From Sodiomyces alkalinus F11 (lineage: Eukaryota; Ascomycota; Sordariomycetes; Glomerellales; Plectosphaerellaceae): a DNA stretch of 64,000 nt. Position numbers and translations under genes: made by a program. Below the pieces are notes generated by a model, which saw nothing but the letters and a program-made list of their open reading frames with translations, did not search any database and was not told where the DNA came from. Below, piece after piece: positions 1-64,000 of this stretch. How positions within the stretch are numbered: position 1 is the first letter of the stretch; each line of letters starts with the position of its first letter. The stretch spans positions 204,898 through 268,897 of the forward strand of contig NW_021167097.1 in the NCBI RefSeq assembly GCF_003711515.1, written 5' to 3'.

Positions 1-3000
1 CGCATCGAGTGTCCTCTGCGATCCGGTGCGAGGAGATGCATGGTGCGAGAATAATTCAGCTTGCGTCCCGACTACAGGAGGCCCACTGCCAATATCGTCG
101 GCACTATCCTGCTGTCGCCGTAGGGTCATGTTTTCCAAGTCCGTATATGAACCAACGTATTGAAGACGGGGAGTACAACCGTCCTGGGAGGAGAAAGTAG
201 GGAGGGGAGAGAAGAGATAGGAGGAATGAGGTGGGTAGACGGAGGGGGAAGGAGGGTGATGATAGGAAGAGGGTGGCCCTTGTTCTTCATGCGGCCAGAG
301 TTGCAGTGACTGCGGGAAATAGGGCTCGGAGACGGCCAAGGTAGGACCTGAGAGCGGTGTGGTCGATGCCCAGACTGGCGTTTCGCTGTTGTGATCGTGG
401 TGGCTTGGGTTGAGGCTGGCGGCGGCGGCGGCGGCGGCGGTGGCGGCAGCGGGATATGGGTAACACGAGTCTGTCGCATCAGAAGAGGACGGGCGAGGAG
501 GTGCATGAAGGGCGACGGCTGGAGAGACAGGAGTCTGGGTCGAAGAAAGACGGTTGAGTGGCGGTGCAGAATGATCCGGTGGTGTGACAGATACGGGGAT
601 CGGCATCGAGCCAGAGACGTGAATTGGCCATTGACCGGGGAGGACTGGGGCGGTAGGATGCGAATGATAGGAGGACTGATGGGAGGGGTGATGCGAGGAA
701 TAATGCGAGGAATGATGAGAGGAGTGATGATGAGAGGACTGATAGGAAGGGTGATTACTACCACCACCGACTAACGATACCGGGGGATTGGGTCTCGTGA
801 CGGAGATTTCCCCAGGAGAACCGGAAGAAGAGGTGGTGCCGGTCCCAAGGCGATGGAGCATTGGTGCTGGATATTGCAGGGGTACCGGTAACAGGGCGTG
901 AGGTTGAGTTTCGTACTCATGGTAACCAGAATGGTGGTACTGGTACCCAGGATGATACTCGGGGTGATGTTGATGTTCAGGATAATGTTGGGGATGATGC
1001 TCGGAATGATACTGAGCACCGGGAAGGTGACGGGGACTGGTATATTGGGCATGCTGACTCTGACTTTGCTGAGAGTGATTTGCCGTTTGTTGCGCATGCT
1101 GGGTATTTGCGTCAGGAACGATGGGGGAGATGGAAGGACATGTGGTGGTGGTGACGGTGGTGTGACCTGCTCCTTCTCCCACCTCGGACCTCTTTCCCTG
1201 TCCTCCGCTGATAGCTGCTGCCATGACTGTCGGACTCCCTTTCCATTGCTGAGCCTGAGGTTCAGACTGTTCAGTACCTTTAGTTGTCACGGTCGTTCCT
1301 GCCCGTTCATCAGTTGTAATTGCAGCAGCCGCAGTAGTTGAAGGTTGTCCGACTTGACCCCTACCAGTGCTCCCATGAGTCCTATTCGTGCTGCCCGTAG
1401 CGGTATTGCCTGCCTCTTCTTCGCCAGAGTTGTGCAGGCATGACTGACTCGGGAAACCAGATACATTCGTCCGAGACGGAATCACAAGGTCAGGCGATTG
1501 AATAGTTTCGGTGTGGATACCCAAAACGGAGCCTGGGATGTTGGTGGAGAGTGGACAATGATTGTTGTCCCACAAGACCGGAGACCGGTGAGCAGGGAAG
1601 ACACCGCGCTGTTCCAACTGCGACTGTGTTTGCGACGGTGATTGCGGCTGTAACTGCGACCCCGAATTCGAATGCGAATACAAATGCCAGGCGGACTGTA
1701 ACTGCCATTCCATACCGACAGCCATGCTCGTGGGTGGTAGTACCTGGCCAATTCGTGCACGACCAGATTGACATTGACGGTTGGAAGTTGGCGGGGCCGC
1801 TATCGGCGCACTAGGGGAAAGTGCGACCTCACTCTCTCCAAAATTCACCGTTTCAGCTTGCGACGTTTGTGACAACAGTGGCACAGTCTCCGTTCGCGTA
1901 CGTGTTAACGTCGATGCAGCGGTCCAGTCATGCGGCTCATGCCCATGCCACGAACTTCGTAGCTCATTGTCCGGTTTTCCCCTTCCATCGTCTTGATGGT
2001 AATCGGCCTTGGGTGCTCCTTGATGGTACGAGGCATTTCCTAGCGTCCAAGTCGTTCCTGAAGGGGAATGGCGGGGGGAGTCCGGTGTTGGTTCGTCGCC
2101 GGGACGAGCCGATCCTAATGCCGTCGAAGCCGTCGAAGAAAAGCGTCGCTCGACAATTGCCAGCGTTTCCGGTCCTGTCTTCAGTCGGTGAAATGGACGG
2201 CTTCCATCGACGAGCGAATACCGTCTCCGTATGCTTTCGTGCGGCGGTCCGTTTTTCGACGTCCTTCTCCGTTTCCCCCCGGTGGCTTTTCCCTTTGCGT
2301 CGTCCGTTTCCTGCATACTTACCAACCGGCTGCTGATCGAGTCCCGTCTCTCCCACTGGGCAGTCTCTGTCGATCCATCGACGTTCGAGGTGCCGGGAAG
2401 TTGTGTCGCCTTGTCGTCTGTGCTGGATTCTTGCATTTGCTTTTGCCTTTGCCCATACATTGACGCGGTCTGCCCAATTTGTGTGGGTTGTCTGGCTCGG
2501 GCTCGACCGTCCGTGCGTGCTGTGGTCGACCACCGTGACCACCCCTGCCGTGGGCACAGCTCCGCCACCCCACCTACCACGCCGCCGCCACTGCAGCCTC
2601 CTAACTCACCGGTTGAAATATGTGGGCCAGGATCCTCCTCCACCGAGGCTACAGCAAATCCGGGGCCTCTGCTCCCAACGACCAAGCGTGGCGGGTGCTG
2701 AGGTCGCTTCCGCAGCTCGTCTTCTTCCTTGGCCAGCCCCGCCCCCTCAAACCATGTCGCCGTCGAAACCGGTGCAATTACTGCTCCTCGTTTGCGTCTT
2801 CGACCCTAGGGTGAGAAAATGCCCGTCAGTCGTCAACCTGATGCCAGAAAGAAAGCAGAAAGTGGGCGGGGGTGAGGATTTTAGGTATCTCGGACTCCTG
2901 AGTCCAGAAAGTCCGAGAACACCGGCCGCCGGCGCCGAGGCCGGGACAAAATCCAACACGGATCCCGTTGCAGAATATCAAGGTTATTTTCGCGGTGTTT

Positions 3001-3209
3001 GTTGACCGGATGGATGCCTTACTCACCGTTCTCGAGGAAGATAATCCCACCGCTGCCGTTGTTGCATCTTTCACTGCTGCGGCCGTTGCCGCCATGGCCA
3101 CCACTCCGGACGAATCCATCAAGCCCATGAACGCCGGGGCGCTGCCGCCGTAACCCAAGGGTGACCTCCCAGCTGCAGTTGAAGAGGCCGAGAAGGTCGT
3201 AATTTCCAT
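1..3209 (-). CDS. Long disordered His/Ser/Gln/Pro-rich protein, 3' end beyond window
   Basis: Two-exon model read from the minus strand: exon 1 is 3209-3027 (61 codons), the intron is 3026-2806 (GTGAGT donor, CTGAC branch site, CCTAG acceptor), and exon 2 runs open from 2805 to base 1, about 935 codons without a stop. The join is phase 0. About 996 residues are visible and the C-terminus is missing. After the Ala-rich first exon comes a basic stretch starting GRRRKRGAV, then long Ser/Thr/Gln regions, a His/Tyr-rich tract (about 660-1080), a poly-Ala run (near 421-470) and Pro-rich blocks. I see no enzyme domain or zinc cluster. The basic patches and low complexity would suit a nuclear regulatory or scaffold protein, but that is a guess. 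A 2.2-kb gene-free region upstream fits a long regulated 5' region. No family recognised. Confidence 0.7.
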
Positions 3210-3654
3210 CGGTGTGTGGTACAAATCCGCCGTTGGATCTCACTCGCGACGAAGTATCATCAGAGCAGTAATTGGACGCCCTGCTAGTCGCGACGCCTGC
3301 ACTCGAGAAATTGAAACGCGTCGGGACGCGTATAGAATCCGTCGAGCCAACTTTCCCGGCTTGGGACCGACTGAGGAGACGCTAAAGAGGCGATGGTGGA
3401 TATAGTGAATACCAGGTGACGACAACACGAAGGCGATCGATCCAACATGAACTATTTGCCTCAACTCGAGCTCAAAGAAAGGGGGGAAAGGGGGTAGGAG
3501 GGCCGAGGGAGAAAACACGCCAATTGTCCACCCTTTCACCAATCTGTGCGTGCTCAACTAAGGTACCTGCCTTATTATTATGGTACTTTGAGTACTCTGT
3601 ACATATTTGTACAGCAGACGCGTGACCTGAGGTACGTACGAGCACCCCTCGTCG

Positions 3655-3688
<34 letters not shown>

Positions 3689-5393
3689 GGCTCTCGACTT
3701 CCACCCCTTTCTTATCTTTTCCTTTCTTTTCTGTTCTTTCTTTCCCCCCCCTTTTTCACAGTTTTCGTCGATGTGATCATCTCTTATCGCCCCACGCCGC
3801 AAAAACTACCATGATATGGGCGGGAAAAAGGAATGGCGACAAAACAAGCTCCAAACACCGTACCTATCAGGACGTCGTTGGCTTGACGGGCGGAGCAACT
3901 GCGGAACGACTCCGGAACCAAGGGCAGAGACGGGAGATGGAGACGGAGACGGAGACGGAGACGATGGGCATGTTTGTCATCAGCAAGCAAAAATGATCAC
4001 ACCAGGAATCGATGACCTTGCAATATTTCCACAATCACATCACACCATTGGACAGCGAGGCCAGGCGAATCAGCACATTGCGAGCCATTTCTATCCATTG
4101 CCATCTCGTTCTTCGTGTGGTAAAGATACGTCAGCCCCTGCTTAACCCTTGCCCCGTCACGCTCGATTTCGTTTATCACTTCCTCTTCGTTTCCGAACAG
4201 GGGTAGACTCGAGAACCAGATAAGTTCGCCAAGGGTCCCTCCGTCGTATCTCTTCTCCCCTCAATCTGGATCTGGATCAAGTTGGCCGGAATGTGCTTCC
4301 GGTCACAGCCTGTCCCGCCTCCTGCGGCATATGATCATAGGGCTGGCCAACTACCTGAGCCAAAAGTGCCGTTTACCCTTCACCTTTCTGGCCAGTAGGT
4401 AATTACGAATCATCCCCCAACAAACGTCCTGACCCCTCGTTCTAGGAAAGGCTTGATACTCCACTATCTCGGACATATCCTCATGCACCGGGGCTAGCTT
4501 GCCGAAGAGACCAAGGGAAATGCGAGGTGGTGTGTGGAGATATGTGATCAAACGTTGTTCATAATTCATCAGATCCCGTTTGTCGGGTAACGGATTGCTA
4601 ATATTTCGCGCGTCTTTTTCGGAAGCCAGCCACGAAACACGAAAACAACAATCGACTGGCTCGTGCAGCGTGTGCGTGCCCATGCGCTGGGCCAATAATC
4701 CCACTTGCTGCATTGCTTCTTGCCAAATGAACTGTTTGTTTTCTGCTGCTACTGCCACTTTCTCAAGATGAAGCCCTACCTCTCTGCTACCATCCTCTCA
4801 TCTTGCTTCGTCTCCTACCATCTCATGCTGTCTTACTGTTGCAGCGCCATGTGTCTAAGAGCTGGAAAACTAGACACTGACCAGCCACGGGGTCCCCCGT
4901 GGCAGTATGTATGCGTTCCTTGCTACACAAAATGGCGCTCGGCAAGCCATAGCACGCCGACTCAGAAGATCTTGACTTCATTCTTGTTCCACTTATACCG
5001 ACTCGAACGCTCGGAGGCGTGTGTCTAGCTGAACTGTCGTCACAATTGGGCCAGATGCCCACCACCATCGCCTGTCGGGCACTTCACCGGTTTCGCTCTA
5101 TTACGATAGCTCTCCACCGGAACGACCCACGGTAATATATCCGCCGTCCTGTCACGGTGCTGACCTACTGACGCGGTGTTAACCTCAGGTATTGGCTTTA
5201 TCATCTTTTCTCCCTCGTGTCTGGCGCTACACTTTCTCGACAGTCAATGCGTCCTTCTCCATCCGGTCTCTATTTGTGCGCCGTGTTCTCTAAGGAGAGG
5301 CAAGGTTCCCTGAGTGACTGGGTCTAGCCAGTTCTCTCGTCAACTTGCCTTTGTCAGATCAAACCACAACGTCTCTCATACACGTTCTACACT
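3210..5393. other. Gene-poor interval between two divergent genes
   Basis: About 2.2 kb of probable promoter and 5' UTR sequence. It contains a 32-base C homopolymer at 3655-3686 and a short GAGACG-type repeat near 3937-3962. A minus-strand reading frame of 135 codons at 4351-4758 has balanced amino-acid composition but no recognisable family or splice context; it is listed separately with low confidence. Confidence 0.5.
4351..4758 (-). CDS. Possible small protein of unknown function (135 aa)
   Basis: Single open frame of 135 codons inside the long intergenic region upstream of the disordered-protein gene. The predicted protein has mixed composition with several Trp, Cys and charged residues, and no low complexity, signal peptide or membrane segment. 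No family is recognised. It could be a species-specific gene, an upstream frame in a long leader, or chance. Only its length and composition support it. Confidence 0.2.
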   Translation of the reverse strand: MAVAAENKQFIWQEAMQQVGLLAQRMGTHTLHEPVDCCFRVSWLASEKDARNISNPLPDKRDLMNYEQRLITYLHTPPRISLGLFGKLAPVHEDMSEIVEYQAFPRTRGQDVCWGMIRNYLLARKVKGKRHFWLR

Positions 5394-6721
5394 ATGGCGT
5401 CTTCGAGCACCGCTGGAAATTTTGACACGAGCACCGATCGATCTCAATCCCAGCATGGCATTTTAGTTCGTGAGAGTTGTACGGAAGATACAACCACCGA
5501 CACCCAACTTGATCGTCTGACGGGGCCTCTGACTTGGACGGCGGACAATTTCTCGGATCCCTCGAGCTACACGGTAGAGCTAGATGCAGATGAGCTCGCT
5601 GATATTTCCAATGGGCTGGAGACGTTTCTTCGTAAGTTTTCCTGGGAGACAGCACGCAAAATATCAACCTGCTTACACATGCCGTAGAATCAGGTCTTGA
5701 CCCAAACGACATCGAACCCTCCACCTTTCCCCTCTCCAGAGCACAAGAGAAACTCCATCGCTGCGCCCAGATCTTGCATAACGAACATGGTTTCTGCGTT
5801 CTCCGCGGCTTGGATTCAAAACACTCTGTGGAGCATGGACTGCTTGTCTTCTTGGGCTTGGCTTCCTACATCGGGGACAAGAGGGGAGTTCAGAACAAAC
5901 AAGGGCACATGTTATCGCACATTACCGATCTGAGACCACAAAATACACGAGAGAATTCGCGGCACGGGATACACACGAACTCCCCTCTACCGTTTCATAC
6001 AGACATGGGAACAGATGTCCTTGCGTTACAGGTACGTGGGCTCGCAGCGCAAGGGGGGCATACTTTTGTGACTTCAGCATGGTCCATCTACAACGATCTG
6101 CTCTCGGAACCGAACCACCTACAAATGCTGTTGGAACCAACCTGGCCGATTCAGATATCCAAGAGACAAGCTCGTACTACATGCCTGGTGCGGTCGCTCT
6201 TGAATCCGGACTGGCCTCCACCCTCGTGCCGCTATATTCTCGCCCCTCTTTTCCAACTCTCAAGAGGTCGGTTGATGGTCAGTGTTGACCCCGCGCGGCT
6301 GGGACCTCAAAAGGCGGGGACCGAAGATGCACCGCCTCTCACTTCCGCTCAGCTCGCTGCGTTAGAAGCCCTTCAACGATCTGCAGCGAACCATCAAGTT
6401 TGCGTCCATACAGCTCCTGGTGATATTCTCTTTATCAACAACTGGGCTCTTCTTCATCGCCGGGACTCGTACTTGGACGGTCCGGGACAAACACGTCATC
6501 TCGTCCGACTCTGGCTGCGCAACTCAGAGCTCGGCTGGCCTATTCCTGACACAATGGCTATCCCTTGGATGTCGGCGTACGGGAACGACGTGTCAGATAT
6601 CTTTTACCCGGTGGAACCCCTGGACATATATCCTGAACCCAAATACTCGGTGGGGTCCGCTGCTTTTGTGCTCGACGACACGGATGAGGAGCAAGATGAA
6701 CAAGACAGCACGTCAAGATGA
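5394..6721 (+). CDS. TauD/TfdA-family Fe(II)/2-oxoglutarate dioxygenase
   Basis: Two exons, 5394-5631 and 5688-6721, with a 56-nt intron (GTAAGT...GCCGTAG), giving 423 aa. The fold family is shown by an iron-binding HxD (FHTDMGTD, about residue 180), a distal His in LLHRRDSY (about 345) and the 2-oxoglutarate-binding Arg in TRHLVRLWLRN shortly after. The N-terminal 80 residues are polar. The last 20 residues are acidic. Fungal members of this family hydroxylate or desaturate small molecules such as secondary metabolites or taurine-like compounds; the substrate cannot be told here. No neighbouring pathway genes support a cluster role, and it lies about 27 kb from the polyketide cluster. The start follows a C-rich leader and is the first ATG in frame. 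Confidence 0.85.
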
Positions 6722-7304
6722 GGAAGGCTTGACGGCTATACAGCTTTTCTTCATATCCAACTTCACCTCATTTCAATGAAGCAACTGGCATCGGACGGTG
6801 GTTTGGCCTTAACCCTGGCGAAAAGAATGTACCTCTCAATAACTCCAGTTTCTCTTTTCTTTGCTTCTTCTCCTTCTTTCCCTTTTGTTAACTTTACTCT
6901 TCAGTACTTTATTTCACGACCCAAAAGTTCTCTTCCCAAAGCACACACAGGCCGCCCAAATTTATGGAGATGATACCGCGACAAGAGAATGGACATGGTT
7001 TAAACACAAGGATACCAGACTTGATATCAGTCATCACGAGCCTCCAGCAGCAGCTTTGGTCATTGCTCGGCTAAAGGGAAGGTAGGGGACCCGCACGGTT
7101 TAGGAAATCTTTGCGAATGAAACAAGATTGTGTGTCGAGTCCTCACAGACAGATTTTGGGTGCCATTGGGGAGAGGTCTAGCAGACGGGCTAATGTCTGG
7201 AAGACGCCGCCCACTTGATTGCATGCGGAGCTCAGTCGTGGCACGCCAGTCGTCATGACAGAAACCAGGCGCCCAACAACAGGATGCGTTCTGAGCCTAA
7301 GCTC

Positions 7305-7373
7305 GGGCATACAGGACCTCGGGCATACAGGACCTCGGGCATACAGGACCTCGGGCATACAGGACCTCGGGCA
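7305..7373. repeat. 16-bp tandem repeat, about 4.3 copies
   Basis: Four exact head-to-tail copies of gggcatacaggacctc (7305-7368) followed by the first five bases of a fifth. The exactness of the copies implies recent slippage or expansion. No gene overlaps convincingly. Confidence 0.95.
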
Positions 7374-8894
7374 TCCATGCGACGCTATTTAGGTGGGATC
7401 GTCCACTGTACTGGGCGCCCTGGCTCCCAAGCACCTGCATTTCGGGAGATAGTGCATTGCGTATCTCTCAAATTCCGTTCTGAACTACTAACCCGGACTG
7501 TAGGGGAGACTCTTGACGAGAGCAAGATCTAGGCAAGGTACTTTTGCTTCTAATGTAGTGGTTTAAACCCAGCTTTCTCAAGGCTCTGATATCACCCGCT
7601 CGTGAAAGGACTCTCCTGGTTTTACGTGCAGACTCGAATTCACATAAACACAAGCCGTTCGTAACTCGTCGAGGTGCAATCTTTCCCACACAGGCGGGGC
7701 TAGCCGGACACTTGCATGAACCCACAGAATCTAGCAAACATTCTTCTCCGCCCGAAGGCTCTTGTTCATTAGTGATATAACCAGACCCGCGACTTGACAG
7801 CGCCTAAGAACTCACTTCATTACCATACCCGGCAGAATGCGAATCTGTATACAGTCATAACAAGCCGCCTGCATGTGGTCTATGGTCTGCATCTAAGGAT
7901 GAACAGAAGAGTTCACGTAACCTTTGGCCATCCAATGGGATATTCCCCTTCACAAAGCAAGCGTCAAGCTTGTCCAGACTCCTCTAGAACACCCTCCAAA
8001 TCATACCATAGAGAATATCTGCTAGGGGGTCGCCGTCAGAAGATCTTGACCATGAGACCATCCAGACAATTATGTTCGTCGATACCGGCACAGAACTCTG
8101 ATTAATTCTATTTTCATGACACTCTCATCCACCTTTCACCATATTGACAATGAGGGGGGACGATGGCATCTAGCCCTTCAGGCTTCAAATGTCTTGCAAA
8201 GACAGGATAGTCCTTGAGATACCACCTCGGTTCACTACTCCTGTATGATAACCCGTGCCCTTCCCAACCAGGATGAATGAATGACATTCGCTTAAGGCAG
8301 AGAGGGGACGGTCTCTCATATGTCATAAATTATCATTGTTAAACCCGGGTTATTGGCGGAGCTTCCCCCTCACTCTGTTTCCCAACAACGACTAGCCACG
8401 TCAACCCAACCCGTACAAGACACGGGTCACGACCCGTCCCGCAGCCTAGTGACGCACGCGGAGGTCCTTACTAGCATCCGGTCCCGGCTTGGAAACTAGC
8501 AGCTGTCGAACTTGGGGGAAGGGATTGCAGATTGTTTAATGCAGAGGTAGGTAAGTCTAGAGTGTGCACAAAGTCTAGCGAAGAGGGGTCCACGATCGAC
8601 AGTATTGGCCCCGGGCCAAGGGACAGATCTATTCGGATGTCCGAACTCCGAACGCTAACGATCAAGGTCCCACGACCTTACTTCCGTGTATACCGTCGAC
8701 TCCTGATAATGAAACTTTAATAACTCAATTATTAGCGTCATTGTTGTTCTTGTCGTGGTATCTCTGCTAACTTATATAGAGGTTTAAGACCGCCGATAAA
8801 GGCCCGGACATCGATATAGTAGCTTAGCTTAACCTTTAATTAGGAATTCGATTTTAGGTAAGAATAAAAGTAAGGATAATTATCTATAATACCG

Positions 8895-8973
<79 letters not shown>

Positions 8974-9076
8974 CGATAATAATAACAACGACAACAACAA
9001 AACAACAACGACAACAACAAAACAACAACGACAACAACAAAACAACAACAACAACAACAATAATAATAACAATAAT
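8895..9076. repeat. AAT microsatellite followed by AAC/ACG minisatellite
   Basis: About 25 uninterrupted ATA/AAT units (8895-8970) pass into a degenerate array of AAC and ACG triplets with a 20-bp higher-order unit (aacaacaacgacaacaacaa) repeated about three times. On the minus strand it reads as poly-Ile/Leu/Val frames, which are artefacts of the repeat. Confidence 0.95.
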
Positions 9077-9437
9077 AGTAATAAGGTAACCACGGTTCGG
9101 CCCTGTTTATATTCGGAGAACGCTTATCTAAGATATTAGGAGCAGATTACGGATCGGGGCGAGCTTCTCTTAATCTCTTTATACTCCTCCAAATACTAAG
9201 TCGGTATTTCTCCCATAATAAGATCTTTACGGCCCAGTAACTCGGTTAGTCTATATATGGACTCGAATAAAGGCGCCGCCGATACTGCGTCTTATAGTTG
9301 TTTCCGATACTCCTTTATATTAAGGAGGCACTAAAACAGGATTTCTCGCGGGCATATATAAGAGGATAAGGCACCCTGTCCTCCAATTGTGCTGATTCCA
9401 AGGAAGCATTATCCACAAAGTCCCCGGACATAGAAAC

Positions 9438-9683
9438 ATGAACGAAGAATTCGTTGAGATCGCTGAAAAGCTGAATAGTAAGTTTTCCCGTGAATTCGAC
9501 GAGTTCCGTAACGTCGGGAACTTGATTTCGCCGGGTTTCTGGAGAAATGCTGATAGGAGGTCTAGACTCCAGACCCCTGTTGAGGTCTCGGATCTAATTC
9601 GTGGTTTCCTTACAAAGTTCAGCATAATAAGATACTGTAAGAAGGAAGTCAGAAACGGAGTAGCGAACTCCGCCGTCGCTTGA
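9438..9683 (+). other. 81-codon frame in a repeat relic, possible gene fragment
   Basis: A short frame with a plausible amphipathic composition, followed by sequence that is similar, with transition differences, to 12320-12412. It is probably what remains of a repeated gene or transposon rather than an active gene. No family recognised. Confidence 0.2.
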
Positions 9684-10763
9684 CGAAACCTGATGCTTCT
9701 AGCACTCGGACTTCTGAAAAGCTTGAATATCATCTCCGATGACCAGGATAAGTCAGCATATTGTGCACGTTGCCAGGGTGTTCGTCATCCATTTTAACGC
9801 CGAGTCGCGTCCCTTATGATTTATCCGTCCTCAAGCCCAAAGTTGGTGTAGTTGCAAGCTCGCATTAATCGGGGTCCGTATCGGGCGCCGGCGCCGTCAC
9901 CACCGCTGCTATACGTAGCTGCCTGTGGGAAGGTTGGACATCGTCCTCGAATGTGGCTAGCTAAATGGATATTAGACCAGAAATTTTTGAACAGGAGTCT
10001 AAACTTTATACCGCGATGTCACCGAATACGCGATGCTTGGCCGACGTGGAGAGGTCTGTGACTGTCATATGTGATTGTGGGCCATGGTTGGTGTGCAGGT
10101 CGAGGCGGGCGAAGGTTTAAGCAGGTAACTGAAGGTTGATAATGTGGAGCTAATGAGATTGCTCAATACCGTGAGGCGGGTGAGGATGCTCGGGAATGCA
10201 AACTGAATGCACACGAGCAGGTGGCTGTCGGACGTGGAAGACTCAAGAGGAAGACTCAAGAGGAAGAGGATCGCCGCCGGACGTGGTGGCTTTCGTCTCT
10301 TGAAGAACTGCTGCCTGCATTGGGCCATTGCGTCCTGGTACTTACAAACAGACAGATTTACTAAGTCCTTTGAGGTAGGTACCTGATCCTGTGGAAGAAT
10401 CTTTCAAGTACCTAAGGTACCTACCTAAGGTAAGGTATCTTGGGTAAGGCACTTCCGACCTACACTTCCACTCATGATGAGCACGTATTGTCCCTTACCT
10501 ATATAAACCTGAGCCTTCCACATCTGTTCGAGGGTGGAAATCCAAGTTCTAACCTGCCGAGAAAAGCAACATCACTACGATCGCCGTCGCCTACGTTTTA
10601 TACACCTGCGGTCTTGCAGCTCGTTTTCGGTAACTCTCTACACCTCAAAGTAAGTCAATCAACGGACCTCAAATTTCTGTCCCTTTTCTTCATGTCGGCA
10701 TCCGCATCTCAGCAACTAATACAGGTAGCCGAGGCTAGATAAGAGAACGTCACGTTCGCTAAA

Positions 10764-11866
10764 ATGGTATTCAACCCTCTCCTCCCGGACGAGCAGATTA
10801 TAGCGACCTCGGAGAAGAAAAGAACTTCTACGAGTGGTTTATCAAAAACAAAGATGAATACTGGGCCCGAGCTGAGGAATTTGAAGATGGAATGCCTGCC
10901 ACAATTAAGTTCGTTAATATGGCATGGCCTGACCCCGAGGTTCAGGACCGATATCGCCAATGGCAATGCGATTGGACTGGACGTGTGGCCGATCGATTGG
11001 TGAGAGACATACCACAGTCTGAATTCCTCGACAGAGTCTTGGCAACGAATTTTGGGAGTGCTTCGTCCAGAGCCCAGCATCTTTGGATGATGGAAATGTT
11101 GAATACCCCATTCTGTCTTCTCGGCGAGAGCGACTTTGGTAATAGCGGCGTCTTTACCGGATACGCGATGGACCCTGGACCCGCCTATCTCTGGCCGAAC
11201 CTGGAAAGCCAGCACGACGTCGGCTTAGTTTCTCCGAATATCCTGGGAATTAATCTCGGTGTCAGAGTTGAAGGTGACTTCGTTCTACGCGAGGGCCCCG
11301 CCACTACAGTGAGCCCGCGGAAACGACGGAGAGAAGAAGCACGCAGCTCGGGCGAAGACACAGTCCGTAGCGCCGATTCCAGAGATGCCGATCACCCTGG
11401 GGGGTTCATTTTTGTCCAGCTCGGCGCTCTCTATGCCTATAACGGCACGAAGCCTTGGGCCGAGGCCCGTACTCTAGGGCGCGACACTACCATCCCGGGT
11501 CCCTGGAGAGCGACCGGCTTTGGCGTTGTTCTGGAAATCGATGCTCGAGGACGTCCGGGAGCTGTGTGGGTTATCTACAACTTCCACACTATAGAGGACA
11601 ACGACTCGGATGAACGGAAACATTGTCATATCCCGACAAGGGCTGAGGGCAGTGTATCGACCTTCCCTTACATTGGACGTCTCACGCCAGCATGCAACGA
11701 GACGTTCACAATCGCTAAGATTGCCGAAAGCCTGGCGGAGCTAAAGAACGAGAGCGCAAAGATTGACTTCCGGGTTATGGACACGGTTGAGCGTCAGATT
11801 GTTCGTGTCAAGACATATTCGTTGACGCCGGGAATGCCGCTTGTTCGTCAGTTTGCAAAAGAGTAG
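10764..11866 (+). CDS. Hypothetical protein with a probable one-base frameshift near its start
   Basis: The main frame is clearly coding from about 10797 to 11866 and has no ATG until 10892. Upstream of 10892 it stays protein-like (DYSDLGEEKNFYEWF...) back to about 10797, then meets a stop just before 10764. A good ATG at 10764 opens a different frame starting MVFNPLLPDEQ. The two halves join smoothly if one base is missing near 10794-10797, so this is either a pseudogene, a sequencing error, or a gene starting at 10892 (324 aa). A basic segment PRKRRREEARSSG lies mid-protein. The C-terminal half contains alternating beta-like segments. I recognise no family. A candidate 5' UTR intron sits at 10650-10724. 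Confidence 0.6.
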
Positions 11867-13762
11867 TAGCTTACTATAGAATAAAGGTGGCATCTCCTTT
11901 TCCACGTTATTCTTGCTCCCTTCTGTTAAAGCAAATAGCGCTAACATAGAACTTCCCCGCAGGATACCGTATGGTTCTGTCGAGTCGATCTTGGCACTTT
12001 TAAGACCGGTGGAGCGGCTGAGAATCTGATTATCTGAGATCATGGCCTGAGTTTATGCTATCCGATTCTGCTAACCGTAGGGATAAAGCAATGTCCTCAA
12101 AGTCCTCAGAGGTTTTGACGGTCTAAAGCAAGTCGTTGAGGTCCAAGTTCAGCAGGTCAATCTGCACTACCCGCATACTCCGCAAGTCCCGCAATTGTCG
12201 GGAGTCGGGAATGTCTCTTCACTTGTTGGCTGCTATGGCTGGCGAAACGATGTGGGAATTTGATGATCTCTTACTAGATCTGTAATCCGATGTGTAGTGT
12301 TCGTCCACACTTCGATGTAATCAAAGGCCGCGATGAAGAAATCTGGAACAGAATATCGAAATTCCGATTTGCTGGGCGAAACCTAGTGCTCCTAGGACCC
12401 GAACTTGTTAAACGCTAACAAGCTACCGAGGCAGCAACTACAACGTACCTTACGATAGCGGTGAGTAATAGGTCGGTTTGGAGCTAATTAGGCCACAAAC
12501 CTATGTAGTACCTAGGTAGAGGCCCCAGAGTAGGATAAAGAGGCCCGCTAACGGTTCCTTAATAAACGAGTTACTAAGCAGTGTTATTTCTTAGTAAGGT
12601 AGGAAGGCGCCTACCTACCTTAACTTACCTTATTCGGCATTAAAGGTACACCTAGAGTACGGATACGGTGTAATCAAGGTACGTACCTCCTCCTCTAACA
12701 TTCCAATGGCGCGGCGTTCCTTCAAACGGTCACAAGCCGTAATAAGTCACCCAGCCACCAAGCCACAAGCCACGAGGAGCCCTGCCCAGATATACTCCGT
12801 GCTGTACAACGTACGTTGTAATCTAAGGTACCTTATTATGCCGAGTAGCGGAAAACGCAAGGGGCCAGCCAGGGTCCCGCGTTTTTAGTCAAACTTATGG
12901 ACGGCGGATCCTTCTCCTCCTGGTAAGGTCAGATAAGGTAGGCATCACTTCCATTTCTTCATCCTGTCATCTCATCGGCCTCTTTTTCTTCCCTTTGTCT
13001 CCGCTTCTCCCTTTCTCTTCCAACAAAAGTCAACTCAAACATAAGCACAAGCACACCACTAATCTGTTTCCATCTTGCTGGGAATATTTTCCGCCTTCTG
13101 ACGACATTTACACCTCCTGACCTGACGATCGAAAACAACAAAGAACATACGACGACTGATTGCGCTCTTTCACTCTCCACCACCCAATTCGTCTCCCGTC
13201 AACTATCCACAACGACCAGATCACGACCGTCATTCAGCCCGATCCCCCCTTTTTCTTCTACGCTCTTCTCTTTCGCCAAGCTACCCGGCGACTCCGCATT
13301 CTCACTACAGCCCAGCTTTGGCCATCGATCGACGGCCTGTCTCGGTAGTTATTAGAGTCTAAGAAGTACCATCCCGACCCCGACGCAATGCCTGCCTCTC
13401 TGGAATCTGCCCGGCCCATCATGGCCCCTTCTGTGAGATCACATCCTTTCTCTTTCTCCTTTTCCCTTGTATCCTAGTCGCCCGTTGCCCCCACACGACC
13501 TGGTCGCTTTTTTCCCAGACATTTTGCGCCAGAGCATTTCTGTCCCTGCGCCCAACGTACTTCCAACCAAAACGCCATCCTACGCCTGTCCCCCGTTTCC
13601 TTGCCGTGTGGGCTTCTCAAATCCTTCCATCTTACTGTCCTCTGCTCTATCGTGTGCGGCCTACGACCTTCGGAGAACATATCTTCCTCTTGCAGCGACG
13701 TTTGGCTGACCTCTGCCCCTGCTCCCCAGACTCGCACCTCGGTTCGCCTCAGCACCTACAGC
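11867..13762. other. Intergenic interval with repeat relic
   Basis: No supported gene. A stretch near 12310-12420 is a diverged copy of the relic at 9590-9730. AT-rich, TACCT/AGGTA-rich sequence follows at 12440-12700. The last 400 bases are C/T-rich with a possible non-coding or leader exon around 13388-13432 (ATG followed by a GTGAGA donor), whose phase does not match the downstream gene, so I did not join it. Confidence 0.45.
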
Positions 13763-14026
13763 ATGGCGCCCACCGTCCTCTCCACCGACTCGGCCCAGGC
13801 CGAGATCCGCGACATTCAGACCGGCCTCGACCGAATGGAAAACAAGGCCCTCGCCTCCCAGCGCGTCGTCCTCTCCGAGGAGAAAACGGCCAACCTCAAC
13901 AAGCTCGCCCTCGGCGCCAAGCTCGAGCGCGCCCTCGATCGCCGCCTGAGCAGCCAGGACGCCGTCATGCGGCGGCCCATCCTCAAGGAAAAGCAGGAAG
14001 TCATCAGCGAGAAACAGGCGATGTAA
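13763..14026 (+). CDS. Small helical (coiled-coil) protein, 87 aa
   Basis: Single-exon frame of 87 codons beginning at the ATG in a CAGCATGG context. The sequence is strongly C-biased at third codon positions, as in highly expressed ascomycete genes. Almost the whole protein is predicted helical, with heptad-like Leu/charged patterns (for example LDRMENKALASQRVVLSEEK). A long pyrimidine-rich leader lies upstream. Function unknown. It might be a subunit of a larger complex; no motif supports a more specific call. Confidence 0.7.
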   Translation: MAPTVLSTDSAQAEIRDIQTGLDRMENKALASQRVVLSEEKTANLNKLALGAKLERALDRRLSSQDAVMRRPILKEKQEVISEKQAM

Positions 14027-14835
14027 ACGCACATCCTTTTCCATGGGAAACAAATGCAATCGCGGGCCGGTGGAATTGGCTGATTGATACCCGCCGAGGA
14101 GAAATCAGTGGTGGACAAGGCTGGTCAACCAACATGACGAATAAAGGCGAGGGCTGTTTGTATATTGCTGCTAAATCCCATGCTGTGTCGTTTCTAGCGA
14201 GGAGGCTATTTGAATGGTTGGCAACGTGGTATCTGTGGCTTGGCTTATCTGCAGCGGCACGAGCGTAACGTTCTTCACTGCGATATTGAGTTTTCTTTTG
14301 CATCAGACACCGTCCGAGGTTGACAGTGTGGGGGTTTTTTTCACTTTTTTTTTTCTTCAGTTTCCTCTTTTTCCATTTGTCTCTTGCTGCAGGTTCGGTT
14401 TCCCCTTTTCCTTTCCCTCATTTCGGGTTCATGGAAATCATTGGGACAAGACATGTACTGGAGGAACTGAGAGTACCTACATATGGAGCATGGGTTTTGC
14501 CCGCACTCTACGCGCAAACTGCTTTTTGCATTTACTCAGGTATTGATCTGCCCATCCCACCGGCTACCTACTTCGTCTCCTTGATGCGTGCCTCCATGAC
14601 CTCGTCTTCTACCCTTGGACCTCGCTCAGGGAACCATGCTCCGCAGACCTCACTGTCCCTGAACATAGCTGCCTGTTCCCGATGCACTAGCAGCTTCCTA
14701 GGCAATACGGGACCAAGAACCAAACGGATAAGAACTCGAAAACAAAAAGAGGAAGAGATAAAAGAGAGGAAAAGAAAAAGATGAAGACACAATGAACACC
14801 TAAACGCCAGAGAGCCAACTCCTGTGCCTTCCTGT
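14027..14835. other. Intergenic, nothing recognisable
   Basis: About 800 bases between convergent small genes. T-rich tracts near 14330-14420 and A/G-rich tracts near 14740-14780 look like UTR sequence. No open frame is persuasive on either strand. Confidence 0.5.
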
Positions 14836-15170
14836 TCAATCGCGCCCGTAGTACTGTCTCAGGAAACGATCCCCTGTGGATCTTCACCATAATGCCATGC
14901 CAATGTCTATGTTTTCCCAGCGCCACTGCGTCCACAGGTATTCTTCTTTCTACCGTTGCCGCTTCTCGTTTTCTTCTTGTTCCGCTCTTTTGGGATCGAT
15001 CTCGGGGCCGCGTCAGCGTGCGACAGGTGCGACTCCTCGGCTGTCAGAGTGACTGAAGGCTGAGCACCCTCAGCAAGCGTCTCGGCAGTTCGTCTCGTAG
15101 GTTGCGTGTTCGAAGTCTTGACAGTCGTCACTTCGTCGGATGCATTGCCATTGACAGGCGCCTCCGCCAT
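14836..15170 (-). CDS. Small basic protein of unknown function, 84 aa
   Basis: Exon 1 is 15170-14954 (72 codons plus one base), the intron is 14953-14874 (GTAGAAA donor, CCACAG acceptor), and exon 2 is 14873-14836, ending in a short tail DRFLRQYYGRD and a TGA stop. Phases agree (phase 1). The first half is acidic and Ser/Thr-rich; residues 58-72 are very basic (PKERNKKKTRSGN). The gene sits 132 bases downstream of the Sec72 gene on the same strand. Without the splice, the frame would run through to an unrelated 87-codon end, so the second exon is the less certain part. No family recognised. Confidence 0.45.
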
Positions 15171-15302
15171 GACTCCGTTGGGTTTTCATGTATTCCGAGA
15201 TGCTGTCCCGTTCACCCCCGCTTCAACTGTGGCCGGCGGAAGTCGATAACGGTACAAGGCCCTAACCCGAGGCAGCCGACAAGCGCTGTGGGTGCTGGCC
15301 TT

Positions 15303-15917
15303 CTAAGCCTTCTCCTCCTTCTTGGCGATGCGGGCCTCAATGTCGCGCAGCAGGGCGACGAGCTCGCCCTCCTCGCCCTCCATGCCGAGCGCGCGGCGGA
15401 CCCAGTCGCGGGCCTCCTCGAGACGGCCCATCTCGACAAGGCAGCGGCCGCGGCGCCACCAGGCCTTGGCGTTGCCGACACGGCGGGCCTCGACGCTGGC
15501 CTCGGCGTCCACGGCGCCCTCGGCCCACTGTGTGAGGGCCATGTGCGCCTGGGCGCGGTTGGCGTACAGGCTGGCAACCTCCTCGCGGATGAGCTGGTTG
15601 GGCTCCCACTGCGGCCGCTGCAGAGCCATCTTGAGGCCGAGGGTGTAGAAATTGATGGCCTCCGGGAAGCGGCTCTTGCGGAACTCGCCGTTGCCGCTGT
15701 CGCGCAGCTTGGCCACGTTGGCGCTGCGTTTCGGGTTCACCGGCACCGGGGGAGGGGGGATGCCGTGCGGGGTTTCCAAGGAGAGGAGGGCGCGGTGGAG
15801 GCTGTTGAGGTTGGCGAGCTCGGCTTCCAGGGCACGCGAGGGTGTGGTTGCCGAGATGGCTTTCGACTGGGGGTCGATTTGGAGGGGGAGGAGGTCGAAG
15901 TGCGTTAGGGAGGACAT
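15303..15917 (-). CDS. sec72: Sec72-like TPR subunit of the ER post-translational translocon
   Basis: Intronless, 204 aa. The N-terminus LLPLQIDPQSKAISATTPSR and the Pro-rich segment PPPPVPVNPKRSANVAKLRDSGN are typical of fungal Sec72. From about residue 68 to 180 the protein forms tetratricopeptide-like helix pairs, including LYANRAQAHMALTQWAEG and GNAKAWWRRGRCLVEMGRLEEARDW. In yeast, Sec72 sits on the cytosolic face of the Sec62/63/71/72 complex and its TPR domain binds Hsp70 tails. Length matches the family. The GCC/CTC-rich codon use is that of a conserved housekeeping gene. The ATG lies in GGACATGTC on the coding strand and is the only in-frame start. Confidence 0.85.
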   Translation of the reverse strand: MSSLTHFDLLPLQIDPQSKAISATTPSRALEAELANLNSLHRALLSLETPHGIPPPPVPVNPKRSANVAKLRDSGNGEFRKSRFPEAINFYTLGLKMALQRPQWEPNQLIREEVASLYANRAQAHMALTQWAEGAVDAEASVEARRVGNAKAWWRRGRCLVEMGRLEEARDWVRRALGMEGEEGELVALLRDIEARIAKKEEKA

Positions 15918-17395
15918 GGCGGGTTGTCGGTGAGAGTGGGATTTGGATACAGCGTTAGAAGGACTGATTCAGAACAGAGAAAAAAGAAAAGAAAGGAAAA
16001 ATGTATTATATGGGTAAGTTGGGGGGGGAATGGTGTCGTGGTTGGAATGTTCAACTTGACGATACTGGTTGACGATGGAGAGGACACTTCTCTGGAAGCG
16101 AACCTGAGCTTCCCTTATCGCGATAATGAAAGATCACGTGTTGATAAGCATGTTCTCTGCGATGGGAGTTTTCGCGTTGTTTCCTCCTAAAAGCGGACCT
16201 TTTACCGGAACAGGTAATCGGGGCTTTTTTGGAATCCCGTTCCAAGGTTGACAAGAGTAAGGTACCTTATGAAGTACAAGCTCAAAGTACCTAGGTACTT
16301 CATGTTGCATAATCACGTCTCGTCTCGTCTCTCCCTCGCGTCCCATTTCTTTGTGCCTCCCCTTGGCTTACCTCGCTACTCATCTCTTTCTTGCCGCCCT
16401 GACCAGCATTTTGCGTGTCAAATGAGACTTCCGTCCCTCTCCGTCTATTTCAACGTTTTTACGGTATCGCGTGTCGTAGCTCTGCATGCCGTTTCAGGAG
16501 ACTACGGTAGGCGGGAAACTTCCCCGCTCTCGACAGTCGACCACAACCCCCAAACCCGCGAGCGGCGAGCCACGTCACACAAGCGATGCGACAATATACC
16601 CGAGACACGTCACGAAAAAAGAAAAGAGATAACAGAGGATCGAAGTGACCCTCGTTGCCATCTTGCCATGACCTCCCATTTGATATGGCACACAGCATGA
16701 CCCGAGCTGCATCTCCATCCTTCGCATTCCCAACCTCAGCATATAACTGGATGAGCCGAGCTGCTCAAGATGCGACGGACGTTCCCCCGTCCCCTAGTCC
16801 TGCTTGAAGAAGTCTCAGCAGACTAACCCCAAGTTGACTTGTCACCCAATTGTTGCCAGCAGGAGGAACGGCTTAACCAGGCCGTCGGTACTGAGGGAAC
16901 CACCGTGTGGATCGAGCCGCCGTTCTAGAATGGTTCTGCCACCAGCAATCCCAGTGGATCTTCGTGAAGTGGTGCAAGGTTACTCCTATTGACTTGCTGA
17001 AACGGTGTCTGAATCAACTCCCATGACAAGCAGCCAAAATATTCGTACGCGCCTTTGCATGCAGTGGCGGAGTCCGTATCTCGTCAATCGATATCCGCTT
17101 TTTCTCGCCGCGTCCTGTTTTACCAAAGCGTTCCACCGATATGCTGCTTCTAGAGTGGAGGAAGCGGGTCGGACTTTCCGAGATATGAACGAGCCTGCTT
17201 CTCTATTGACCACCGAGTTGGGATAGACAATGCGGAGACAATATCGACCAGACCCTAATTGACCATGCCCGAACTTATATGCCCTGCCATTCATACGAGG
17301 AACAGGGCCATGTTTTGTTTCGATTGTCCGTTAAGCTCAAGGCCACTTCTTGAGCAACTTGATGAAGCAGGCCAGTAATCTCTCCAATTTCCAAA
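15918..17395. other. Intergenic between divergent genes
   Basis: About 1.5 kb. The first 300 bases are probably the Sec72 promoter. At 16258-16302 there is a TACCTTATGAAGTAC/GTACCTAGGTAC palindromic motif cluster. A 102-codon minus-strand frame at 16986-17294 has no supporting features and I do not count it as a gene. Confidence 0.5.
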
Positions 17396-19747
17396 ATGAT
17401 ACTTCAACGGGCTATTCCTGCTCCGGTTTTTCTGGTGGGCACTGTAGTCCTCAGTCACCTCCATGGAAGCCTTGCCTGCGAGGCTGTAAAGACTCAGGCT
17501 CCGATCTCGGGCCACGTCCACCAGTGTCGACAGTCCCAGGAGCCGAAATGGTCTGATGTGAGTGTTGGGAGCCCAGAATCCCCTCATCCCATTACTCTGA
17601 TGGCTCACTGGACTCTAACGACTTCCTGTCAGATTACACCTAGCAAGGAACTAGAATGGGTCCCTTGTTTTAGGGACAATTTTGAGTGCGCCAGGCTTGA
17701 GGTGAGCACCTAGTCCCGCACATTGTGTGATTTGCCATCAGCAAGACTGAGAGGCCCTGTGAGAGGCTCTGGCTCACCATGCCCATGATACCTAGCTCCC
17801 CATGGATTACGACAATCCCGAGTCCAGCCAGACAGTGGTCATCGCCCTGACGCGACTCCTCGCCACCGATCGAGACGATTACCGCGGATCCATTTTGGTC
17901 AACCCAGGTGTATAATCTACCAAGTCTTGCATATAAAAGCACGAGTCGGTTCACCATCTAACGTTATATCGCAACAGGGACCAGGTGTCAGTGGTACCAA
18001 CTCAGTGTGGACATTGTCGCCGTTGTTGGGCACCCGCGTCGGAAGGAACTACGTGAGGAAACACTCGTCGACTTCTCCCGCTTCTGACCAGTTGGGTGAC
18101 TGACGAGAGCGAATATGTACCACTTAGGATGTTGTGGGATGGGATATTCGTGGAAGTAAGTTCCCTCTTCTCAATCTCTACTTATATCTAAAACTGTACA
18201 GGTTGGAGATCAACACCGACAACCAACTGCTGGTCAAATATCCAGCGTCGCGCTGTCTGGCGAGAAAGATTCAGGGAACATTGGCAATGGCCTGGCATGT
18301 ACGACGACCCCGCCTTCATCGGTCTCCTTCTCGCTCAGATGAAACTGGAGAAGAGTACCTGCAAGGACCTTCTAGGGCCGACGGGGATCCTGGAACACGT
18401 CAACACCGCCTATCATGCCAGGGACATGAACAGCATCAGGGAAGCCCTTGGCGAGGACAAGCTGAACTACTGGGGCGTCAGCTGGGGCACCGCCTTAGGA
18501 GGCTATTTTGCTTCCATGTTCCCCAGTAGGGTCGGACGCATGGTCCTTGACGGCAACATTGACATCAGAAAACGGGCACACGGCGACATTTCAGCCGACC
18601 ACGGAGACTTTAGAATGACCCTCGAGTACTTTTTCGAGACATGCTCCGAGGACGCTCGGTGTGCCTTCCACAAGCCCACGGCGGCGGCCGTCCGCGAGCG
18701 CTACGAGACCCTGATGGATGATATTCGCATGCGTCCCCGTGTTTTTAATCCCTGGAACCTCCCGGGCCGAACACCCGTTTTGACTACGTACGCCCTGGCT
18801 AATATCATAGTCACTGACGCCCTAAGGGCCCCTTTGGAGACGTTTCCGCAGTTGGCAGGATGGCTCACCCGCTGGGAGGCCAACAACGACACGACGTCGG
18901 AGCATCTCGCATTGGGGAACAGTGACGCCTACCCCGAATTCAGCAACACTGTCCCTTGGGACGCCAACAACCCCGACTATGCAAACGACAACGACGCGCT
19001 GACCACTAGGCTGGAGTCTGAAGAGATAAGCAACTGCGCCGACTGGCCGGAACAGCCGACTGACCCGATCGAGCTGCAGACGCTCCTGAACGAGTCTCCG
19101 TCGCCTCGTCCTGCGGCAATGTTGGAGGTTGGACGAAAAATCTGGTGTGCAGGCTCAGCCAGGCCCAAATGGCGATACACTGGTACGGAATGCCTTGCTC
19201 ATCACGGGCGCTGATATCTAGACCATTTGTTGAAATCTGTCTACATTCTCCACGGAAAGAAAGAAAAAGGCTGATCAAGGTGATGCGGGACAGGTCCATT
19301 TGGGAGCAACATGAGCACACCCATTTTGTTTATCAACGCCTGGGACAGCGTTACGCCCCTAATATCAGCGCACCGCAACGCTGACATCTTTCCCGGTTCT
19401 CGAGTCGTGCAGGTAGCTTCTTATGGCGTAAGTTGCTTTTGTGTTTGTTCTTTGTCTTGTTCTCACTTATAGCTCCGCGGCCTCTTACCTTGGGAAGCTC
19501 AAGAATAACGAAAGAGATGCAGCATTTGGTGGCGGCGAGCAGTCAGTGCGCCGTGGACCACATGTTTGCGTACTTCCAGAACGGGACAATGCCGGACGCC
19601 CACACCACCTGCACCGACGTGCCTGAGCTACACTATGGCGATGACTGGGTGCCACCGCCTCCCATCGGCATCCCCTCGTCGAGCTTTCCGCTTTTGCGTC
19701 GTAATATCAAAGGGCGCTTGCCTCCTCGGTTCAGCCTGGGTTATTGA
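17396..19747 (+). CDS. Secreted TAP-like alpha/beta-hydrolase (S33-type peptidase), eight exons
   Basis: Assembled from exons 17396-17557, 17633-17701, 17796-17909, 17978-18052, 18128-18155, 18202-19182, 19294-19427 and 19523-19747. All phases agree and give 595 aa. It starts with a hydrophobic signal sequence (VFLVGTVVLSHLHGSLA). The oxyanion loop NPGGPGVSG is at about residue 113, DVVGWDIRG follows near 141, and the nucleophile elbow is YWGVSWGTALGG. The catalytic Asp is in INAWDSVTPL and the His is created across the last splice (YG|HLVAASSQ). This is the arrangement of tripeptidyl-aminopeptidase-like hydrolases (Abhydrolase_1 plus TAP C-terminal domain). It probably trims peptides or hydrolyses small amides outside the cell. 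It looks intact although single-frame ORFs make it appear broken. Confidence 0.85.
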
Positions 19748-20194
19748 TTCCGCGGGAAAGGTGGTCCTGAAGAAGAGGGCGCGAAGGATTAACCGGAGAT
19801 CTCAAGAATGAGACGACACCAAGTCATTGGTTCTTTATAACGGTGAGCCGGGAGCCTGGACTGTCATTAGTGGACAGCTGGGTTTCTATCCCCTCTGCCA
19901 ACAGTCGTGATCTTGCACTATGCAATATTGATTAAGTGTTCTTCCCAACGTGAAAGGGCCTGCATTCGTACCAGAGGCGGTGAACACTGAACAGACTAGG
20001 TCAAGAGTAGGTAGCCAAAGATGTCAGGAAGTGAGAAATCATTACATCATGTCATTGAGTACAAGAAGTGTCACTACCGAGCCTGATCCAATCTGGACTT
20101 GCTCCTCAGCCCTGTCGCCGTCTTGTGGGTTCCCTCAGTTTACTCCACCATTATCCACAAAGAGTCAATAGATCCTTATCCGATGGTATCGCCA
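19748..20194. other. Intergenic, 3' regions of two convergent genes
   Basis: About 450 bases between the hydrolase and the superoxide dismutase gene. No open frame or structured repeat is supported. Confidence 0.5.
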
Positions 20195-21031
20195 TTATAG
20201 AGCAGCCTTGAGCGCCTTGAAAGCATCCTCACGGGAGCCCAGGAAACGTTCCTCGGCCGTCTTCCAGTTCATCACGTTCCAGATATTCTCGACATACGCG
20301 GCCTTGCCATTCAAGTACTGGTCAAACATTGTCAGATCTGCGACACGTAAAGACGAGAGAGATGGTGTGCAACAAGAATCCGCGCTCACCTGAAGGTAAT
20401 AGGCATGCTCCCACATGTCGACTCCGAACACGGGGACGCCCTTGGTAATGGGGTCCTGGTCCTTGGTAGTGACAATGGAGAGACCAGTGGTCTCGTCTTT
20501 GACAAGCCAGCCCCAACCGCTACCGGTGATGCCCAGCAGGGAGGCGTTGAAGGCGGCCTTGAACTTGTCGAGCCCGCCCCATATCTTGGTGATCTCGGCG
20601 ACGAGCTTGGGAGCCGACTCGGGCTTGGCGGCCGGGCTGGCAGCGGGGGTCAGGTTTTCCCAGAAGAGGGAGTGGTTGATGTGGCCGCCGCCGTTGAAGT
20701 TGATGGCGGCGAGAACGGCGATGCGGTTCTGGAGGGGGTTGGAGTTGTAGGCCTCGGTGGCCTTGTTAAGGTTGTTGACGTATGTCTGGTGGTGCTTGCT
20801 GTGGTGTAGCTCCATGATCTGGGCCGAGATGTGCGGCTCCAGGGCCTGGATGATATGCTTGGGTTAGCTGGACATTTGGACGACGGGAAGAAGAATCCGT
20901 TCCGCTGTTCTTCCGACAGGTGACGGGATTGGACGTGGAAGTAAATGACAAATGCAGCAACCAAATAAGAGCAGAAGAAGGCCGGTACTCACGTTGTAAG
21001 CGTAAGGGAGCGGGGGAAGTGTGTAGGCCAT
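20195..21031 (-). CDS. Manganese superoxide dismutase, cytosolic type
   Basis: Three exons on the minus strand: 21031-20993 (MAYTLPPLPYAYN), 20845-20390 and 20317-20195; introns are 147 and 72 nt. The product is 205 aa. Metal ligands are the His in MELHHSKHH, the His of HINHSLFWENL, and Asp and His of DMWEHAYYLQYLNG, the last formed across the second splice. GWGWLVKD and NWKTAEERF are family landmarks. It converts superoxide to hydrogen peroxide and oxygen. There is no N-terminal mitochondrial presequence, so it matches the cytosolic MnSOD found in many filamentous fungi. The second intron is stop-free, so an automatic call could wrongly retain 24 extra residues. Confidence 0.95.
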
Positions 21032-22306
21032 GATGGGCGTATCTTGAACACAATATACCAATGGTCAAGGTCTCAAGGAGAGGGGTCTTGAAGTCGAAGT
21101 GGATCGAGTCGATTGACGAGGAAGTTAGGAGAGAAAATAAGTTCAACCAAGGCGTAGAAGAGTGGCAATGATGTGGTTGGTAATGGAAAGGGAAAGAGGG
21201 GGGAGAGAGAGAGAGAGGTTGAATTTGGGAAGTTCCGGGAGAAAGTGGTCACTCTTCAGACTCCAGTCTTCACGCTTGACTCCGTATTTTGTTGCTTTCT
21301 CTTCCCCGCACCAGGAGTGGCGTGGTGGACATGGTGACGTCATTTAAAGAGATTAAGGATGGTACGAGCCTAGATACGAGGGGATGGGGTACCTAGGTAT
21401 GTACGGGATGGTAAGGATATTAGAGTGTGAACCTTGAGGGCGCACTCTTGCTCTGGTTGTCGACTTGTCCAATGTCCGAAGCTCACGGCACACGAGTTCG
21501 CGGTCATCAAGGTATGTGGGGTTCCCGCCTGTCTTCGTCCTCTGGGAGGGGCACCAACGTCTCGTCACTAGGTGTACGACTACGGATTACCTAATTAGGA
21601 ATCATACGTGTACGGATACCTCTTGCCACACTGTCACTATCCTAGGATGTTGCACTGATACGGGGAATTAAGCGATTTTTTATTGCACGCTTGCTGGTTC
21701 CTGGTCAGGGCCCGCGAGCGAGTCAATATTGATGTTATCAATGTCTTGCTAAGGTAGAGAGTTAGGAACAAGGAAATAGATGGAATGAATTACTTGCTCG
21801 AACGTTCTCAAAAGACTCCCTTGCACAAGCCCAGTCTACCGCATGCGACCCCACTCCAACTGTCCAGTAACCCGAAAGGGAAATCGCTCTGCTGTCTGTC
21901 CGTGATTGATTGGACCGGTACTTGGTTAGAGATGGCACTACGGTCGACGGTTTGCGCACGTTTCTCTGACCTCCACCAAGCCCCTGACTGACCCCTTGCA
22001 TGGCCGCGACCCTGTTCTGTCCCGTCCCTTCGCCGTTGCCTCAAATCCGCGGGTCCAAAACACACCTACAAAAAAGAGGGGTTATAGGTCAGAGCTCGAA
22101 CAGAGGATTTTGGGCGAGAGCCAGAGCCAGGACACAAATATTTCGGTTGGCATAATATTCTAAGACTGTCGACAGACTGACCAGTTATCGGGCTCTGACT
22201 TACAAACCCCAAACCCGGGTAGGCAGCCAGTATTAGAATATGGGACAAACGCGATCCATCAAGGTACAAACTCAGCCACTTATCTGACACATATTGTCTA
22301 GAGCAC
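21032..22306. other. Intergenic, SOD promoter side
   Basis: About 1.3 kb. A GA-rich stretch (21181-21220) lies just upstream of the superoxide dismutase gene. No coding frame is convincing. The SINE insertion starts immediately after. Confidence 0.5.
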
Positions 22307-22841
22307 AAGCCTGCGCCAGGGGGGATGGTGGAGTGGTACACCACCTGGACTAGCCTCTTAATCCCTAAGAGGTCGTAGGTTCGAATCCTGCTCCCCCTAA
22401 CCTATTTTCGGATAGGGTACCTTAGGCAAAGGGGGCTAGTAGTGGCCCCTATACCCCTGCTAAGTAGATAACTAATAGCCTAGACACCTATCCTTATTAA
22501 GATAGCAGGAAGCCTAAAAAGGAAGGGCATTCCTTACTAAGCTACTACCGGTATAGGGTTATTATAAAGGGGGGAAGAGAGGTACGGGGGGCTACCCAGG
22601 CTCTTAGGTTTTTTCTATAAGGTTTTTCCTAAAAAGAGGATTTACTAAAGTGAAGGGGTAGGGTATATAGAGTATTTACTAAGTAAATACTCCTAGCACT
22701 TTCCCTAACCCGAAAGTGGTAGTAGTATATCCTGTACCTAGTTTATACCTTTCGGTACCTCCGAACAGTCTATCATAACTTTAGGGTTATATACGGACTT
22801 TAATAAACCTGAATTAAAAAAAAAAAAAAAAGCCTACGCCA
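22307..22841 (+). mobile_element. tRNA-derived SINE with target-site duplication
   Basis: The element body spans 22319-22829. Its 5' end is tRNA-like: a 7-base acceptor-type stem (GGGGGGA with TCCCCCT), A-box TGGTGGAGTGG and B-box GGTTCGAATCC, the Pol III internal promoter, with a good T-arm but an anticodon arm that does not fold correctly. A tRNA-unrelated, C-poor body of about 420 bases follows, ending in a 16-base poly(A) at 22816-22831. Flanking copies aagcctgcgcca (22307-22318) and aagcctacgcca (22830-22841) differ at one base and form a 12-bp target-site duplication. Architecture and length resemble Mg-SINE-type elements of fungi. It is non-autonomous and would need a LINE reverse transcriptase in trans. 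Confidence 0.8.
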
Positions 22842-23148
22842 AAATGCGCAGGTTATGCGGAATTACGGGTATAAATGTTTAGGCAACCCAAACTCGCCCC
22901 TAGCCTTCGGGCCACAGTCCGGAAACCTCCATTTACTAACTGGCCCGCCATTTCGTTTTGAACGATTCTTCTCGACGCCTTCAGCTCTTCTCCTCTGCGG
23001 CCCTGCCTTACATATTGGAGTCTCTTGCCTACCTTAGCCACCCAAAGACGCCTTCCCGTACCGCGCTATCGCCTATCGTAGCTACCATCCCATTGTCACA
23101 GCACCATCAATAACAACTCGGGAATCACATTCTTAAGCTCTACGAATC
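22842..23148. other. Short intergenic interval upstream of a small gene
   Basis: Leader-like, C/T-rich sequence between the SINE and the next ATG. Nothing else seen. Confidence 0.4.
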
Positions 23149-23746
23149 ATGTGCGGCCACGACATCTCCGACAAACCACGGGGCGGAGCTCTTGCCGTCC
23201 TCAGCCCCACGACTCCTTCGCCAGGACCGAACCGCGACCATCTCCCGCCATGCAGAGGAGACCTCGCTTTCCACACCCCGGGGTCACCATCAAGCAAAAT
23301 TGCCACCCATGCTCGTTGGACACGCACACCAGGTGACGATGTATCTTGTGTCGAGGACCTCCTGGTCGTCATTCAGTACGTCGCTTACATTGCCTCTGCC
23401 TTTGGACCTCCCCTCTACACTCCTATATCGAGCATCGTGACTGACTCTAATTAACAGCGAATCCGGAGATCTGACCCATAAGCCCGAAGACTGCGGTCTC
23501 TTCCGCCAATTCGCCTTTTCCCGCAATACGGCTTCCGTGATTGGGAACGGCCAGGCCTTGGAGATTCCCCTCGCGCCACCCATATCTCTCGAGGTCGGAC
23601 GTCACGGTATTATCGGCCGCCGGGTTTCTCTCTTCCACAACCTGCATAACCTGACCGACTCCTCTTTTTCTACAACTCGCATGAGCGTGGCAGCAGAGGG
23701 CATTGTCGGTTTCAACTTTGTACTGCCCGTTTCATCCTCTCTGTGA
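23149..23746 (+). CDS. Hypothetical protein, 171 aa, two exons
   Basis: Exon 1 is 23149-23375, the intron is 23376-23457 (GTACGT donor, CTCTAAT branch site, AACAG acceptor), and exon 2 is 23458-23746. The phase-2 join gives LLVVIHESGDLTHKPED, a smooth transition. The N-terminal half is Pro/Ser-rich; the C-terminal half is more globular (for example NTASVIGNGQALEIPLAPP). There is no signal peptide or membrane segment. The good splice signals are the main reason to believe it. No family recognised. Confidence 0.5.
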
Positions 23747-25579
23747 GCATCTACGTCGGTCATAAAGATGGAGATCATGTGTGTCTCTCGACTGTTATTA
23801 TACATTGCGGGCTGCTGCGTTCGACTGGTCAGGGCGGGGAGTAACACGGAACAAGCTGGGTTTCATTTTCCTCCATTTTCCTTCTTGTCCTTCTTTCCCT
23901 TTGCACTCCAAAGCTTTTGCTTAGAGATTTTTGCATGCTTGCTTCTGTGGGCGTTTTGAGATAGGAGATTATGGTTGGATACCAGGGGCGACAGCGAACT
24001 ATTTTTCGTCTTTTTGTCAGCTTCGTACTACATGTTATGTTGGATACGCAATCATAGACACCAAAAACCACCCTATTGGCGCTGAGCGTTTGGCACACAA
24101 GCGAATAGTTCGGAGCTACCCATCAGAAGATGGAGTATCGTGCTGCAAAGCGGGCTGTTATACTTGCACGCAGGCAGCCGCATGCCTAGTCTGTTGTTCC
24201 GTCTTAGCCGTGTTTGTACCTTGCCTCGGTTGCTTCATGCAACTAAGCGGACGTGACGATCCGGCCCAGTTCCCAACGACCTGGTTCTGCCACACGATCA
24301 ACCTTCCGTGTTCCCTGGACCCCTTCATCAGGGGCAATGTGTGGCTGTAGCACAGAACTCGCAACGTGCTTGTGTTGTGTTGAATCAGTGTCAGCAACTG
24401 CATCATGCCAATGGCGTCTTCGGTTAGCCGGACGGATTCTCGCGGAATCGGCAATATGTTTTAGTACGGGAGGATTGGGAACACAGGCGATAGGGTATGT
24501 TGCTTGAATTGTCAACTGGTTAGAGTTGAGGTGTCTTCTCACAATCTCGTGCTCTGGGGTCGATAACTTATGATGAATAAAATAAACATACTCTGACTTT
24601 TTATTATACCGACAGGATAAAATACTTCTTGCTTAGTACGATACCAGGGCTTTGAGAACTTTCAAATTCCGGATAGTCTGCCGCAGACTCTCGTTGACCG
24701 CCCTGGATGAACCACTTATATCTTGCAGCCGCAGGCCAGGAGCGGGCAGACGTTTTGTGAACCCGTATATCAGACTTCCCCTACGTGACCCTAACTGAAG
24801 AAGTCGTGTCATGTAGTACCTGCCCATTAAACAGGTACACAAAGCTTATTATACGTGTTCGAGTAGATTCCTTTCACCACCCAGGCCTCCGTCTTGCCGA
24901 AGCTTGAATGGTGCAGTGGTAGAGGCGCAAACAAATACCCGACGGGCAAGCCTCTAGTCCCAGAGGGCTCGCACTCAAAAGGGTGGGCGTGAGGAGGAGC
25001 AGATAGCCCCATCAGAACACGCTCTGGTTCTTTCTTTTGTCCTTTGTTCTTTTTTCTATTTTTCACTTCTGATATGTCGCATGTTGTACATACAATATTG
25101 AAGACCTTTCTGCAGTTCCTAGTAGTACATCTCGTGCCAACAACATTTGTTTAATCTCCCTCTCTTTTTCAGGGAGTAGCTGAACATTACACAGAGTACA
25201 TGACGGCTCCCGATCATCCAAGTAATAGCCGTCTCGGTCACAAACGTACGGGCAAATAACGGAAACATAACCGATACCCGTCGATCATGCCAAGAAGAGA
25301 AACTATGCGGGTTTCACAATTCTAGAGACTTTCAACTGGCAATCAACGTTAGTGATACAAATTAATCTCTTTTAGGTTCGCAAAGTGATGAATGGACCTC
25401 GGCCAGATATAAAGATGGTCCAGGAAATGCTCTGTCCCTAACTACCAGAGCAGGGAAGTTCTTCATCCACTGTTGAGTATAAACTCAAGACACTCACTTT
25501 ATTACTCTGGAACCTATTTTACAATTGTGTCTCATTGCTTTTGTACAATCTTCTGGCTTTTCTTCCAACTATTCACATC
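23747..25579. other. Intergenic, nothing firmly recognisable
   Basis: About 1.8 kb. A Cys-rich 139-codon frame at 23931-24350 lacks a good start context and splice support. A tRNA-like A-box (TGGTGCAGTGG near 24907) has no matching B-box. The final 150 bases before 25580 look like a promoter and leader. Confidence 0.45.
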
Positions 25580-26440
25580 ATGAGAGTTCTGGTCCCCTTA
25601 GTGGTGTCTAGCATTGGGTAAGTGAGCGCCAGCGGTCATGCAAACCATGCCACAGCCCAAAAAGGCAGGACCTGACAGCTTATGTGATTTCTTAGCTGGG
25701 CCCTGGTTGACGCCCTTCCACATGGTAGCGCCGCTTTCACAGAAGTACCGTTAACCAACACCACTGGGGTGACTGTCACGGTCTCGGTTCCCGGCTGCAC
25801 AACCACGACCATCACTCTTGCAAGGTCTTGTACCTCGTGGGCACCTTTCCCTTCTTGGGCTCCGACTCAGTCAGTTGTGGAAGGAGAGACCTCCGTCGAC
25901 CGGGCACAGGGCTCCGTCACCTACACCACGGATACCCAGGGACAGCCTGTTTCGTCCACTTTGCCTCCGCTCGTTATCCCAACTAGTTTTGTCTTAACCG
26001 AGACAGAGACCGCGACTTGGTACTCTGATTATATTTCCAGCGTGGAGCCGACGGTGACAGAAACCATCCTTCCTTCGTCGAGAACAACATTGTCCAGTGA
26101 TGCCATCCCGACATGGACCAACTCGAGCGTGACCGTTACTGTTACTGCTACGCAGACGCAGACAGAGACGACGACAGAACAAACCACTCTCCATTCCATC
26201 AGCACAGCACAACCATCTGATGCCGAGCCGTCTGAGTCACAGTCCACAGTCACGCGCACAGTTGTTGTCGTGGTGACGACGGTAGTCTCAACCACTACGT
26301 ATACCCCATCCACGTCCAGCTCGGCCTTCTTCGAAGTCTCGAGTGCGCTGCCCGTCTTCTCGGACAGTGTTTCGAGTTCGGCTCTTCTCAACTATCCGAC
26401 GGAAACCTCCGGCGGGATACTCATCACGTCGACATCGTAG
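25580..26440 (+). CDS. Secreted Ser/Thr/Val-rich cell-surface-like protein
   Basis: Exon 1 is 25580-25617, the intron 25618-25695 (GTAAGT...CTTAG), and exon 2 is 25696-26440, 260 aa in all. The splice completes a signal peptide (MRVLVPLVVSSIGWALVDA). One CTTTTITLARSC segment carries the only Cys pair. The rest is dense in Ser, Thr and Val, with repeated TVTVTAT and TVVVVVTTVVSTTTY-like blocks that should be heavily O-glycosylated. The C-terminus (GGILITSTS) is short and not strongly hydrophobic, so a GPI anchor is not evident. Such proteins usually belong to the fungal cell wall or extracellular matrix. No enzymatic domain. Confidence 0.75.
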
Positions 26441-26740
26441 CCGACGCAAAACATCCAGGTACCCTGTCATACCGGTGAGGAGGCTCATAGAGATGTCTTG
26501 TCTGAGGAGGGAGCGGCCTCGGCTCCTTCCCGCAGCTTCCTTAGGGCGAGCGAATAACAGATGAGGCTGGGGTATGCACGGAGTCGGGTTTCAAATCGGG
26601 CTTTTCGTACATGTTGAGAGGGTCTGGACATTGACTGGACAAATTTATGCGTAATTTTGTGAATGAGGAACTCGCGCAGGTCCGGGTCTGTCGTGCAATA
26701 TGGCTGGCGGTAGACAGGAAGAAAAGACGGTAGTCCTATA
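26441..26740. other. Intergenic 3' region before a transposable element
   Basis: About 300 bases. No gene or structured element seen. Confidence 0.4.
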
Positions 26741-27583
26741 AGTCCCCACCCCGGCTTTTGGAACACCCCCCCCCCCTTTTGGAACACCACTTACACTAAA
26801 AAACTGCTTTTTAGACCCCTGCTATTTTATTAAATAAAATAGTAAATATTATAAGAATAAAACCCTAGATAGACTAAAATTCCAGTACTAATATTCTGTC
26901 TATATCTTTGATATAGGCTTAGTAGAAGAGCTATACTATAGCTTAGAAGTTAGAGATTTAATTTTATTCGTGTTAATATACACTATATAAGGAATCCTTA
27001 ACAAATAGAAATATATTAATGATAAATTGATAGATATAGATATAGCTATAAAATAAGTACTAGAAATAAGTTCGAATTCTATACTATATATCTCTATAAC
27101 CTATCTAGTACTATATATTCTAGTTTCTATAATATAACCAAAAGTAGACTTCCCCTACTAAATCTTTATATAGGCTTATACTTATTACTTAATAACTTCT
27201 CGAATACTACATAGTGTTCTATAAGGTTTCTAATAGTAGTATCCACAAATCTTACGCTATTTTCCGATATTTAAGTTATAATTCTCACGAGTAATACTAA
27301 TCTATTATGAATATTCTTAGTTATATTCTACGTTACTAAGAAAATATATACTAACATAAGTAAATAATCGAGTCCTAACTTCTAAGCTATATTATAGCTC
27401 TTGTACTAGACCTATATCAAAACTACCAACATAATATCAGTACTTGAACTTTTATGTATATAGGGTTTTATTTTTATAATATTTACTAGTTTATTAAATT
27501 AAACAGCAGCGGTCGAAAAAGCAGTTTTTTGGTGTAAGTGGTGTTCCAAAAGGGGGGGTGTTCCAAAAGCCGGGGTGGGGACT
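26741..27583. mobile_element. TA-flanked foldback DNA element (MITE-like), AT-rich
   Basis: The left end AGTCCCCACCCCGGCTTTTG is the exact inverse of the right end (27564-27583). Both ends are flanked by TA (26739-26740 and 27584-27585), the target used by Tc1/mariner and pogo/Fot1-type transposases. Inverted similarity continues inward: the ggtgttccaaaag/cttttggaacacc motifs, the gtgtaagtgg/ccacttacac motifs, and a block around gatatagg...agagctata...agcttagaagtta that recurs inverted at about 27370-27420. Most of the 843-bp element is therefore one long imperfect palindrome. There is no open frame. The interior is depleted in C and G, as expected after RIP. It is non-autonomous. Confidence 0.85.
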
Positions 27584-27848
27584 TAATCTATTAGCCTAGC
27601 ATAGAACGACGTTGGCCAGATTAGTAAGATGGGTAGGAAGGCCGGTCATGATTAAGCACGGACCGGTTTTCGTTGTTATCGTGATCGGAGTACTATTGTC
27701 CGAGTTGCCGCCCCCCCCCCCCCCCCTTTTCTTTTTCTTTTTTTCATTATGCGCGTGCAGCCCTGAAGCTATGGCGCGGCTGCCGCCCCCTATTTCCTAT
27801 GATAACGAGTGACGAGTCAACTACCTATGCAGCATCGGCATTTGCACT

Positions 27849-29488
27849 ATGCTCTCCGACTTTCTTCGTTCGGTCTGCTCGCGTTGCAGATCGGTAGTTT
27901 GCTTCCTCTTCAGACCCTGGATTTGGCCACTTGTCTTGATCAGAGCTACAGGAACAAAGATCCTTGGGACGCATGCCGCCGCAACCCACACGCCTCAAGT
28001 AGAGGTCAGACACCTTGGACCTGAATCCAATCTAGAATTCCCTGCTGCTACCGACGACCAATACCACCAAATCAGGCAAAGCTTCATTGAATCGATAGAC
28101 TTGGGTTTGATTTGCGCCCTAGCGTCACGCCACAACAACGGCAAATCTTGCCAGGTTGTGAACAAGGCCAGCGGCAGCTTTAATGTTTGCTTCTTCGTCG
28201 ATTTTGATGATGACTCTGATGAGGGAACTAAATGGGTGGTGAGGGTCCCGATTGAGCCCGCTTTCGACGATCCCTGGGACAAGTTACTAAGCGAAGTAAC
28301 GACCATGCAGTGAGTACTGGGTTTTGCACTCTCTTTGACATTTGTGACCGGTGCTCACGCAATCACAGATATCTCGAGCGCAACACTCGCATTCCCGTCC
28401 CTCACATCCATGCCTATGGACGCGACGTCAAATTGACCAAGGGCAGTACGGGGACGCAGATGTTCATCATCACGGATCTCGTTCCAGGCCAACCATTGAA
28501 TAGGAAACTCTTGCTTGGAGGCAACGAGGAGCAACGAAGTGATTTCTTGTCCCAGCTCATCGATGTTCTAGCAGAACTTAGGAGGCTCGAGTTCCCGGCA
28601 ATAGGTTCCCTGAGGCCGAATGCTAGCGGCAACTCCTATCCCGATCTGGGACATGTAGGTCCAGTCATTTCCATGTCGGCCGCCATGCTCAGCCAACCAT
28701 CTTGGAGAACAGTTGCCTCTGCCACGCTTCGCCAGACGCATCGTGGTCCATTTACTTCGGCTGAGGATTACTTGAGATATCATTTCGGTCTTATATCAGA
28801 CATGTTTTCGCTGCCGGTTTGTGACCATACTATTGAAGATGTCAAAGAAGAGATCTTCGCTCTCAACAGTATGGACCGGATATCTCTCCAGGTTATCGAT
28901 CCTCGGTTGGACAAGGGCCCTTTTGTGTTGCATCATTTGGACTTACGAAGCGCCAACATCATCGTGGACGACAACCTGAGAATTCAGGGCATCATTGACT
29001 GGGAGTTTACAAGCACTGTTCCACGTCAGCTCTTCACCCCTCCATCATGGATTACCGGTCACGATTTAGACGAGACGAACGAGCAGCTACACACCGAGTT
29101 CCGCGCCGCTCTCGACGAAAAGAGTGAAACCGATGGTCTTTGCGACCAACTCAGAAGGGAGTGGTACGGTCAATCAGATTCGAACACCGACGAAGAGAGA
29201 GGGAAAATGGACATGGCATTCTGGGTTGCTCACGTCCTACGTCGTCCAACCGATATCACCGATATATTCTGCAACTTTATCGCCCAGAAACAATCGGACA
29301 AACCTGTGGATGAGTTAATCTCTGAATTTTTCAAACAGAATCTGGCGCTGGCTTTAGAGGTCCAAGTTCGTGCGGAACAGTGCGAGCGCTACACAGAGTA
29401 CTTGAAGAGGAACAGGCTGTATGAGACCGATGTGGACAGATTGCTTGCCGAGTCGAGGGCATTGAAGGCAAAGTGGGGTTGGTCATAG
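27849..29488 (+). CDS. Aminoglycoside-phosphotransferase-like (APH) kinase family protein
   Basis: Exon 1 is 27849-28309 and exon 2 is 28369-29488, with a 59-nt intron (GTGAGT...CACAG) joined in phase 2 to give TMQYLERNTRIPVPHIHAYG. The product is 526 aa if the first ATG is used. The N-lobe has WVVRVPIEP (ATP-binding Lys replaced by Arg) and a hinge-like MFIITDLVPGQPL. The catalytic loop is VLHHLDLRSANIIVDDN and the metal-binding motif IIDWE, as in PF01636 proteins. Fungi carry many such kinases of unknown substrate; few phosphorylate antibiotics. The first 60 residues are hydrophobic and basic and may not all be translated. A 16-base C tract lies just upstream at 27711-27726. Confidence 0.8.
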
Positions 29489-29522
29489 AAGCAAGATAAT
29501 GAATCGAGTTATTCGTCGCCTC

Positions 29523-29840
29523 TTATCCTTTCTTTTCGAGGTCCTCCTTTTGCTTCTGCAGATCGTTTATCTTCTCCCACAATCGTCCGATCTTCGCTTC
29601 TATATGATGTCGCTTGTTTTCATACTCTTCCTTTTCTTCCTTTATAGACTTAGTCCCGGCCTTTCTTCTCCTATTTCGCGCACTCGAGGCACTCCGTGAC
29701 ATCTTTCCTAAGTCGGCTTCGCTAATGCTCTCCAGATAACGCAAGATGTCATCCAACTTCTCTTGTTCCTCCGCTAACACTCCTATTATTTCGCTGATTC
29801 TCTTATTAAGGGCTTGGACTTCATCAGGTTTGCGGGTCAT
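29523..29840 (-). CDS. Short coiled-coil protein, 105 aa
   Basis: Frame beginning MTRKPDEVQALNKRISEIIG and ending in KINDLQKQKEDLEKKG. Two long helices with heptad patterns are separated by a basic Ser/Arg linker (SRSASSARNRRRKAG). It overlaps nothing and converges with the kinase gene with a 34-bp gap. An upstream extension to 29987 is possible but of poorer composition. The RRRKAG core could be a nuclear signal or DNA-binding basic region, but the heptads do not line up with a standard bZIP. Function unknown. Confidence 0.5.
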   Translation of the reverse strand: MTRKPDEVQALNKRISEIIGVLAEEQEKLDDILRYLESISEADLGKMSRSASSARNRRRKAGTKSIKEEKEEYENKRHHIEAKIGRLWEKINDLQKQKEDLEKKG

Positions 29841-30208
29841 CTTGACGATAGTCTGCTGTTGCTGGTGCCGCTGCAGTTGCGTAGCTCTAGTGGAAACTGC
29901 GGCGTATATTCTGTGGAACGAACTAAGGATCGGATCAATATAGTGCGGACCTGCGGTAATATCTGAATATAAATATTCTGTCCGCAAAGTTTGTTAATAA
30001 CCTCTCATGTATGAGTATCCGAGGAGATCGAAATAAGCGTAAGTACCTTGATTAATGCGCTACTTTGAGTTCCTCCCTGTTAATTTAGGGAAGTGTACCA
30101 GAACTTGTAAGTGGGGGATGGAAACGAAATAATGCTAGGACGATATATACGATAGGAGAATCAGCGACTTGCTCCTCCCCGCCTTCCCCGCCCTCCCTCC
30201 CCGCTCTC
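29841..30208. other. Intergenic between a small gene and a pseudogene
   Basis: About 370 bases, partly pyrimidine-rich. Nothing else seen. Confidence 0.4.
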
Positions 30209-30950
30209 CTAATCATTGCCTCCACACCCATCAGTCCAGCCACCCGCAGCCTCAACAATCTTGTTGTTCTTCTAGCAACGTGCACAAACCCATACAGGAG
30301 TCCTAAACGTTGCTTTCCACTCATAACCTCCGTGTTCCAACGGATTGTCATGGTAATTGAAGTTCCAGTTAGTGGTACCAAGGTCGTAGCAGTGGTTCAT
30401 GTTAGGGAGCAGAGTTTTCTGCCCCCAGTCGTAAGTGGAGAATCCGGCGCCTCGACGGTATATTCGCTACAAAGAAACTTGTGCCAGCCCTTGCAGCGGC
30501 CAAGGCCGTCCCGACCGCCTGGGATTGAGCTCGTAGGTGTAGTCGCCATCTTGGCGGATGTACTTGCCTCCCTGCTTCCAGTTCATGGGATTGTCAGACG
30601 AGTCGCACGAGTGGATGAGCTTATCGAACAAGTCTTCGCACTCGTCCCTGTCTAAGCTGCCGCGGCAGTTGGTCAGCGTGATGGAGTACTCGTGCTCCTC
30701 CGGGGTGCCCTTGTCGTAGGTCTGCTCGTACTCCCCAGTTGACCGTGTTGGACGGGTGACTCTCCTCGACCTCCTCGCAGAATTTCGTATACGACTCGTT
30801 GGCACGGTCGGCGCTGACGTAGTTCCTACTGTTACCCTTGGAGTGGCACGTGAACTCATCCTTGATTTCGCAGGACTCAGGAGGGCGAGGCGACGTTGAG
30901 CACCGGGGAACGGATGTCCATAAGCTCAGCTAGTGCGAACGAGGCGATAG
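30209..30950 (-). pseudogene. Decayed C-terminal part of a secreted fungal protein, several lesions
   Basis: Reading the minus strand, protein-like sequence jumps between frames. A segment with FALAELMDIRSPVLNVA ends in a stop near 30890. A second frame carries CEIKDEFTCHSKGNSRNYV and NESYTKFCEEVEESH. A third frame from about 30735 has EHEYSITLTNCRGSLDRDEC and IHSCDSSDNPMNWKQGG. After about 30480 another frame carries YDWGQKTLLPNMNHCYDLGT and EWKATFRTPVWVCARC, then an in-frame TAG (30272-30274) before AGGWTDGCGGND and the final stop at 30209. The Cys spacing and the CDSSDNPMNWKQGG motif resemble the C-terminal region found behind some fungal LysM/GH18 chitinase-like and other secreted proteins; that assignment is from memory of the motif and tentative. 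At least three frameshifts and one nonsense codon make it non-functional. Confidence 0.7.
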
Positions 30951-31754
30951 TAAGATGCCCTTTTTCGTTGGGATGAAACTAGAAGCAGAATATTGTCATC
31001 AGCCATGGCTGATGCCAACAGCAAGAAGGGCAACAAGCCAACAACCAAGAAAAACAAAAGAAAGATAGAAAGAACATTGAAGATAACGACGGCAACAACG
31101 ACGATAAGGAGGAGGAGGAAGAGGTTGAGCAAAAGGGGCTGGGGTTAAGGGAGCGGGGAAGGGGCATAGGTTCACAACTAACATTACGGCCGACGTGGTC
31201 CGGCATGCCTAAGCCAAAAGTTATGTCCGCGCCATAATCGCCAGGACAGCCCGGGCGGCCGGGCCCTGTCTCCCGTACTCCGTTGGCAGAAGACCCCTGG
31301 ACATTTCCCCCTATTCTTACCTGCCCCTGAATCCCGTTGCGTCCTTGTACTTAGTACGAAGTAGGGATGCATTAGTAATAGAGACTGTCCAGGGGTGGCC
31401 ATATCACGTGACATTGGACCAGTTCTTCAGGCACCCAGCACCATCGTATGGAGTAGTGATTAATCTTGCTGTGAAAACTGGCACAGATATTCTTCCTAGC
31501 ATTATGCTTACGAGAATCGATCCAAACCAAGTGCAACACTACGCGAAACGACGGACTGGCCGAGTGATATGGAGAAAGTCAAGTTTCAACAACATGATTG
31601 ATAAGCGGTTGAGGCTTCCCGCTTGAAATGCTGATGACGGGACGGGGTGAGGTTCATCGATTGAGAATCTAATTTTATTCAGTGTCTTGGTCTATCTATA
31701 TCAATGATTCCTCCGCAAGTCTATTTCCAGTCGTGACGAGCTGGTCGCCTAGGT
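30951..31754. other. Intergenic, nothing recognisable
   Basis: About 800 bases. A/G-rich tract at 31015-31130 and a short hypothetical frame at 31345-31626 without support. No repeats of note. Confidence 0.45.
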
Positions 31755-33548
31755 TTACTTGTCACCCGAGAAAGACATAACAGCCCACTTGCCGTTCCAT
31801 GCCCACTGTCTGGCACCCGAGTCACCGCCGCCGCCCTCGCTGGCCTTAAGCTCCTCATCCTTGCCTGGCGGCAGTCCAACTACCACATCGGCCTTGCAGG
31901 TCCGAAGAGAGAGTATGTTAAGCCCGGAGCCTGGTCCCATGCCCTTGATAGTGTCGGTGAACGGAGTCGTGGGATCCCAGTCGCACTACCATCAAGAGTT
32001 AGCCAATTGCATACATGAAGTTGATGCTCGGGGAAGCGAAAACATGGAGAAAAGAAGGGATGGGAGAAAGACTGGAGAAAGACTCACGTCCCCGGTAAGT
32101 TTCCGGTAGTTGAGGTCGCCCTTGAAGATAATGAGCTCACTGGTTTTGAGGTCTTCGTACAGGTCCTTGGCCTCCTCGGGCAAGTTCCAGTACGGGTTGG
32201 GGTGCGTCCAGTAGCGGTTGGGACGGATGATGAGCTGTCCCTCGGCGTGGAAGTTGCTCCACTCCTGGAAGAGGAAGGCCATGTTCGCCTCGTCGACGGT
32301 GGACAGCGGCGCCGGCGTGGTGCCCTGCAGCTTCTCGTCTTCCGAGGGCGTCTCGTAGAATGGTTTGGGGTTGGCAATGAGGCTCAGGGTCTGGGCGAAG
32401 TCGGACGGAAGAACGTCCGAGACGAACCAGGGGATGGACTTGGGGTGGAGGACGACGTGCGTGGCAAGCCCAGCGGAGAGGAAGTAGCCGGCGAGGATGA
32501 GGTCAACGTACAGTTCAAAGCCGGCGTTATCGAGGATAATGTCGACTCTGCGTTCCGCCTTACCGTCTGCCTTGGCCTTCTTGAGAGTATCAAAGGCGGC
32601 AGGGAGGTCGTTGATGAGGATGTTCTTCTCCGCCGACTTGCGGGCCTCGGAGCCCTGCAGCTTCTGGATGTCCTCGTACGACAGGGTCGTGAGGAGAGAC
32701 AAGTCAGTGGCGTTTCCCCAAAGGCAGACTTCGCACATCTCGGAGAAGAGGAGCCTCTCGGCCTCCTCATCGCGGGTGGCCTTCTTCTCGGACCGGAGTT
32801 CCTCGACGAGTTCCTTGTAGCGGGAGGCCAGTTCGAGGACAGCGGGCCGGGAAGATCGGAATGTGTTGATCTTCTGGCGGTTGAAGACATCGTAGTTCTT
32901 CCAATGTTTCGAGAGACTGAAGAAGGTACTCATGCGCCTAATGTCGACAGTCGACATTCGTCAGCGTGTCTTCTTGTCTGTGAGGACCGTCACTCGACCC
33001 CACCTGAAAAGATAGCACTCGAGGAACAGCCATGGGCCATTAAGCCAGCCCGCCGAGCCCAGTTCCTTCAGCTCTCTGTTGTAGAGCGAAACATCGGGAA
33101 ATCCATCGTCTTCAATGGGCCTAGAGTAGTAGTTATTGTCAGCTACCGCCGTAAAATAGAACAAGGGCCCAATTGGGACAACCATACGCCAACGGCCGAT
33201 CATGCTGAACCTCATACTTGAGGCTGGCGATCTTCTCGACGATTTTCTTGCCCTCCTCCCTCTTGGCCTCGTCTTTGCATGTCGCGACTGTCCGGTAGAC
33301 GTCGTCAATCGCTTGCGTCTGTTTCGCACTGCTATTAGTATGGCAGCTTTAACGTCGCGCAACCTTGTCTTTGCATCGGGGAGAAATCTCGTACCAGGAT
33401 CACGGGCCAACGCACCCGCGCAGTCTGCCACGCAAAGGAATTCTTATCGCCGGTCGAAGAGAAAGCTAGGATATTGCATTCTACGTTAGCTATGTGTCGC
33501 ACTCAAGTTCGAGAGGGGCGGAATTTCGTGGGATGTCGTACTCGGCAT
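31755..33548 (-). CDS. DUF89/ARMT1-family damage-control phosphatase, six exons
   Basis: Minus-strand exons 33548-33503, 33465-33395, 33318-33188, 33120-33004, 32937-32088 and 31985-31755; all phases agree and give 481 aa. Family landmarks are SFAWQTARVRWPVIL, PDVSLYNRELKELG, the metal/phosphate-binding IILDNAGFELYVDLILAGYF (about residue 245), HPKSIPWFVSDVLP, and LIIFKGDLNYRKLTGD completed across the last intron by WDPTTPF. These proteins are metal-dependent phosphatases that hydrolyse phosphometabolites such as fructose-1-phosphate. Most introns are 66-102 nt, but the first is only 37 nt, so the extreme N-terminus (about 16 residues) is the least certain part. Probably cytosolic and housekeeping. 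Confidence 0.85.
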
Positions 33549-33986
33549 CTTGAGATAAGTCGATGGGATGTGAATGCCAGTGGATGTTAGAATTGGGCTC
33601 GGGGAGAAGGCAGAAACAAAAAGTCAAGACGCAATAGAAAAAAAACTTTTAAAATGGTTAAAATCTTTTAATAATCAAGAACAACAAGACTGTTGATCTT
33701 GCCCTGCGACGTCCCGATGTGGAGGACCGGTGGAGGAGGGGTGGAGGGGTAGCGGGGCAGCCAAGACGAACAAGGTCCTCATAGTTTACCTAGGTACTTC
33801 ATTTTTGTGTGTACCGTGCGTATCTAGTGTCCACGGACTGTGGGGGTCATGTGACTTGGTTCATGGCCTAAGATACGAAGCTTACTAATATATTGTTGTA
33901 TTTCTCATACGACCACGGACCAACTTTCATTTCATCGACCGCTTGTGTCACGTCAGGCTTAATATCATCGTCTCCTCGCGGCCTAC
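33549..33986. other. Intergenic between DUF89 gene and multicopper oxidase
   Basis: About 440 bases containing a GGTGGAGG-type G-rich stretch (33720-33760) and a TACCTAGGTACTT motif. This may be the outer border of the polyketide cluster. Confidence 0.4.
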
Positions 33987-36191
33987 TTATACATCGACTT
34001 GGTTACCCCTATCGGGATGCTCATTCTCGTAGTAATCTTTCCACTCAGCACAGCGCTCCTCCATCTCCGTCAGCGCTCCGGCCTCCTCCATGAGGGGTAT
34101 GATCTTCGACGTCTGCTCCAGGAGCTGAATGGAAAACCCAGCGCTAGAGTGCCAGGCAATGTGGCAGTGAAGCAACCAGGCGCCGGGATTATCCACCGGG
34201 AAAGCAATCCACAAATACCCGTAGATCGGGCAGTTGGCGACATCGCGTCGAGGCGGGTTGTCCAGATTCGGAACGACGCTCTCATTGAACCGGCCCTTGC
34301 CCTGTGCCAGGACGTAGACGTCGTGTCCGTGCATATGGATGGGGTGCACCGACCGCGGAATCACGCGAGGCGGGTTTCCTATCGGCATTTCATGATTGTT
34401 CTCAATCACCAAGTACACCCACTCGCCGGTTTCAAAGTCAATGTGCATCGGCTCAGAGTCTGGTGGAAACTGCGCTTCGTCGCCCGAGTTGAGGGTGAGC
34501 CTCTTCACGCTCGGCTCTCTCCAGTCGCTGTACATGGGACCCGAACCCAGCGCCCATTTGCGGATCAGAGAGTTGGGGTCGCTCGCGTTAGGCCAGCCTT
34601 CGAGTCCAATCTTGAGATAGTCGGCGGGTTCCATGTCGTTGACGCGCCTGCCGACCTGCTTCGGCACCACGGGCACAAGCTCATCCGGACCTGGGTCGGA
34701 ACAGCCGTAGTCGAGGTGCGCTGGTGGGCCCGTGATGGGATCACTCTTGTCGCTCGAATCGTACCGCACGATGCCCACGTGCTTCTCCATAAGGTCAGGC
34801 ATGTCGCAGTAGTGCGCGTTGATCCAGAAGTTGGTGCCGTTGGCAAGGTCCGCGTTGGCCTCCACAATGATCTCGTAACGTTGACCTATGCCGATGTTGA
34901 TAACATCCGTCTCAAATGGCTCAATCTGAACGAAATCATTGGAGATGACGGTAAAGTTGTGTCCATCTATCCAGAAAGTCTCCGTGAGCAGCGAGCCGGT
35001 GTTGACGAGTCCGATCTTGTATCTGGTGCCAGGTTCAAAGGTCACATCGAACAGTTCGCCGTCGCCCGAACAGTGAGGGTCGCTTTGGGGATCGCAATCG
35101 AAAACGCCTTTGCCGTTCAGCACCATCGAGTTGGGGATGGGGGCGCGGTCAGTGAAGAATTCGCGCCAGATGAGACTGAAGGCATCATCATGATACCAGT
35201 CAGAGAGAATCCAGGGCCCAAGATCAACGTCCCAGTTTGCGCTGGAGGGCCCATGGATCACGAGTGGTCCTGTGTGTTTAGGGTAAGTAATCTATCTGTA
35301 CAAGGAAGATGATATTTAGGTCTGTGTATTACCGTATGCACCATTGCTGTCTGTCTGCAAATCAGCTTGATGGAACGAACATGGCATGGCTTCGCTGGGG
35401 AAATCTTGAGACTTACACTGCAAACCGAAATGAGAGTGGTACCATGAAGTACCATACTGTCGGGCCTGGAACTCATACACTTGCGAGGTGCCAGGCTAAC
35501 ATCTATTCGTTAGAATCACCAAAACAGCTTGCTTGACAAGTTGATGTTATGTAAGGAGCATGACACACCTTGGATGGACATTGCGTGACACCAGGTACAC
35601 CATCTTCCCAGACAGTATTCTGCTGTCGAATACCATGCCAATGAACAGCCGTGCCATTGTAATTGGTCAAATTGTTGTGAATGATGATACCTAGTTTTCG
35701 TCGGTCAGACTCGATGTTCTCAATTCCACAAGTTGAGGGCAAGAGACACGCTTACGGAGCGTATCACCCCAATCGGCCTCGATAAGGGGTCCGGGATATG
35801 TCCCTATAGAAAGTCAGAATCCTACAGGTCTCGTCCACGGCTACTTGTTGTAAGGGATTCTTGCCATTGAAAACTGTCGCATTTTTCCAATATCCATCGG
35901 GGTTGATCAGTTCGTTGCTAATGGTGAGTTCGTACTGCGATGATGAGTATACTATGCTTTCTTCAAAGACGACCCGTCCTGTGATGAGTGCCTACTCACT
36001 TCTCGCAATCTTCCCTCTGGTATTACGAAATCAGGGTCCGAATGGATGTCGATTCCCTTCTTCCAGCAGTCTCGCCTCTCCTGGCTGTGAACGCAACAAG
36101 TCGCATCAACCAGAGTCTGGTGGCCCAAGGCCAAGAACAGAGCCAAAGATTTCGTGATAGTCATTGGATTGTACGTCCACAAGATATTCAT
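33987..36191 (-). CDS. Secreted multicopper oxidase (laccase / dihydrogeodin-oxidase-like)
   Basis: Seven minus-strand exons: 36191-36000, 35934-35865, 35803-35756, 35690-35569, 35495-35417, 35350-35333 and 35269-33987. Phases close to give 603 aa with a signal peptide (TKSLALFLALGHQTLVDA). All four copper-binding blocks are present: GTAVHWHGIRQ, SWYHSHFGLQYSNG, HPIHMHGHDVYVLAQG and HCHIAWHSSAGFS, the second finished by the 18-nt exon 6. The second intron (35864-35804) begins with GC, not GT, and is needed to restore VFNG|TYPGPLIEADWGD. Enzymes of this family oxidise phenols. In geodin and trypacidin clusters a member couples dihydrogeodin or sulochrin to a spiro-grisan, which suits its place beside an emodin-type cluster. 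A general laccase role is the alternative. Confidence 0.9.
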
Positions 36192-37474
36192 GCCAAGCGA
36201 GCCCTCTATAGGTATGAACCTGCTTCCTTTTTGGAATACATATAAACATTTCTGCTTCCTATCTCACACACACCCCGGCATATGACGGGTAGGGAGATGG
36301 TGACTAACCAGGTTTATTTTCACCGAAGTCGGCTTTGCGCGGCTGGGCTGCGTCGTCGTCGGGGATCGGGCCCCGGGCCCCACGCCGAGCTTGGCTGCAT
36401 GTCCAACTCACCGAGGGCCGATCTCCGCGTGAGACACCGCCTTCCGCCTTTAGAGACGCGGAGGTGATTCTGACCAAGGATGGTCTTTGTTGATCTTGCG
36501 GCAATGTATCGCCATCCTGGCATGATAGAGTTCAGAACCACCACGTTCAACTATCGTGGGGCGTGTCCTACGAAACACAATCTTTGATGGCGTGTTTTTT
36601 TTTCTTCTTCCGGCTTGGACCGAAGGGTGTCGGTCAAGTTGCTTAATTCCGGTCTCCTCCTGTTACCTCGCCTTTATCCGCGGCCTTCTTCCATATATCG
36701 CGTCTCCGAGATACCGTTATGCACTTTGAATTTCGCCTCGCGGCTTGCCGTCGCTTGCGGAATGGTTTCTTTACAGGTTGATCAACCAGCACCAAATATC
36801 AGACTTTTTCTAAAATAAGATCAGACGTACAGTACTGGTGGAGTAAGAGGCACCTACCGACATCCGAAGACTGTTGGTGGTGTTAAGGACTAAATCCGCT
36901 ACGGCTCATTGATTTGTAAGCTCACGTACCATGGTGGCCAACAGGATCATCATGCAGGCCGCATATTCGGACCCCGAATAGCGAATAATAACACCCTGAG
37001 ACTATACACTAGAACTGTAGAAGCATGACGAGAATCGTGCAAACATGCAGGGGCAATGTACAGTGGGGGTCAGAAGTTATTGTACCTATTTATAACATCG
37101 AAAAGTAGAATAGGGCTAAATTTTAGGTATATAGTACATAGGTGTTCGTAGATGGGTACATTATGCCAGGAACTGTACGTAGCCCCTTATCCCCCCACCA
37201 AAAGAAGGACTGCTGAGACGCCCACATGTACCTATATTCAGGAGGGGCAATGTAATTACATTAACAATAGAAAAGAGGATTTCAAATAGAAAAGAGGCCA
37301 TAATAGAAAAGGGGAGGGTAGGAGAGCCAACATGTTTTAAATAGCAGGTAGACAAGATTTATTCAAAGATTGAAGATCCTCCTTTCTGCATCTCCTCCTT
37401 GATCGCATCACGCATCTCCTCGTTCAATTCTCCTAACTTAGACCGAACTTCCTGCACAAATACATTATACCAGC
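36192..37474. other. Intergenic between multicopper oxidase and GST genes
   Basis: About 1.3 kb with divergent promoters. A 12-bp direct repeat aggggcaatgta occurs at 37049-37060 and 37243-37254, flanking an insertion-like 182-bp segment that starts CAGTGGGGGTCAGAAG. Three aatagaaaag-type repeats lie at about 37263-37315. No gene supported. Confidence 0.45.
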
Positions 37475-38134
37475 ATGTCCAGCCTCAAGCCAATCAAAGT
37501 CTGGGGTAAGGGCGGCCCCAACCCCCCCAAGGTCGCCATCGTCATGGAGGAGCTTGGCTTGCCTTACGAGGTGGTTCCTGTTCCCTTCACCGATGTCAAG
37601 AAGCCCGAGTACTTGGCAATCAACCCCAATGGACGCTTGCCGGCCATCCATGACCCCAATACCGACATGACATTGTGGGAGTCTGGCGCCATTATTGAGT
37701 ACCTGGCCGAGAAGTATGACACCGACCACCGGATCAGCTTCCCCCGCGGCACGGCCGAGGCCTACGAGTCTATGCAATACCAATATTTCCAAGCCAGTGG
37801 CCAGGGGCCTTACTTTGGCCAGGCCACCTGGTTCAAGAAGTTCCACCCTGAACAGGTCCCCAGCGCCCTGGAGCGCTACATCAAGGAGATGCATCGTGTC
37901 ACGGGTGTGTTGGAGAACATCCTTGCTTCGAAGAAGGCTTCCGCTGGCCAGGATCGAACGTGGCTCGTGGGAGGAAAGTATTCGCTCGCCGATCTCTCTT
38001 TCATTTCCTGGATCAATGTCGTCACCGTCATTTTTGACAAGAGCGACTACAATCTGGAGGATTATTTGAACGTCAAGGATTGGGTAGACCGCATGCTGGA
38101 GCGGCCGGCAGTCAAGACTGCACTGGGCAAGTAG
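37475..38134 (+). CDS. Glutathione S-transferase-like protein of an anthraquinone-type cluster
   Basis: Intronless, 219 aa. The N-terminal thioredoxin-like domain (1-85) includes KVAIVMEELGLPYEVVPVPF, NPNGRLPAIHDP and the glutathione-contacting ESGAIIEYLAEKYD. The C-terminal helical domain (95-219) contains YSLADLSFISWINVV, the family's helix-capping region. It belongs to the Ure2p/GstA-like fungal group. GST-like proteins recur in monodictyphenone, geodin, trypacidin and agnestin clusters, where roles in dehydration or in handling reactive intermediates have been proposed. It converges with the SnoaL-like gene, 137 bp apart. Confidence 0.9.
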   Translation: MSSLKPIKVWGKGGPNPPKVAIVMEELGLPYEVVPVPFTDVKKPEYLAINPNGRLPAIHDPNTDMTLWESGAIIEYLAEKYDTDHRISFPRGTAEAYESMQYQYFQASGQGPYFGQATWFKKFHPEQVPSALERYIKEMHRVTGVLENILASKKASAGQDRTWLVGGKYSLADLSFISWINVVTVIFDKSDYNLEDYLNVKDWVDRMLERPAVKTALGK

Positions 38135-38271
38135 ACGTTTCAAGTCTAGTCGTACCAAGATGAAAAAGATCGATTCCATTAAAGACAGTCCCATTGAACG
38201 TAACTAAATAGAACTCCCAACTAAAATGGCATGGTCCCTGTCTCCCTTCCACACCCGTAGAAATATCCGGC

Positions 38272-38791
38272 TTAAACCGGCTGTGCCTTGGATGCTTGTT
38301 CACGCATGAAGCCCTGGAACTTGGGAAAGAATTCCTTCATAAAGGCCGAGTCCACCATCTCCTCCAGCTTTACAATTTCCGTCCCGCTTTCATTGAACGT
38401 AAAGAAGACTGCATAGTCGTTTGTCCAATCTCCAAAGGGAGTCTTGCCGGTAGAGAGTGCATACACGGCAGCCTTGTGCTGCGACACATCATGAACCACT
38501 TCATGAATGGTAAGCTGATTAGGATTAGTATCAGTATTAGTAGTTGCTGTTTCAAAATGTTTGCATGGAGGTTTGAACGCTCACCTTGTATTCTGTCACA
38601 ACCTTTTGCAGCATAGGCAGAGTCGCCATAACCTCAGTACTGTTGCGCGCTGCATGTCCCAATGCAAATGGCAGGGTTCTCTGCGTACAGTCCGCAGACC
38701 AAGTCGCCACCATGTCTGCGGCTGAAGACCTTCGCCATCCGTCAATAAACTTGTCGAGCGTGGCTCTTTGGGCTTCTGCTTCCGCTGCCAT
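38272..38791 (-). CDS. SnoaL-like (NTF2-fold) small tailoring or isomerase-type protein
   Basis: Exons 38791-38585 and 38514-38272 with a 70-nt intron (GTGAGC...AATCAG), 149 aa. The pattern is that of fungal SnoaL-like proteins: an initial helix LDKFIDGWRRSS, then CTQRTLPFALGHAARNSTEV, VVTEYKLTIHEVVHD formed across the splice, AAVYALSTGKTPFGDW and TNDYAVFFTFNESG. Such small cone-shaped proteins isomerise, cyclise or dehydrate polyketide and meroterpenoid intermediates in several fungal clusters. The exact reaction cannot be told. Its promoter is shared, 937 bp, with the GMC oxidoreductase gene. Confidence 0.75.
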
Positions 38792-39728
38792 GGTGAGAAT
38801 GGAAAATGGAAAATTTGAAATGCTACGCGGTTGTGACTAATGCGAGTCAGATCAAGTTGGTTGATAAGAAGAAAAAAGTACACATTGAAGAATAAAATGA
38901 GAGTGCTCTTTGCTGGAGAATATGGAGATAACAGCAGCATTTTGAAGCATCCTGGCATTATAGTCGACCCGCGTTGTGCCGGCAGCTTCTGGCATCTTAT
39001 CCCGACGTTATCTACAGCACTACGCAAACGCCCTCGGTATACGATTTATTCTTACACGTTTCCAGCCCTGCGCTCAGGGCATTCCCCGGCGTGCTGCGAA
39101 GCTATCCAAGTGGCCGCGAAGTGTCTAAGGGAAAAAATAAAAGAAGAACAAAAAGAAAACGAGAAAAGAGAAAATGCAAGGTGAGACGAAGACCCCACAT
39201 GCCAAGTATTTCGCTCCCCGTGGCGACATCGGAGAGCGAACAATGACCTAAGCGGTAGGAGTAATTACGTTGTACGTGTAGAGTGCGTCTTAAGCCGGTG
39301 GGGCTATGCCAGTTGAATTAGGTAGGTTGGGGGTGGGGGGGGGGTGGTATGTTTAGCACTAAGACTCATCGGAGCCGAAATCCGGACAAGCCAATGCGAA
39401 TAGTAATCAAGTATTATTATAGCCAGTATCCGACAAACCACGCAATCTCCGAGTTTTTCTAGACTATATCCTAAATTAAAATAATTCGGCATCAGTACTT
39501 GGATGACCCTTGTTTTGATCCCTGGATAATTGACGAGACGGATTAAGGAAAGAAAAACGACTGCTTACTTCGTATTATGGATCGATCGGTGCAGCAATGA
39601 GTAGCCCCCTTAATAAACTGGGAAAGACCACGTAAAAAGTCTTGGGTTTCTTTTACAAGACGGTAACCATTTACTCCTACTATATTCGAGAACAAGCAAA
39701 CTCTTTCGACCGAGATACCAATCCAAAG
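38792..39728. promoter_or_regulatory. Divergent promoter region, SnoaL-like and GMC genes
   Basis: Non-coding interval between two divergent cluster genes. TCGGTATACGA at 39034-39044 fits the palindromic TCG(N5)CGA site recognised by AflR-type Zn2Cys6 regulators. A short G-rich tract lies at 39328-39346. Confidence 0.45.
39034..39044. promoter_or_regulatory. Candidate AflR-type site TCGGTATACGA
   Basis: Palindromic half-sites TCG and CGA with a 5-base spacer, in the divergent SnoaL/GMC promoter. It fits TCG(N5)CGA but not the stricter TCGSWNNSCGR at one spacer base. Confidence 0.35.
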
Positions 39729-41550
39729 ATGGGCTACCATTGCTCCCTTAGAGCCTGGCTGCCAGCTCTCGCTGCTGCCAGCCTGGCTGTTTCGTCCAAT
39801 TCTCAACCCACGACACGAATTGACTATCTCATCATCGGAGGCGGTCCTGCTGGACTTGTCCTTGCAGAAAGACTGTCTCAACGTGCTGCCAAGAATGTTG
39901 TTCTCTTGGAGGCAGGGCCAGACAGCATCGATGACCCAAACGTAAGCAGTGAGTTAGCACCCAGCACCCGAGTCATTCATCCATTCCTTTTATCCTATAT
40001 TCTAACCAGATTTCTGTCATGGTTGTGCTTGGCTCACAGTACCGGCATACTATCCACTCATCCAAGACAAAAAGCCAAATTATGTGACGGAGCCTGACGC
40101 CAATCTCGGCGGCTATGCCCCTGGTATCGCACAAGGTCACACGCTCGGAGGCGGCGCAGCCGTCAATGGAATGGCGTACTGCCGAGGATCTTCATCTCTA
40201 TTTGACGACTGGGCGGAGACCTCTGGAAACGAAGGGCTCGCATGGGATTCCATGTTGGAGGAGTTCAAAGAAGTCAGTCGCTACCGGGACCCGCCACACG
40301 CCGATTACGAGCAGTTTGTCAATGCGTCGGGGTATGGGAATGGGCCGGTCGAAGTGAGTCGATCGAGCGGCTTGACTGGCTTCGAGTTTCCCTTCGCGAG
40401 AGCTATTGAAGCAGAGCTTGGTCTTCAGCAGCAGGACCTGACGGATGGTACGGGAATTGGAATCGACCTAGGCCTTTCCTCTATCTTTGCCAAAAACAGG
40501 ACCAGGTCCCATCCTCGCAATACCTTTGGTATCATTGCCGAGGGCCGGCCAAACTTACAGATTATACACAGTGCTCGGGTCACCAAGGTTCATTTCGAAG
40601 GGACGACGGCCGTCGGTGTTACGTACCAGTTCGGTGGAGAAGCCGTCGAAGTCGAGGCCGCCGAGATCATCGTCAGCGCTGGTGCCATCAACACACCCAG
40701 GCTCCTCATGCTCTCTGGTGTTGGGCCCCGGGAAAAACTGGAAGCTTTGGGTATTTCGGTCGTTTCAGACAACCCAGAAGTAGGAGCGAACCTCCGAGAC
40801 CACCCATTCTCCATCATGCAACTCCAGGTCACACCAGAGGTCCTGACAGTCTGGCAGTGGTTGTCCAATGAGACTCAGGCTGTCATAGCCCATGAGCAAT
40901 ATGCTGCCAATGCGTCGGGTCCTCTCGGATGGAACAATGGATACTCGTTCGCCGCCTTCCGATTGCCAGACTCGGCTTGGCCCGAGGGCGTCGACAACAC
41001 CCATTACCTCTCCCTACCCGAAGATCGGCCGCACGTCCTCATTCAGTTCAGCACCGTGCCATTCATACCGTCCCCCAACAGCACCATCATTGCTTGGGCG
41101 AGCTTGATGCAGCCTGAAGCCGCCGGATCAGTCAGCCTGAGATCGGCTGACTATCGTGACGGCCCTTTGATACACACCAACTTTTACGGCTCCGAGGGCG
41201 ACAAGGCAGCGGCTCTATGGACCTACAAGAAGCTGAGGGAGATTCTGCGACGCCCAGAGGTCAGCCATCTGATCGTGGCGGAAAGGTATCCCGGGCCCGA
41301 CGTAATTTCCGATGAGGCTATCTGGGCCGCCATGGGGCAGCAGACGTACTCTTTCCGGCACGCGGTCGGCACGGCGGCTATTGGAAAAGCCCTCGACTCG
41401 AATTGGAGGGTGAAGGGCCTCAAGGGGATCAGAGTTGTGGACTCGAGCGCGTTCCCTTTCCCGACAACCTGTCACCCACAAGCCGTTGTCTATGCACTGG
41501 CGAGCAGAGCGGCAAAGGACATTCTTCTCGGCGACTCATGCAAGAAGTAG
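39729..41550 (+). CDS. Secreted GMC-family FAD oxidoreductase
   Basis: Exons 39729-39948 and 40040-41550, intron 91 nt (GTGAGT donor after AACGTAAGCA, CACAG acceptor), 576 aa. It starts with a signal-like hydrophobic stretch (LPALAAASLAVSS). The FAD-binding dinucleotide motif is IIGGGPAGLVLAERL, followed by LEAGPDS, the GMC signature GHTLGGGAAVNGMAYCRG and a second motif SAGAINTPRLLMLSGVGP. Catalytic His candidates are in YSFRHAVGTA and TTCHPQAVVYALASRAAKD. Several NxT/NxS glycosylation sites are present. Relatives include patulin synthase-like alcohol oxidases/dehydrogenases and aryl-alcohol oxidases. Core emodin and geodin clusters lack such a gene, so it may oxidise a benzylic alcohol in a later step. 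It ends 133 bp from the AflR-like gene, tail to tail. Confidence 0.9.
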
Positions 41551-41683
41551 TTCTTGTATTGCACTTTATATGTACTAGTTAGCATAAGTAGTGCTTCATA
41601 CCAAGAAATCTCACTCAAAGCCATAACTGCTCGGGGGGTCATCTCTATTGTGATTCATAATCTTAGATTACGAATCTAAAGTG

Positions 41684-43279
41684 CTACAACTGCCGCAATG
41701 TATTTACAAGCCGAGAAGAAATGCTTCTCACCTGCTTCCGAAGATCCTCCTCTAGTTGACATAGAAATGTAGTCGAGAATGGAACACTTCCATCCGTACT
41801 GTCTTGCCTTTCCTTGACAGATGAGCTCTCTGCTCTCGTATCTATATCTTTACCGGGCCCAGTTTTGTTTGTCCTGAGCCGCTGAGACAGGGTATTCACC
41901 AGCCCCTGCACGCGGTGGAGTTTGACAAGTACAGCCTGGACGGCTAACTTAGGGTGGGGATTGTCCTCGTCGACCATCAGACGTCTCCCTTTGGTGGAGG
42001 AGGCTCCGTATAGAGAAGTCTGGGCCAGAGTTTCCGCGTCTTCCGTGGACCGACGAGCCGCATCCTCGTACCTGGCCAACGCTTTAAAGACCACCAGAGA
42101 CATGAGAGCCAGAAGGTATCTGTCCTGCTGGCAGGGCCGGGGGCACTGTAGCATGGAGCGGATTGTTTCGATGGCGTGCTCCCCGTCTGCGAACGAAGCG
42201 TTGGCTGATCCAGTAGCGAGCATCCGGTCATGACTCGACACCGAGCTCCCGGGAGACCAGGCCATGGGAGAAGTCGGAGGCGAAGTACTAGTGGCGGGTT
42301 CTTGGAAAAGTTGGCTCACCAGGCCCAGCGTTTGGGCAACGCAGGAGCACGACGGGTCGTTGATCGCTGGTCTCGAGTCGGTTTTCTGCTGCTTCTGCTC
42401 GTTTTGTCGCTGATTTTTTTCTTGTTGTTGTTGTTGTTGTTGTTGCCCCTCGTGATCTTCCTGCGGCGGTCGTTGGTGGTGATGTGGCCGTGATTGTGTC
42501 TGTGATGGTGGTGGATGGTTTCTTGTGGATGATTGAGTCGATGAGATGGATGGCATTAGTTCCAGGTCTGCTGAACCATGGAGTGTTCGTAAATCACGGC
42601 CAAGATTAAAGACTGCCTTGTCCAGTAGTTGAGTCCAGGGCATAGTAGCATCGGGAACAGGATCTGGAAGACAGCTCTGCCCGAAGAAATACTCGGCGCC
42701 ATTGCTGACATCTGATCCGTCCACCATGGACAAATCCTTAGGTGAAGGGTAGAAATCGTCAAAATTCATAATCAGCTCTCCAGGTGTTTGTAGAGCAGAA
42801 GAGCGAGATGAGGTTGTCGTCATCAGATCCGAGTTAAAATCGTCATAGTTATTGTTGGTGTACTGATCTCGGAGGACATTCACATGAATAGTAGAGCCAG
42901 CTGTTGCCGCCGCCGTTGTTGCTGGCGGTTGGCTTGTCGTCACATCGCTTTGGCTGCTTCTCTTCCACGCAGATGAACATGATTGAGCGGATTGTCCTGG
43001 AGGAGGTGCAGGTGCTGCTGAGGCTGGATTTGTTTCTGTGCTGACTTGAATGCTGCTCTTGCTTGCGTGTTTCCTACCGGCTCTCCGTGTGACAAAATAC
43101 TGGCAAGATTTGCCGCGTTTGGCACAACGAGAACATGTCGGTTTCTCTTTGGTGCACCGGAGCTTGGACGAGGCACAAGCGTGGCAGCTGTCTCTAAGCT
43201 TAACCGTCGGCGTGGTGCTATTTGTAGCATTGGAGGTGGAGGGACCGTCCGGTGTTGGCAGTATAACTGTGGGCAACAT
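41684..43279 (-). CDS. AflR-like Zn2Cys6 transcription factor, cluster regulator
   Basis: Intronless, 531 aa. The zinc binuclear cluster lies at about residues 30-60 (RDSCHACASSKLRCTKEKP, then CSRCAKRGKSCQYF), closely matching the AflR pattern and followed by the basic linker RRAGRKH. A long Ser/Thr/Gln-rich middle includes a pure poly-Gln run (about residue 280). The C-terminal half carries the AflR-domain features: CSCVAQTLGLVSQLFQ, CPRPCQQDRYLLALMSLVVFKALARYEDA and a helical end. AflR-type proteins bind TCG(N5)CGA sites to switch on polyketide clusters. Its divergent partner is an AflS-like gene 981 bp away, the same pairing as aflR/aflS and mdpE/mdpA. Confidence 0.92.
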   Translation of the reverse strand: MLPTVILPTPDGPSTSNATNSTTPTVKLRDSCHACASSKLRCTKEKPTCSRCAKRGKSCQYFVTRRAGRKHASKSSIQVSTETNPASAAPAPPPGQSAQSCSSAWKRSSQSDVTTSQPPATTAAATAGSTIHVNVLRDQYTNNNYDDFNSDLMTTTSSRSSALQTPGELIMNFDDFYPSPKDLSMVDGSDVSNGAEYFFGQSCLPDPVPDATMPWTQLLDKAVFNLGRDLRTLHGSADLELMPSISSTQSSTRNHPPPSQTQSRPHHHQRPPQEDHEGQQQQQQQQEKNQRQNEQKQQKTDSRPAINDPSCSCVAQTLGLVSQLFQEPATSTSPPTSPMAWSPGSSVSSHDRMLATGSANASFADGEHAIETIRSMLQCPRPCQQDRYLLALMSLVVFKALARYEDAARRSTEDAETLAQTSLYGASSTKGRRLMVDEDNPHPKLAVQAVLVKLHRVQGLVNTLSQRLRTNKTGPGKDIDTRAESSSVKERQDSTDGSVPFSTTFLCQLEEDLRKQVRSISSRLVNTLRQL

Positions 43280-44260
43280 GACGAACGACTGGCCACTGGA
43301 GGCGAGGATTCCTTTGGCGCACGTTGGAGCGGGGCAATGGGAAAGTTTCCAGTAAAATGTAATGACCTTTCAAGGTCACTCGAGGCCCAAACGTGATATA
43401 TACTACCTTTAGGTAGTACCGAGATACGAGACTGCCACGCGTGCGGCGTCGACCGTCTTTGGTAGTCTAATTGAAGCTATCTATGCCAGCAGATAAATGT
43501 TTCCTCCCTGCTCTCGGCCGGCCCTCGGCCCCTCGCCACGTAAGGCTGCACGGAAGTTCACTACCGGCCCATCTCGCCTCTGTATACAGTATACCTGCCT
43601 CAAATGAGATACCTGCAGAATATGGCTGCATGGCACCCTGTCCTTGCCTAGGACGCCACCCGTCTCAAATGCCACGGATAGACGAAAAGTAACAAGTTTT
43701 ACCGGGTGGGTGGCAATATAGGGTATAGTATCGCCACAACGAGTAACCGAAGGTGCTAGATTCCCTGAAATTTCCGCCCTGCAGGGGTCAGGGCTGGGCG
43801 AATCAGGACCCTTACTTACGCCCTATCAGGCGTGGACGATGATAAGGAGGGATGGAAGGCCTCCTTAGTAGGAACAAGCATTCGCATTCTGGCGGGGACA
43901 TATGCATGCAATCTTACATGCATAAGAGGGGGAAGCTTGTCTAGCCGCCCTCAATTACTTAAGGGAGTACCTTTTGCAGTGAGCTTTTCTGGACCGCTGA
44001 TGCCTCGCTTAACTCGCCTTCGCGAGTACGGAGTACGTAACGATTTCATGAGGATCTTCAAGACGAATAAGAGCAAGTTATAACTACCTACGAGTGGATA
44101 GCCTAATCGACATGGGATGAAAGCTCGATGCAAAATGTTGATGGTGAACGAGTTCTTTCTCAAATTCTTTCTTTGCATATAAGAAGTCATTGAACGGACA
44201 GCCATTCGGTGGGAACTACTAGCAATCTCAACTAACTAGTAGTAGTAGTCTCTATCTTGC
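43280..44260. promoter_or_regulatory. Divergent aflR-like/aflS-like promoter
   Basis: Shared control region of the two regulators. A near-palindromic tactacctttaggtagta lies at 43401-43418. CCGAGATACGA at 43419-43429 reads TCG(N5)CGG on the other strand, a weak fit to an AflR site. A TGCATGCAATCTTACATGCA near-repeat occurs at about 43902-43921. Confidence 0.4.
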
Positions 44261-45874
44261 ATGGATTTCATCGCCCAACTCATCGCCTCCACAACGGCCA
44301 CGGTCGCCGATCTTAAGAAATTCGTTGCAAGCTGTCAAGAGACATTGGGAGGGATATCTAGCGAACCCGCGGAATTACCACGGCGCCTTTCGAACGAGCT
44401 TCGCCAGTCAAAGCAGGTGGTATTAGCCGATATTGTGGAACTACAGCGCTTAATCATGGGCCCCTCGGATTTAATTCAGCAGCTCGCATGCCACGTACGT
44501 CTCTCTCTCTTATCTGTTTCCTGTGATGTCGCTGCCCCAATACTTCTCTGTTTTTTTTTCTGGGTTCACAAAAGAAGTCAGGCCAACCAAAAAAAAAAAA
44601 AAAAAAAAAAAAAAGGAGAAGAAATAGTAATAAAAGAAAGAGAAAGGCTAAAACAATGTTCTTAGGCCCAAATACTGGCTTGCCTTCACTGGCTATGTCA
44701 CTTTCAAGTTCTGGCTTGCATTCCGCTCCGCGAAAGCGCTTCGAGCAGAGACATCGCGGACCTAGTCGGCGTCCCCGAGACTCAATTGAGTCGGATTGTA
44801 CGCATGACGGCGACCTATGGTTTTCTGCGTGAGCCGGCGCCGGGCAAGGTCGCACACAGCGCATTGTCGGCCGAATTTGTCACGAACCCGTCACTCCTGG
44901 ACGCTGTCGTGTTTCTGGCCAATACGGCTGTACCTGCAGCCCTCCACATGCCAGCCAGTACCCAGCAATTCTGCGACTCCAGATTCCCGTCGGAGACGGC
45001 CTATAACCTGGCCAGCAACTCGCCCGTCCCTTTCAACACCGCGTGCGAACAGCGACCCAAGCTCCGGCGACAGTGGGCCGCCTTCAAGGAACACGGTACG
45101 ACAAATGTGGACGGGACCCTCGTGGGGCTGCTGCAGTCGTTACAATGCGCCGATCAACTCCTTGGCGAGGCTGGTGTCATTGTGGAGGTATGTAAAGTCT
45201 CAGGCAACTCCTGCCTGGCGGTCTGGATTTAACCGCTGCTGACATTTCCCGGCCCCTCTCCCCCCGCTCTGAAGATTGGGGCTAGCTCAACATCGGAAGC
45301 CGTCATGATCGCCAATCATTTTCCTTTACTCAAAGTCTTTGTGCAGGTGGAGGATCAGGAAACCAATCCGGTCTCTCAAGGCCGATGGCCGAAGCCCCTC
45401 GGCCCGAGCTCAACGCCAGAACACGTGCAGCAACAATGCCTTATGGATGGGCGGGTCTCTCTCCAACGGCGTACCATGGGTACCCCCCAGCCGGTACGCG
45501 ATGCCACCGTATACGTTTTCCACCTAAACGGGTTCGCAAACGGAGGTTTAGGCCCCACAGCTCTGGAGCGTATCCAAAGCGAGCTCAAACAACTCGTGGA
45601 CGTATTGAGGATGAACAGCACGGCAACCCTCGTCCTTACCTCCGGATTGCTCCCGGACCTGGGCAGTGTAGGCGTCAGAGCGGAAGCTCGAGCTCGTTTG
45701 CGTGACATGACGCTTTTCCAGCTCACGAACCAGCACGATAATGAGGTGGGCGAAATCCTCGCAATGTTGTCCACACTGAGCGACATTACGGGCCGGCTGG
45801 TTCTGGTCAATAAGAATTGCTCGCCGAGAACTGGCGATCTGGCACTAGAGCTCAAGTACCAGGCGTTTGCATAA
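44261..45874 (+). CDS. AflS (AflJ)-like co-regulator with methyltransferase-like fold
   Basis: Exons 44261-44494, 44666-45187 and 45275-45874; phases agree (all 0) and give 451 aa, close to AflJ length. The N-terminal helices lead into a winged-helix segment (SRDIADLVGVPETQLSRIVR, ATYGFLREPAPGKVAHS) typical of O-methyltransferase dimerisation domains. The C-terminal part (SEAVMIANHFPLLKVFVQ to the end) has the Rossmann layout but no glycine-rich SAM motif, as expected of AflS proteins. AflS binds AflR and modifies its DNA binding. The first intron (44495-44665) contains a 26-base A homopolymer (44589-44614). The second is 87 nt. Confidence 0.88.
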
Positions 45875-47657
45875 GAACGGAGTGGGTATACTAGGCGGGG
45901 TGCTTCGCAGAGAGACCAATAACAAGAAAATGTTGCCGCCATACCCAGTCGATGGCTCTTGGACTGTCCTGTGCTGATTTCTGAACCCTCTTACCCCCAC
46001 GCACGGAGAATTATACCTAGTCTTAGCCCCTCCCTGATCTATTCCCTTGGCGGCGCTAGGAAGGCTGTGCCTCGCGGCCCGCTATGACCCGCTATGACAC
46101 GCCCGATGTTTTGTGAATCTAGCCGAGCTTACGGTATAGTTCGTACGGGTAAGAATCGGACAATCCTATATACCGAACTAAAAGGGCGCTAAATCCGTGA
46201 CTTCTTATTGCCTAACAGGCGCCATGCCAGCTGCAGGACCCGCCTAAGACATAACCTGGAGGAACCAATCGGAAATAGTAAGATATTGGGCTCTTAACCT
46301 AAAAAGGTAAGGGGAGAGTAATATCTAGACGTACTTCTTATACCTGCCCCCCTAATTACACGTGTACCTAGCATGCTCTTTGTACACGTATATACCTGCT
46401 CTGTTTTACGGGTCCGATTATATCCACTTTGGGCCCAGTTTGAGGTGCATCCTACGAAAAGTCATCCGATATTTACACCTGCAACCGTTGGACGGTAGTA
46501 TTTGTCGTATCTCTGACCTGTCCGCGGTGGGTGATGCTTGATGTTGTTTGGTTCCCGCAGATAGTATTAGCCACTTTTGGATGTACCTACACATATACGA
46601 GCCGCCGTACCGTTGTTCCCAGAACTGCGCCAAGACAATAGCCGGAATCCGAAGAGACATACGCTGATAGCGGATCCAGGAACCCGTAGGTAGGGCTGCT
46701 AAGCTCTGAATTATGGCGCCATACACGGGACGCGTTTGCGCTAAAGAACGCCACAATCGGTAGGAAGACAGACATAGGCCCGATACCGACCCGTCTAGCG
46801 TACATACCTCCAACAATCTAGATTAGGAATATTGTAGATGGTTAATAACGCTTAGCGAGAGCGGAGGAGTTTCGATACCCGTGTAAATGTCTTACTAACG
46901 TTAAGGGGCAGAGTATCTATTATTAGCTTTACTCTAGTATTATAATAGGCTATACGATAAGAGCGGCGATCTAGTATAGTTGTATCTTATTTGTATATCT
47001 TCTCTCGGCCTAAGTAGCAGCGTAGGACGGTAAGATATAAATTAACCAATACAATATCGATTATGACTTGTCGATTTTCAGTTGGTCGCCCAAGACTACT
47101 TTGACTCTCTAACTCTAGACTATATAAATGTCGGCAAGAGAATACCTATGGCTATTAGCGTGATATAGTAAGCTTGTTTAATATACATGCTGATTAGTTA
47201 ATGTTACTTAAGTTTAAGGGCCGATCCAGAAAATAAACTAAAAGAAAACGGCTAACGGATTCGCCAATCATGATCCCGACAGTCGACTTATCCGCTGCAC
47301 GTGTGCATATCAACTCGAGTCTAGGTAGACTCCGAAAGACAGTTATGCCCGGCGCCCGGCCTTTATTGTTGGACTTTGGCTTCTCGGGCATGCCGCTCCC
47401 GCCACTCCTAATACCCCGATACTAAGAGGCGAGTATAGACGATAAACCCCCGATAGATTGCTACCAACGTTACATCTAGACTCTTAAAGTCGGAAGGCCG
47501 AGTAGGGACAAAATATACGGGACTGGTGCTTCTACTCAGTATATAATGTTCCTTTCATAATCGAATTTGTAAAAGAAGTAGACATCTATCAAACAAATCA
47601 ACCCCCTCTGTTGACTTGATCAAGGTTACTACTGCTACTCCCAGAGATACCATCGTC
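45875..47657. other. Degenerate AT-enriched spacer inside the cluster
   Basis: About 1.8 kb that splits the regulator pair from the tailoring genes. From about 46100 on it is TA-rich with scattered stop codons in all frames, and looks like an old repeat altered by RIP. Short frames (46418-46816 and 47194-47391, both minus) have no recognisable similarity. The last 80 bases are the leader of the fusion gene. Confidence 0.5.
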
Positions 47658-50024
47658 ATGTCTATCACCACGACAACTGTGGAAGCGACAGTTGAGACGC
47701 CATTCACTTCGGGCGCCGTCAGGAGTGGCAGCAACATTGACTTCTGGCGGTCGTACATCGAATCCCGTCCAAACCCTCCGGAAGACTTCTTCCAGCTCAT
47801 CAACGAGTACCACCAAAAGCACGGAGACAACACATCCGACATTGCTCACGATGTCGGGACGGGCCCCGGAAACATTGCCGCGAGACTGGCAGCTTACTTC
47901 AAGCATGTTGTTGGTTCCGATGTGAACAGCGACGCTCTGGCGGTAGCACCGGCACTCATGCCACAGCACCTCAGCGGCAGGCTTGCCTTCATCCACTCTC
48001 CGGCCGAGGACTTGGCAGTGAAGACACCCGCAACCTCCGGAGGAAACGGAACCACCGACTTGATCACCGTCAGCGAGTGCATGCCTCTCCTCAATGCGCC
48101 CAAGGCGCTCAAGGCCTTCCATCATCTGCTTCGTCCGGGGGGTACGCTAGGCATCTACTTCTACGGACCTTGCATCTTTGCGGACGGCGATGTTGAAAAG
48201 TGCAATGCGGCATACGACAAGGTGGCCACCCGGATCTGCACCTTCAACCAGCCGATGAAGGGCACACCCGGCTTTCCCTTCCACCTCCACGCCGCAGAGA
48301 CTTTGGAGAGCTACATGGACAACATCGCCTTTCCGGCCGAAGACTGGGAGAACGTAGTTCGTCACAAGTGGAACTGCGACATGCCCCTTCTTTTCAACTC
48401 CAAGGCCGGATTCGACTTTGACTTTGGTGCGGTGGATCGCAGATCCAAGGACGAGGGGACGGAAGAGGCCATCAACCGTGACTTCTGGGGTGCAGAGTGG
48501 TCTGTTGCCGATATCAAGGCCTACCTGGACTCGGTCTATCCCAACTATCGCGACAAGGCCGGCGCCCGCTATGCCGAAGTTGAGGAACTGCTGCAAGAGC
48601 TCGATGTTGCCATGGGTGGGGAAAAGAGAAAAGTGAGCTTTCCTGTGGTGCTGCTGCTGGCGACAAAGAAAGGAGCCGTGTTCACAACCAAGCCCAAAGC
48701 TAGTCGGGTTCAGCTCTCGGCCGATTGCGGGAGCCTGGGTCGAGTCAACGAGATTCCAAGCGACGCTGTGCGAAAGACGGAAGAGCTGCTGCAGAAGAAC
48801 CACGACGAGTTTCATATTTTCTGGCGTGACCAGAACGGCCACAACCACATGGCCCACTCTCTGCTGACGACGTTTGCCATCGGGGGCGACGCTGAGGATG
48901 TGCAGCGTGCCTACGAAGACGGTTTGCCCGTGCAGCGCGCCCAGCCCGAAGCCAACCCCGAAGTGATCAAGGGACTCGCCAATGACGAAAACATGTTTGC
49001 CATCCTGGGTCAAGTTGCCCAGTATACCAATGTCATGACCTTCTTCGAGCAGCTGATGGACCAACGCGACTGGAGAGACGTACTCGACCAGTACTGCTTC
49101 AGCGGCACCAAGCTGGCCGATATCATCTTGGCTCGGATGTACGAGGGCGCCTATCATCCCATCATCCACCTAGGCCTCGGCGTGGAGTTTGAGCAGCCGA
49201 GTATCATCGCCGAAGCCCTTGCCCAGGCGATTACGCATCCGGTGTCCGGTATTCCAGACTGTCTCCTCGCCAGCTCGGAGATTGCCGACCAGGCCAACGG
49301 TGGTCGGATGGACCTGTCTCTTGTCGAGTTGTTTAACATGGCTCGAGAGAATGATATTATCTTCCGTGGTCCACGCTGGGAGGACATGACTCTCAAGATG
49401 AAGGACGGCGTCTTGGGCAGGTCAAGAGAGGCCATTGTCAGACTGGCAGCGCAGCTCCGAGTGGACCCGTGTGACATAGAGCGACGTGCCGCTGAGTCCG
49501 TCAACGGCAGCGCTTACCTCGCCGGCGCATCCCAGCGACCCGGCAAGGCAGCCAAGATTGACTTCTTCCACATGCACGCCGTCACCAGCTCCATATTCCT
49601 GACCGTCTTGGTCCGGCAGCCTTGGATTAGCCTGGAGAATAAGGTCCGCCTGGTCGAATGGAAAGGCCGTACCGATCTTTTCTGGTATGCCGCCAGCGGA
49701 TGCAGCAAGCTCGACATCCGAGAGATCAACGACTACAAGGCCGGTGCGAGCGCCGGCATGGGCTGGAGCGAACTGTACCGCAGCATCAACAAGATGCACG
49801 ACGACGGTCACGTAGCCAAGTTTGTTCGTGCGCTGAAGAGCGGCCAGGAAGTCTCTAAGCCCTTCGAGCAGGCCAACCAGGCCACTTTCCGCCTTCAGGG
49901 AGACGCCTGGTTGAATTTGGCTCGTATGGCATATGATTCTACTATCGGCCTGCCTGACGAGATTAAGTGGATTTGGGGTGCTGGATTTGCCCAGGCCTGG
50001 GGTAATGTGGCTGCCAGAGCGTAA
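47658..50024 (+). CDS. Fusion: SAM methyltransferase + questin-oxidase-like (DUF4243) protein
   Basis: One uninterrupted 788-aa frame, start at the ATG in CGTCATGTC. Residues 1-340 are a class I methyltransferase: FWRSYIESRPNPP, SAM motif I HDVGTGPGNIAARL (about 64), acidic VVGSDVN, and LLRPGGTLGIYFYGP. After a short linker (about 341-365) residues 366-788 match questin oxidase/AflY-type proteins (DUF4243): FHIFWRDQNGHNHMAHSLLT, AYHPIIHLGLGVEFEQPSII (His near 504) and IDFFHMHAVTSSIFLTVLVR (near 635). In geodin-type pathways an O-methyltransferase makes questin from emodin and questin oxidase opens ring C to desmethylsulochrin, two successive steps on separate proteins. Here both activities appear on one chain. 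Substrate and order are inferred. Both halves keep full-length domain features, so neither looks degenerate. Confidence 0.88.
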   Translation: MSITTTTVEATVETPFTSGAVRSGSNIDFWRSYIESRPNPPEDFFQLINEYHQKHGDNTSDIAHDVGTGPGNIAARLAAYFKHVVGSDVNSDALAVAPALMPQHLSGRLAFIHSPAEDLAVKTPATSGGNGTTDLITVSECMPLLNAPKALKAFHHLLRPGGTLGIYFYGPCIFADGDVEKCNAAYDKVATRICTFNQPMKGTPGFPFHLHAAETLESYMDNIAFPAEDWENVVRHKWNCDMPLLFNSKAGFDFDFGAVDRRSKDEGTEEAINRDFWGAEWSVADIKAYLDSVYPNYRDKAGARYAEVEELLQELDVAMGGEKRKVSFPVVLLLATKKGAVFTTKPKASRVQLSADCGSLGRVNEIPSDAVRKTEELLQKNHDEFHIFWRDQNGHNHMAHSLLTTFAIGGDAEDVQRAYEDGLPVQRAQPEANPEVIKGLANDENMFAILGQVAQYTNVMTFFEQLMDQRDWRDVLDQYCFSGTKLADIILARMYEGAYHPIIHLGLGVEFEQPSIIAEALAQAITHPVSGIPDCLLASSEIADQANGGRMDLSLVELFNMARENDIIFRGPRWEDMTLKMKDGVLGRSREAIVRLAAQLRVDPCDIERRAAESVNGSAYLAGASQRPGKAAKIDFFHMHAVTSSIFLTVLVRQPWISLENKVRLVEWKGRTDLFWYAASGCSKLDIREINDYKAGASAGMGWSELYRSINKMHDDGHVAKFVRALKSGQEVSKPFEQANQATFRLQGDAWLNLARMAYDSTIGLPDEIKWIWGAGFAQAWGNVAARA

Positions 50025-50467
50025 GGATGCGAACGGCATATGTTAGTGAATCTCCAAGGTTACCTTAGCTCCTTACCTTCGCTCAATGTTGCGAACATGG
50101 TTAATAAATGGCTACTCGTCAATGTCAATTGGTTTCAAAGTGCAACCCGAATTTCATACATATGTCATCAGCTTATGCCGTGCTCAATCTGTGGTGATGG
50201 CGAGTACACCGTACATCATCACTTGCTGGACCGCCGAGTCTCGACAACATCGTAGAAGGCAGATAATGACCTCGAAATATTTCGCTGGTGGCATATAGGA
50301 GGGGGGGCATAAATGGTTCGGACAATCAAACGAGAAAACAAGAAAGAAAAAAAAAAGGAAAAGGAAAAAGGAAAAGGGGCTATATGCAGTCAACTTTGCG
50401 CAGAGAGAATCCGTCATATATATTAAAGGTTGTCATATAGCTCGCCATCTTAGAGGCCACATGCAAA
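50025..50467. other. Intergenic between convergent genes
   Basis: About 440 bases, tail to tail. It contains an A/G-rich tract at 50331-50378. No gene. Confidence 0.5.
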
Positions 50468-51451
50468 TTAAAAGTTACTCATCCACTCCGGGTGGATAAG
50501 CTCAAGCTTCTTGCACAGCTCGTCCCACACTCTCTCTTGTGCCTTCTGCCCTTCCGCACTGGTCACAAAGGCGGACGGGGCGCCCGTTCCGCAGTCCGTC
50601 ATGTACTGGCCATGGGACTCCACCCCTTGTGAGGCGGCGTGCACCAAGGTCCTACTGCCAGCCTCGGTCGACCGAGCCAAGAGCAGCTTGATGAGCCAAA
50701 ATGTCCATGTCGGAATGTCACGGCCAAGCTCGGAGTGGCACAACCCCGGATTGACCAGGTTGATGGTGACGGGAAAGGTGGAGGCGGGATATCTATTGGC
50801 CAGGGCTCGTACGGCGAAGACGCCAAGGATCTTGGAGACGGGATACTGCTCATCCCAATTCTTCTCGCAGGCCTCCTTGTCGCTGACGGCCTCCAGGATC
50901 TTCCCCTCGGGCGCCGACTTCTGCGGGAATGTGGTGTGGGCGTGGACATCGGACGACACAATGGTGAGCGTGGGCCTGACCTTGTAAGCTTTGGCCGTGG
51001 CCTTGAGCTTGGGCACCACGAGGGCGGTAAGGAGCATGGTCGAGATAAAGTTGACGGTAATGCTTGCTTCGTTGCCCTCGGCCAGCGTGTATTTCCCCGG
51101 GGCGATACCAGCATTGGCAAGGAAGATGTCGACGCGGTCCAGTTCGCTGTTGACGCGCGCCGCGAACTTTTCCACGCTCACGTAGCTGGCCATGTCCACC
51201 TCCCAGATGTCGATGACGTCCTTTGTGCGGCCCGTCGTGCTCAAAATGTCCTCCTTGGCCTCCTGTCCTCGTTGGAGATTGCGCACGGCGAGAATGAGCT
51301 TGGCGGCGCCCATGCGAGCGAAGTGGCGCGCTGCTTCTTTGCCCAGCCCTACATTGCTGCCTGTGATGACGATGGTTTGGCCGGAATAATCGCCAGTTGG
51401 GTATGGCAGGTGCTTGAACAGCTGACTGTATAGGAAACTAGGGAAACTCAT
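50468..51451 (-). CDS. Short-chain dehydrogenase/reductase of the cluster
   Basis: Intronless, 327 aa from the first ATG on the coding strand. The Rossmann motif is IVITGSNVGLGKEAARHFAR (about 28-47), the structural motif is FLANAGIAPG, and the active site is Ser in LTIVSSDVHAH with YPVSK (Tyr and Lys). It belongs to the retinol-dehydrogenase/WWOX-like group of fungal SDRs, which often reduce or oxidise ketones in polyketide tailoring. It is divergent from the NmrA-like gene with a 684-bp shared promoter carrying an AflR-type motif. Its substrate is unknown; candidates are an anthraquinone, an anthrol or a later benzophenone. Confidence 0.9.
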   Translation of the reverse strand: MSFPSFLYSQLFKHLPYPTGDYSGQTIVITGSNVGLGKEAARHFARMGAAKLILAVRNLQRGQEAKEDILSTTGRTKDVIDIWEVDMASYVSVEKFAARVNSELDRVDIFLANAGIAPGKYTLAEGNEASITVNFISTMLLTALVVPKLKATAKAYKVRPTLTIVSSDVHAHTTFPQKSAPEGKILEAVSDKEACEKNWDEQYPVSKILGVFAVRALANRYPASTFPVTINLVNPGLCHSELGRDIPTWTFWLIKLLLARSTEAGSRTLVHAASQGVESHGQYMTDCGTGAPSAFVTSAEGQKAQERVWDELCKKLELIHPEWMSNF

Positions 51452-52135
51452 GTTGACTCGCTGAGACTCCAATGTTGGATTGGCAAGTGCGGGTGTCGTT
51501 TGGCAGCCCTTTTCTTTTTCTTTTTTTGGGGGGAGTTGATTGACTATGAGGAATAAGAGAATACCTAGGTAGCGAAAAAGTCGGGGCGAGGCCGTTGGAA
51601 CGGGGGCGCGCGTGTGAAAGGAGAAGCCCCGTTACATAGGCGTCGGCAAGTGTGTGTTGTACACTTCGGGTGTGTGCCTATGAATTTCATGTGGATTTTG
51701 CCAAGTTGTTACAGTGTCCGGGGTCCCCTGTGAATTGCCTTACAGGTCCACTTCGCTCACCGAACTGCATACCGTACAGGTCTTTCCTCTAAACATCCGA
51801 TGGACGATGCCCTCATACGAAGCAGCCGTCGATAATTGTCAATAAATAGCAGTCGGCCTTGTTTCGGAAGTGCGGTACTGTATTGTGCTATGCTGTGTAC
51901 CTAACCTTAGTAAGCGGCCGATATCCTAAGTCCCATCAACTACCCCGTATACATCGGACAAATGTAGCCTGCTCAGGAATCAGGTAGCTACTTAGACTCA
52001 CTCTGACGAGCACCGCCCCTCGCTCCCTTCGACTACACCAATCCTTTTCTCTTTGCCGCATAGTTACATATCTACAGTCTTTAGCAAACACACTACTGGC
52101 TGCCAGATCCAAACCGTCAACTTCCATTGTTCAAC
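51452..52135. promoter_or_regulatory. Divergent SDR/NmrA promoter
   Basis: Shared control region. TCGCTCACCGA at 51753-51763 fits TCG(N5)CGA. A T-rich tract (51509-51529) lies close to the SDR start. Confidence 0.45.
51753..51763. promoter_or_regulatory. Candidate AflR-type site TCGCTCACCGA
   Basis: Matches TCG(N5)CGA, and the spacer CTCAC fits the stricter SWNNS form (C, T, CA, C). Located in the SDR/NmrA divergent promoter. Confidence 0.45.
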
Positions 52136-52930
52136 ATGGTCTCCTATGCCATCTTAGGCGGCACAGGAAACTGCGGGTCTGGCCTGATTCAAAACCTACT
52201 CCGGTCGTCAGATGCAGACATCAACGTTTACTGCCGCAATGAAGCCAAGTTGTACGCCATGCTTCCAGAGACGGCCAACAACAAGCGCGTCAAGGTCTTC
52301 GCAGGCAGCATTCAAGACGTCAAGCTCATGGAAAATTGCATTCGGGGCACCAAGGCCGTTTTCATGACCGTCACGACAAACGACAACATCCCCGGCTGCT
52401 CCCTGAGCCAGGATACTGCCTCGAGCGTGATCCAGGCGCTGCAGAACATCAGGGCCGCTTCCCCCGATACCTTCATGGCGCCCAAGATGGTGCTGCTGAG
52501 CTCGGCCACAATCGACGACCACCTCGCTCGCCATATGCCCTTCTGGTTCCGCCCAATCATGCTGACGGCGGCTTCGCACGTGTACCGCGACTTAAGGCTC
52601 GCCGAAGAGTATCTGCGGCGCCAGGAGGACTGGGTAACAACCATCTACATCAAGCCGGGAGGTCTCTCGCTCGACATCCAGCGTGGTCATCAGCTAAACT
52701 TCGACGAGGAGGAGAGTTTCATCAGTTATTTGGACCTGTCGGCTGCTATGATTGAGGCCGCAGACGACGAGCAAGGACAGTACGATAACAGGAATGTTTC
52801 GGTAGTGAACAAAAAGCGCGGTCAGGGAGCCAAATTCCCACGGGGGACGCCAAAGTGCATCATGGTCGGCCTTTGTCGGCATTTCTTTCCATTTGCTCAT
52901 AATTGGTTGCCCAAGACGGGTCCGGCGTAG
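52136..52930 (+). CDS. NmrA-like NAD(P)-dependent reductase of the cluster
   Basis: Intronless, 264 aa from the ATG in CAACATGGTC. The dinucleotide-binding motif is [19 protein letters not shown] at the very N-terminus, followed by VYCRNEAKL and VFAGSIQD, all typical of atypical SDR/NmrA proteins. [12 protein letters not shown] and [10 protein letters not shown] follow. NmrA-like reductases accompany the PKS in monodictyphenone- and agnestin-type clusters (MdpK-like), where reduction of anthraquinone rings or quinone handling has been proposed. The C-terminus is basic and aromatic. Confidence 0.85.
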
Positions 52931-53824
52931 TGGACTTGTTGGAGGATCAGCCCATACATGTAGTTACAACAGACAGATAATTGACAGAGTAGCGACGACG
53001 ATCTTTGGAATTGGGACCATCTATCATCAAGAGAGGCACCCAAGAATAGGGCTATGCTGCTGTTACCCCGGGCCTATAAGTCGATGTCGGGGTACAGGAA
53101 AAAGTACTACAGCAACACCGGGTTGGACGTACCAAAAGACCACATTTAGGTACCATCATTGATATTTATTCTGATCGTACAACATACTTTATACGTAAAG
53201 CTATTTTAAGATGGGCGACAGGCTGTTCAAGTGAGGACTACACCTTCGGATAATACCCTTAATAAAAAGTTACTGTAGCTTAAACTATCTAGACTAGGTA
53301 TGGATGGATCATGGATAGAGAACGTAATATTTAGTGGTGAATGCGAGGATACCTTGTATTTCTAGCTCTGGGTGTGTTTTTTCCTGTACCCCGATATCGA
53401 CATGGAATGATGGCCCATGGGTTCTATTTTTTTATGCCTCTCTCGACAGTCCCTTGGAAATTGGGCCCAGTCCCGTTTGCGAAAGCTAACCAGTTGGCAG
53501 AATCAACTGCGCACGTCCGGAAGATATGACATGATTGACATCGTGCCCATATTGATGCCCCGAAATCTAAACGTCATGTCCCTCGCAGTGCAGCCCACAT
53601 GAATCGGGGAAAACGGACCCCGAGGGGCCGAGCCCGACAAAGACCTATCGGGCCTATCGCAATCTTTTGGTGACTTTCTCATCTCACTTTCCCAGATGTA
53701 GATAAAAACGCCCTTCGCAGCGCCCGTCATACCCTCCTTCAGGTCACAGCAACACGTTTCCTGCTTTGATTATTAACTTACCACAAGTTTGAACCCTCCG
53801 ACTCGGTCAAAAAAACCAGTAACC
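52931..53824. other. Intergenic upstream of the anthrone oxygenase gene
   Basis: About 900 bases. The segments around 53077-53098 and 53387-53405 contain the mirrored texts gatgtcggggtacaggaaaa and ttttcctgtaccccgatatcgacat, forming an inverted repeat of about 20 bp that brackets roughly 290 bases. Otherwise AT-rich with no gene. Confidence 0.45.
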
Positions 53825-54386
53825 ATGGCGAAAACAATCACCGGAACGGCTGCGGTTATTTCGGGGTCTTTCCTCTCTGGTTTGTGACACCCAAAGACAT
53901 CAATTATCGCAGATGTCTGCTTTACTAGAGCAAGTACACACAACTAACACACTCCTCTCAGGGGCAATGATGTCTCTTTGCTTTATCATGGTTCCCGTCC
54001 TCTTGGATGTCGCAGCCGGCCCCACCCTCTTTGTTTCCCAATGGCGACACATGTACTGGTACGGCCACAAGACAATGCCATTCCTGGCTATCGGCACTTT
54101 CAGCTTGTATGCCTCGCGGTGCATCGGTCTGCGCCGGGCGAGACAGTCCTGGGGCGTCCCCGCCCTGGCCGCAGCGACTACACTGACCATGCTGCCGTTT
54201 ACTTGGATCTGCATGGCTCCCACGAACAACACGCTATTTCGACTGGATGCTGAGGGACAATTGGGAACACTGGACATTGGTATCGAGGAGGCAAAAGGGT
54301 TGGTGGTGAAATGGGCCTGGCTCCATTTCGTGCGATGCCTGTTCCCCTTGTCAGGTGCGCTCATCGGAGCGTTTGGACAGCGCTGA
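53825..54386 (+). CDS. DUF1772 anthrone oxygenase (HypC/TpcL-like membrane protein)
   Basis: Exon 1 is 53825-53879, the intron 53880-53961 (GTTTGT donor, CTCAG acceptor), and exon 2 is 53962-54386, 159 aa. Four hydrophobic segments are seen: GTAAVISGSFLSGAMMSLCF, SQWRHMYWYGHKTMPFLAIG, VPALAAATTLTMLPFTWICM and HFVRCLFPLSGALIGAF. MAPTNNTLFRLDAEG is the conserved DUF1772 loop. In emodin, geodin, trypacidin and aflatoxin pathways these small membrane proteins oxidise an anthrone to an anthraquinone. The position between the NmrA and EthD genes suits conversion of emodin anthrone to emodin. Confidence 0.88.
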
Positions 54387-54815
54387 GTCGCTAGTTTGAT
54401 CTTGTCTTGTACATCTGGCTCTGCTCTTCCACTTAGAGTTGTCAACTTGTTAGAGCAGAGTATAGACTCTCGAGGGGCGACGAGAATAAGTAGGTATATG
54501 TATGTAACAGAGGGCCCGTAGATAGGTAGCAGCAGGTCCAAACAAGTGACTGTGCCAATCTCGGAAAGGCGTCATATAAGGAAAAGACCCCTATTAACTC
54601 CCTTGGCGCTCCCTGCAGATTCTGGGCTCTGACAAGAATCGCGGCGTCTTTAGAAGTTTAGATCATCTATTACGGACCAGAGTCCATAGCACCGGAAACT
54701 TAGTTTGGAGCAAGCGAACATAAACGTGATTAGGATCTACATAAGCCTTCTTGTTAATCTATCATGATTCTTGTATTCTTAAACGGCTGGATGTCTCTAA
54801 CAAGAGCAAGGACGC
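54387..54815. other. Intergenic between convergent genes
   Basis: About 430 bases, AT-rich. No gene or repeat recognised. Confidence 0.5.
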
Positions 54816-55557
54816 CTAAGGCGACTGCTCAACATCTACATAAATGGCATGCAGTGTGTCAATAGAGTCACGAGCCAAAAACCCAACCAGAACAGATAGA
54901 ATAATCGCAAGTATACACTGTAATGAAAACCTAGAGGAGCCAGAAGAACCAAGGTGCGGCCGGACTGAATGTGAATATGGGGAAGCCTTCTTCTCATGGA
55001 ATACAACCCCATCCTTAATCAGTTCCGTGACCCAGCCAATGGTCATCATGCTCCGCTTAGTATCGGCAAACTTCTCATGGTCGCCCTGTAAATGCTCTTT
55101 ATACCACGGGTCCTGCTTCATTCGCTTATAATCGTCCACGTTGTGGAACACGACCTGGCTGAAGCAGTCAAAGTCTGCGAGCCGCGTCATCTGGTGGTCA
55201 AAAAGCCGTGTCATAAGACTACGCGTGTCGGTAGTGTTGTGGATCTATGGCTTCTGTTAGAAAACGAAAATGGCTCGAGAAGATTAAGAGAATGCGGGTG
55301 CTTTATGCGAAAAGCAAGATGAAAGAGGAGTAAAATATAAATTGGCAATGCAAGGGAAAGACGCTCACCATCGTCCACTTTTTGACGCCATATTTCACCA
55401 TCAAGCCACTTGTCATTGGTGCCGAAACTTTAGTCATGTGGTGTCTATAGTCCTCCTCGCTCATGCCAGGTCGTCGATAGCCGCAGATGGTCAAGCAGAG
55501 GAATTGAGTGGCAGGGTCGCCAGGAGGGGCGGCGGGAATGTCTTGATCACCAGACAT
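54816..55557 (-). CDS. EthD-domain decarboxylase-like protein with C-terminal membrane anchor
   Basis: Exons 55557-55369 and 55244-54816 with a 124-nt intron (GTGAGC...CCATAG), 205 aa. The EthD fold is seen in [60 protein letters not shown] and [20 protein letters not shown]. Relatives such as TpcK/GedI and MdpH-type proteins decarboxylate atrochrysone carboxylic acid. The extra C-terminal stretch ([18 protein letters not shown]) is a single hydrophobic helix near the end, giving a tail-anchored topology that would hold the enzyme beside the membrane-bound anthrone oxygenase. An upstream ATG at 55704 is in frame but adds an unlikely 49-residue leader. Confidence 0.82.
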
Positions 55558-56028
55558 GATGTTGCACGTGAGCTTCTGTAAAGGAAAGTGCTGAGTAATA
55601 GCAAATGTATCGTTTCTTGGAAATCCGTCGGTCTTTAGTAACTTAATCCCTCTGGCTATATGGGGGAGCTTTCTAGAGTCTGAGGGCAGAGTTACTAATA
55701 TCATAAGTGATGGATTTTTGGGATCCTATGGAATCTGGTTAGACCGAAGTTAGCTAAGCCACTATTACTAATAATTGCCCGATCGGTTCGGCCCGAACCG
55801 ATCGGGCGATTTTGTCCCTAGTCCGAGCCCCGACTCCCGATCCCCGACCCCCGGAGAACATTGACGCATCGGCTGGCCGAGTTATGCTGTACATATCACA
55901 TGCCACAATGACATTCACTAAGAATTCCCAAGTCGGACTATGGATATCAATTTGAAGAGGAAAAAAAAAAAAAAAAAAAAAAAAAAGAAGCAGACAGACC
56001 CTCCAGAGACCGGGAGACCGGGGGAGAA
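55558..56028. other. Intergenic with palindrome and poly(A) tract
   Basis: Upstream of the EthD gene and downstream of the beta-lactamase-like gene. It holds a 31-bp perfect palindrome (55777-55807) and a 26-base A tract (55961-55986) that lies within 50 bases of the beta-lactamase-like stop. Confidence 0.6.
55777..55807. repeat. Perfect 15-bp inverted repeat around one central base
   Basis: Arms gcccgatcggttcgg and ccgaaccgatcgggc are exact reverse complements with a single C between. As RNA this would form a very stable hairpin. Confidence 0.95.
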
Positions 56029-57077
56029 TTAGGCCGCAACATCGACTGCATACCACTTCCTCTCCTTCTCCCCCCGTCGGACCTGAAAACCAACCCGATA
56101 GTCCCCCGCCAACTTGCGGAGTACCTCATCAATAAAGGGCTCCAATGCCAAGGTCCTCGTGCTCTCGTCTAGCGATTCGCCGTAGATCTCCGTCACAATC
56201 TCCTTGACAGTGACAGTCCTCGAGCCATGAGTCCCAAGGCTCCTCAGCGCCTGCATGACCTGCCTTTCTCGTTTCAATCTGCTCCCCAACTCTCTGTCTA
56301 TCTTGGCCGGCAGGTCCCTTATGGTGATTCCGTGCGCAGGATACCCGATGGTGCAATGTTGATCGTCCATTTTCTGCAAGCTGTTCATGAACGTGCCCAG
56401 GTCTTCTGCCACGCTGGTTCCGTGACCGAGAACATTGTCACCTGTGAACATGGCATTCTCTTCCTCGAGTATGAAGCACATGTGATCCTCCGAGTGTCCA
56501 GGGACATGGAGAGCCCGGACAGTCGCACCTTCAACCCGGAACACCTGACCATCGTAGATGTCCTGCTGGCCATACTCTGCCTCGTTCTTGTAAATGGAGT
56601 CACCCAGATGTGGATAGAGTCGGAGCAGGTCCGGTACGCCGCCGGTATGATCTCCATGCCAATGGGTCAGTAGCACGTGGGAAAGTCTGATGCCCATCTG
56701 TTGCAGTGTAGATGAGATCAGTTCAGCCCAAGCCGGTTCCCCTCCGCCCGTATCCACAATAAGTCGATGACTTCCGGTTCCGACGACATAGGTGTTTGTC
56801 CCTTGATAGGTGAACTGCGCCAAAGTGTGAGCAAGAAATATGTTTGTCGAAGCACAGCGTAGTAAAAGTGTGACAGTGAATATTATACCTTTCCCGGGTT
56901 CTGGCCCAATATGCGTAGGACGCGAGGAGTGAGCTGTTCGACGTCTGGGAGATTGGGAAGATTTGCTGTCTGGCCGTTGAGATAGTCTTCGAATGCACAG
57001 ATATTCAGGGACTTGTTGATCTTTCTGTAGCCGCCCTTGTCGGCAAGCATGACTTCGATGTCTGTTGTGTGTTTCAT
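56029..57077 (-). CDS. Metallo-beta-lactamase-type thioesterase (atrochrysone carboxyl ACP thioesterase-like)
   Basis: Exons 57077-56889 and 56814-56029, intron 74 nt (GTATAA...GCGCAG), 324 aa. The join restores ILGQNPGK|FTYQGTNTYVVGTG, the conserved start of the domain. The metal-binding motif is LLTHWHGDHTGGVPDLL, with further ligands in LHVPGHSEDHMCF, MFTGDNVLGHG and GYPAHG. In MdpF, ACTE, GedB-type proteins this domain releases the polyketide from a PKS that lacks its own thioesterase. It is divergent from exactly such a PKS, with a 1.06-kb shared promoter. The second exon alone begins with an in-frame ATG and could be misread as a separate start. Confidence 0.92.
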
Positions 57078-58136
57078 TTTATGTCTTGTCGACTTCGTCC
57101 AATCCGCACAATATTGAAAAACGGGAGTGAGTGCCTAATCCAGGCAGTAGTATTGATTCTTTTCAAGATTTTGCAGCATGTAATCAAGCGATGAGCAAGA
57201 AGTATGTCGAATATGGCAAGTCGAGGTTCATACCATCCATGCTCGCAGAAACCATGTAGACTACCTCGCATGGAACGCTGTGGGAACTGAAATGGAGACG
57301 GGTAATCTCTTGACTGCTCGGATAAGTGAAAACATTCCTTGGTGAGCTTCAGTCTTAGACCCGTCAAGTTCGGAGTCCGATGCGACCGCCCTAAGTTCTG
57401 AAGTTCACATGGCATGGCGACGTCCATGCATCTAGCGGCTAACCGGCCATACTTTTTCTTTCATTATACTTCCGGCGAGGACTTCTTACAACCTCTTGAT
57501 AGTAGGAAATCCCGAATCGGCCTACAAGGCATCCGGTCAGAAGTCACATCATGCTCGGGCGCGGTGTATTTGCGTACACCGTAGTCACCGACACCCGGCC
57601 ACCACTTCAAGAGTCGGAGTAACACTCTAACTTGACCGACACGGGGTTTCGGGAAAGCCAGTATCAGTGTCTAATGTAGACACAGAGCACAGAGTCCGGT
57701 CTCTTGCAAACAATACGCAGAAGACACTCAGGTCTGATCCACCCCACTAGTCCCGTCTCTGGCCTCTAGCACCGATATCATTGTACAACCACTGCCGAGG
57801 CGGCAGGTCGCTTATGTTCCTTCACCGAACATAAGGTAATAACTTAAGCATAATTGCATGTATTTAATGTATATACAAGAGCTCCTCTTCCGCATTTATC
57901 AAGTTCCAAAGTCCCGACAATAGTCTCAGCCGCGGAAACGAAGCGTCCCACACCCTATCGAGATTCGACACGAATCCTCCCAACTAGAGCCCTTGTCCGG
58001 ATCTTGAAGTGTACTCGCGCAAAGTTGTTTCGTTGAGCTGGGCACGTGCTAAGACCCAAAATCCTCCACATTTATTCATTCTTTGATTGATTCGCCCTTT
58101 TACTCCTGGCGCTCACTATATCCCCCGCCGCCCGCC
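57078..58136. promoter_or_regulatory. Divergent thioesterase/PKS promoter
   Basis: Shared control region of the two genes that must act together. TCGGAGTCCGA (57370-57380) is a full match to the AflR consensus TCGSWNNSCGR. Confidence 0.5.
57370..57380. promoter_or_regulatory. Candidate AflR site TCGGAGTCCGA
   Basis: Perfectly palindromic half-sites, spacer GAGTC fits SWNNS. It sits about 290 bp upstream of the thioesterase start and 757 bp upstream of the PKS start. Confidence 0.5.
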
Positions 58137-61100
58137 ATGGCCATCTACTCTTCCAAGACACCATCATGGAGTGATCTTGGTAGCGATATATGCAAAAAAA
58201 TGAGTTTCATGTACTTCAACAACGACTTCCCTAGTGGTAGTGTACAAGATCAGTTACGCCATCTACACAACCATAGCAAGGACAACAACCACCCAGTACT
58301 AGCTCGATTCATTGCTGAAGCGACGCGGGTGATCAAGGAAGAGATCCAGTGTCTGCCGACGGAGCTGAAGACCTTGATTCTGCCGTTTAACAACGTCTTC
58401 AGCTGGGCCGAGAATGAAAATCTTCGAGAGGGTCTTGTTTGTGGTGCGGTCGAGGGAGTTCTTCTCGTCACACTTCAACTCGCAGCGTACATTGGGTAAG
58501 TGTCATGATGCATCTTCATCGCGGGCTCTCTTAAGTTCCATTGCTTGTTTTTCCTTTCTACTATAACTAACTCTCATTGAAAGCTATCTCGAAAAGAACC
58601 CGGCCGATTTGCGTGATGCCTCCGCCTCCGGGCTCTGTGGATTGGGCGTTGGCCTGCTGTCCTCCACGGCCGTCTCTTTGTCACCCACGGTGTGTGAGCT
58701 GGCGGTGGCTGGTGCGGACGCGGTCCGATTGGCATTCCGCTTAGGCATTCATGTCATTGGAGTCTCAGAGAATCTTGAAGCCAGAGACATGTCAGAAAAG
58801 CCCGATACTTGGGCGTATGTGGTGCATCGTATCGATCCGGCCGAAGTGCAGAATGAGCTCGACTCCATCAACACGCGGTCCAATACCCCAAGTACCGGCA
58901 AGATCTTTGTCAGCGCTGTCAGTCCCACCTCGGTGACAATCAGCGGACCCCCTTCGACACTGAAGAAGCTGTTCAGCAAGTCCGAGTTCTTCCGCAAGGC
59001 AAGGTCCATGCCTTTGCCCGTATACGGAGGCCTCTGCCACGCCCCCCACGTCTATGGTCGCGAGGATATGCAGAGCATCGTCTACGGCAGCCAACTAAGC
59101 ACTGTCACCGCCAAAACTGTGCCTCTGATTCCGGTGTACTCAACGAGCACCGGACTCCCATATTCGGCAGCCGATGCCGGTGCTCTCTTCGAGTGCGTCG
59201 TCTCCGAGCTGCTCGAGAAGGCAATTCACTGGCATCAAACCGTTGGCGGTCTCGTCAACCGTATCAAGCGGATGGGAGCGGAAGATGTGACGTTCCATTG
59301 TTTCGGGAACTCCCTCCCCCTGAACGATCTTACTGCCCAGGTGAAATCTGCCCTTCAAGAAGCAGAAGCGGCAGACTCGGAAGTCTCCATTAATGACTTG
59401 ACATCCTGGATAGACCAAGCTGCGCCGGCTGCTTCTGTTCCCCGCAGCCCAGGCCAATCCAAGCTCGCCGTCGTGGGCATGTCGTGCAGGCTTCCAGGCG
59501 GCGCGACTAGCAACGAAAAGTTCTGGGAGATTCTCGAGAAGGGCCTGGATGTCTCTCGCCAGATTCCCGCGGATCGTTTTGACATCAGCACGCACTACGA
59601 CCCAGAGGGCAAGCAGATTAACAAGACCATGACGCAGTACGGCTGTTTCATCGACGAGCCTGGCATGTTTGACGCTCCTTTCTTCAACATGTCCCCTCGC
59701 GAGGCGCAGGTCGTAGACCCCCAAATGCGGCTTGCTCTGGTCACGGCATACGAGGCGTTGGAACAGGCCGGCTTTGTTCCCAACCGCACCCCGTCCACGC
59801 AGTTGAATCGTATCGGCACGTACTATGGCCAGGCAGCCGACGACTACCGCGAAGTGAACCAGGGTCAGGAAGTCAACACCTACTATATTCCCGGTGGGTG
59901 CCGGGCTTTTGGTCCTGGTCGAATCAACTACTTCTTCAAGTTTGCCGGTCCGAGTTATAGCATCGACACGGCCTGCTCTTCGGGGCTTGCGGCAATTCAG
60001 GTATGTGCAGTCATTGACTACCTTTGAAACACCACACTATATCCAAGACACATGTTAATATCATCGTCTATTAGGTTGCCTGTCAGGCTCTCTGGTCTGG
60101 TGACATCGATATGGCCGTCACCGGTGGTGTCAATGTCCTGACTAACCCGGACGGATTCGCCGGCTTGTGCAATGGTCACTTCCTCACCAAGGGCCCCAAC
60201 GCATGCAAAACCTGGGATGCCACGGCCGATGGGTACTGTCGAGCAGACGGTATCGGGTCCCTGGTAATCAAGAGGCTTGAAGACGCCGAGGCGGATAACG
60301 ACAACATCCTCGGGGTTATCCTGGGTGCCGGGACCAACCATTCCGCCGAGGCCGTGTCTATTACCCATCCTCATGCAGGCCATCAATCTGATCTCTCTCG
60401 TCAGGTCCTCCGGCAGGCGGGTGTCAACCCGTTGGATGTGTCCTATGTCGAGCTGCACGGGACAGGCACCCAGGCGGGAGACTTTGAGGAGCTGCAGGGC
60501 ATCATGGACGTGTACGCGCCTCTGACCAAAGCTCGCAGCAAAGATAAGCCCCTTTACATCGGCGCCGTCAAGGCCAACGTGGGACATGGAGAATCTGTTG
60601 CCGGCACGACGGCGCTGATCAAGGTGTTGCTCATGTTGCAGAAGAACGCCATCCCGCCACACGTCGGCATCAAGACCGAGATCAACCCTCGTTTCCCGCG
60701 GGACTTTGACCAGCGTAATCTTCACATTCCTCTTGAAATGACCGACTGGACGCCTGTGGGAGGTAGGAAGCGGCTCGCTGCGGTGAATAACTTTGGTGCC
60801 GCCGGTGGCAATACGACTGTGGTCCTCGAGGAAGCGCCGACGCGCCTGGCCACGGAGCCGGACCCGAGACAGACCCACGTCGTCGCCGTATCGGCAAAGA
60901 ACAAGGTCTCTCTGGCTGGAAACATTAAGTCCTTGATTGGCTATCTCGAAGATCACCCCGATACCAACCTCAGCAACCTCTCTTACACTACAACTGCACG
61001 CCGGTACCAGCACACACATCGCATCGCCCCCATTTGCTCGAGTGTAGATCAACTGAAGAAGCAACTGACAACGAGTCTTGACGGCATCGAATCCATCCGC

Positions 61101-63766
61101 CCGGTTTCCAAGTCGGGCCCGCAGTCCATCGCCTTCGCCTTTACAGGCCAGGGAGCTTCCTATCAATCCATGAGCCTCGAGTTGTATCAGCATGTTCCCG
61201 TCTTCCGCCAGACCATTGACCGCCTCGACGCTCTCGCACAGCGGCAAGGATTCCCCTCTTTCATTCTCGCACTGGATGGATCGCATGGCAAAGACCACGA
61301 ACACTCGCCCGTGGTTACGCAGCTCGCCTTGGTCAGCACCGAGATTGCCCTCGCCAAGTACTGGGCTTCGCTTGGTGTCCAACCAGACGTCGTCGTCGGC
61401 CACAGCCTGGGTGAATACGCGGCGATGCACGTAGCTGGCGTCCTCACCGCCAGCGATGCCCTGTTCATGGTCGGTCGTAGGGCCGAGATGATGCAGAAAA
61501 AGTGCACAAGAGGCAGCCACTGCATGATGGCTGTCCGAGCCTCCTTGAGGCAAATCGCCGTCGCCGCACCGAACGAGCGGTACACCATCGCCTGCATCAA
61601 CAGTCCTTCCGATACAGTCCTCAGCGGTACAACCCAGGAAGTGGACCGTGTCGCCAGTGTCCTCGAGGCAGCTGGCTTCCGGTGTATTAAGCTGTCCGTC
61701 GCCTATGCTTTCCACTCGGAGCAGGTCGACCCTCTCCTCGATGATTTCGAAGCCATTTGCAAGACCGCCGTCCGTTTCCAGGAGCCCAAGATTCCCTATA
61801 TCTCGCCGCTACTCGGCAAGGTCGTCTTCGACGGTAAGACGCTAAATGCCAACTACTGCCGTCGCGCAACGAGAGAACCAGTCGACTTTGTATCCGCCCT
61901 GGGGAACGCCCAGAACGTTTCTACTATCAGCGCCGAGGACACGGTCTGGATCGAGATTGGTCCTCATCCCGTGTGCACCGCCTTCGTCAAGTCCACCATT
62001 CCGTCGACTCTGCTTGCCCTGCCCTCTATTCATCGCACCCAAGATAACCTGAAGACGATTGCTGAGAGCATGGCTGCCTTGCATCTTGTTGGGGTCAAGG
62101 TCTCGTGGACCGAGTTCCATCACCCCTTTGAGAACCGACTTCGACTGCTTGATCTACCCACCTATTCGTGGAACGAGAAGAACTACTGGCTTCAGTATAA
62201 CGGCGATTGGTGCTTGACGAAAGGAAACACGTTCTATGGCACTCAACAGACTATCGGAGCCAAGCTTGGGTCCTCGCCCCCGAGTCGTCTCCAAACGTCG
62301 ACGGTCCATGAGATTATCGAGGAGACATCTGACAACTCTGGCTGTTCACTCGTTATCCAGTCCAATCTCATGCAGTCTGATTTCTATGCTGCAGCATACG
62401 GACATCGAATGAACGACTGCGGCGTTGTTACATCGGTAAGTTTTTGGACGAAAAACAGGAAAACATTAACGTGGCTAACACATCACAGTCTATCCACGCT
62501 GATATCGCCTTTACCCTCGGCGACTACCTCCACAGAAACCTCCTTCACCTTACGGGTAACATGGCCGACATGAACATTGCGAACCTAGTCGTCTCAAAGG
62601 GTCTCGTCGCCAACAGCGATACTTCATCGCCTCAGCTGATTCGAGTGACCGCAACCACAGCCGACACGAAATCCGGCGCAGTCGACTTGACATGGCAGAA
62701 CGTAGCCAACGATGGCACTGCATCGGAGCCATTCGCCACGGCCAACATCTTGTTTGGCGATGCAAGCGAATGGCTCGCATCGTGGAGTCCTCTGACGCAC
62801 CTCATCCAGGGCCGCATCGAGGCACTCGAGCGCATGGCTGCTGAAGGAAAAGCTAGTCGCTTCTCTCGCAACATGGCCTATACCCTCTTCGCCAGCAACC
62901 TGGTCGACTACGCTGACAAGTATCGCGGCATGCACTCCGTCGTGATGCACGAGCTTGAAGGTTTCGCGGACATCCAACTCACCAGCAAAGAAAGCGGCGT
63001 CTGGACCGTGCCGCCCTACTTCATCGACAGCGTGGCCCATCTTGCCGGGTTTATCATGAACTGCTCCGACTCGATGGACTGCAAGAACAACTACTGCGTG
63101 ACTCCCGGCTGGAAGACAATGCGTTTCGCGAAGCCGCTACTGCCTGGCGCCAAGTACCGTTCTTACGTTAAGATGATCCCAACCGTTCAGGATCCGACCG
63201 TCTACTTTGGCGATGTGTACATCATGCAAAACGACGAGATTATCGGCATGGTTGGCGGCATCCAGTTCCGCAGCTTCCCACGCATTTTGCTCAGTCGTTT
63301 CTTCTCGCCACCAGATAAGAACGGCGCACATGGCACCAAAGGGAAGACACAGACCACCAAGTCCTCCCCGCACACAACCGTGGCTAAGGCCAGACATGAC
63401 GATGCTGTGAGCAAGCCATCACCGCCTGTCAAGGCCACAGCGACTACAACGCCACCACTCCCTTCACAGTCTGCATCTGGCACACCCAGTGAACCCTCTG
63501 CCACCTCACCCTCCGCCGCCACTATAGGAGCTCAGAGCGACAGCCTGGCCGACAAGGCGTTGCAAATCATTGCGAGAGAGGCAGCCATGGAGGTCGCTAG
63601 CTTAGAGGACGATGCCAGCTTTGATAGCCTGGGCATTGACAGTCTTATGTCACTGGTCATAGTGGAAAAACTAAAGATAGAGCTTGATGTAAAGGTAGGG
63701 GGTAGTCTTTTCCTCGACTACCCAACTATTGGGAATTTTAAGCAGTGGCTATTAGATATAGCGTAG
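58137..63766 (+). CDS. Non-reducing polyketide synthase SAT-KS-AT-PT-ACP without thioesterase
   Basis: Exons 58137-58495, 58584-60000, 60075-62435 and 62489-63766; phases agree and give 1804 aa. Starter-unit ACP transacylase: Cys near 138 in GLCGLG. KS: Cys near 584 in DTACSSG, His near 720 ([11 protein letters not shown]) and 763 (KANVGHGES). AT: Ser near 1036 in GHSLGEYAA. Product template: His near 1369 ([10 protein letters not shown], split from SSIHADIA by an intron) and Asp near 1559 (FIDSVAH). After a Ser/Thr/Pro linker comes one ACP, Ser near 1764 in LGIDSLMSL. No TE, CLC or reductase follows. This is the layout of atrochrysone carboxylic acid synthases (ACAS, MdpG, GedC, TpcC), which need the separate beta-lactamase-type thioesterase next door. 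The start has an ideal GCCATGG context. The last roughly 120 coding bases change composition (see findings). Confidence 0.95.
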
Positions 63767-63905
63767 TTAATGTTGTTAAAATTAAAGACTTTAGTTATTT
63801 AATTATAAGACTACTTATTCTAACTAGGGAATTTATTTATTCCGACTAGCGTATTACTAAAAGCACCTAACGCTAGTAATATAAAGCTATATATTAAATA
63901 GTATT
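63767..63905. other. Short AT-rich subtelomeric spacer
   Basis: The only sequence between the PKS stop codon and the telomere, 139 bases, rich in A, T and TTA/TAA words. It must contain the whole 3' UTR and polyadenylation site if the gene is expressed. No helicase-like or other subtelomeric gene is present. Confidence 0.8.
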
Positions 63906-64000
63906 GGTTAGGGTTAGGGTTAGGGTTAGGGTTAGGGTTAGGGTTAGGGTTAGGGTTAGGGTTAGGGTTAGGGTTAGGGTTAGGGTTAGGGTTAGGGTTA
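63906..64000 (+). repeat. Telomere, (TTAGGG)n
   Basis: About 15 exact TTAGGG units to the window edge, G-rich strand running 5'->3' outward, as at a right chromosome end. No interruption or degenerate copy is seen. Confidence 0.98.

What the first reader, a model, noticed from the sequence alone, without database searches (positions are those of the whole stretch)
47658..50024. Methyltransferase fused to a questin-oxidase-like ring-cleavage domain in one 788-aa protein
A class I methyltransferase (motif I HDVGTGPG) and a complete DUF4243/questin-oxidase-like domain (HLGLGVEF, DFFHMH) are encoded in one intron-free frame. In geodin- and trypacidin-type pathways methylation of emodin and Baeyer-Villiger-type ring opening of questin are consecutive steps by separate proteins. 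The fusion suggests a two-step enzyme that passes questin directly between sites. The methyltransferase half also looks like the Tmt1/UbiE-like class rather than the PF00891 O-methyltransferases usual in these clusters. I do not recall a described fusion of this kind.
Basis: partly seen in the sequence, partly recalled or inferred. Interest (0 to 1): 0.88.

Follow-up and report, generated by a model that had tools for sequence, protein, structure and literature searches.

The report
Fused methyltransferase and anthraquinone-cleaving dioxygenase
A fungus related to Sodiomyces carries one gene that joins a methyl-adding enzyme to an enzyme that breaks open anthraquinone rings; the join is real and shared with other fungi, but it may well cap the newly opened acid rather than methylate the ring beforehand, as first suggested.

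Summary
Window 47658-50024 (+) is one intron-free 788-codon frame: residues ~12-338 a class I SAM methyltransferase (MT), residues ~353-788 a complete questin-oxidase-like (PF14027) ring-cleaving dioxygenase (RCDO). Nearest solved relatives are AflY and BTG13 (RCDO half) and yeast Tmt1 (MT half). The same fusion is in 23 other proteins, among them named Sordariomycetes, Leotiomycetes and Dothideomycetes; they group together in the RCDO tree (24 with the window) and the MT tree (23 placed). Twelve also carry a C-terminal SDR. A reversed fusion and one with another MT subfamily fall elsewhere. The subtelomeric cluster is geodin/trypacidin-like; no other PF13649 or PF00891 methyltransferase match lies on the contig.

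A reductase step lies between questin and the RCDO, so "passes questin directly" is unlikely. Cleavage and esterification of the new carboxylate are consecutive steps, and the MT is Tmt1-like. Against this, the MT is not of the GedG type, and its closest named relative, PtaI, is assigned in a review, by elimination, to emodin O-methylation. The order stays open (about 0.5 against 0.27). It is a new domain architecture of known enzymes.

The parts
47658..50024 (+). fused MT-RCDO gene, 788 aa, single exon
   Evidence: ORF and translation; full-length homologues; two domains by Pfam
47691..48671 (+). Tmt1-like class I SAM methyltransferase domain (about residues 12-338); motif I HDVGTGPG 64-71, acidic D88
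48672..48713 (+). linker, residues 339-352; the free MTs looked at end at the same LATKK/R and the free RCDOs looked at begin in the xSRVQLS-like region that follows
   Evidence: 5 free MTs and 5 free RCDOs printed; pLDDT < 50 at 341-344; 7 of 14 residues identical to S. alcalophilus against 93-94% in the domains
48714..50021 (+). questin-oxidase-like ring-cleaving dioxygenase domain (residues 353-788) with conserved H395, H397, H400, H500, H504, H640, H718, K721
52085..52927 (+). NAD_binding_10/NmrA-like reductase, candidate for the GedF-type anthraquinone reductase
   Evidence: Pfam; 59% identical over 223 aa to the N-terminal part of the NmrA-RCDO protein P0027
50471..51631 (-). short-chain dehydrogenase, distant from the SDR fused in P0007-like proteins
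   Evidence: Pfam adh_short; against the C-terminal parts of 12 tri-domain proteins at best 20-27% over stretches of about 100-120 aa
53823..54383 (+). anthrone oxidase
   Evidence: PF08592 E=4.4e-22
55059..55473 (-). EthD-type decarboxylase, exon pieces
   Evidence: PF07110 on two ORF pieces, one over the cut-off (41.2 bits), one just under it (19.9 against 22)
56032..57078 (-). metallo-beta-lactamase thioesterase
   Evidence: PF00753 E=1.6e-19
58053..63763 (+). non-reducing PKS in several ORF pieces: SAT, KS, AT, ACP; no thioesterase match
   Evidence: Pfam on four ORF pieces; SAT also
41687..43369 (-). AflR-like Zn2Cys6 regulator
   Evidence: PF08493, PF00172
40006..41547 (+). GMC oxidoreductase, cluster membership uncertain
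   Evidence: Pfam
37442..38131 (+). glutathione S-transferase (geodin/trypacidin clusters have gedE/tpcF)
   Evidence: Pfam
33990..35291 (-). multicopper oxidase piece (candidate dihydrogeodin-oxidase-like enzyme)
   Evidence: PF07731, PF00394
63908..64000 (+). telomere repeat TTAGGG; end of contig and of window

Best explanation
The gene encodes a bifunctional enzyme of a geodin/trypacidin-type pathway. A separate NADPH reductase (most likely 52085-52927) reduces the emodin-type anthraquinone to its hydroquinone. The C-terminal RCDO domain cleaves the central ring with O2 to a benzophenone carboxylic acid. The N-terminal Tmt1-like methyltransferase then esterifies that new carboxylate, which would fix the open form. 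Shown here: one continuous frame, two complete and conserved domains, an inherited fusion, the cluster, and no second PF13649 or PF00891 match on the contig. Inferred: activities, order, and any direct transfer between the sites.
Against: The MT is not of the presumed GedG/TpcM type: 25-33% local identity, and that group stands apart at 100/100. [quoted passage not shown] this rests on elimination, but it speaks against this reading. The review also reports labelling in another pathway (shamixanthone) that excluded a free acid and favoured a lactone. The model gives no reliable domain-domain arrangement (pTM 0.69), so channeling is untested. Three single-domain MT rows (P0121, P0122, P0155) lie inside the fused MT clade, so the MT half may have been lost or split off, or these are partial models. 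P0021, P0027, P0091, P0234 and P0235 could be merged gene models.
Confidence: 0.5

Rival explanations
1. Methylation first: the MT half is a PtaI-type phenol O-methyltransferase that makes physcion (or questin) from emodin; the reductase then acts, and the RCDO half cleaves. This is, but without direct hand-over.
For: P0164, named ptaI by UniRef, is 55% identical to the MT half and lies inside the same MT family; the review assigns PtaI to emodin -> physcion.
Against: The assignment is by elimination; the reductase intervenes, so a fusion of steps 1 and 3 has less point; Tmt1-like fold; GedA, the emodin O-methyltransferase of the geodin pathway, is of another size class (53.6 kDa).
Confidence: 0.27
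2. Methylation of a phenol of the ring-opened benzophenone, after cleavage.
For: Fits both the PtaI kinship and the adjacency of steps; the review gives TpcH such a step on sulochrin.
Against: I saw no report of a member of this MT subfamily doing it; no direct evidence.
Confidence: 0.12
3. The two halves work independently and are joined only for equal expression or stability, in whichever order the steps come (a separate axis, so this number does not add to the others).
For: The linker is short, variable and of low confidence; unfused MT and RCDO genes sit on one contig in at least 9 other cases.
Against: The fusion is found across three classes, and other arrangements exist, which suggests more than convenience but does not prove channeling.
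Confidence: 0.4
4. Artefact: two genes joined by an assembly or sequencing error, or a gene split at RNA level.
For: None found; transcripts were not available.
Against: Same fusion in other species and genera, no internal start for the RCDO, continuous coding composition.
Confidence: 0.02

Closest known systems
Geodin/trypacidin pathway enzymes GedK/TpcI (RCDO) with GedF/TpcG reductase and GedG/TpcM carboxyl methyltransferase
   Same: PF14027-type RCDO, NmrA-like reductase gene, class I MT, NR-PKS, MbL-TE, EthD piece, anthrone oxidase, GST, multicopper oxidase and AflR in one region
   Different: RCDO and MT are one protein; MT subfamily is PtaI-like, not the presumed GedG type; no PF00891 match on the contig
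PtaI and PtaJ of the pestheic acid cluster of Pestalotiopsis fici
   Same: PtaI (P0164) is 55% identical to the MT half and about as long (339 aa)
   Different: PtaI is a separate protein; its function is assigned by elimination
BTG13, AflY and PaD (solved questin-oxidase-like dioxygenases)
   Same: The RCDO half aligns over ~440 residues at rmsd 1.3-1.8 A; the eight His/Lys positions examined are kept in the window-type RCDOs
   Different: Their chains (444-473 aa) are too short to hold an MT domain as well
Yeast Tmt1, trans-aconitate 3-methyltransferase (3g5t)
   Different: 21% identity; substrate is a small tricarboxylate (recalled); single domain of 299 aa
MinC of minimycin biosynthesis (HAD phosphatase plus DUF4243)
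   Same: Another DUF4243 domain joined to a second enzyme (passage in PMC8724604)
   Different: Bacterial, other partner, other chemistry

Membership tests
Questin oxidase-like family (PF14027) / ring-cleaving dioxygenases | Profile match over curated cut-off, full length | tested here: met
   314.9 bits against 27, profile 2-340 of 340
Questin oxidase-like family (PF14027) / ring-cleaving dioxygenases | Fold of BTG13/AflY | tested here: met
Questin oxidase-like family (PF14027) / ring-cleaving dioxygenases | Conserved His/Lys residues (BTG13 H58 = H400 and K377 = K721 by alignment; that K377 is a carboxylated iron ligand is recalled) | tested here: met
Questin oxidase-like family (PF14027) / ring-cleaving dioxygenases | Oxidative cleavage of an anthraquinone hydroquinone | not testable with these tools
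   needs an assay
Class I SAM methyltransferase, Tmt1-like | Profile match, motif I and acidic residue | tested here: met
   PF13649, PF08242, PF08241 over cut-offs; G67, G69, G71, D88 kept in 21 of 21 rows of A1 with letters there, 1 of 22 has gaps
Class I SAM methyltransferase, Tmt1-like | Methyl transfer to a carboxylate | not testable with these tools
   needs an assay
GedG/TpcM carboxyl methyltransferase subfamily | Groups with GedG/TpcM-type MTs | tested here: not met
   P0091/P0233/P0234/P0235 stand apart at 100/100; they represent the GedG type by gene order only, GedG itself was not available
PtaI-type methyltransferase | Groups with PtaI (P0164) | tested here: met
   55% identity, same family in trees, though in a different clade from the fused rows
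PF00891 O-methyltransferases (that GedA/TpcA belong here is recalled) | PF00891 match | tested here: not met
   No PF00891 row for the protein at E<=1; 0 of 8 genome matches on the contig
Geodin/trypacidin-like (group V NR-PKS) cluster | TE-less NR-PKS, MbL-TE, anthrone oxidase, EthD decarboxylase, reductase, RCDO, MCO, AflR | tested here: met
   Pfam run on 40 of the 132 ORF pieces of 110 codons or more; no product-template match in the PKS pieces scanned
Geodin/trypacidin cluster proper | Separate emodin O-methyltransferase in the cluster | tested here: not met
   No PF00891 match and no second PF13649 match on the contig, which ends in the telomere; other MT families and other contigs not excluded

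The most novel reading that the evidence does not exclude
Fungi of three classes have turned the reductase - ring cleavage - methylation segment of emodin-type pathways into joined enzymes more than once and in different arrangements (MT-RCDO, RCDO-MT, NmrA-RCDO, MT-RCDO-SDR). The window enzyme is a cleave-and-cap catalyst that hands the benzophenone acid straight to an esterifying site.
Probability: 0.35. Interest if true: 0.66.

Novelty: new variant of a known kind. Interest (0 to 1): 0.5.

Why it matters
In the review I read in part, the methyltransferases of these pathways, PtaI included, are assigned largely by comparison and elimination. A natural fusion names two partners that belong together and gives a single protein on which the order of methylation and ring cleavage can be assayed. 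If cleavage and esterification are coupled, it would show how a pathway steers the opened ring away from lactone or acid side products, and it offers a ready-made bifunctional catalyst and a marker for finding such clusters.

Tried and rejected
Rejected: assembly or reading-frame artefact; membership in PF00891; direct questin hand-over as likely. That the window SDR is the unfused form of the SDR in the tri-domain proteins: best matches 20-27% over ~100-120 aa, P0007 only an 11-residue match, so not supported.

Looked for and not found: a paper describing the fusion. ('questin oxidase' + methyltransferase + fusion): 0 papers; 0. Searches (15 of 23 listed; 40 of 230; 20 of 577; 10 of 10; 3 of 3; 9 of 10; 25 of 1,130): titles and abstract starts listed name no such fusion; most of the large sets were not listed. 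DUF4243 passages in PMC5635595, PMC11149221, PMC5640708, PMC8724604 name none with an MT. The library holds open-licence papers only. A database name 'putative DUF4243 and methyltransferase domain protein' is on two Rosellinia entries (P0180, P0183), which are 336-337 aa and in our domain scan MT only, so an annotator has probably seen a joined protein.

Not resolved: no hit listed is named as an A. terreus or A. fumigatus protein, so GedG, TpcM, GedK and TpcI were not available for comparison, and their absence says nothing.

Papers seen: PMC9890505 passages plus its section 3.1 whole; PMC4591646 passages plus its section 3.1.3 whole; PMC3751827, PMC5611617, PMC9495618 passages (the last has no emodin-type match). 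The primary work on GedF/GedK and the BTG13 paper were not seen. A family missing from the Foldseek and VIA lists is not thereby excluded.

Limits: relatives of this eukaryote genome could not be searched for gene neighbourhoods. Tree rows dropped: of 138 MT rows, 7 under 230 aa (P0024 among them) and then 31 far rows, leaving 100; none of 121 RCDO rows. The finer MT tree used 54 chosen rows. P0091 has a very long branch in the MT tree.

Full report

The sites look intact. Eight His/Lys positions of the RCDO (H395, H397, H400, H500, H504, H640, H718, K721) are identical in 22 of 22 rows of alignment A1 (21 fused proteins plus the window) and in 95 of 95 RCDO rows without MT. H400 aligns with BTG13 H58, the residue changed in 7y3x, and K721 with BTG13 K377; that K377 is a carboxylated iron ligand is recalled. 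MT motif I glycines and D88 are kept in 21 of 21 rows with letters there.

The fusion is real and inherited. Of 233 proteins examined (232 hits plus the window), 26 hold both domains: 24 of the window type (window included), P0091 in the same order but with another MT, and P0021 in reversed order. The window type includes named genomes of Sodiomyces alcalophilus (93% identical), Lecanicillium, Metarhizium brunneum (named HypA), Stipitochalara, Neocucurbitaria (two), Phaeosphaeriaceae sp. and Lachnellula; the taxonomy of five was looked up and gives Sordariomycetes, Leotiomycetes and Dothideomycetes. In the RCDO tree the 24 form one clade (SH-aLRT 100) that holds one further row, P0025, whose first ~30 residues are the start of the MT, so it is probably the same gene with the MT lost in gene prediction. 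In the MT tree 23 of them (P0024 was too short to place) form one clade (100) that also holds three single-domain rows, P0121, P0122 and P0155; these may be partial models, losses or splits. A finer tree of 54 chosen rows, without those three, gives 11 of 11 fused rows as one clade (100/99). Twelve of the 24 carry a C-terminal SDR (Pfam column; lengths 924-1208 aa). The five free MTs printed end at LATKK/R, where the linker of the fused proteins begins, and the five free RCDOs printed begin in the region that follows it. Between the two Sodiomyces proteins the domains are 93-94% identical and the linker 50%.

Other fusions lie elsewhere. P0021 has the order RCDO-MT and groups with unfused rows in both trees. 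P0091 joins an RCDO from another clade to an MT of a different subfamily (25% identical to the window MT). A search with that MT found three others: P0234 and P0235, Aspergillus lentulus and A. pseudoviridinutans models in which it is joined to an anthrone oxidase, and P0233. Because gedG is listed next to gedH, the anthrone oxidase, in the geodin cluster (table passage of PMC3751827), I read this subfamily as the GedG/TpcM type; the GedG sequence itself was not at hand. P0027 of Delitschia joins an NmrA-like reductase, 59% identical to the window gene at 52085-52927, to an RCDO. Each of these may be a merged gene model.

Unfused partners are neighbours.

Setting. The window ends in TTAGGG repeats at the end of contig C19, so the cluster is subtelomeric and nothing lies beyond the PKS. 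Of 40 ORF pieces scanned with Pfam (of 132 of 110 codons or more), 18 match a family; they include NR-PKS domains (SAT, KS, AT, ACP), a metallo-beta-lactamase thioesterase, an anthrone oxidase, EthD pieces, an NmrA-like reductase, an SDR, an AflR regulator, a GST, a GMC oxidoreductase and a multicopper oxidase. That is much of the geodin/trypacidin set in PMC4591646 (section 3.1.3) and PMC9890505 (table passage). No PF00891 match is on the contig (0 of 8 genome matches) and the fused MT is the only PF13649 match there (1 of 29); other MT families were not searched genome-wide. The genome has two other RCDO loci, on C3 and C1; the window MT has no close second copy (next best 28%).

How it most likely works. 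The review reports that cleavage needs a reductase and a dioxygenase: GedF reduces questin to its hydroquinone and GedK cleaves it to desmethylsulochrin, an acid; GedG/TpcM, assigned by comparison, then make the ester. Cleavage and esterification are true neighbours, ring opening can also lead to a lactone, and the MT has the fold of a carboxyl methyltransferase. Two results stand against this. The MT groups with PtaI, not with the presumed GedG type, and the review gives PtaI to emodin -> physcion by elimination while giving PtaH the ester. In another pathway labelling excluded a free acid. I therefore put cleave-then-esterify at about 0.5, methylate-first at 0.27 and methylation of a phenol after cleavage at 0.12. 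Whether intermediates pass directly is a separate, untested question.

Novelty. The domains and the pathway are known. I found no description of the joined architecture in the papers I could search, although a database name implies that annotators have met it (P0180, P0183). I rate it a new variant of a known kind.

Noticed in passing
P0007, P0008, P0009 and nine proteins without organism name: Tri-domain MT-RCDO-SDR proteins of 924-1208 aa; the SDR is distant from the unfused one in the window at 50471-51631.
   Followed up: partly
P0027 (Delitschia), window 52085-52927: NmrA-like reductase fused to an RCDO; its reductase part is 59% identical to the window's separate reductase gene, and an MT of the window family (P0132) is on a contig of the same length.
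   Followed up: partly
   Followed up: partly
P0091, P0233, P0234, P0235: A second MT subfamily (probably GedG/TpcM type) appears joined to an RCDO, to a ~400-residue N-terminal part without a Pfam match, and to anthrone oxidases; some may be merged gene models.
   Followed up: partly
P0025; P0121, P0122, P0155: Rows inside the fused clades that lack one half: P0025 keeps only the first ~30 residues of the MT before its RCDO; three MTs have no RCDO. Losses, splits or partial models were not told apart.
   Followed up: partly
window 63908-64000: Contig ends in telomere repeats; the PKS is the last gene before the contig end.
   Followed up: yes
G000:C3:894634-895656 and G000:C1:5507023-5507984: Two further questin-oxidase-like loci without a window-type MT match beside them; SAT matches are on C2, C12 and C19 only.
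   Followed up: partly
window 1-33000: Left part with a TauD dioxygenase (5636-6718), an alpha/beta hydrolase (18192-19211), an Fe/Mn superoxide dismutase (20198-20863) and an APH-type kinase (28256-29485); a 935-codon open frame at 1-2805 (-) has no Pfam match.
   Followed up: no
[quoted passage not shown]
   Followed up: partly
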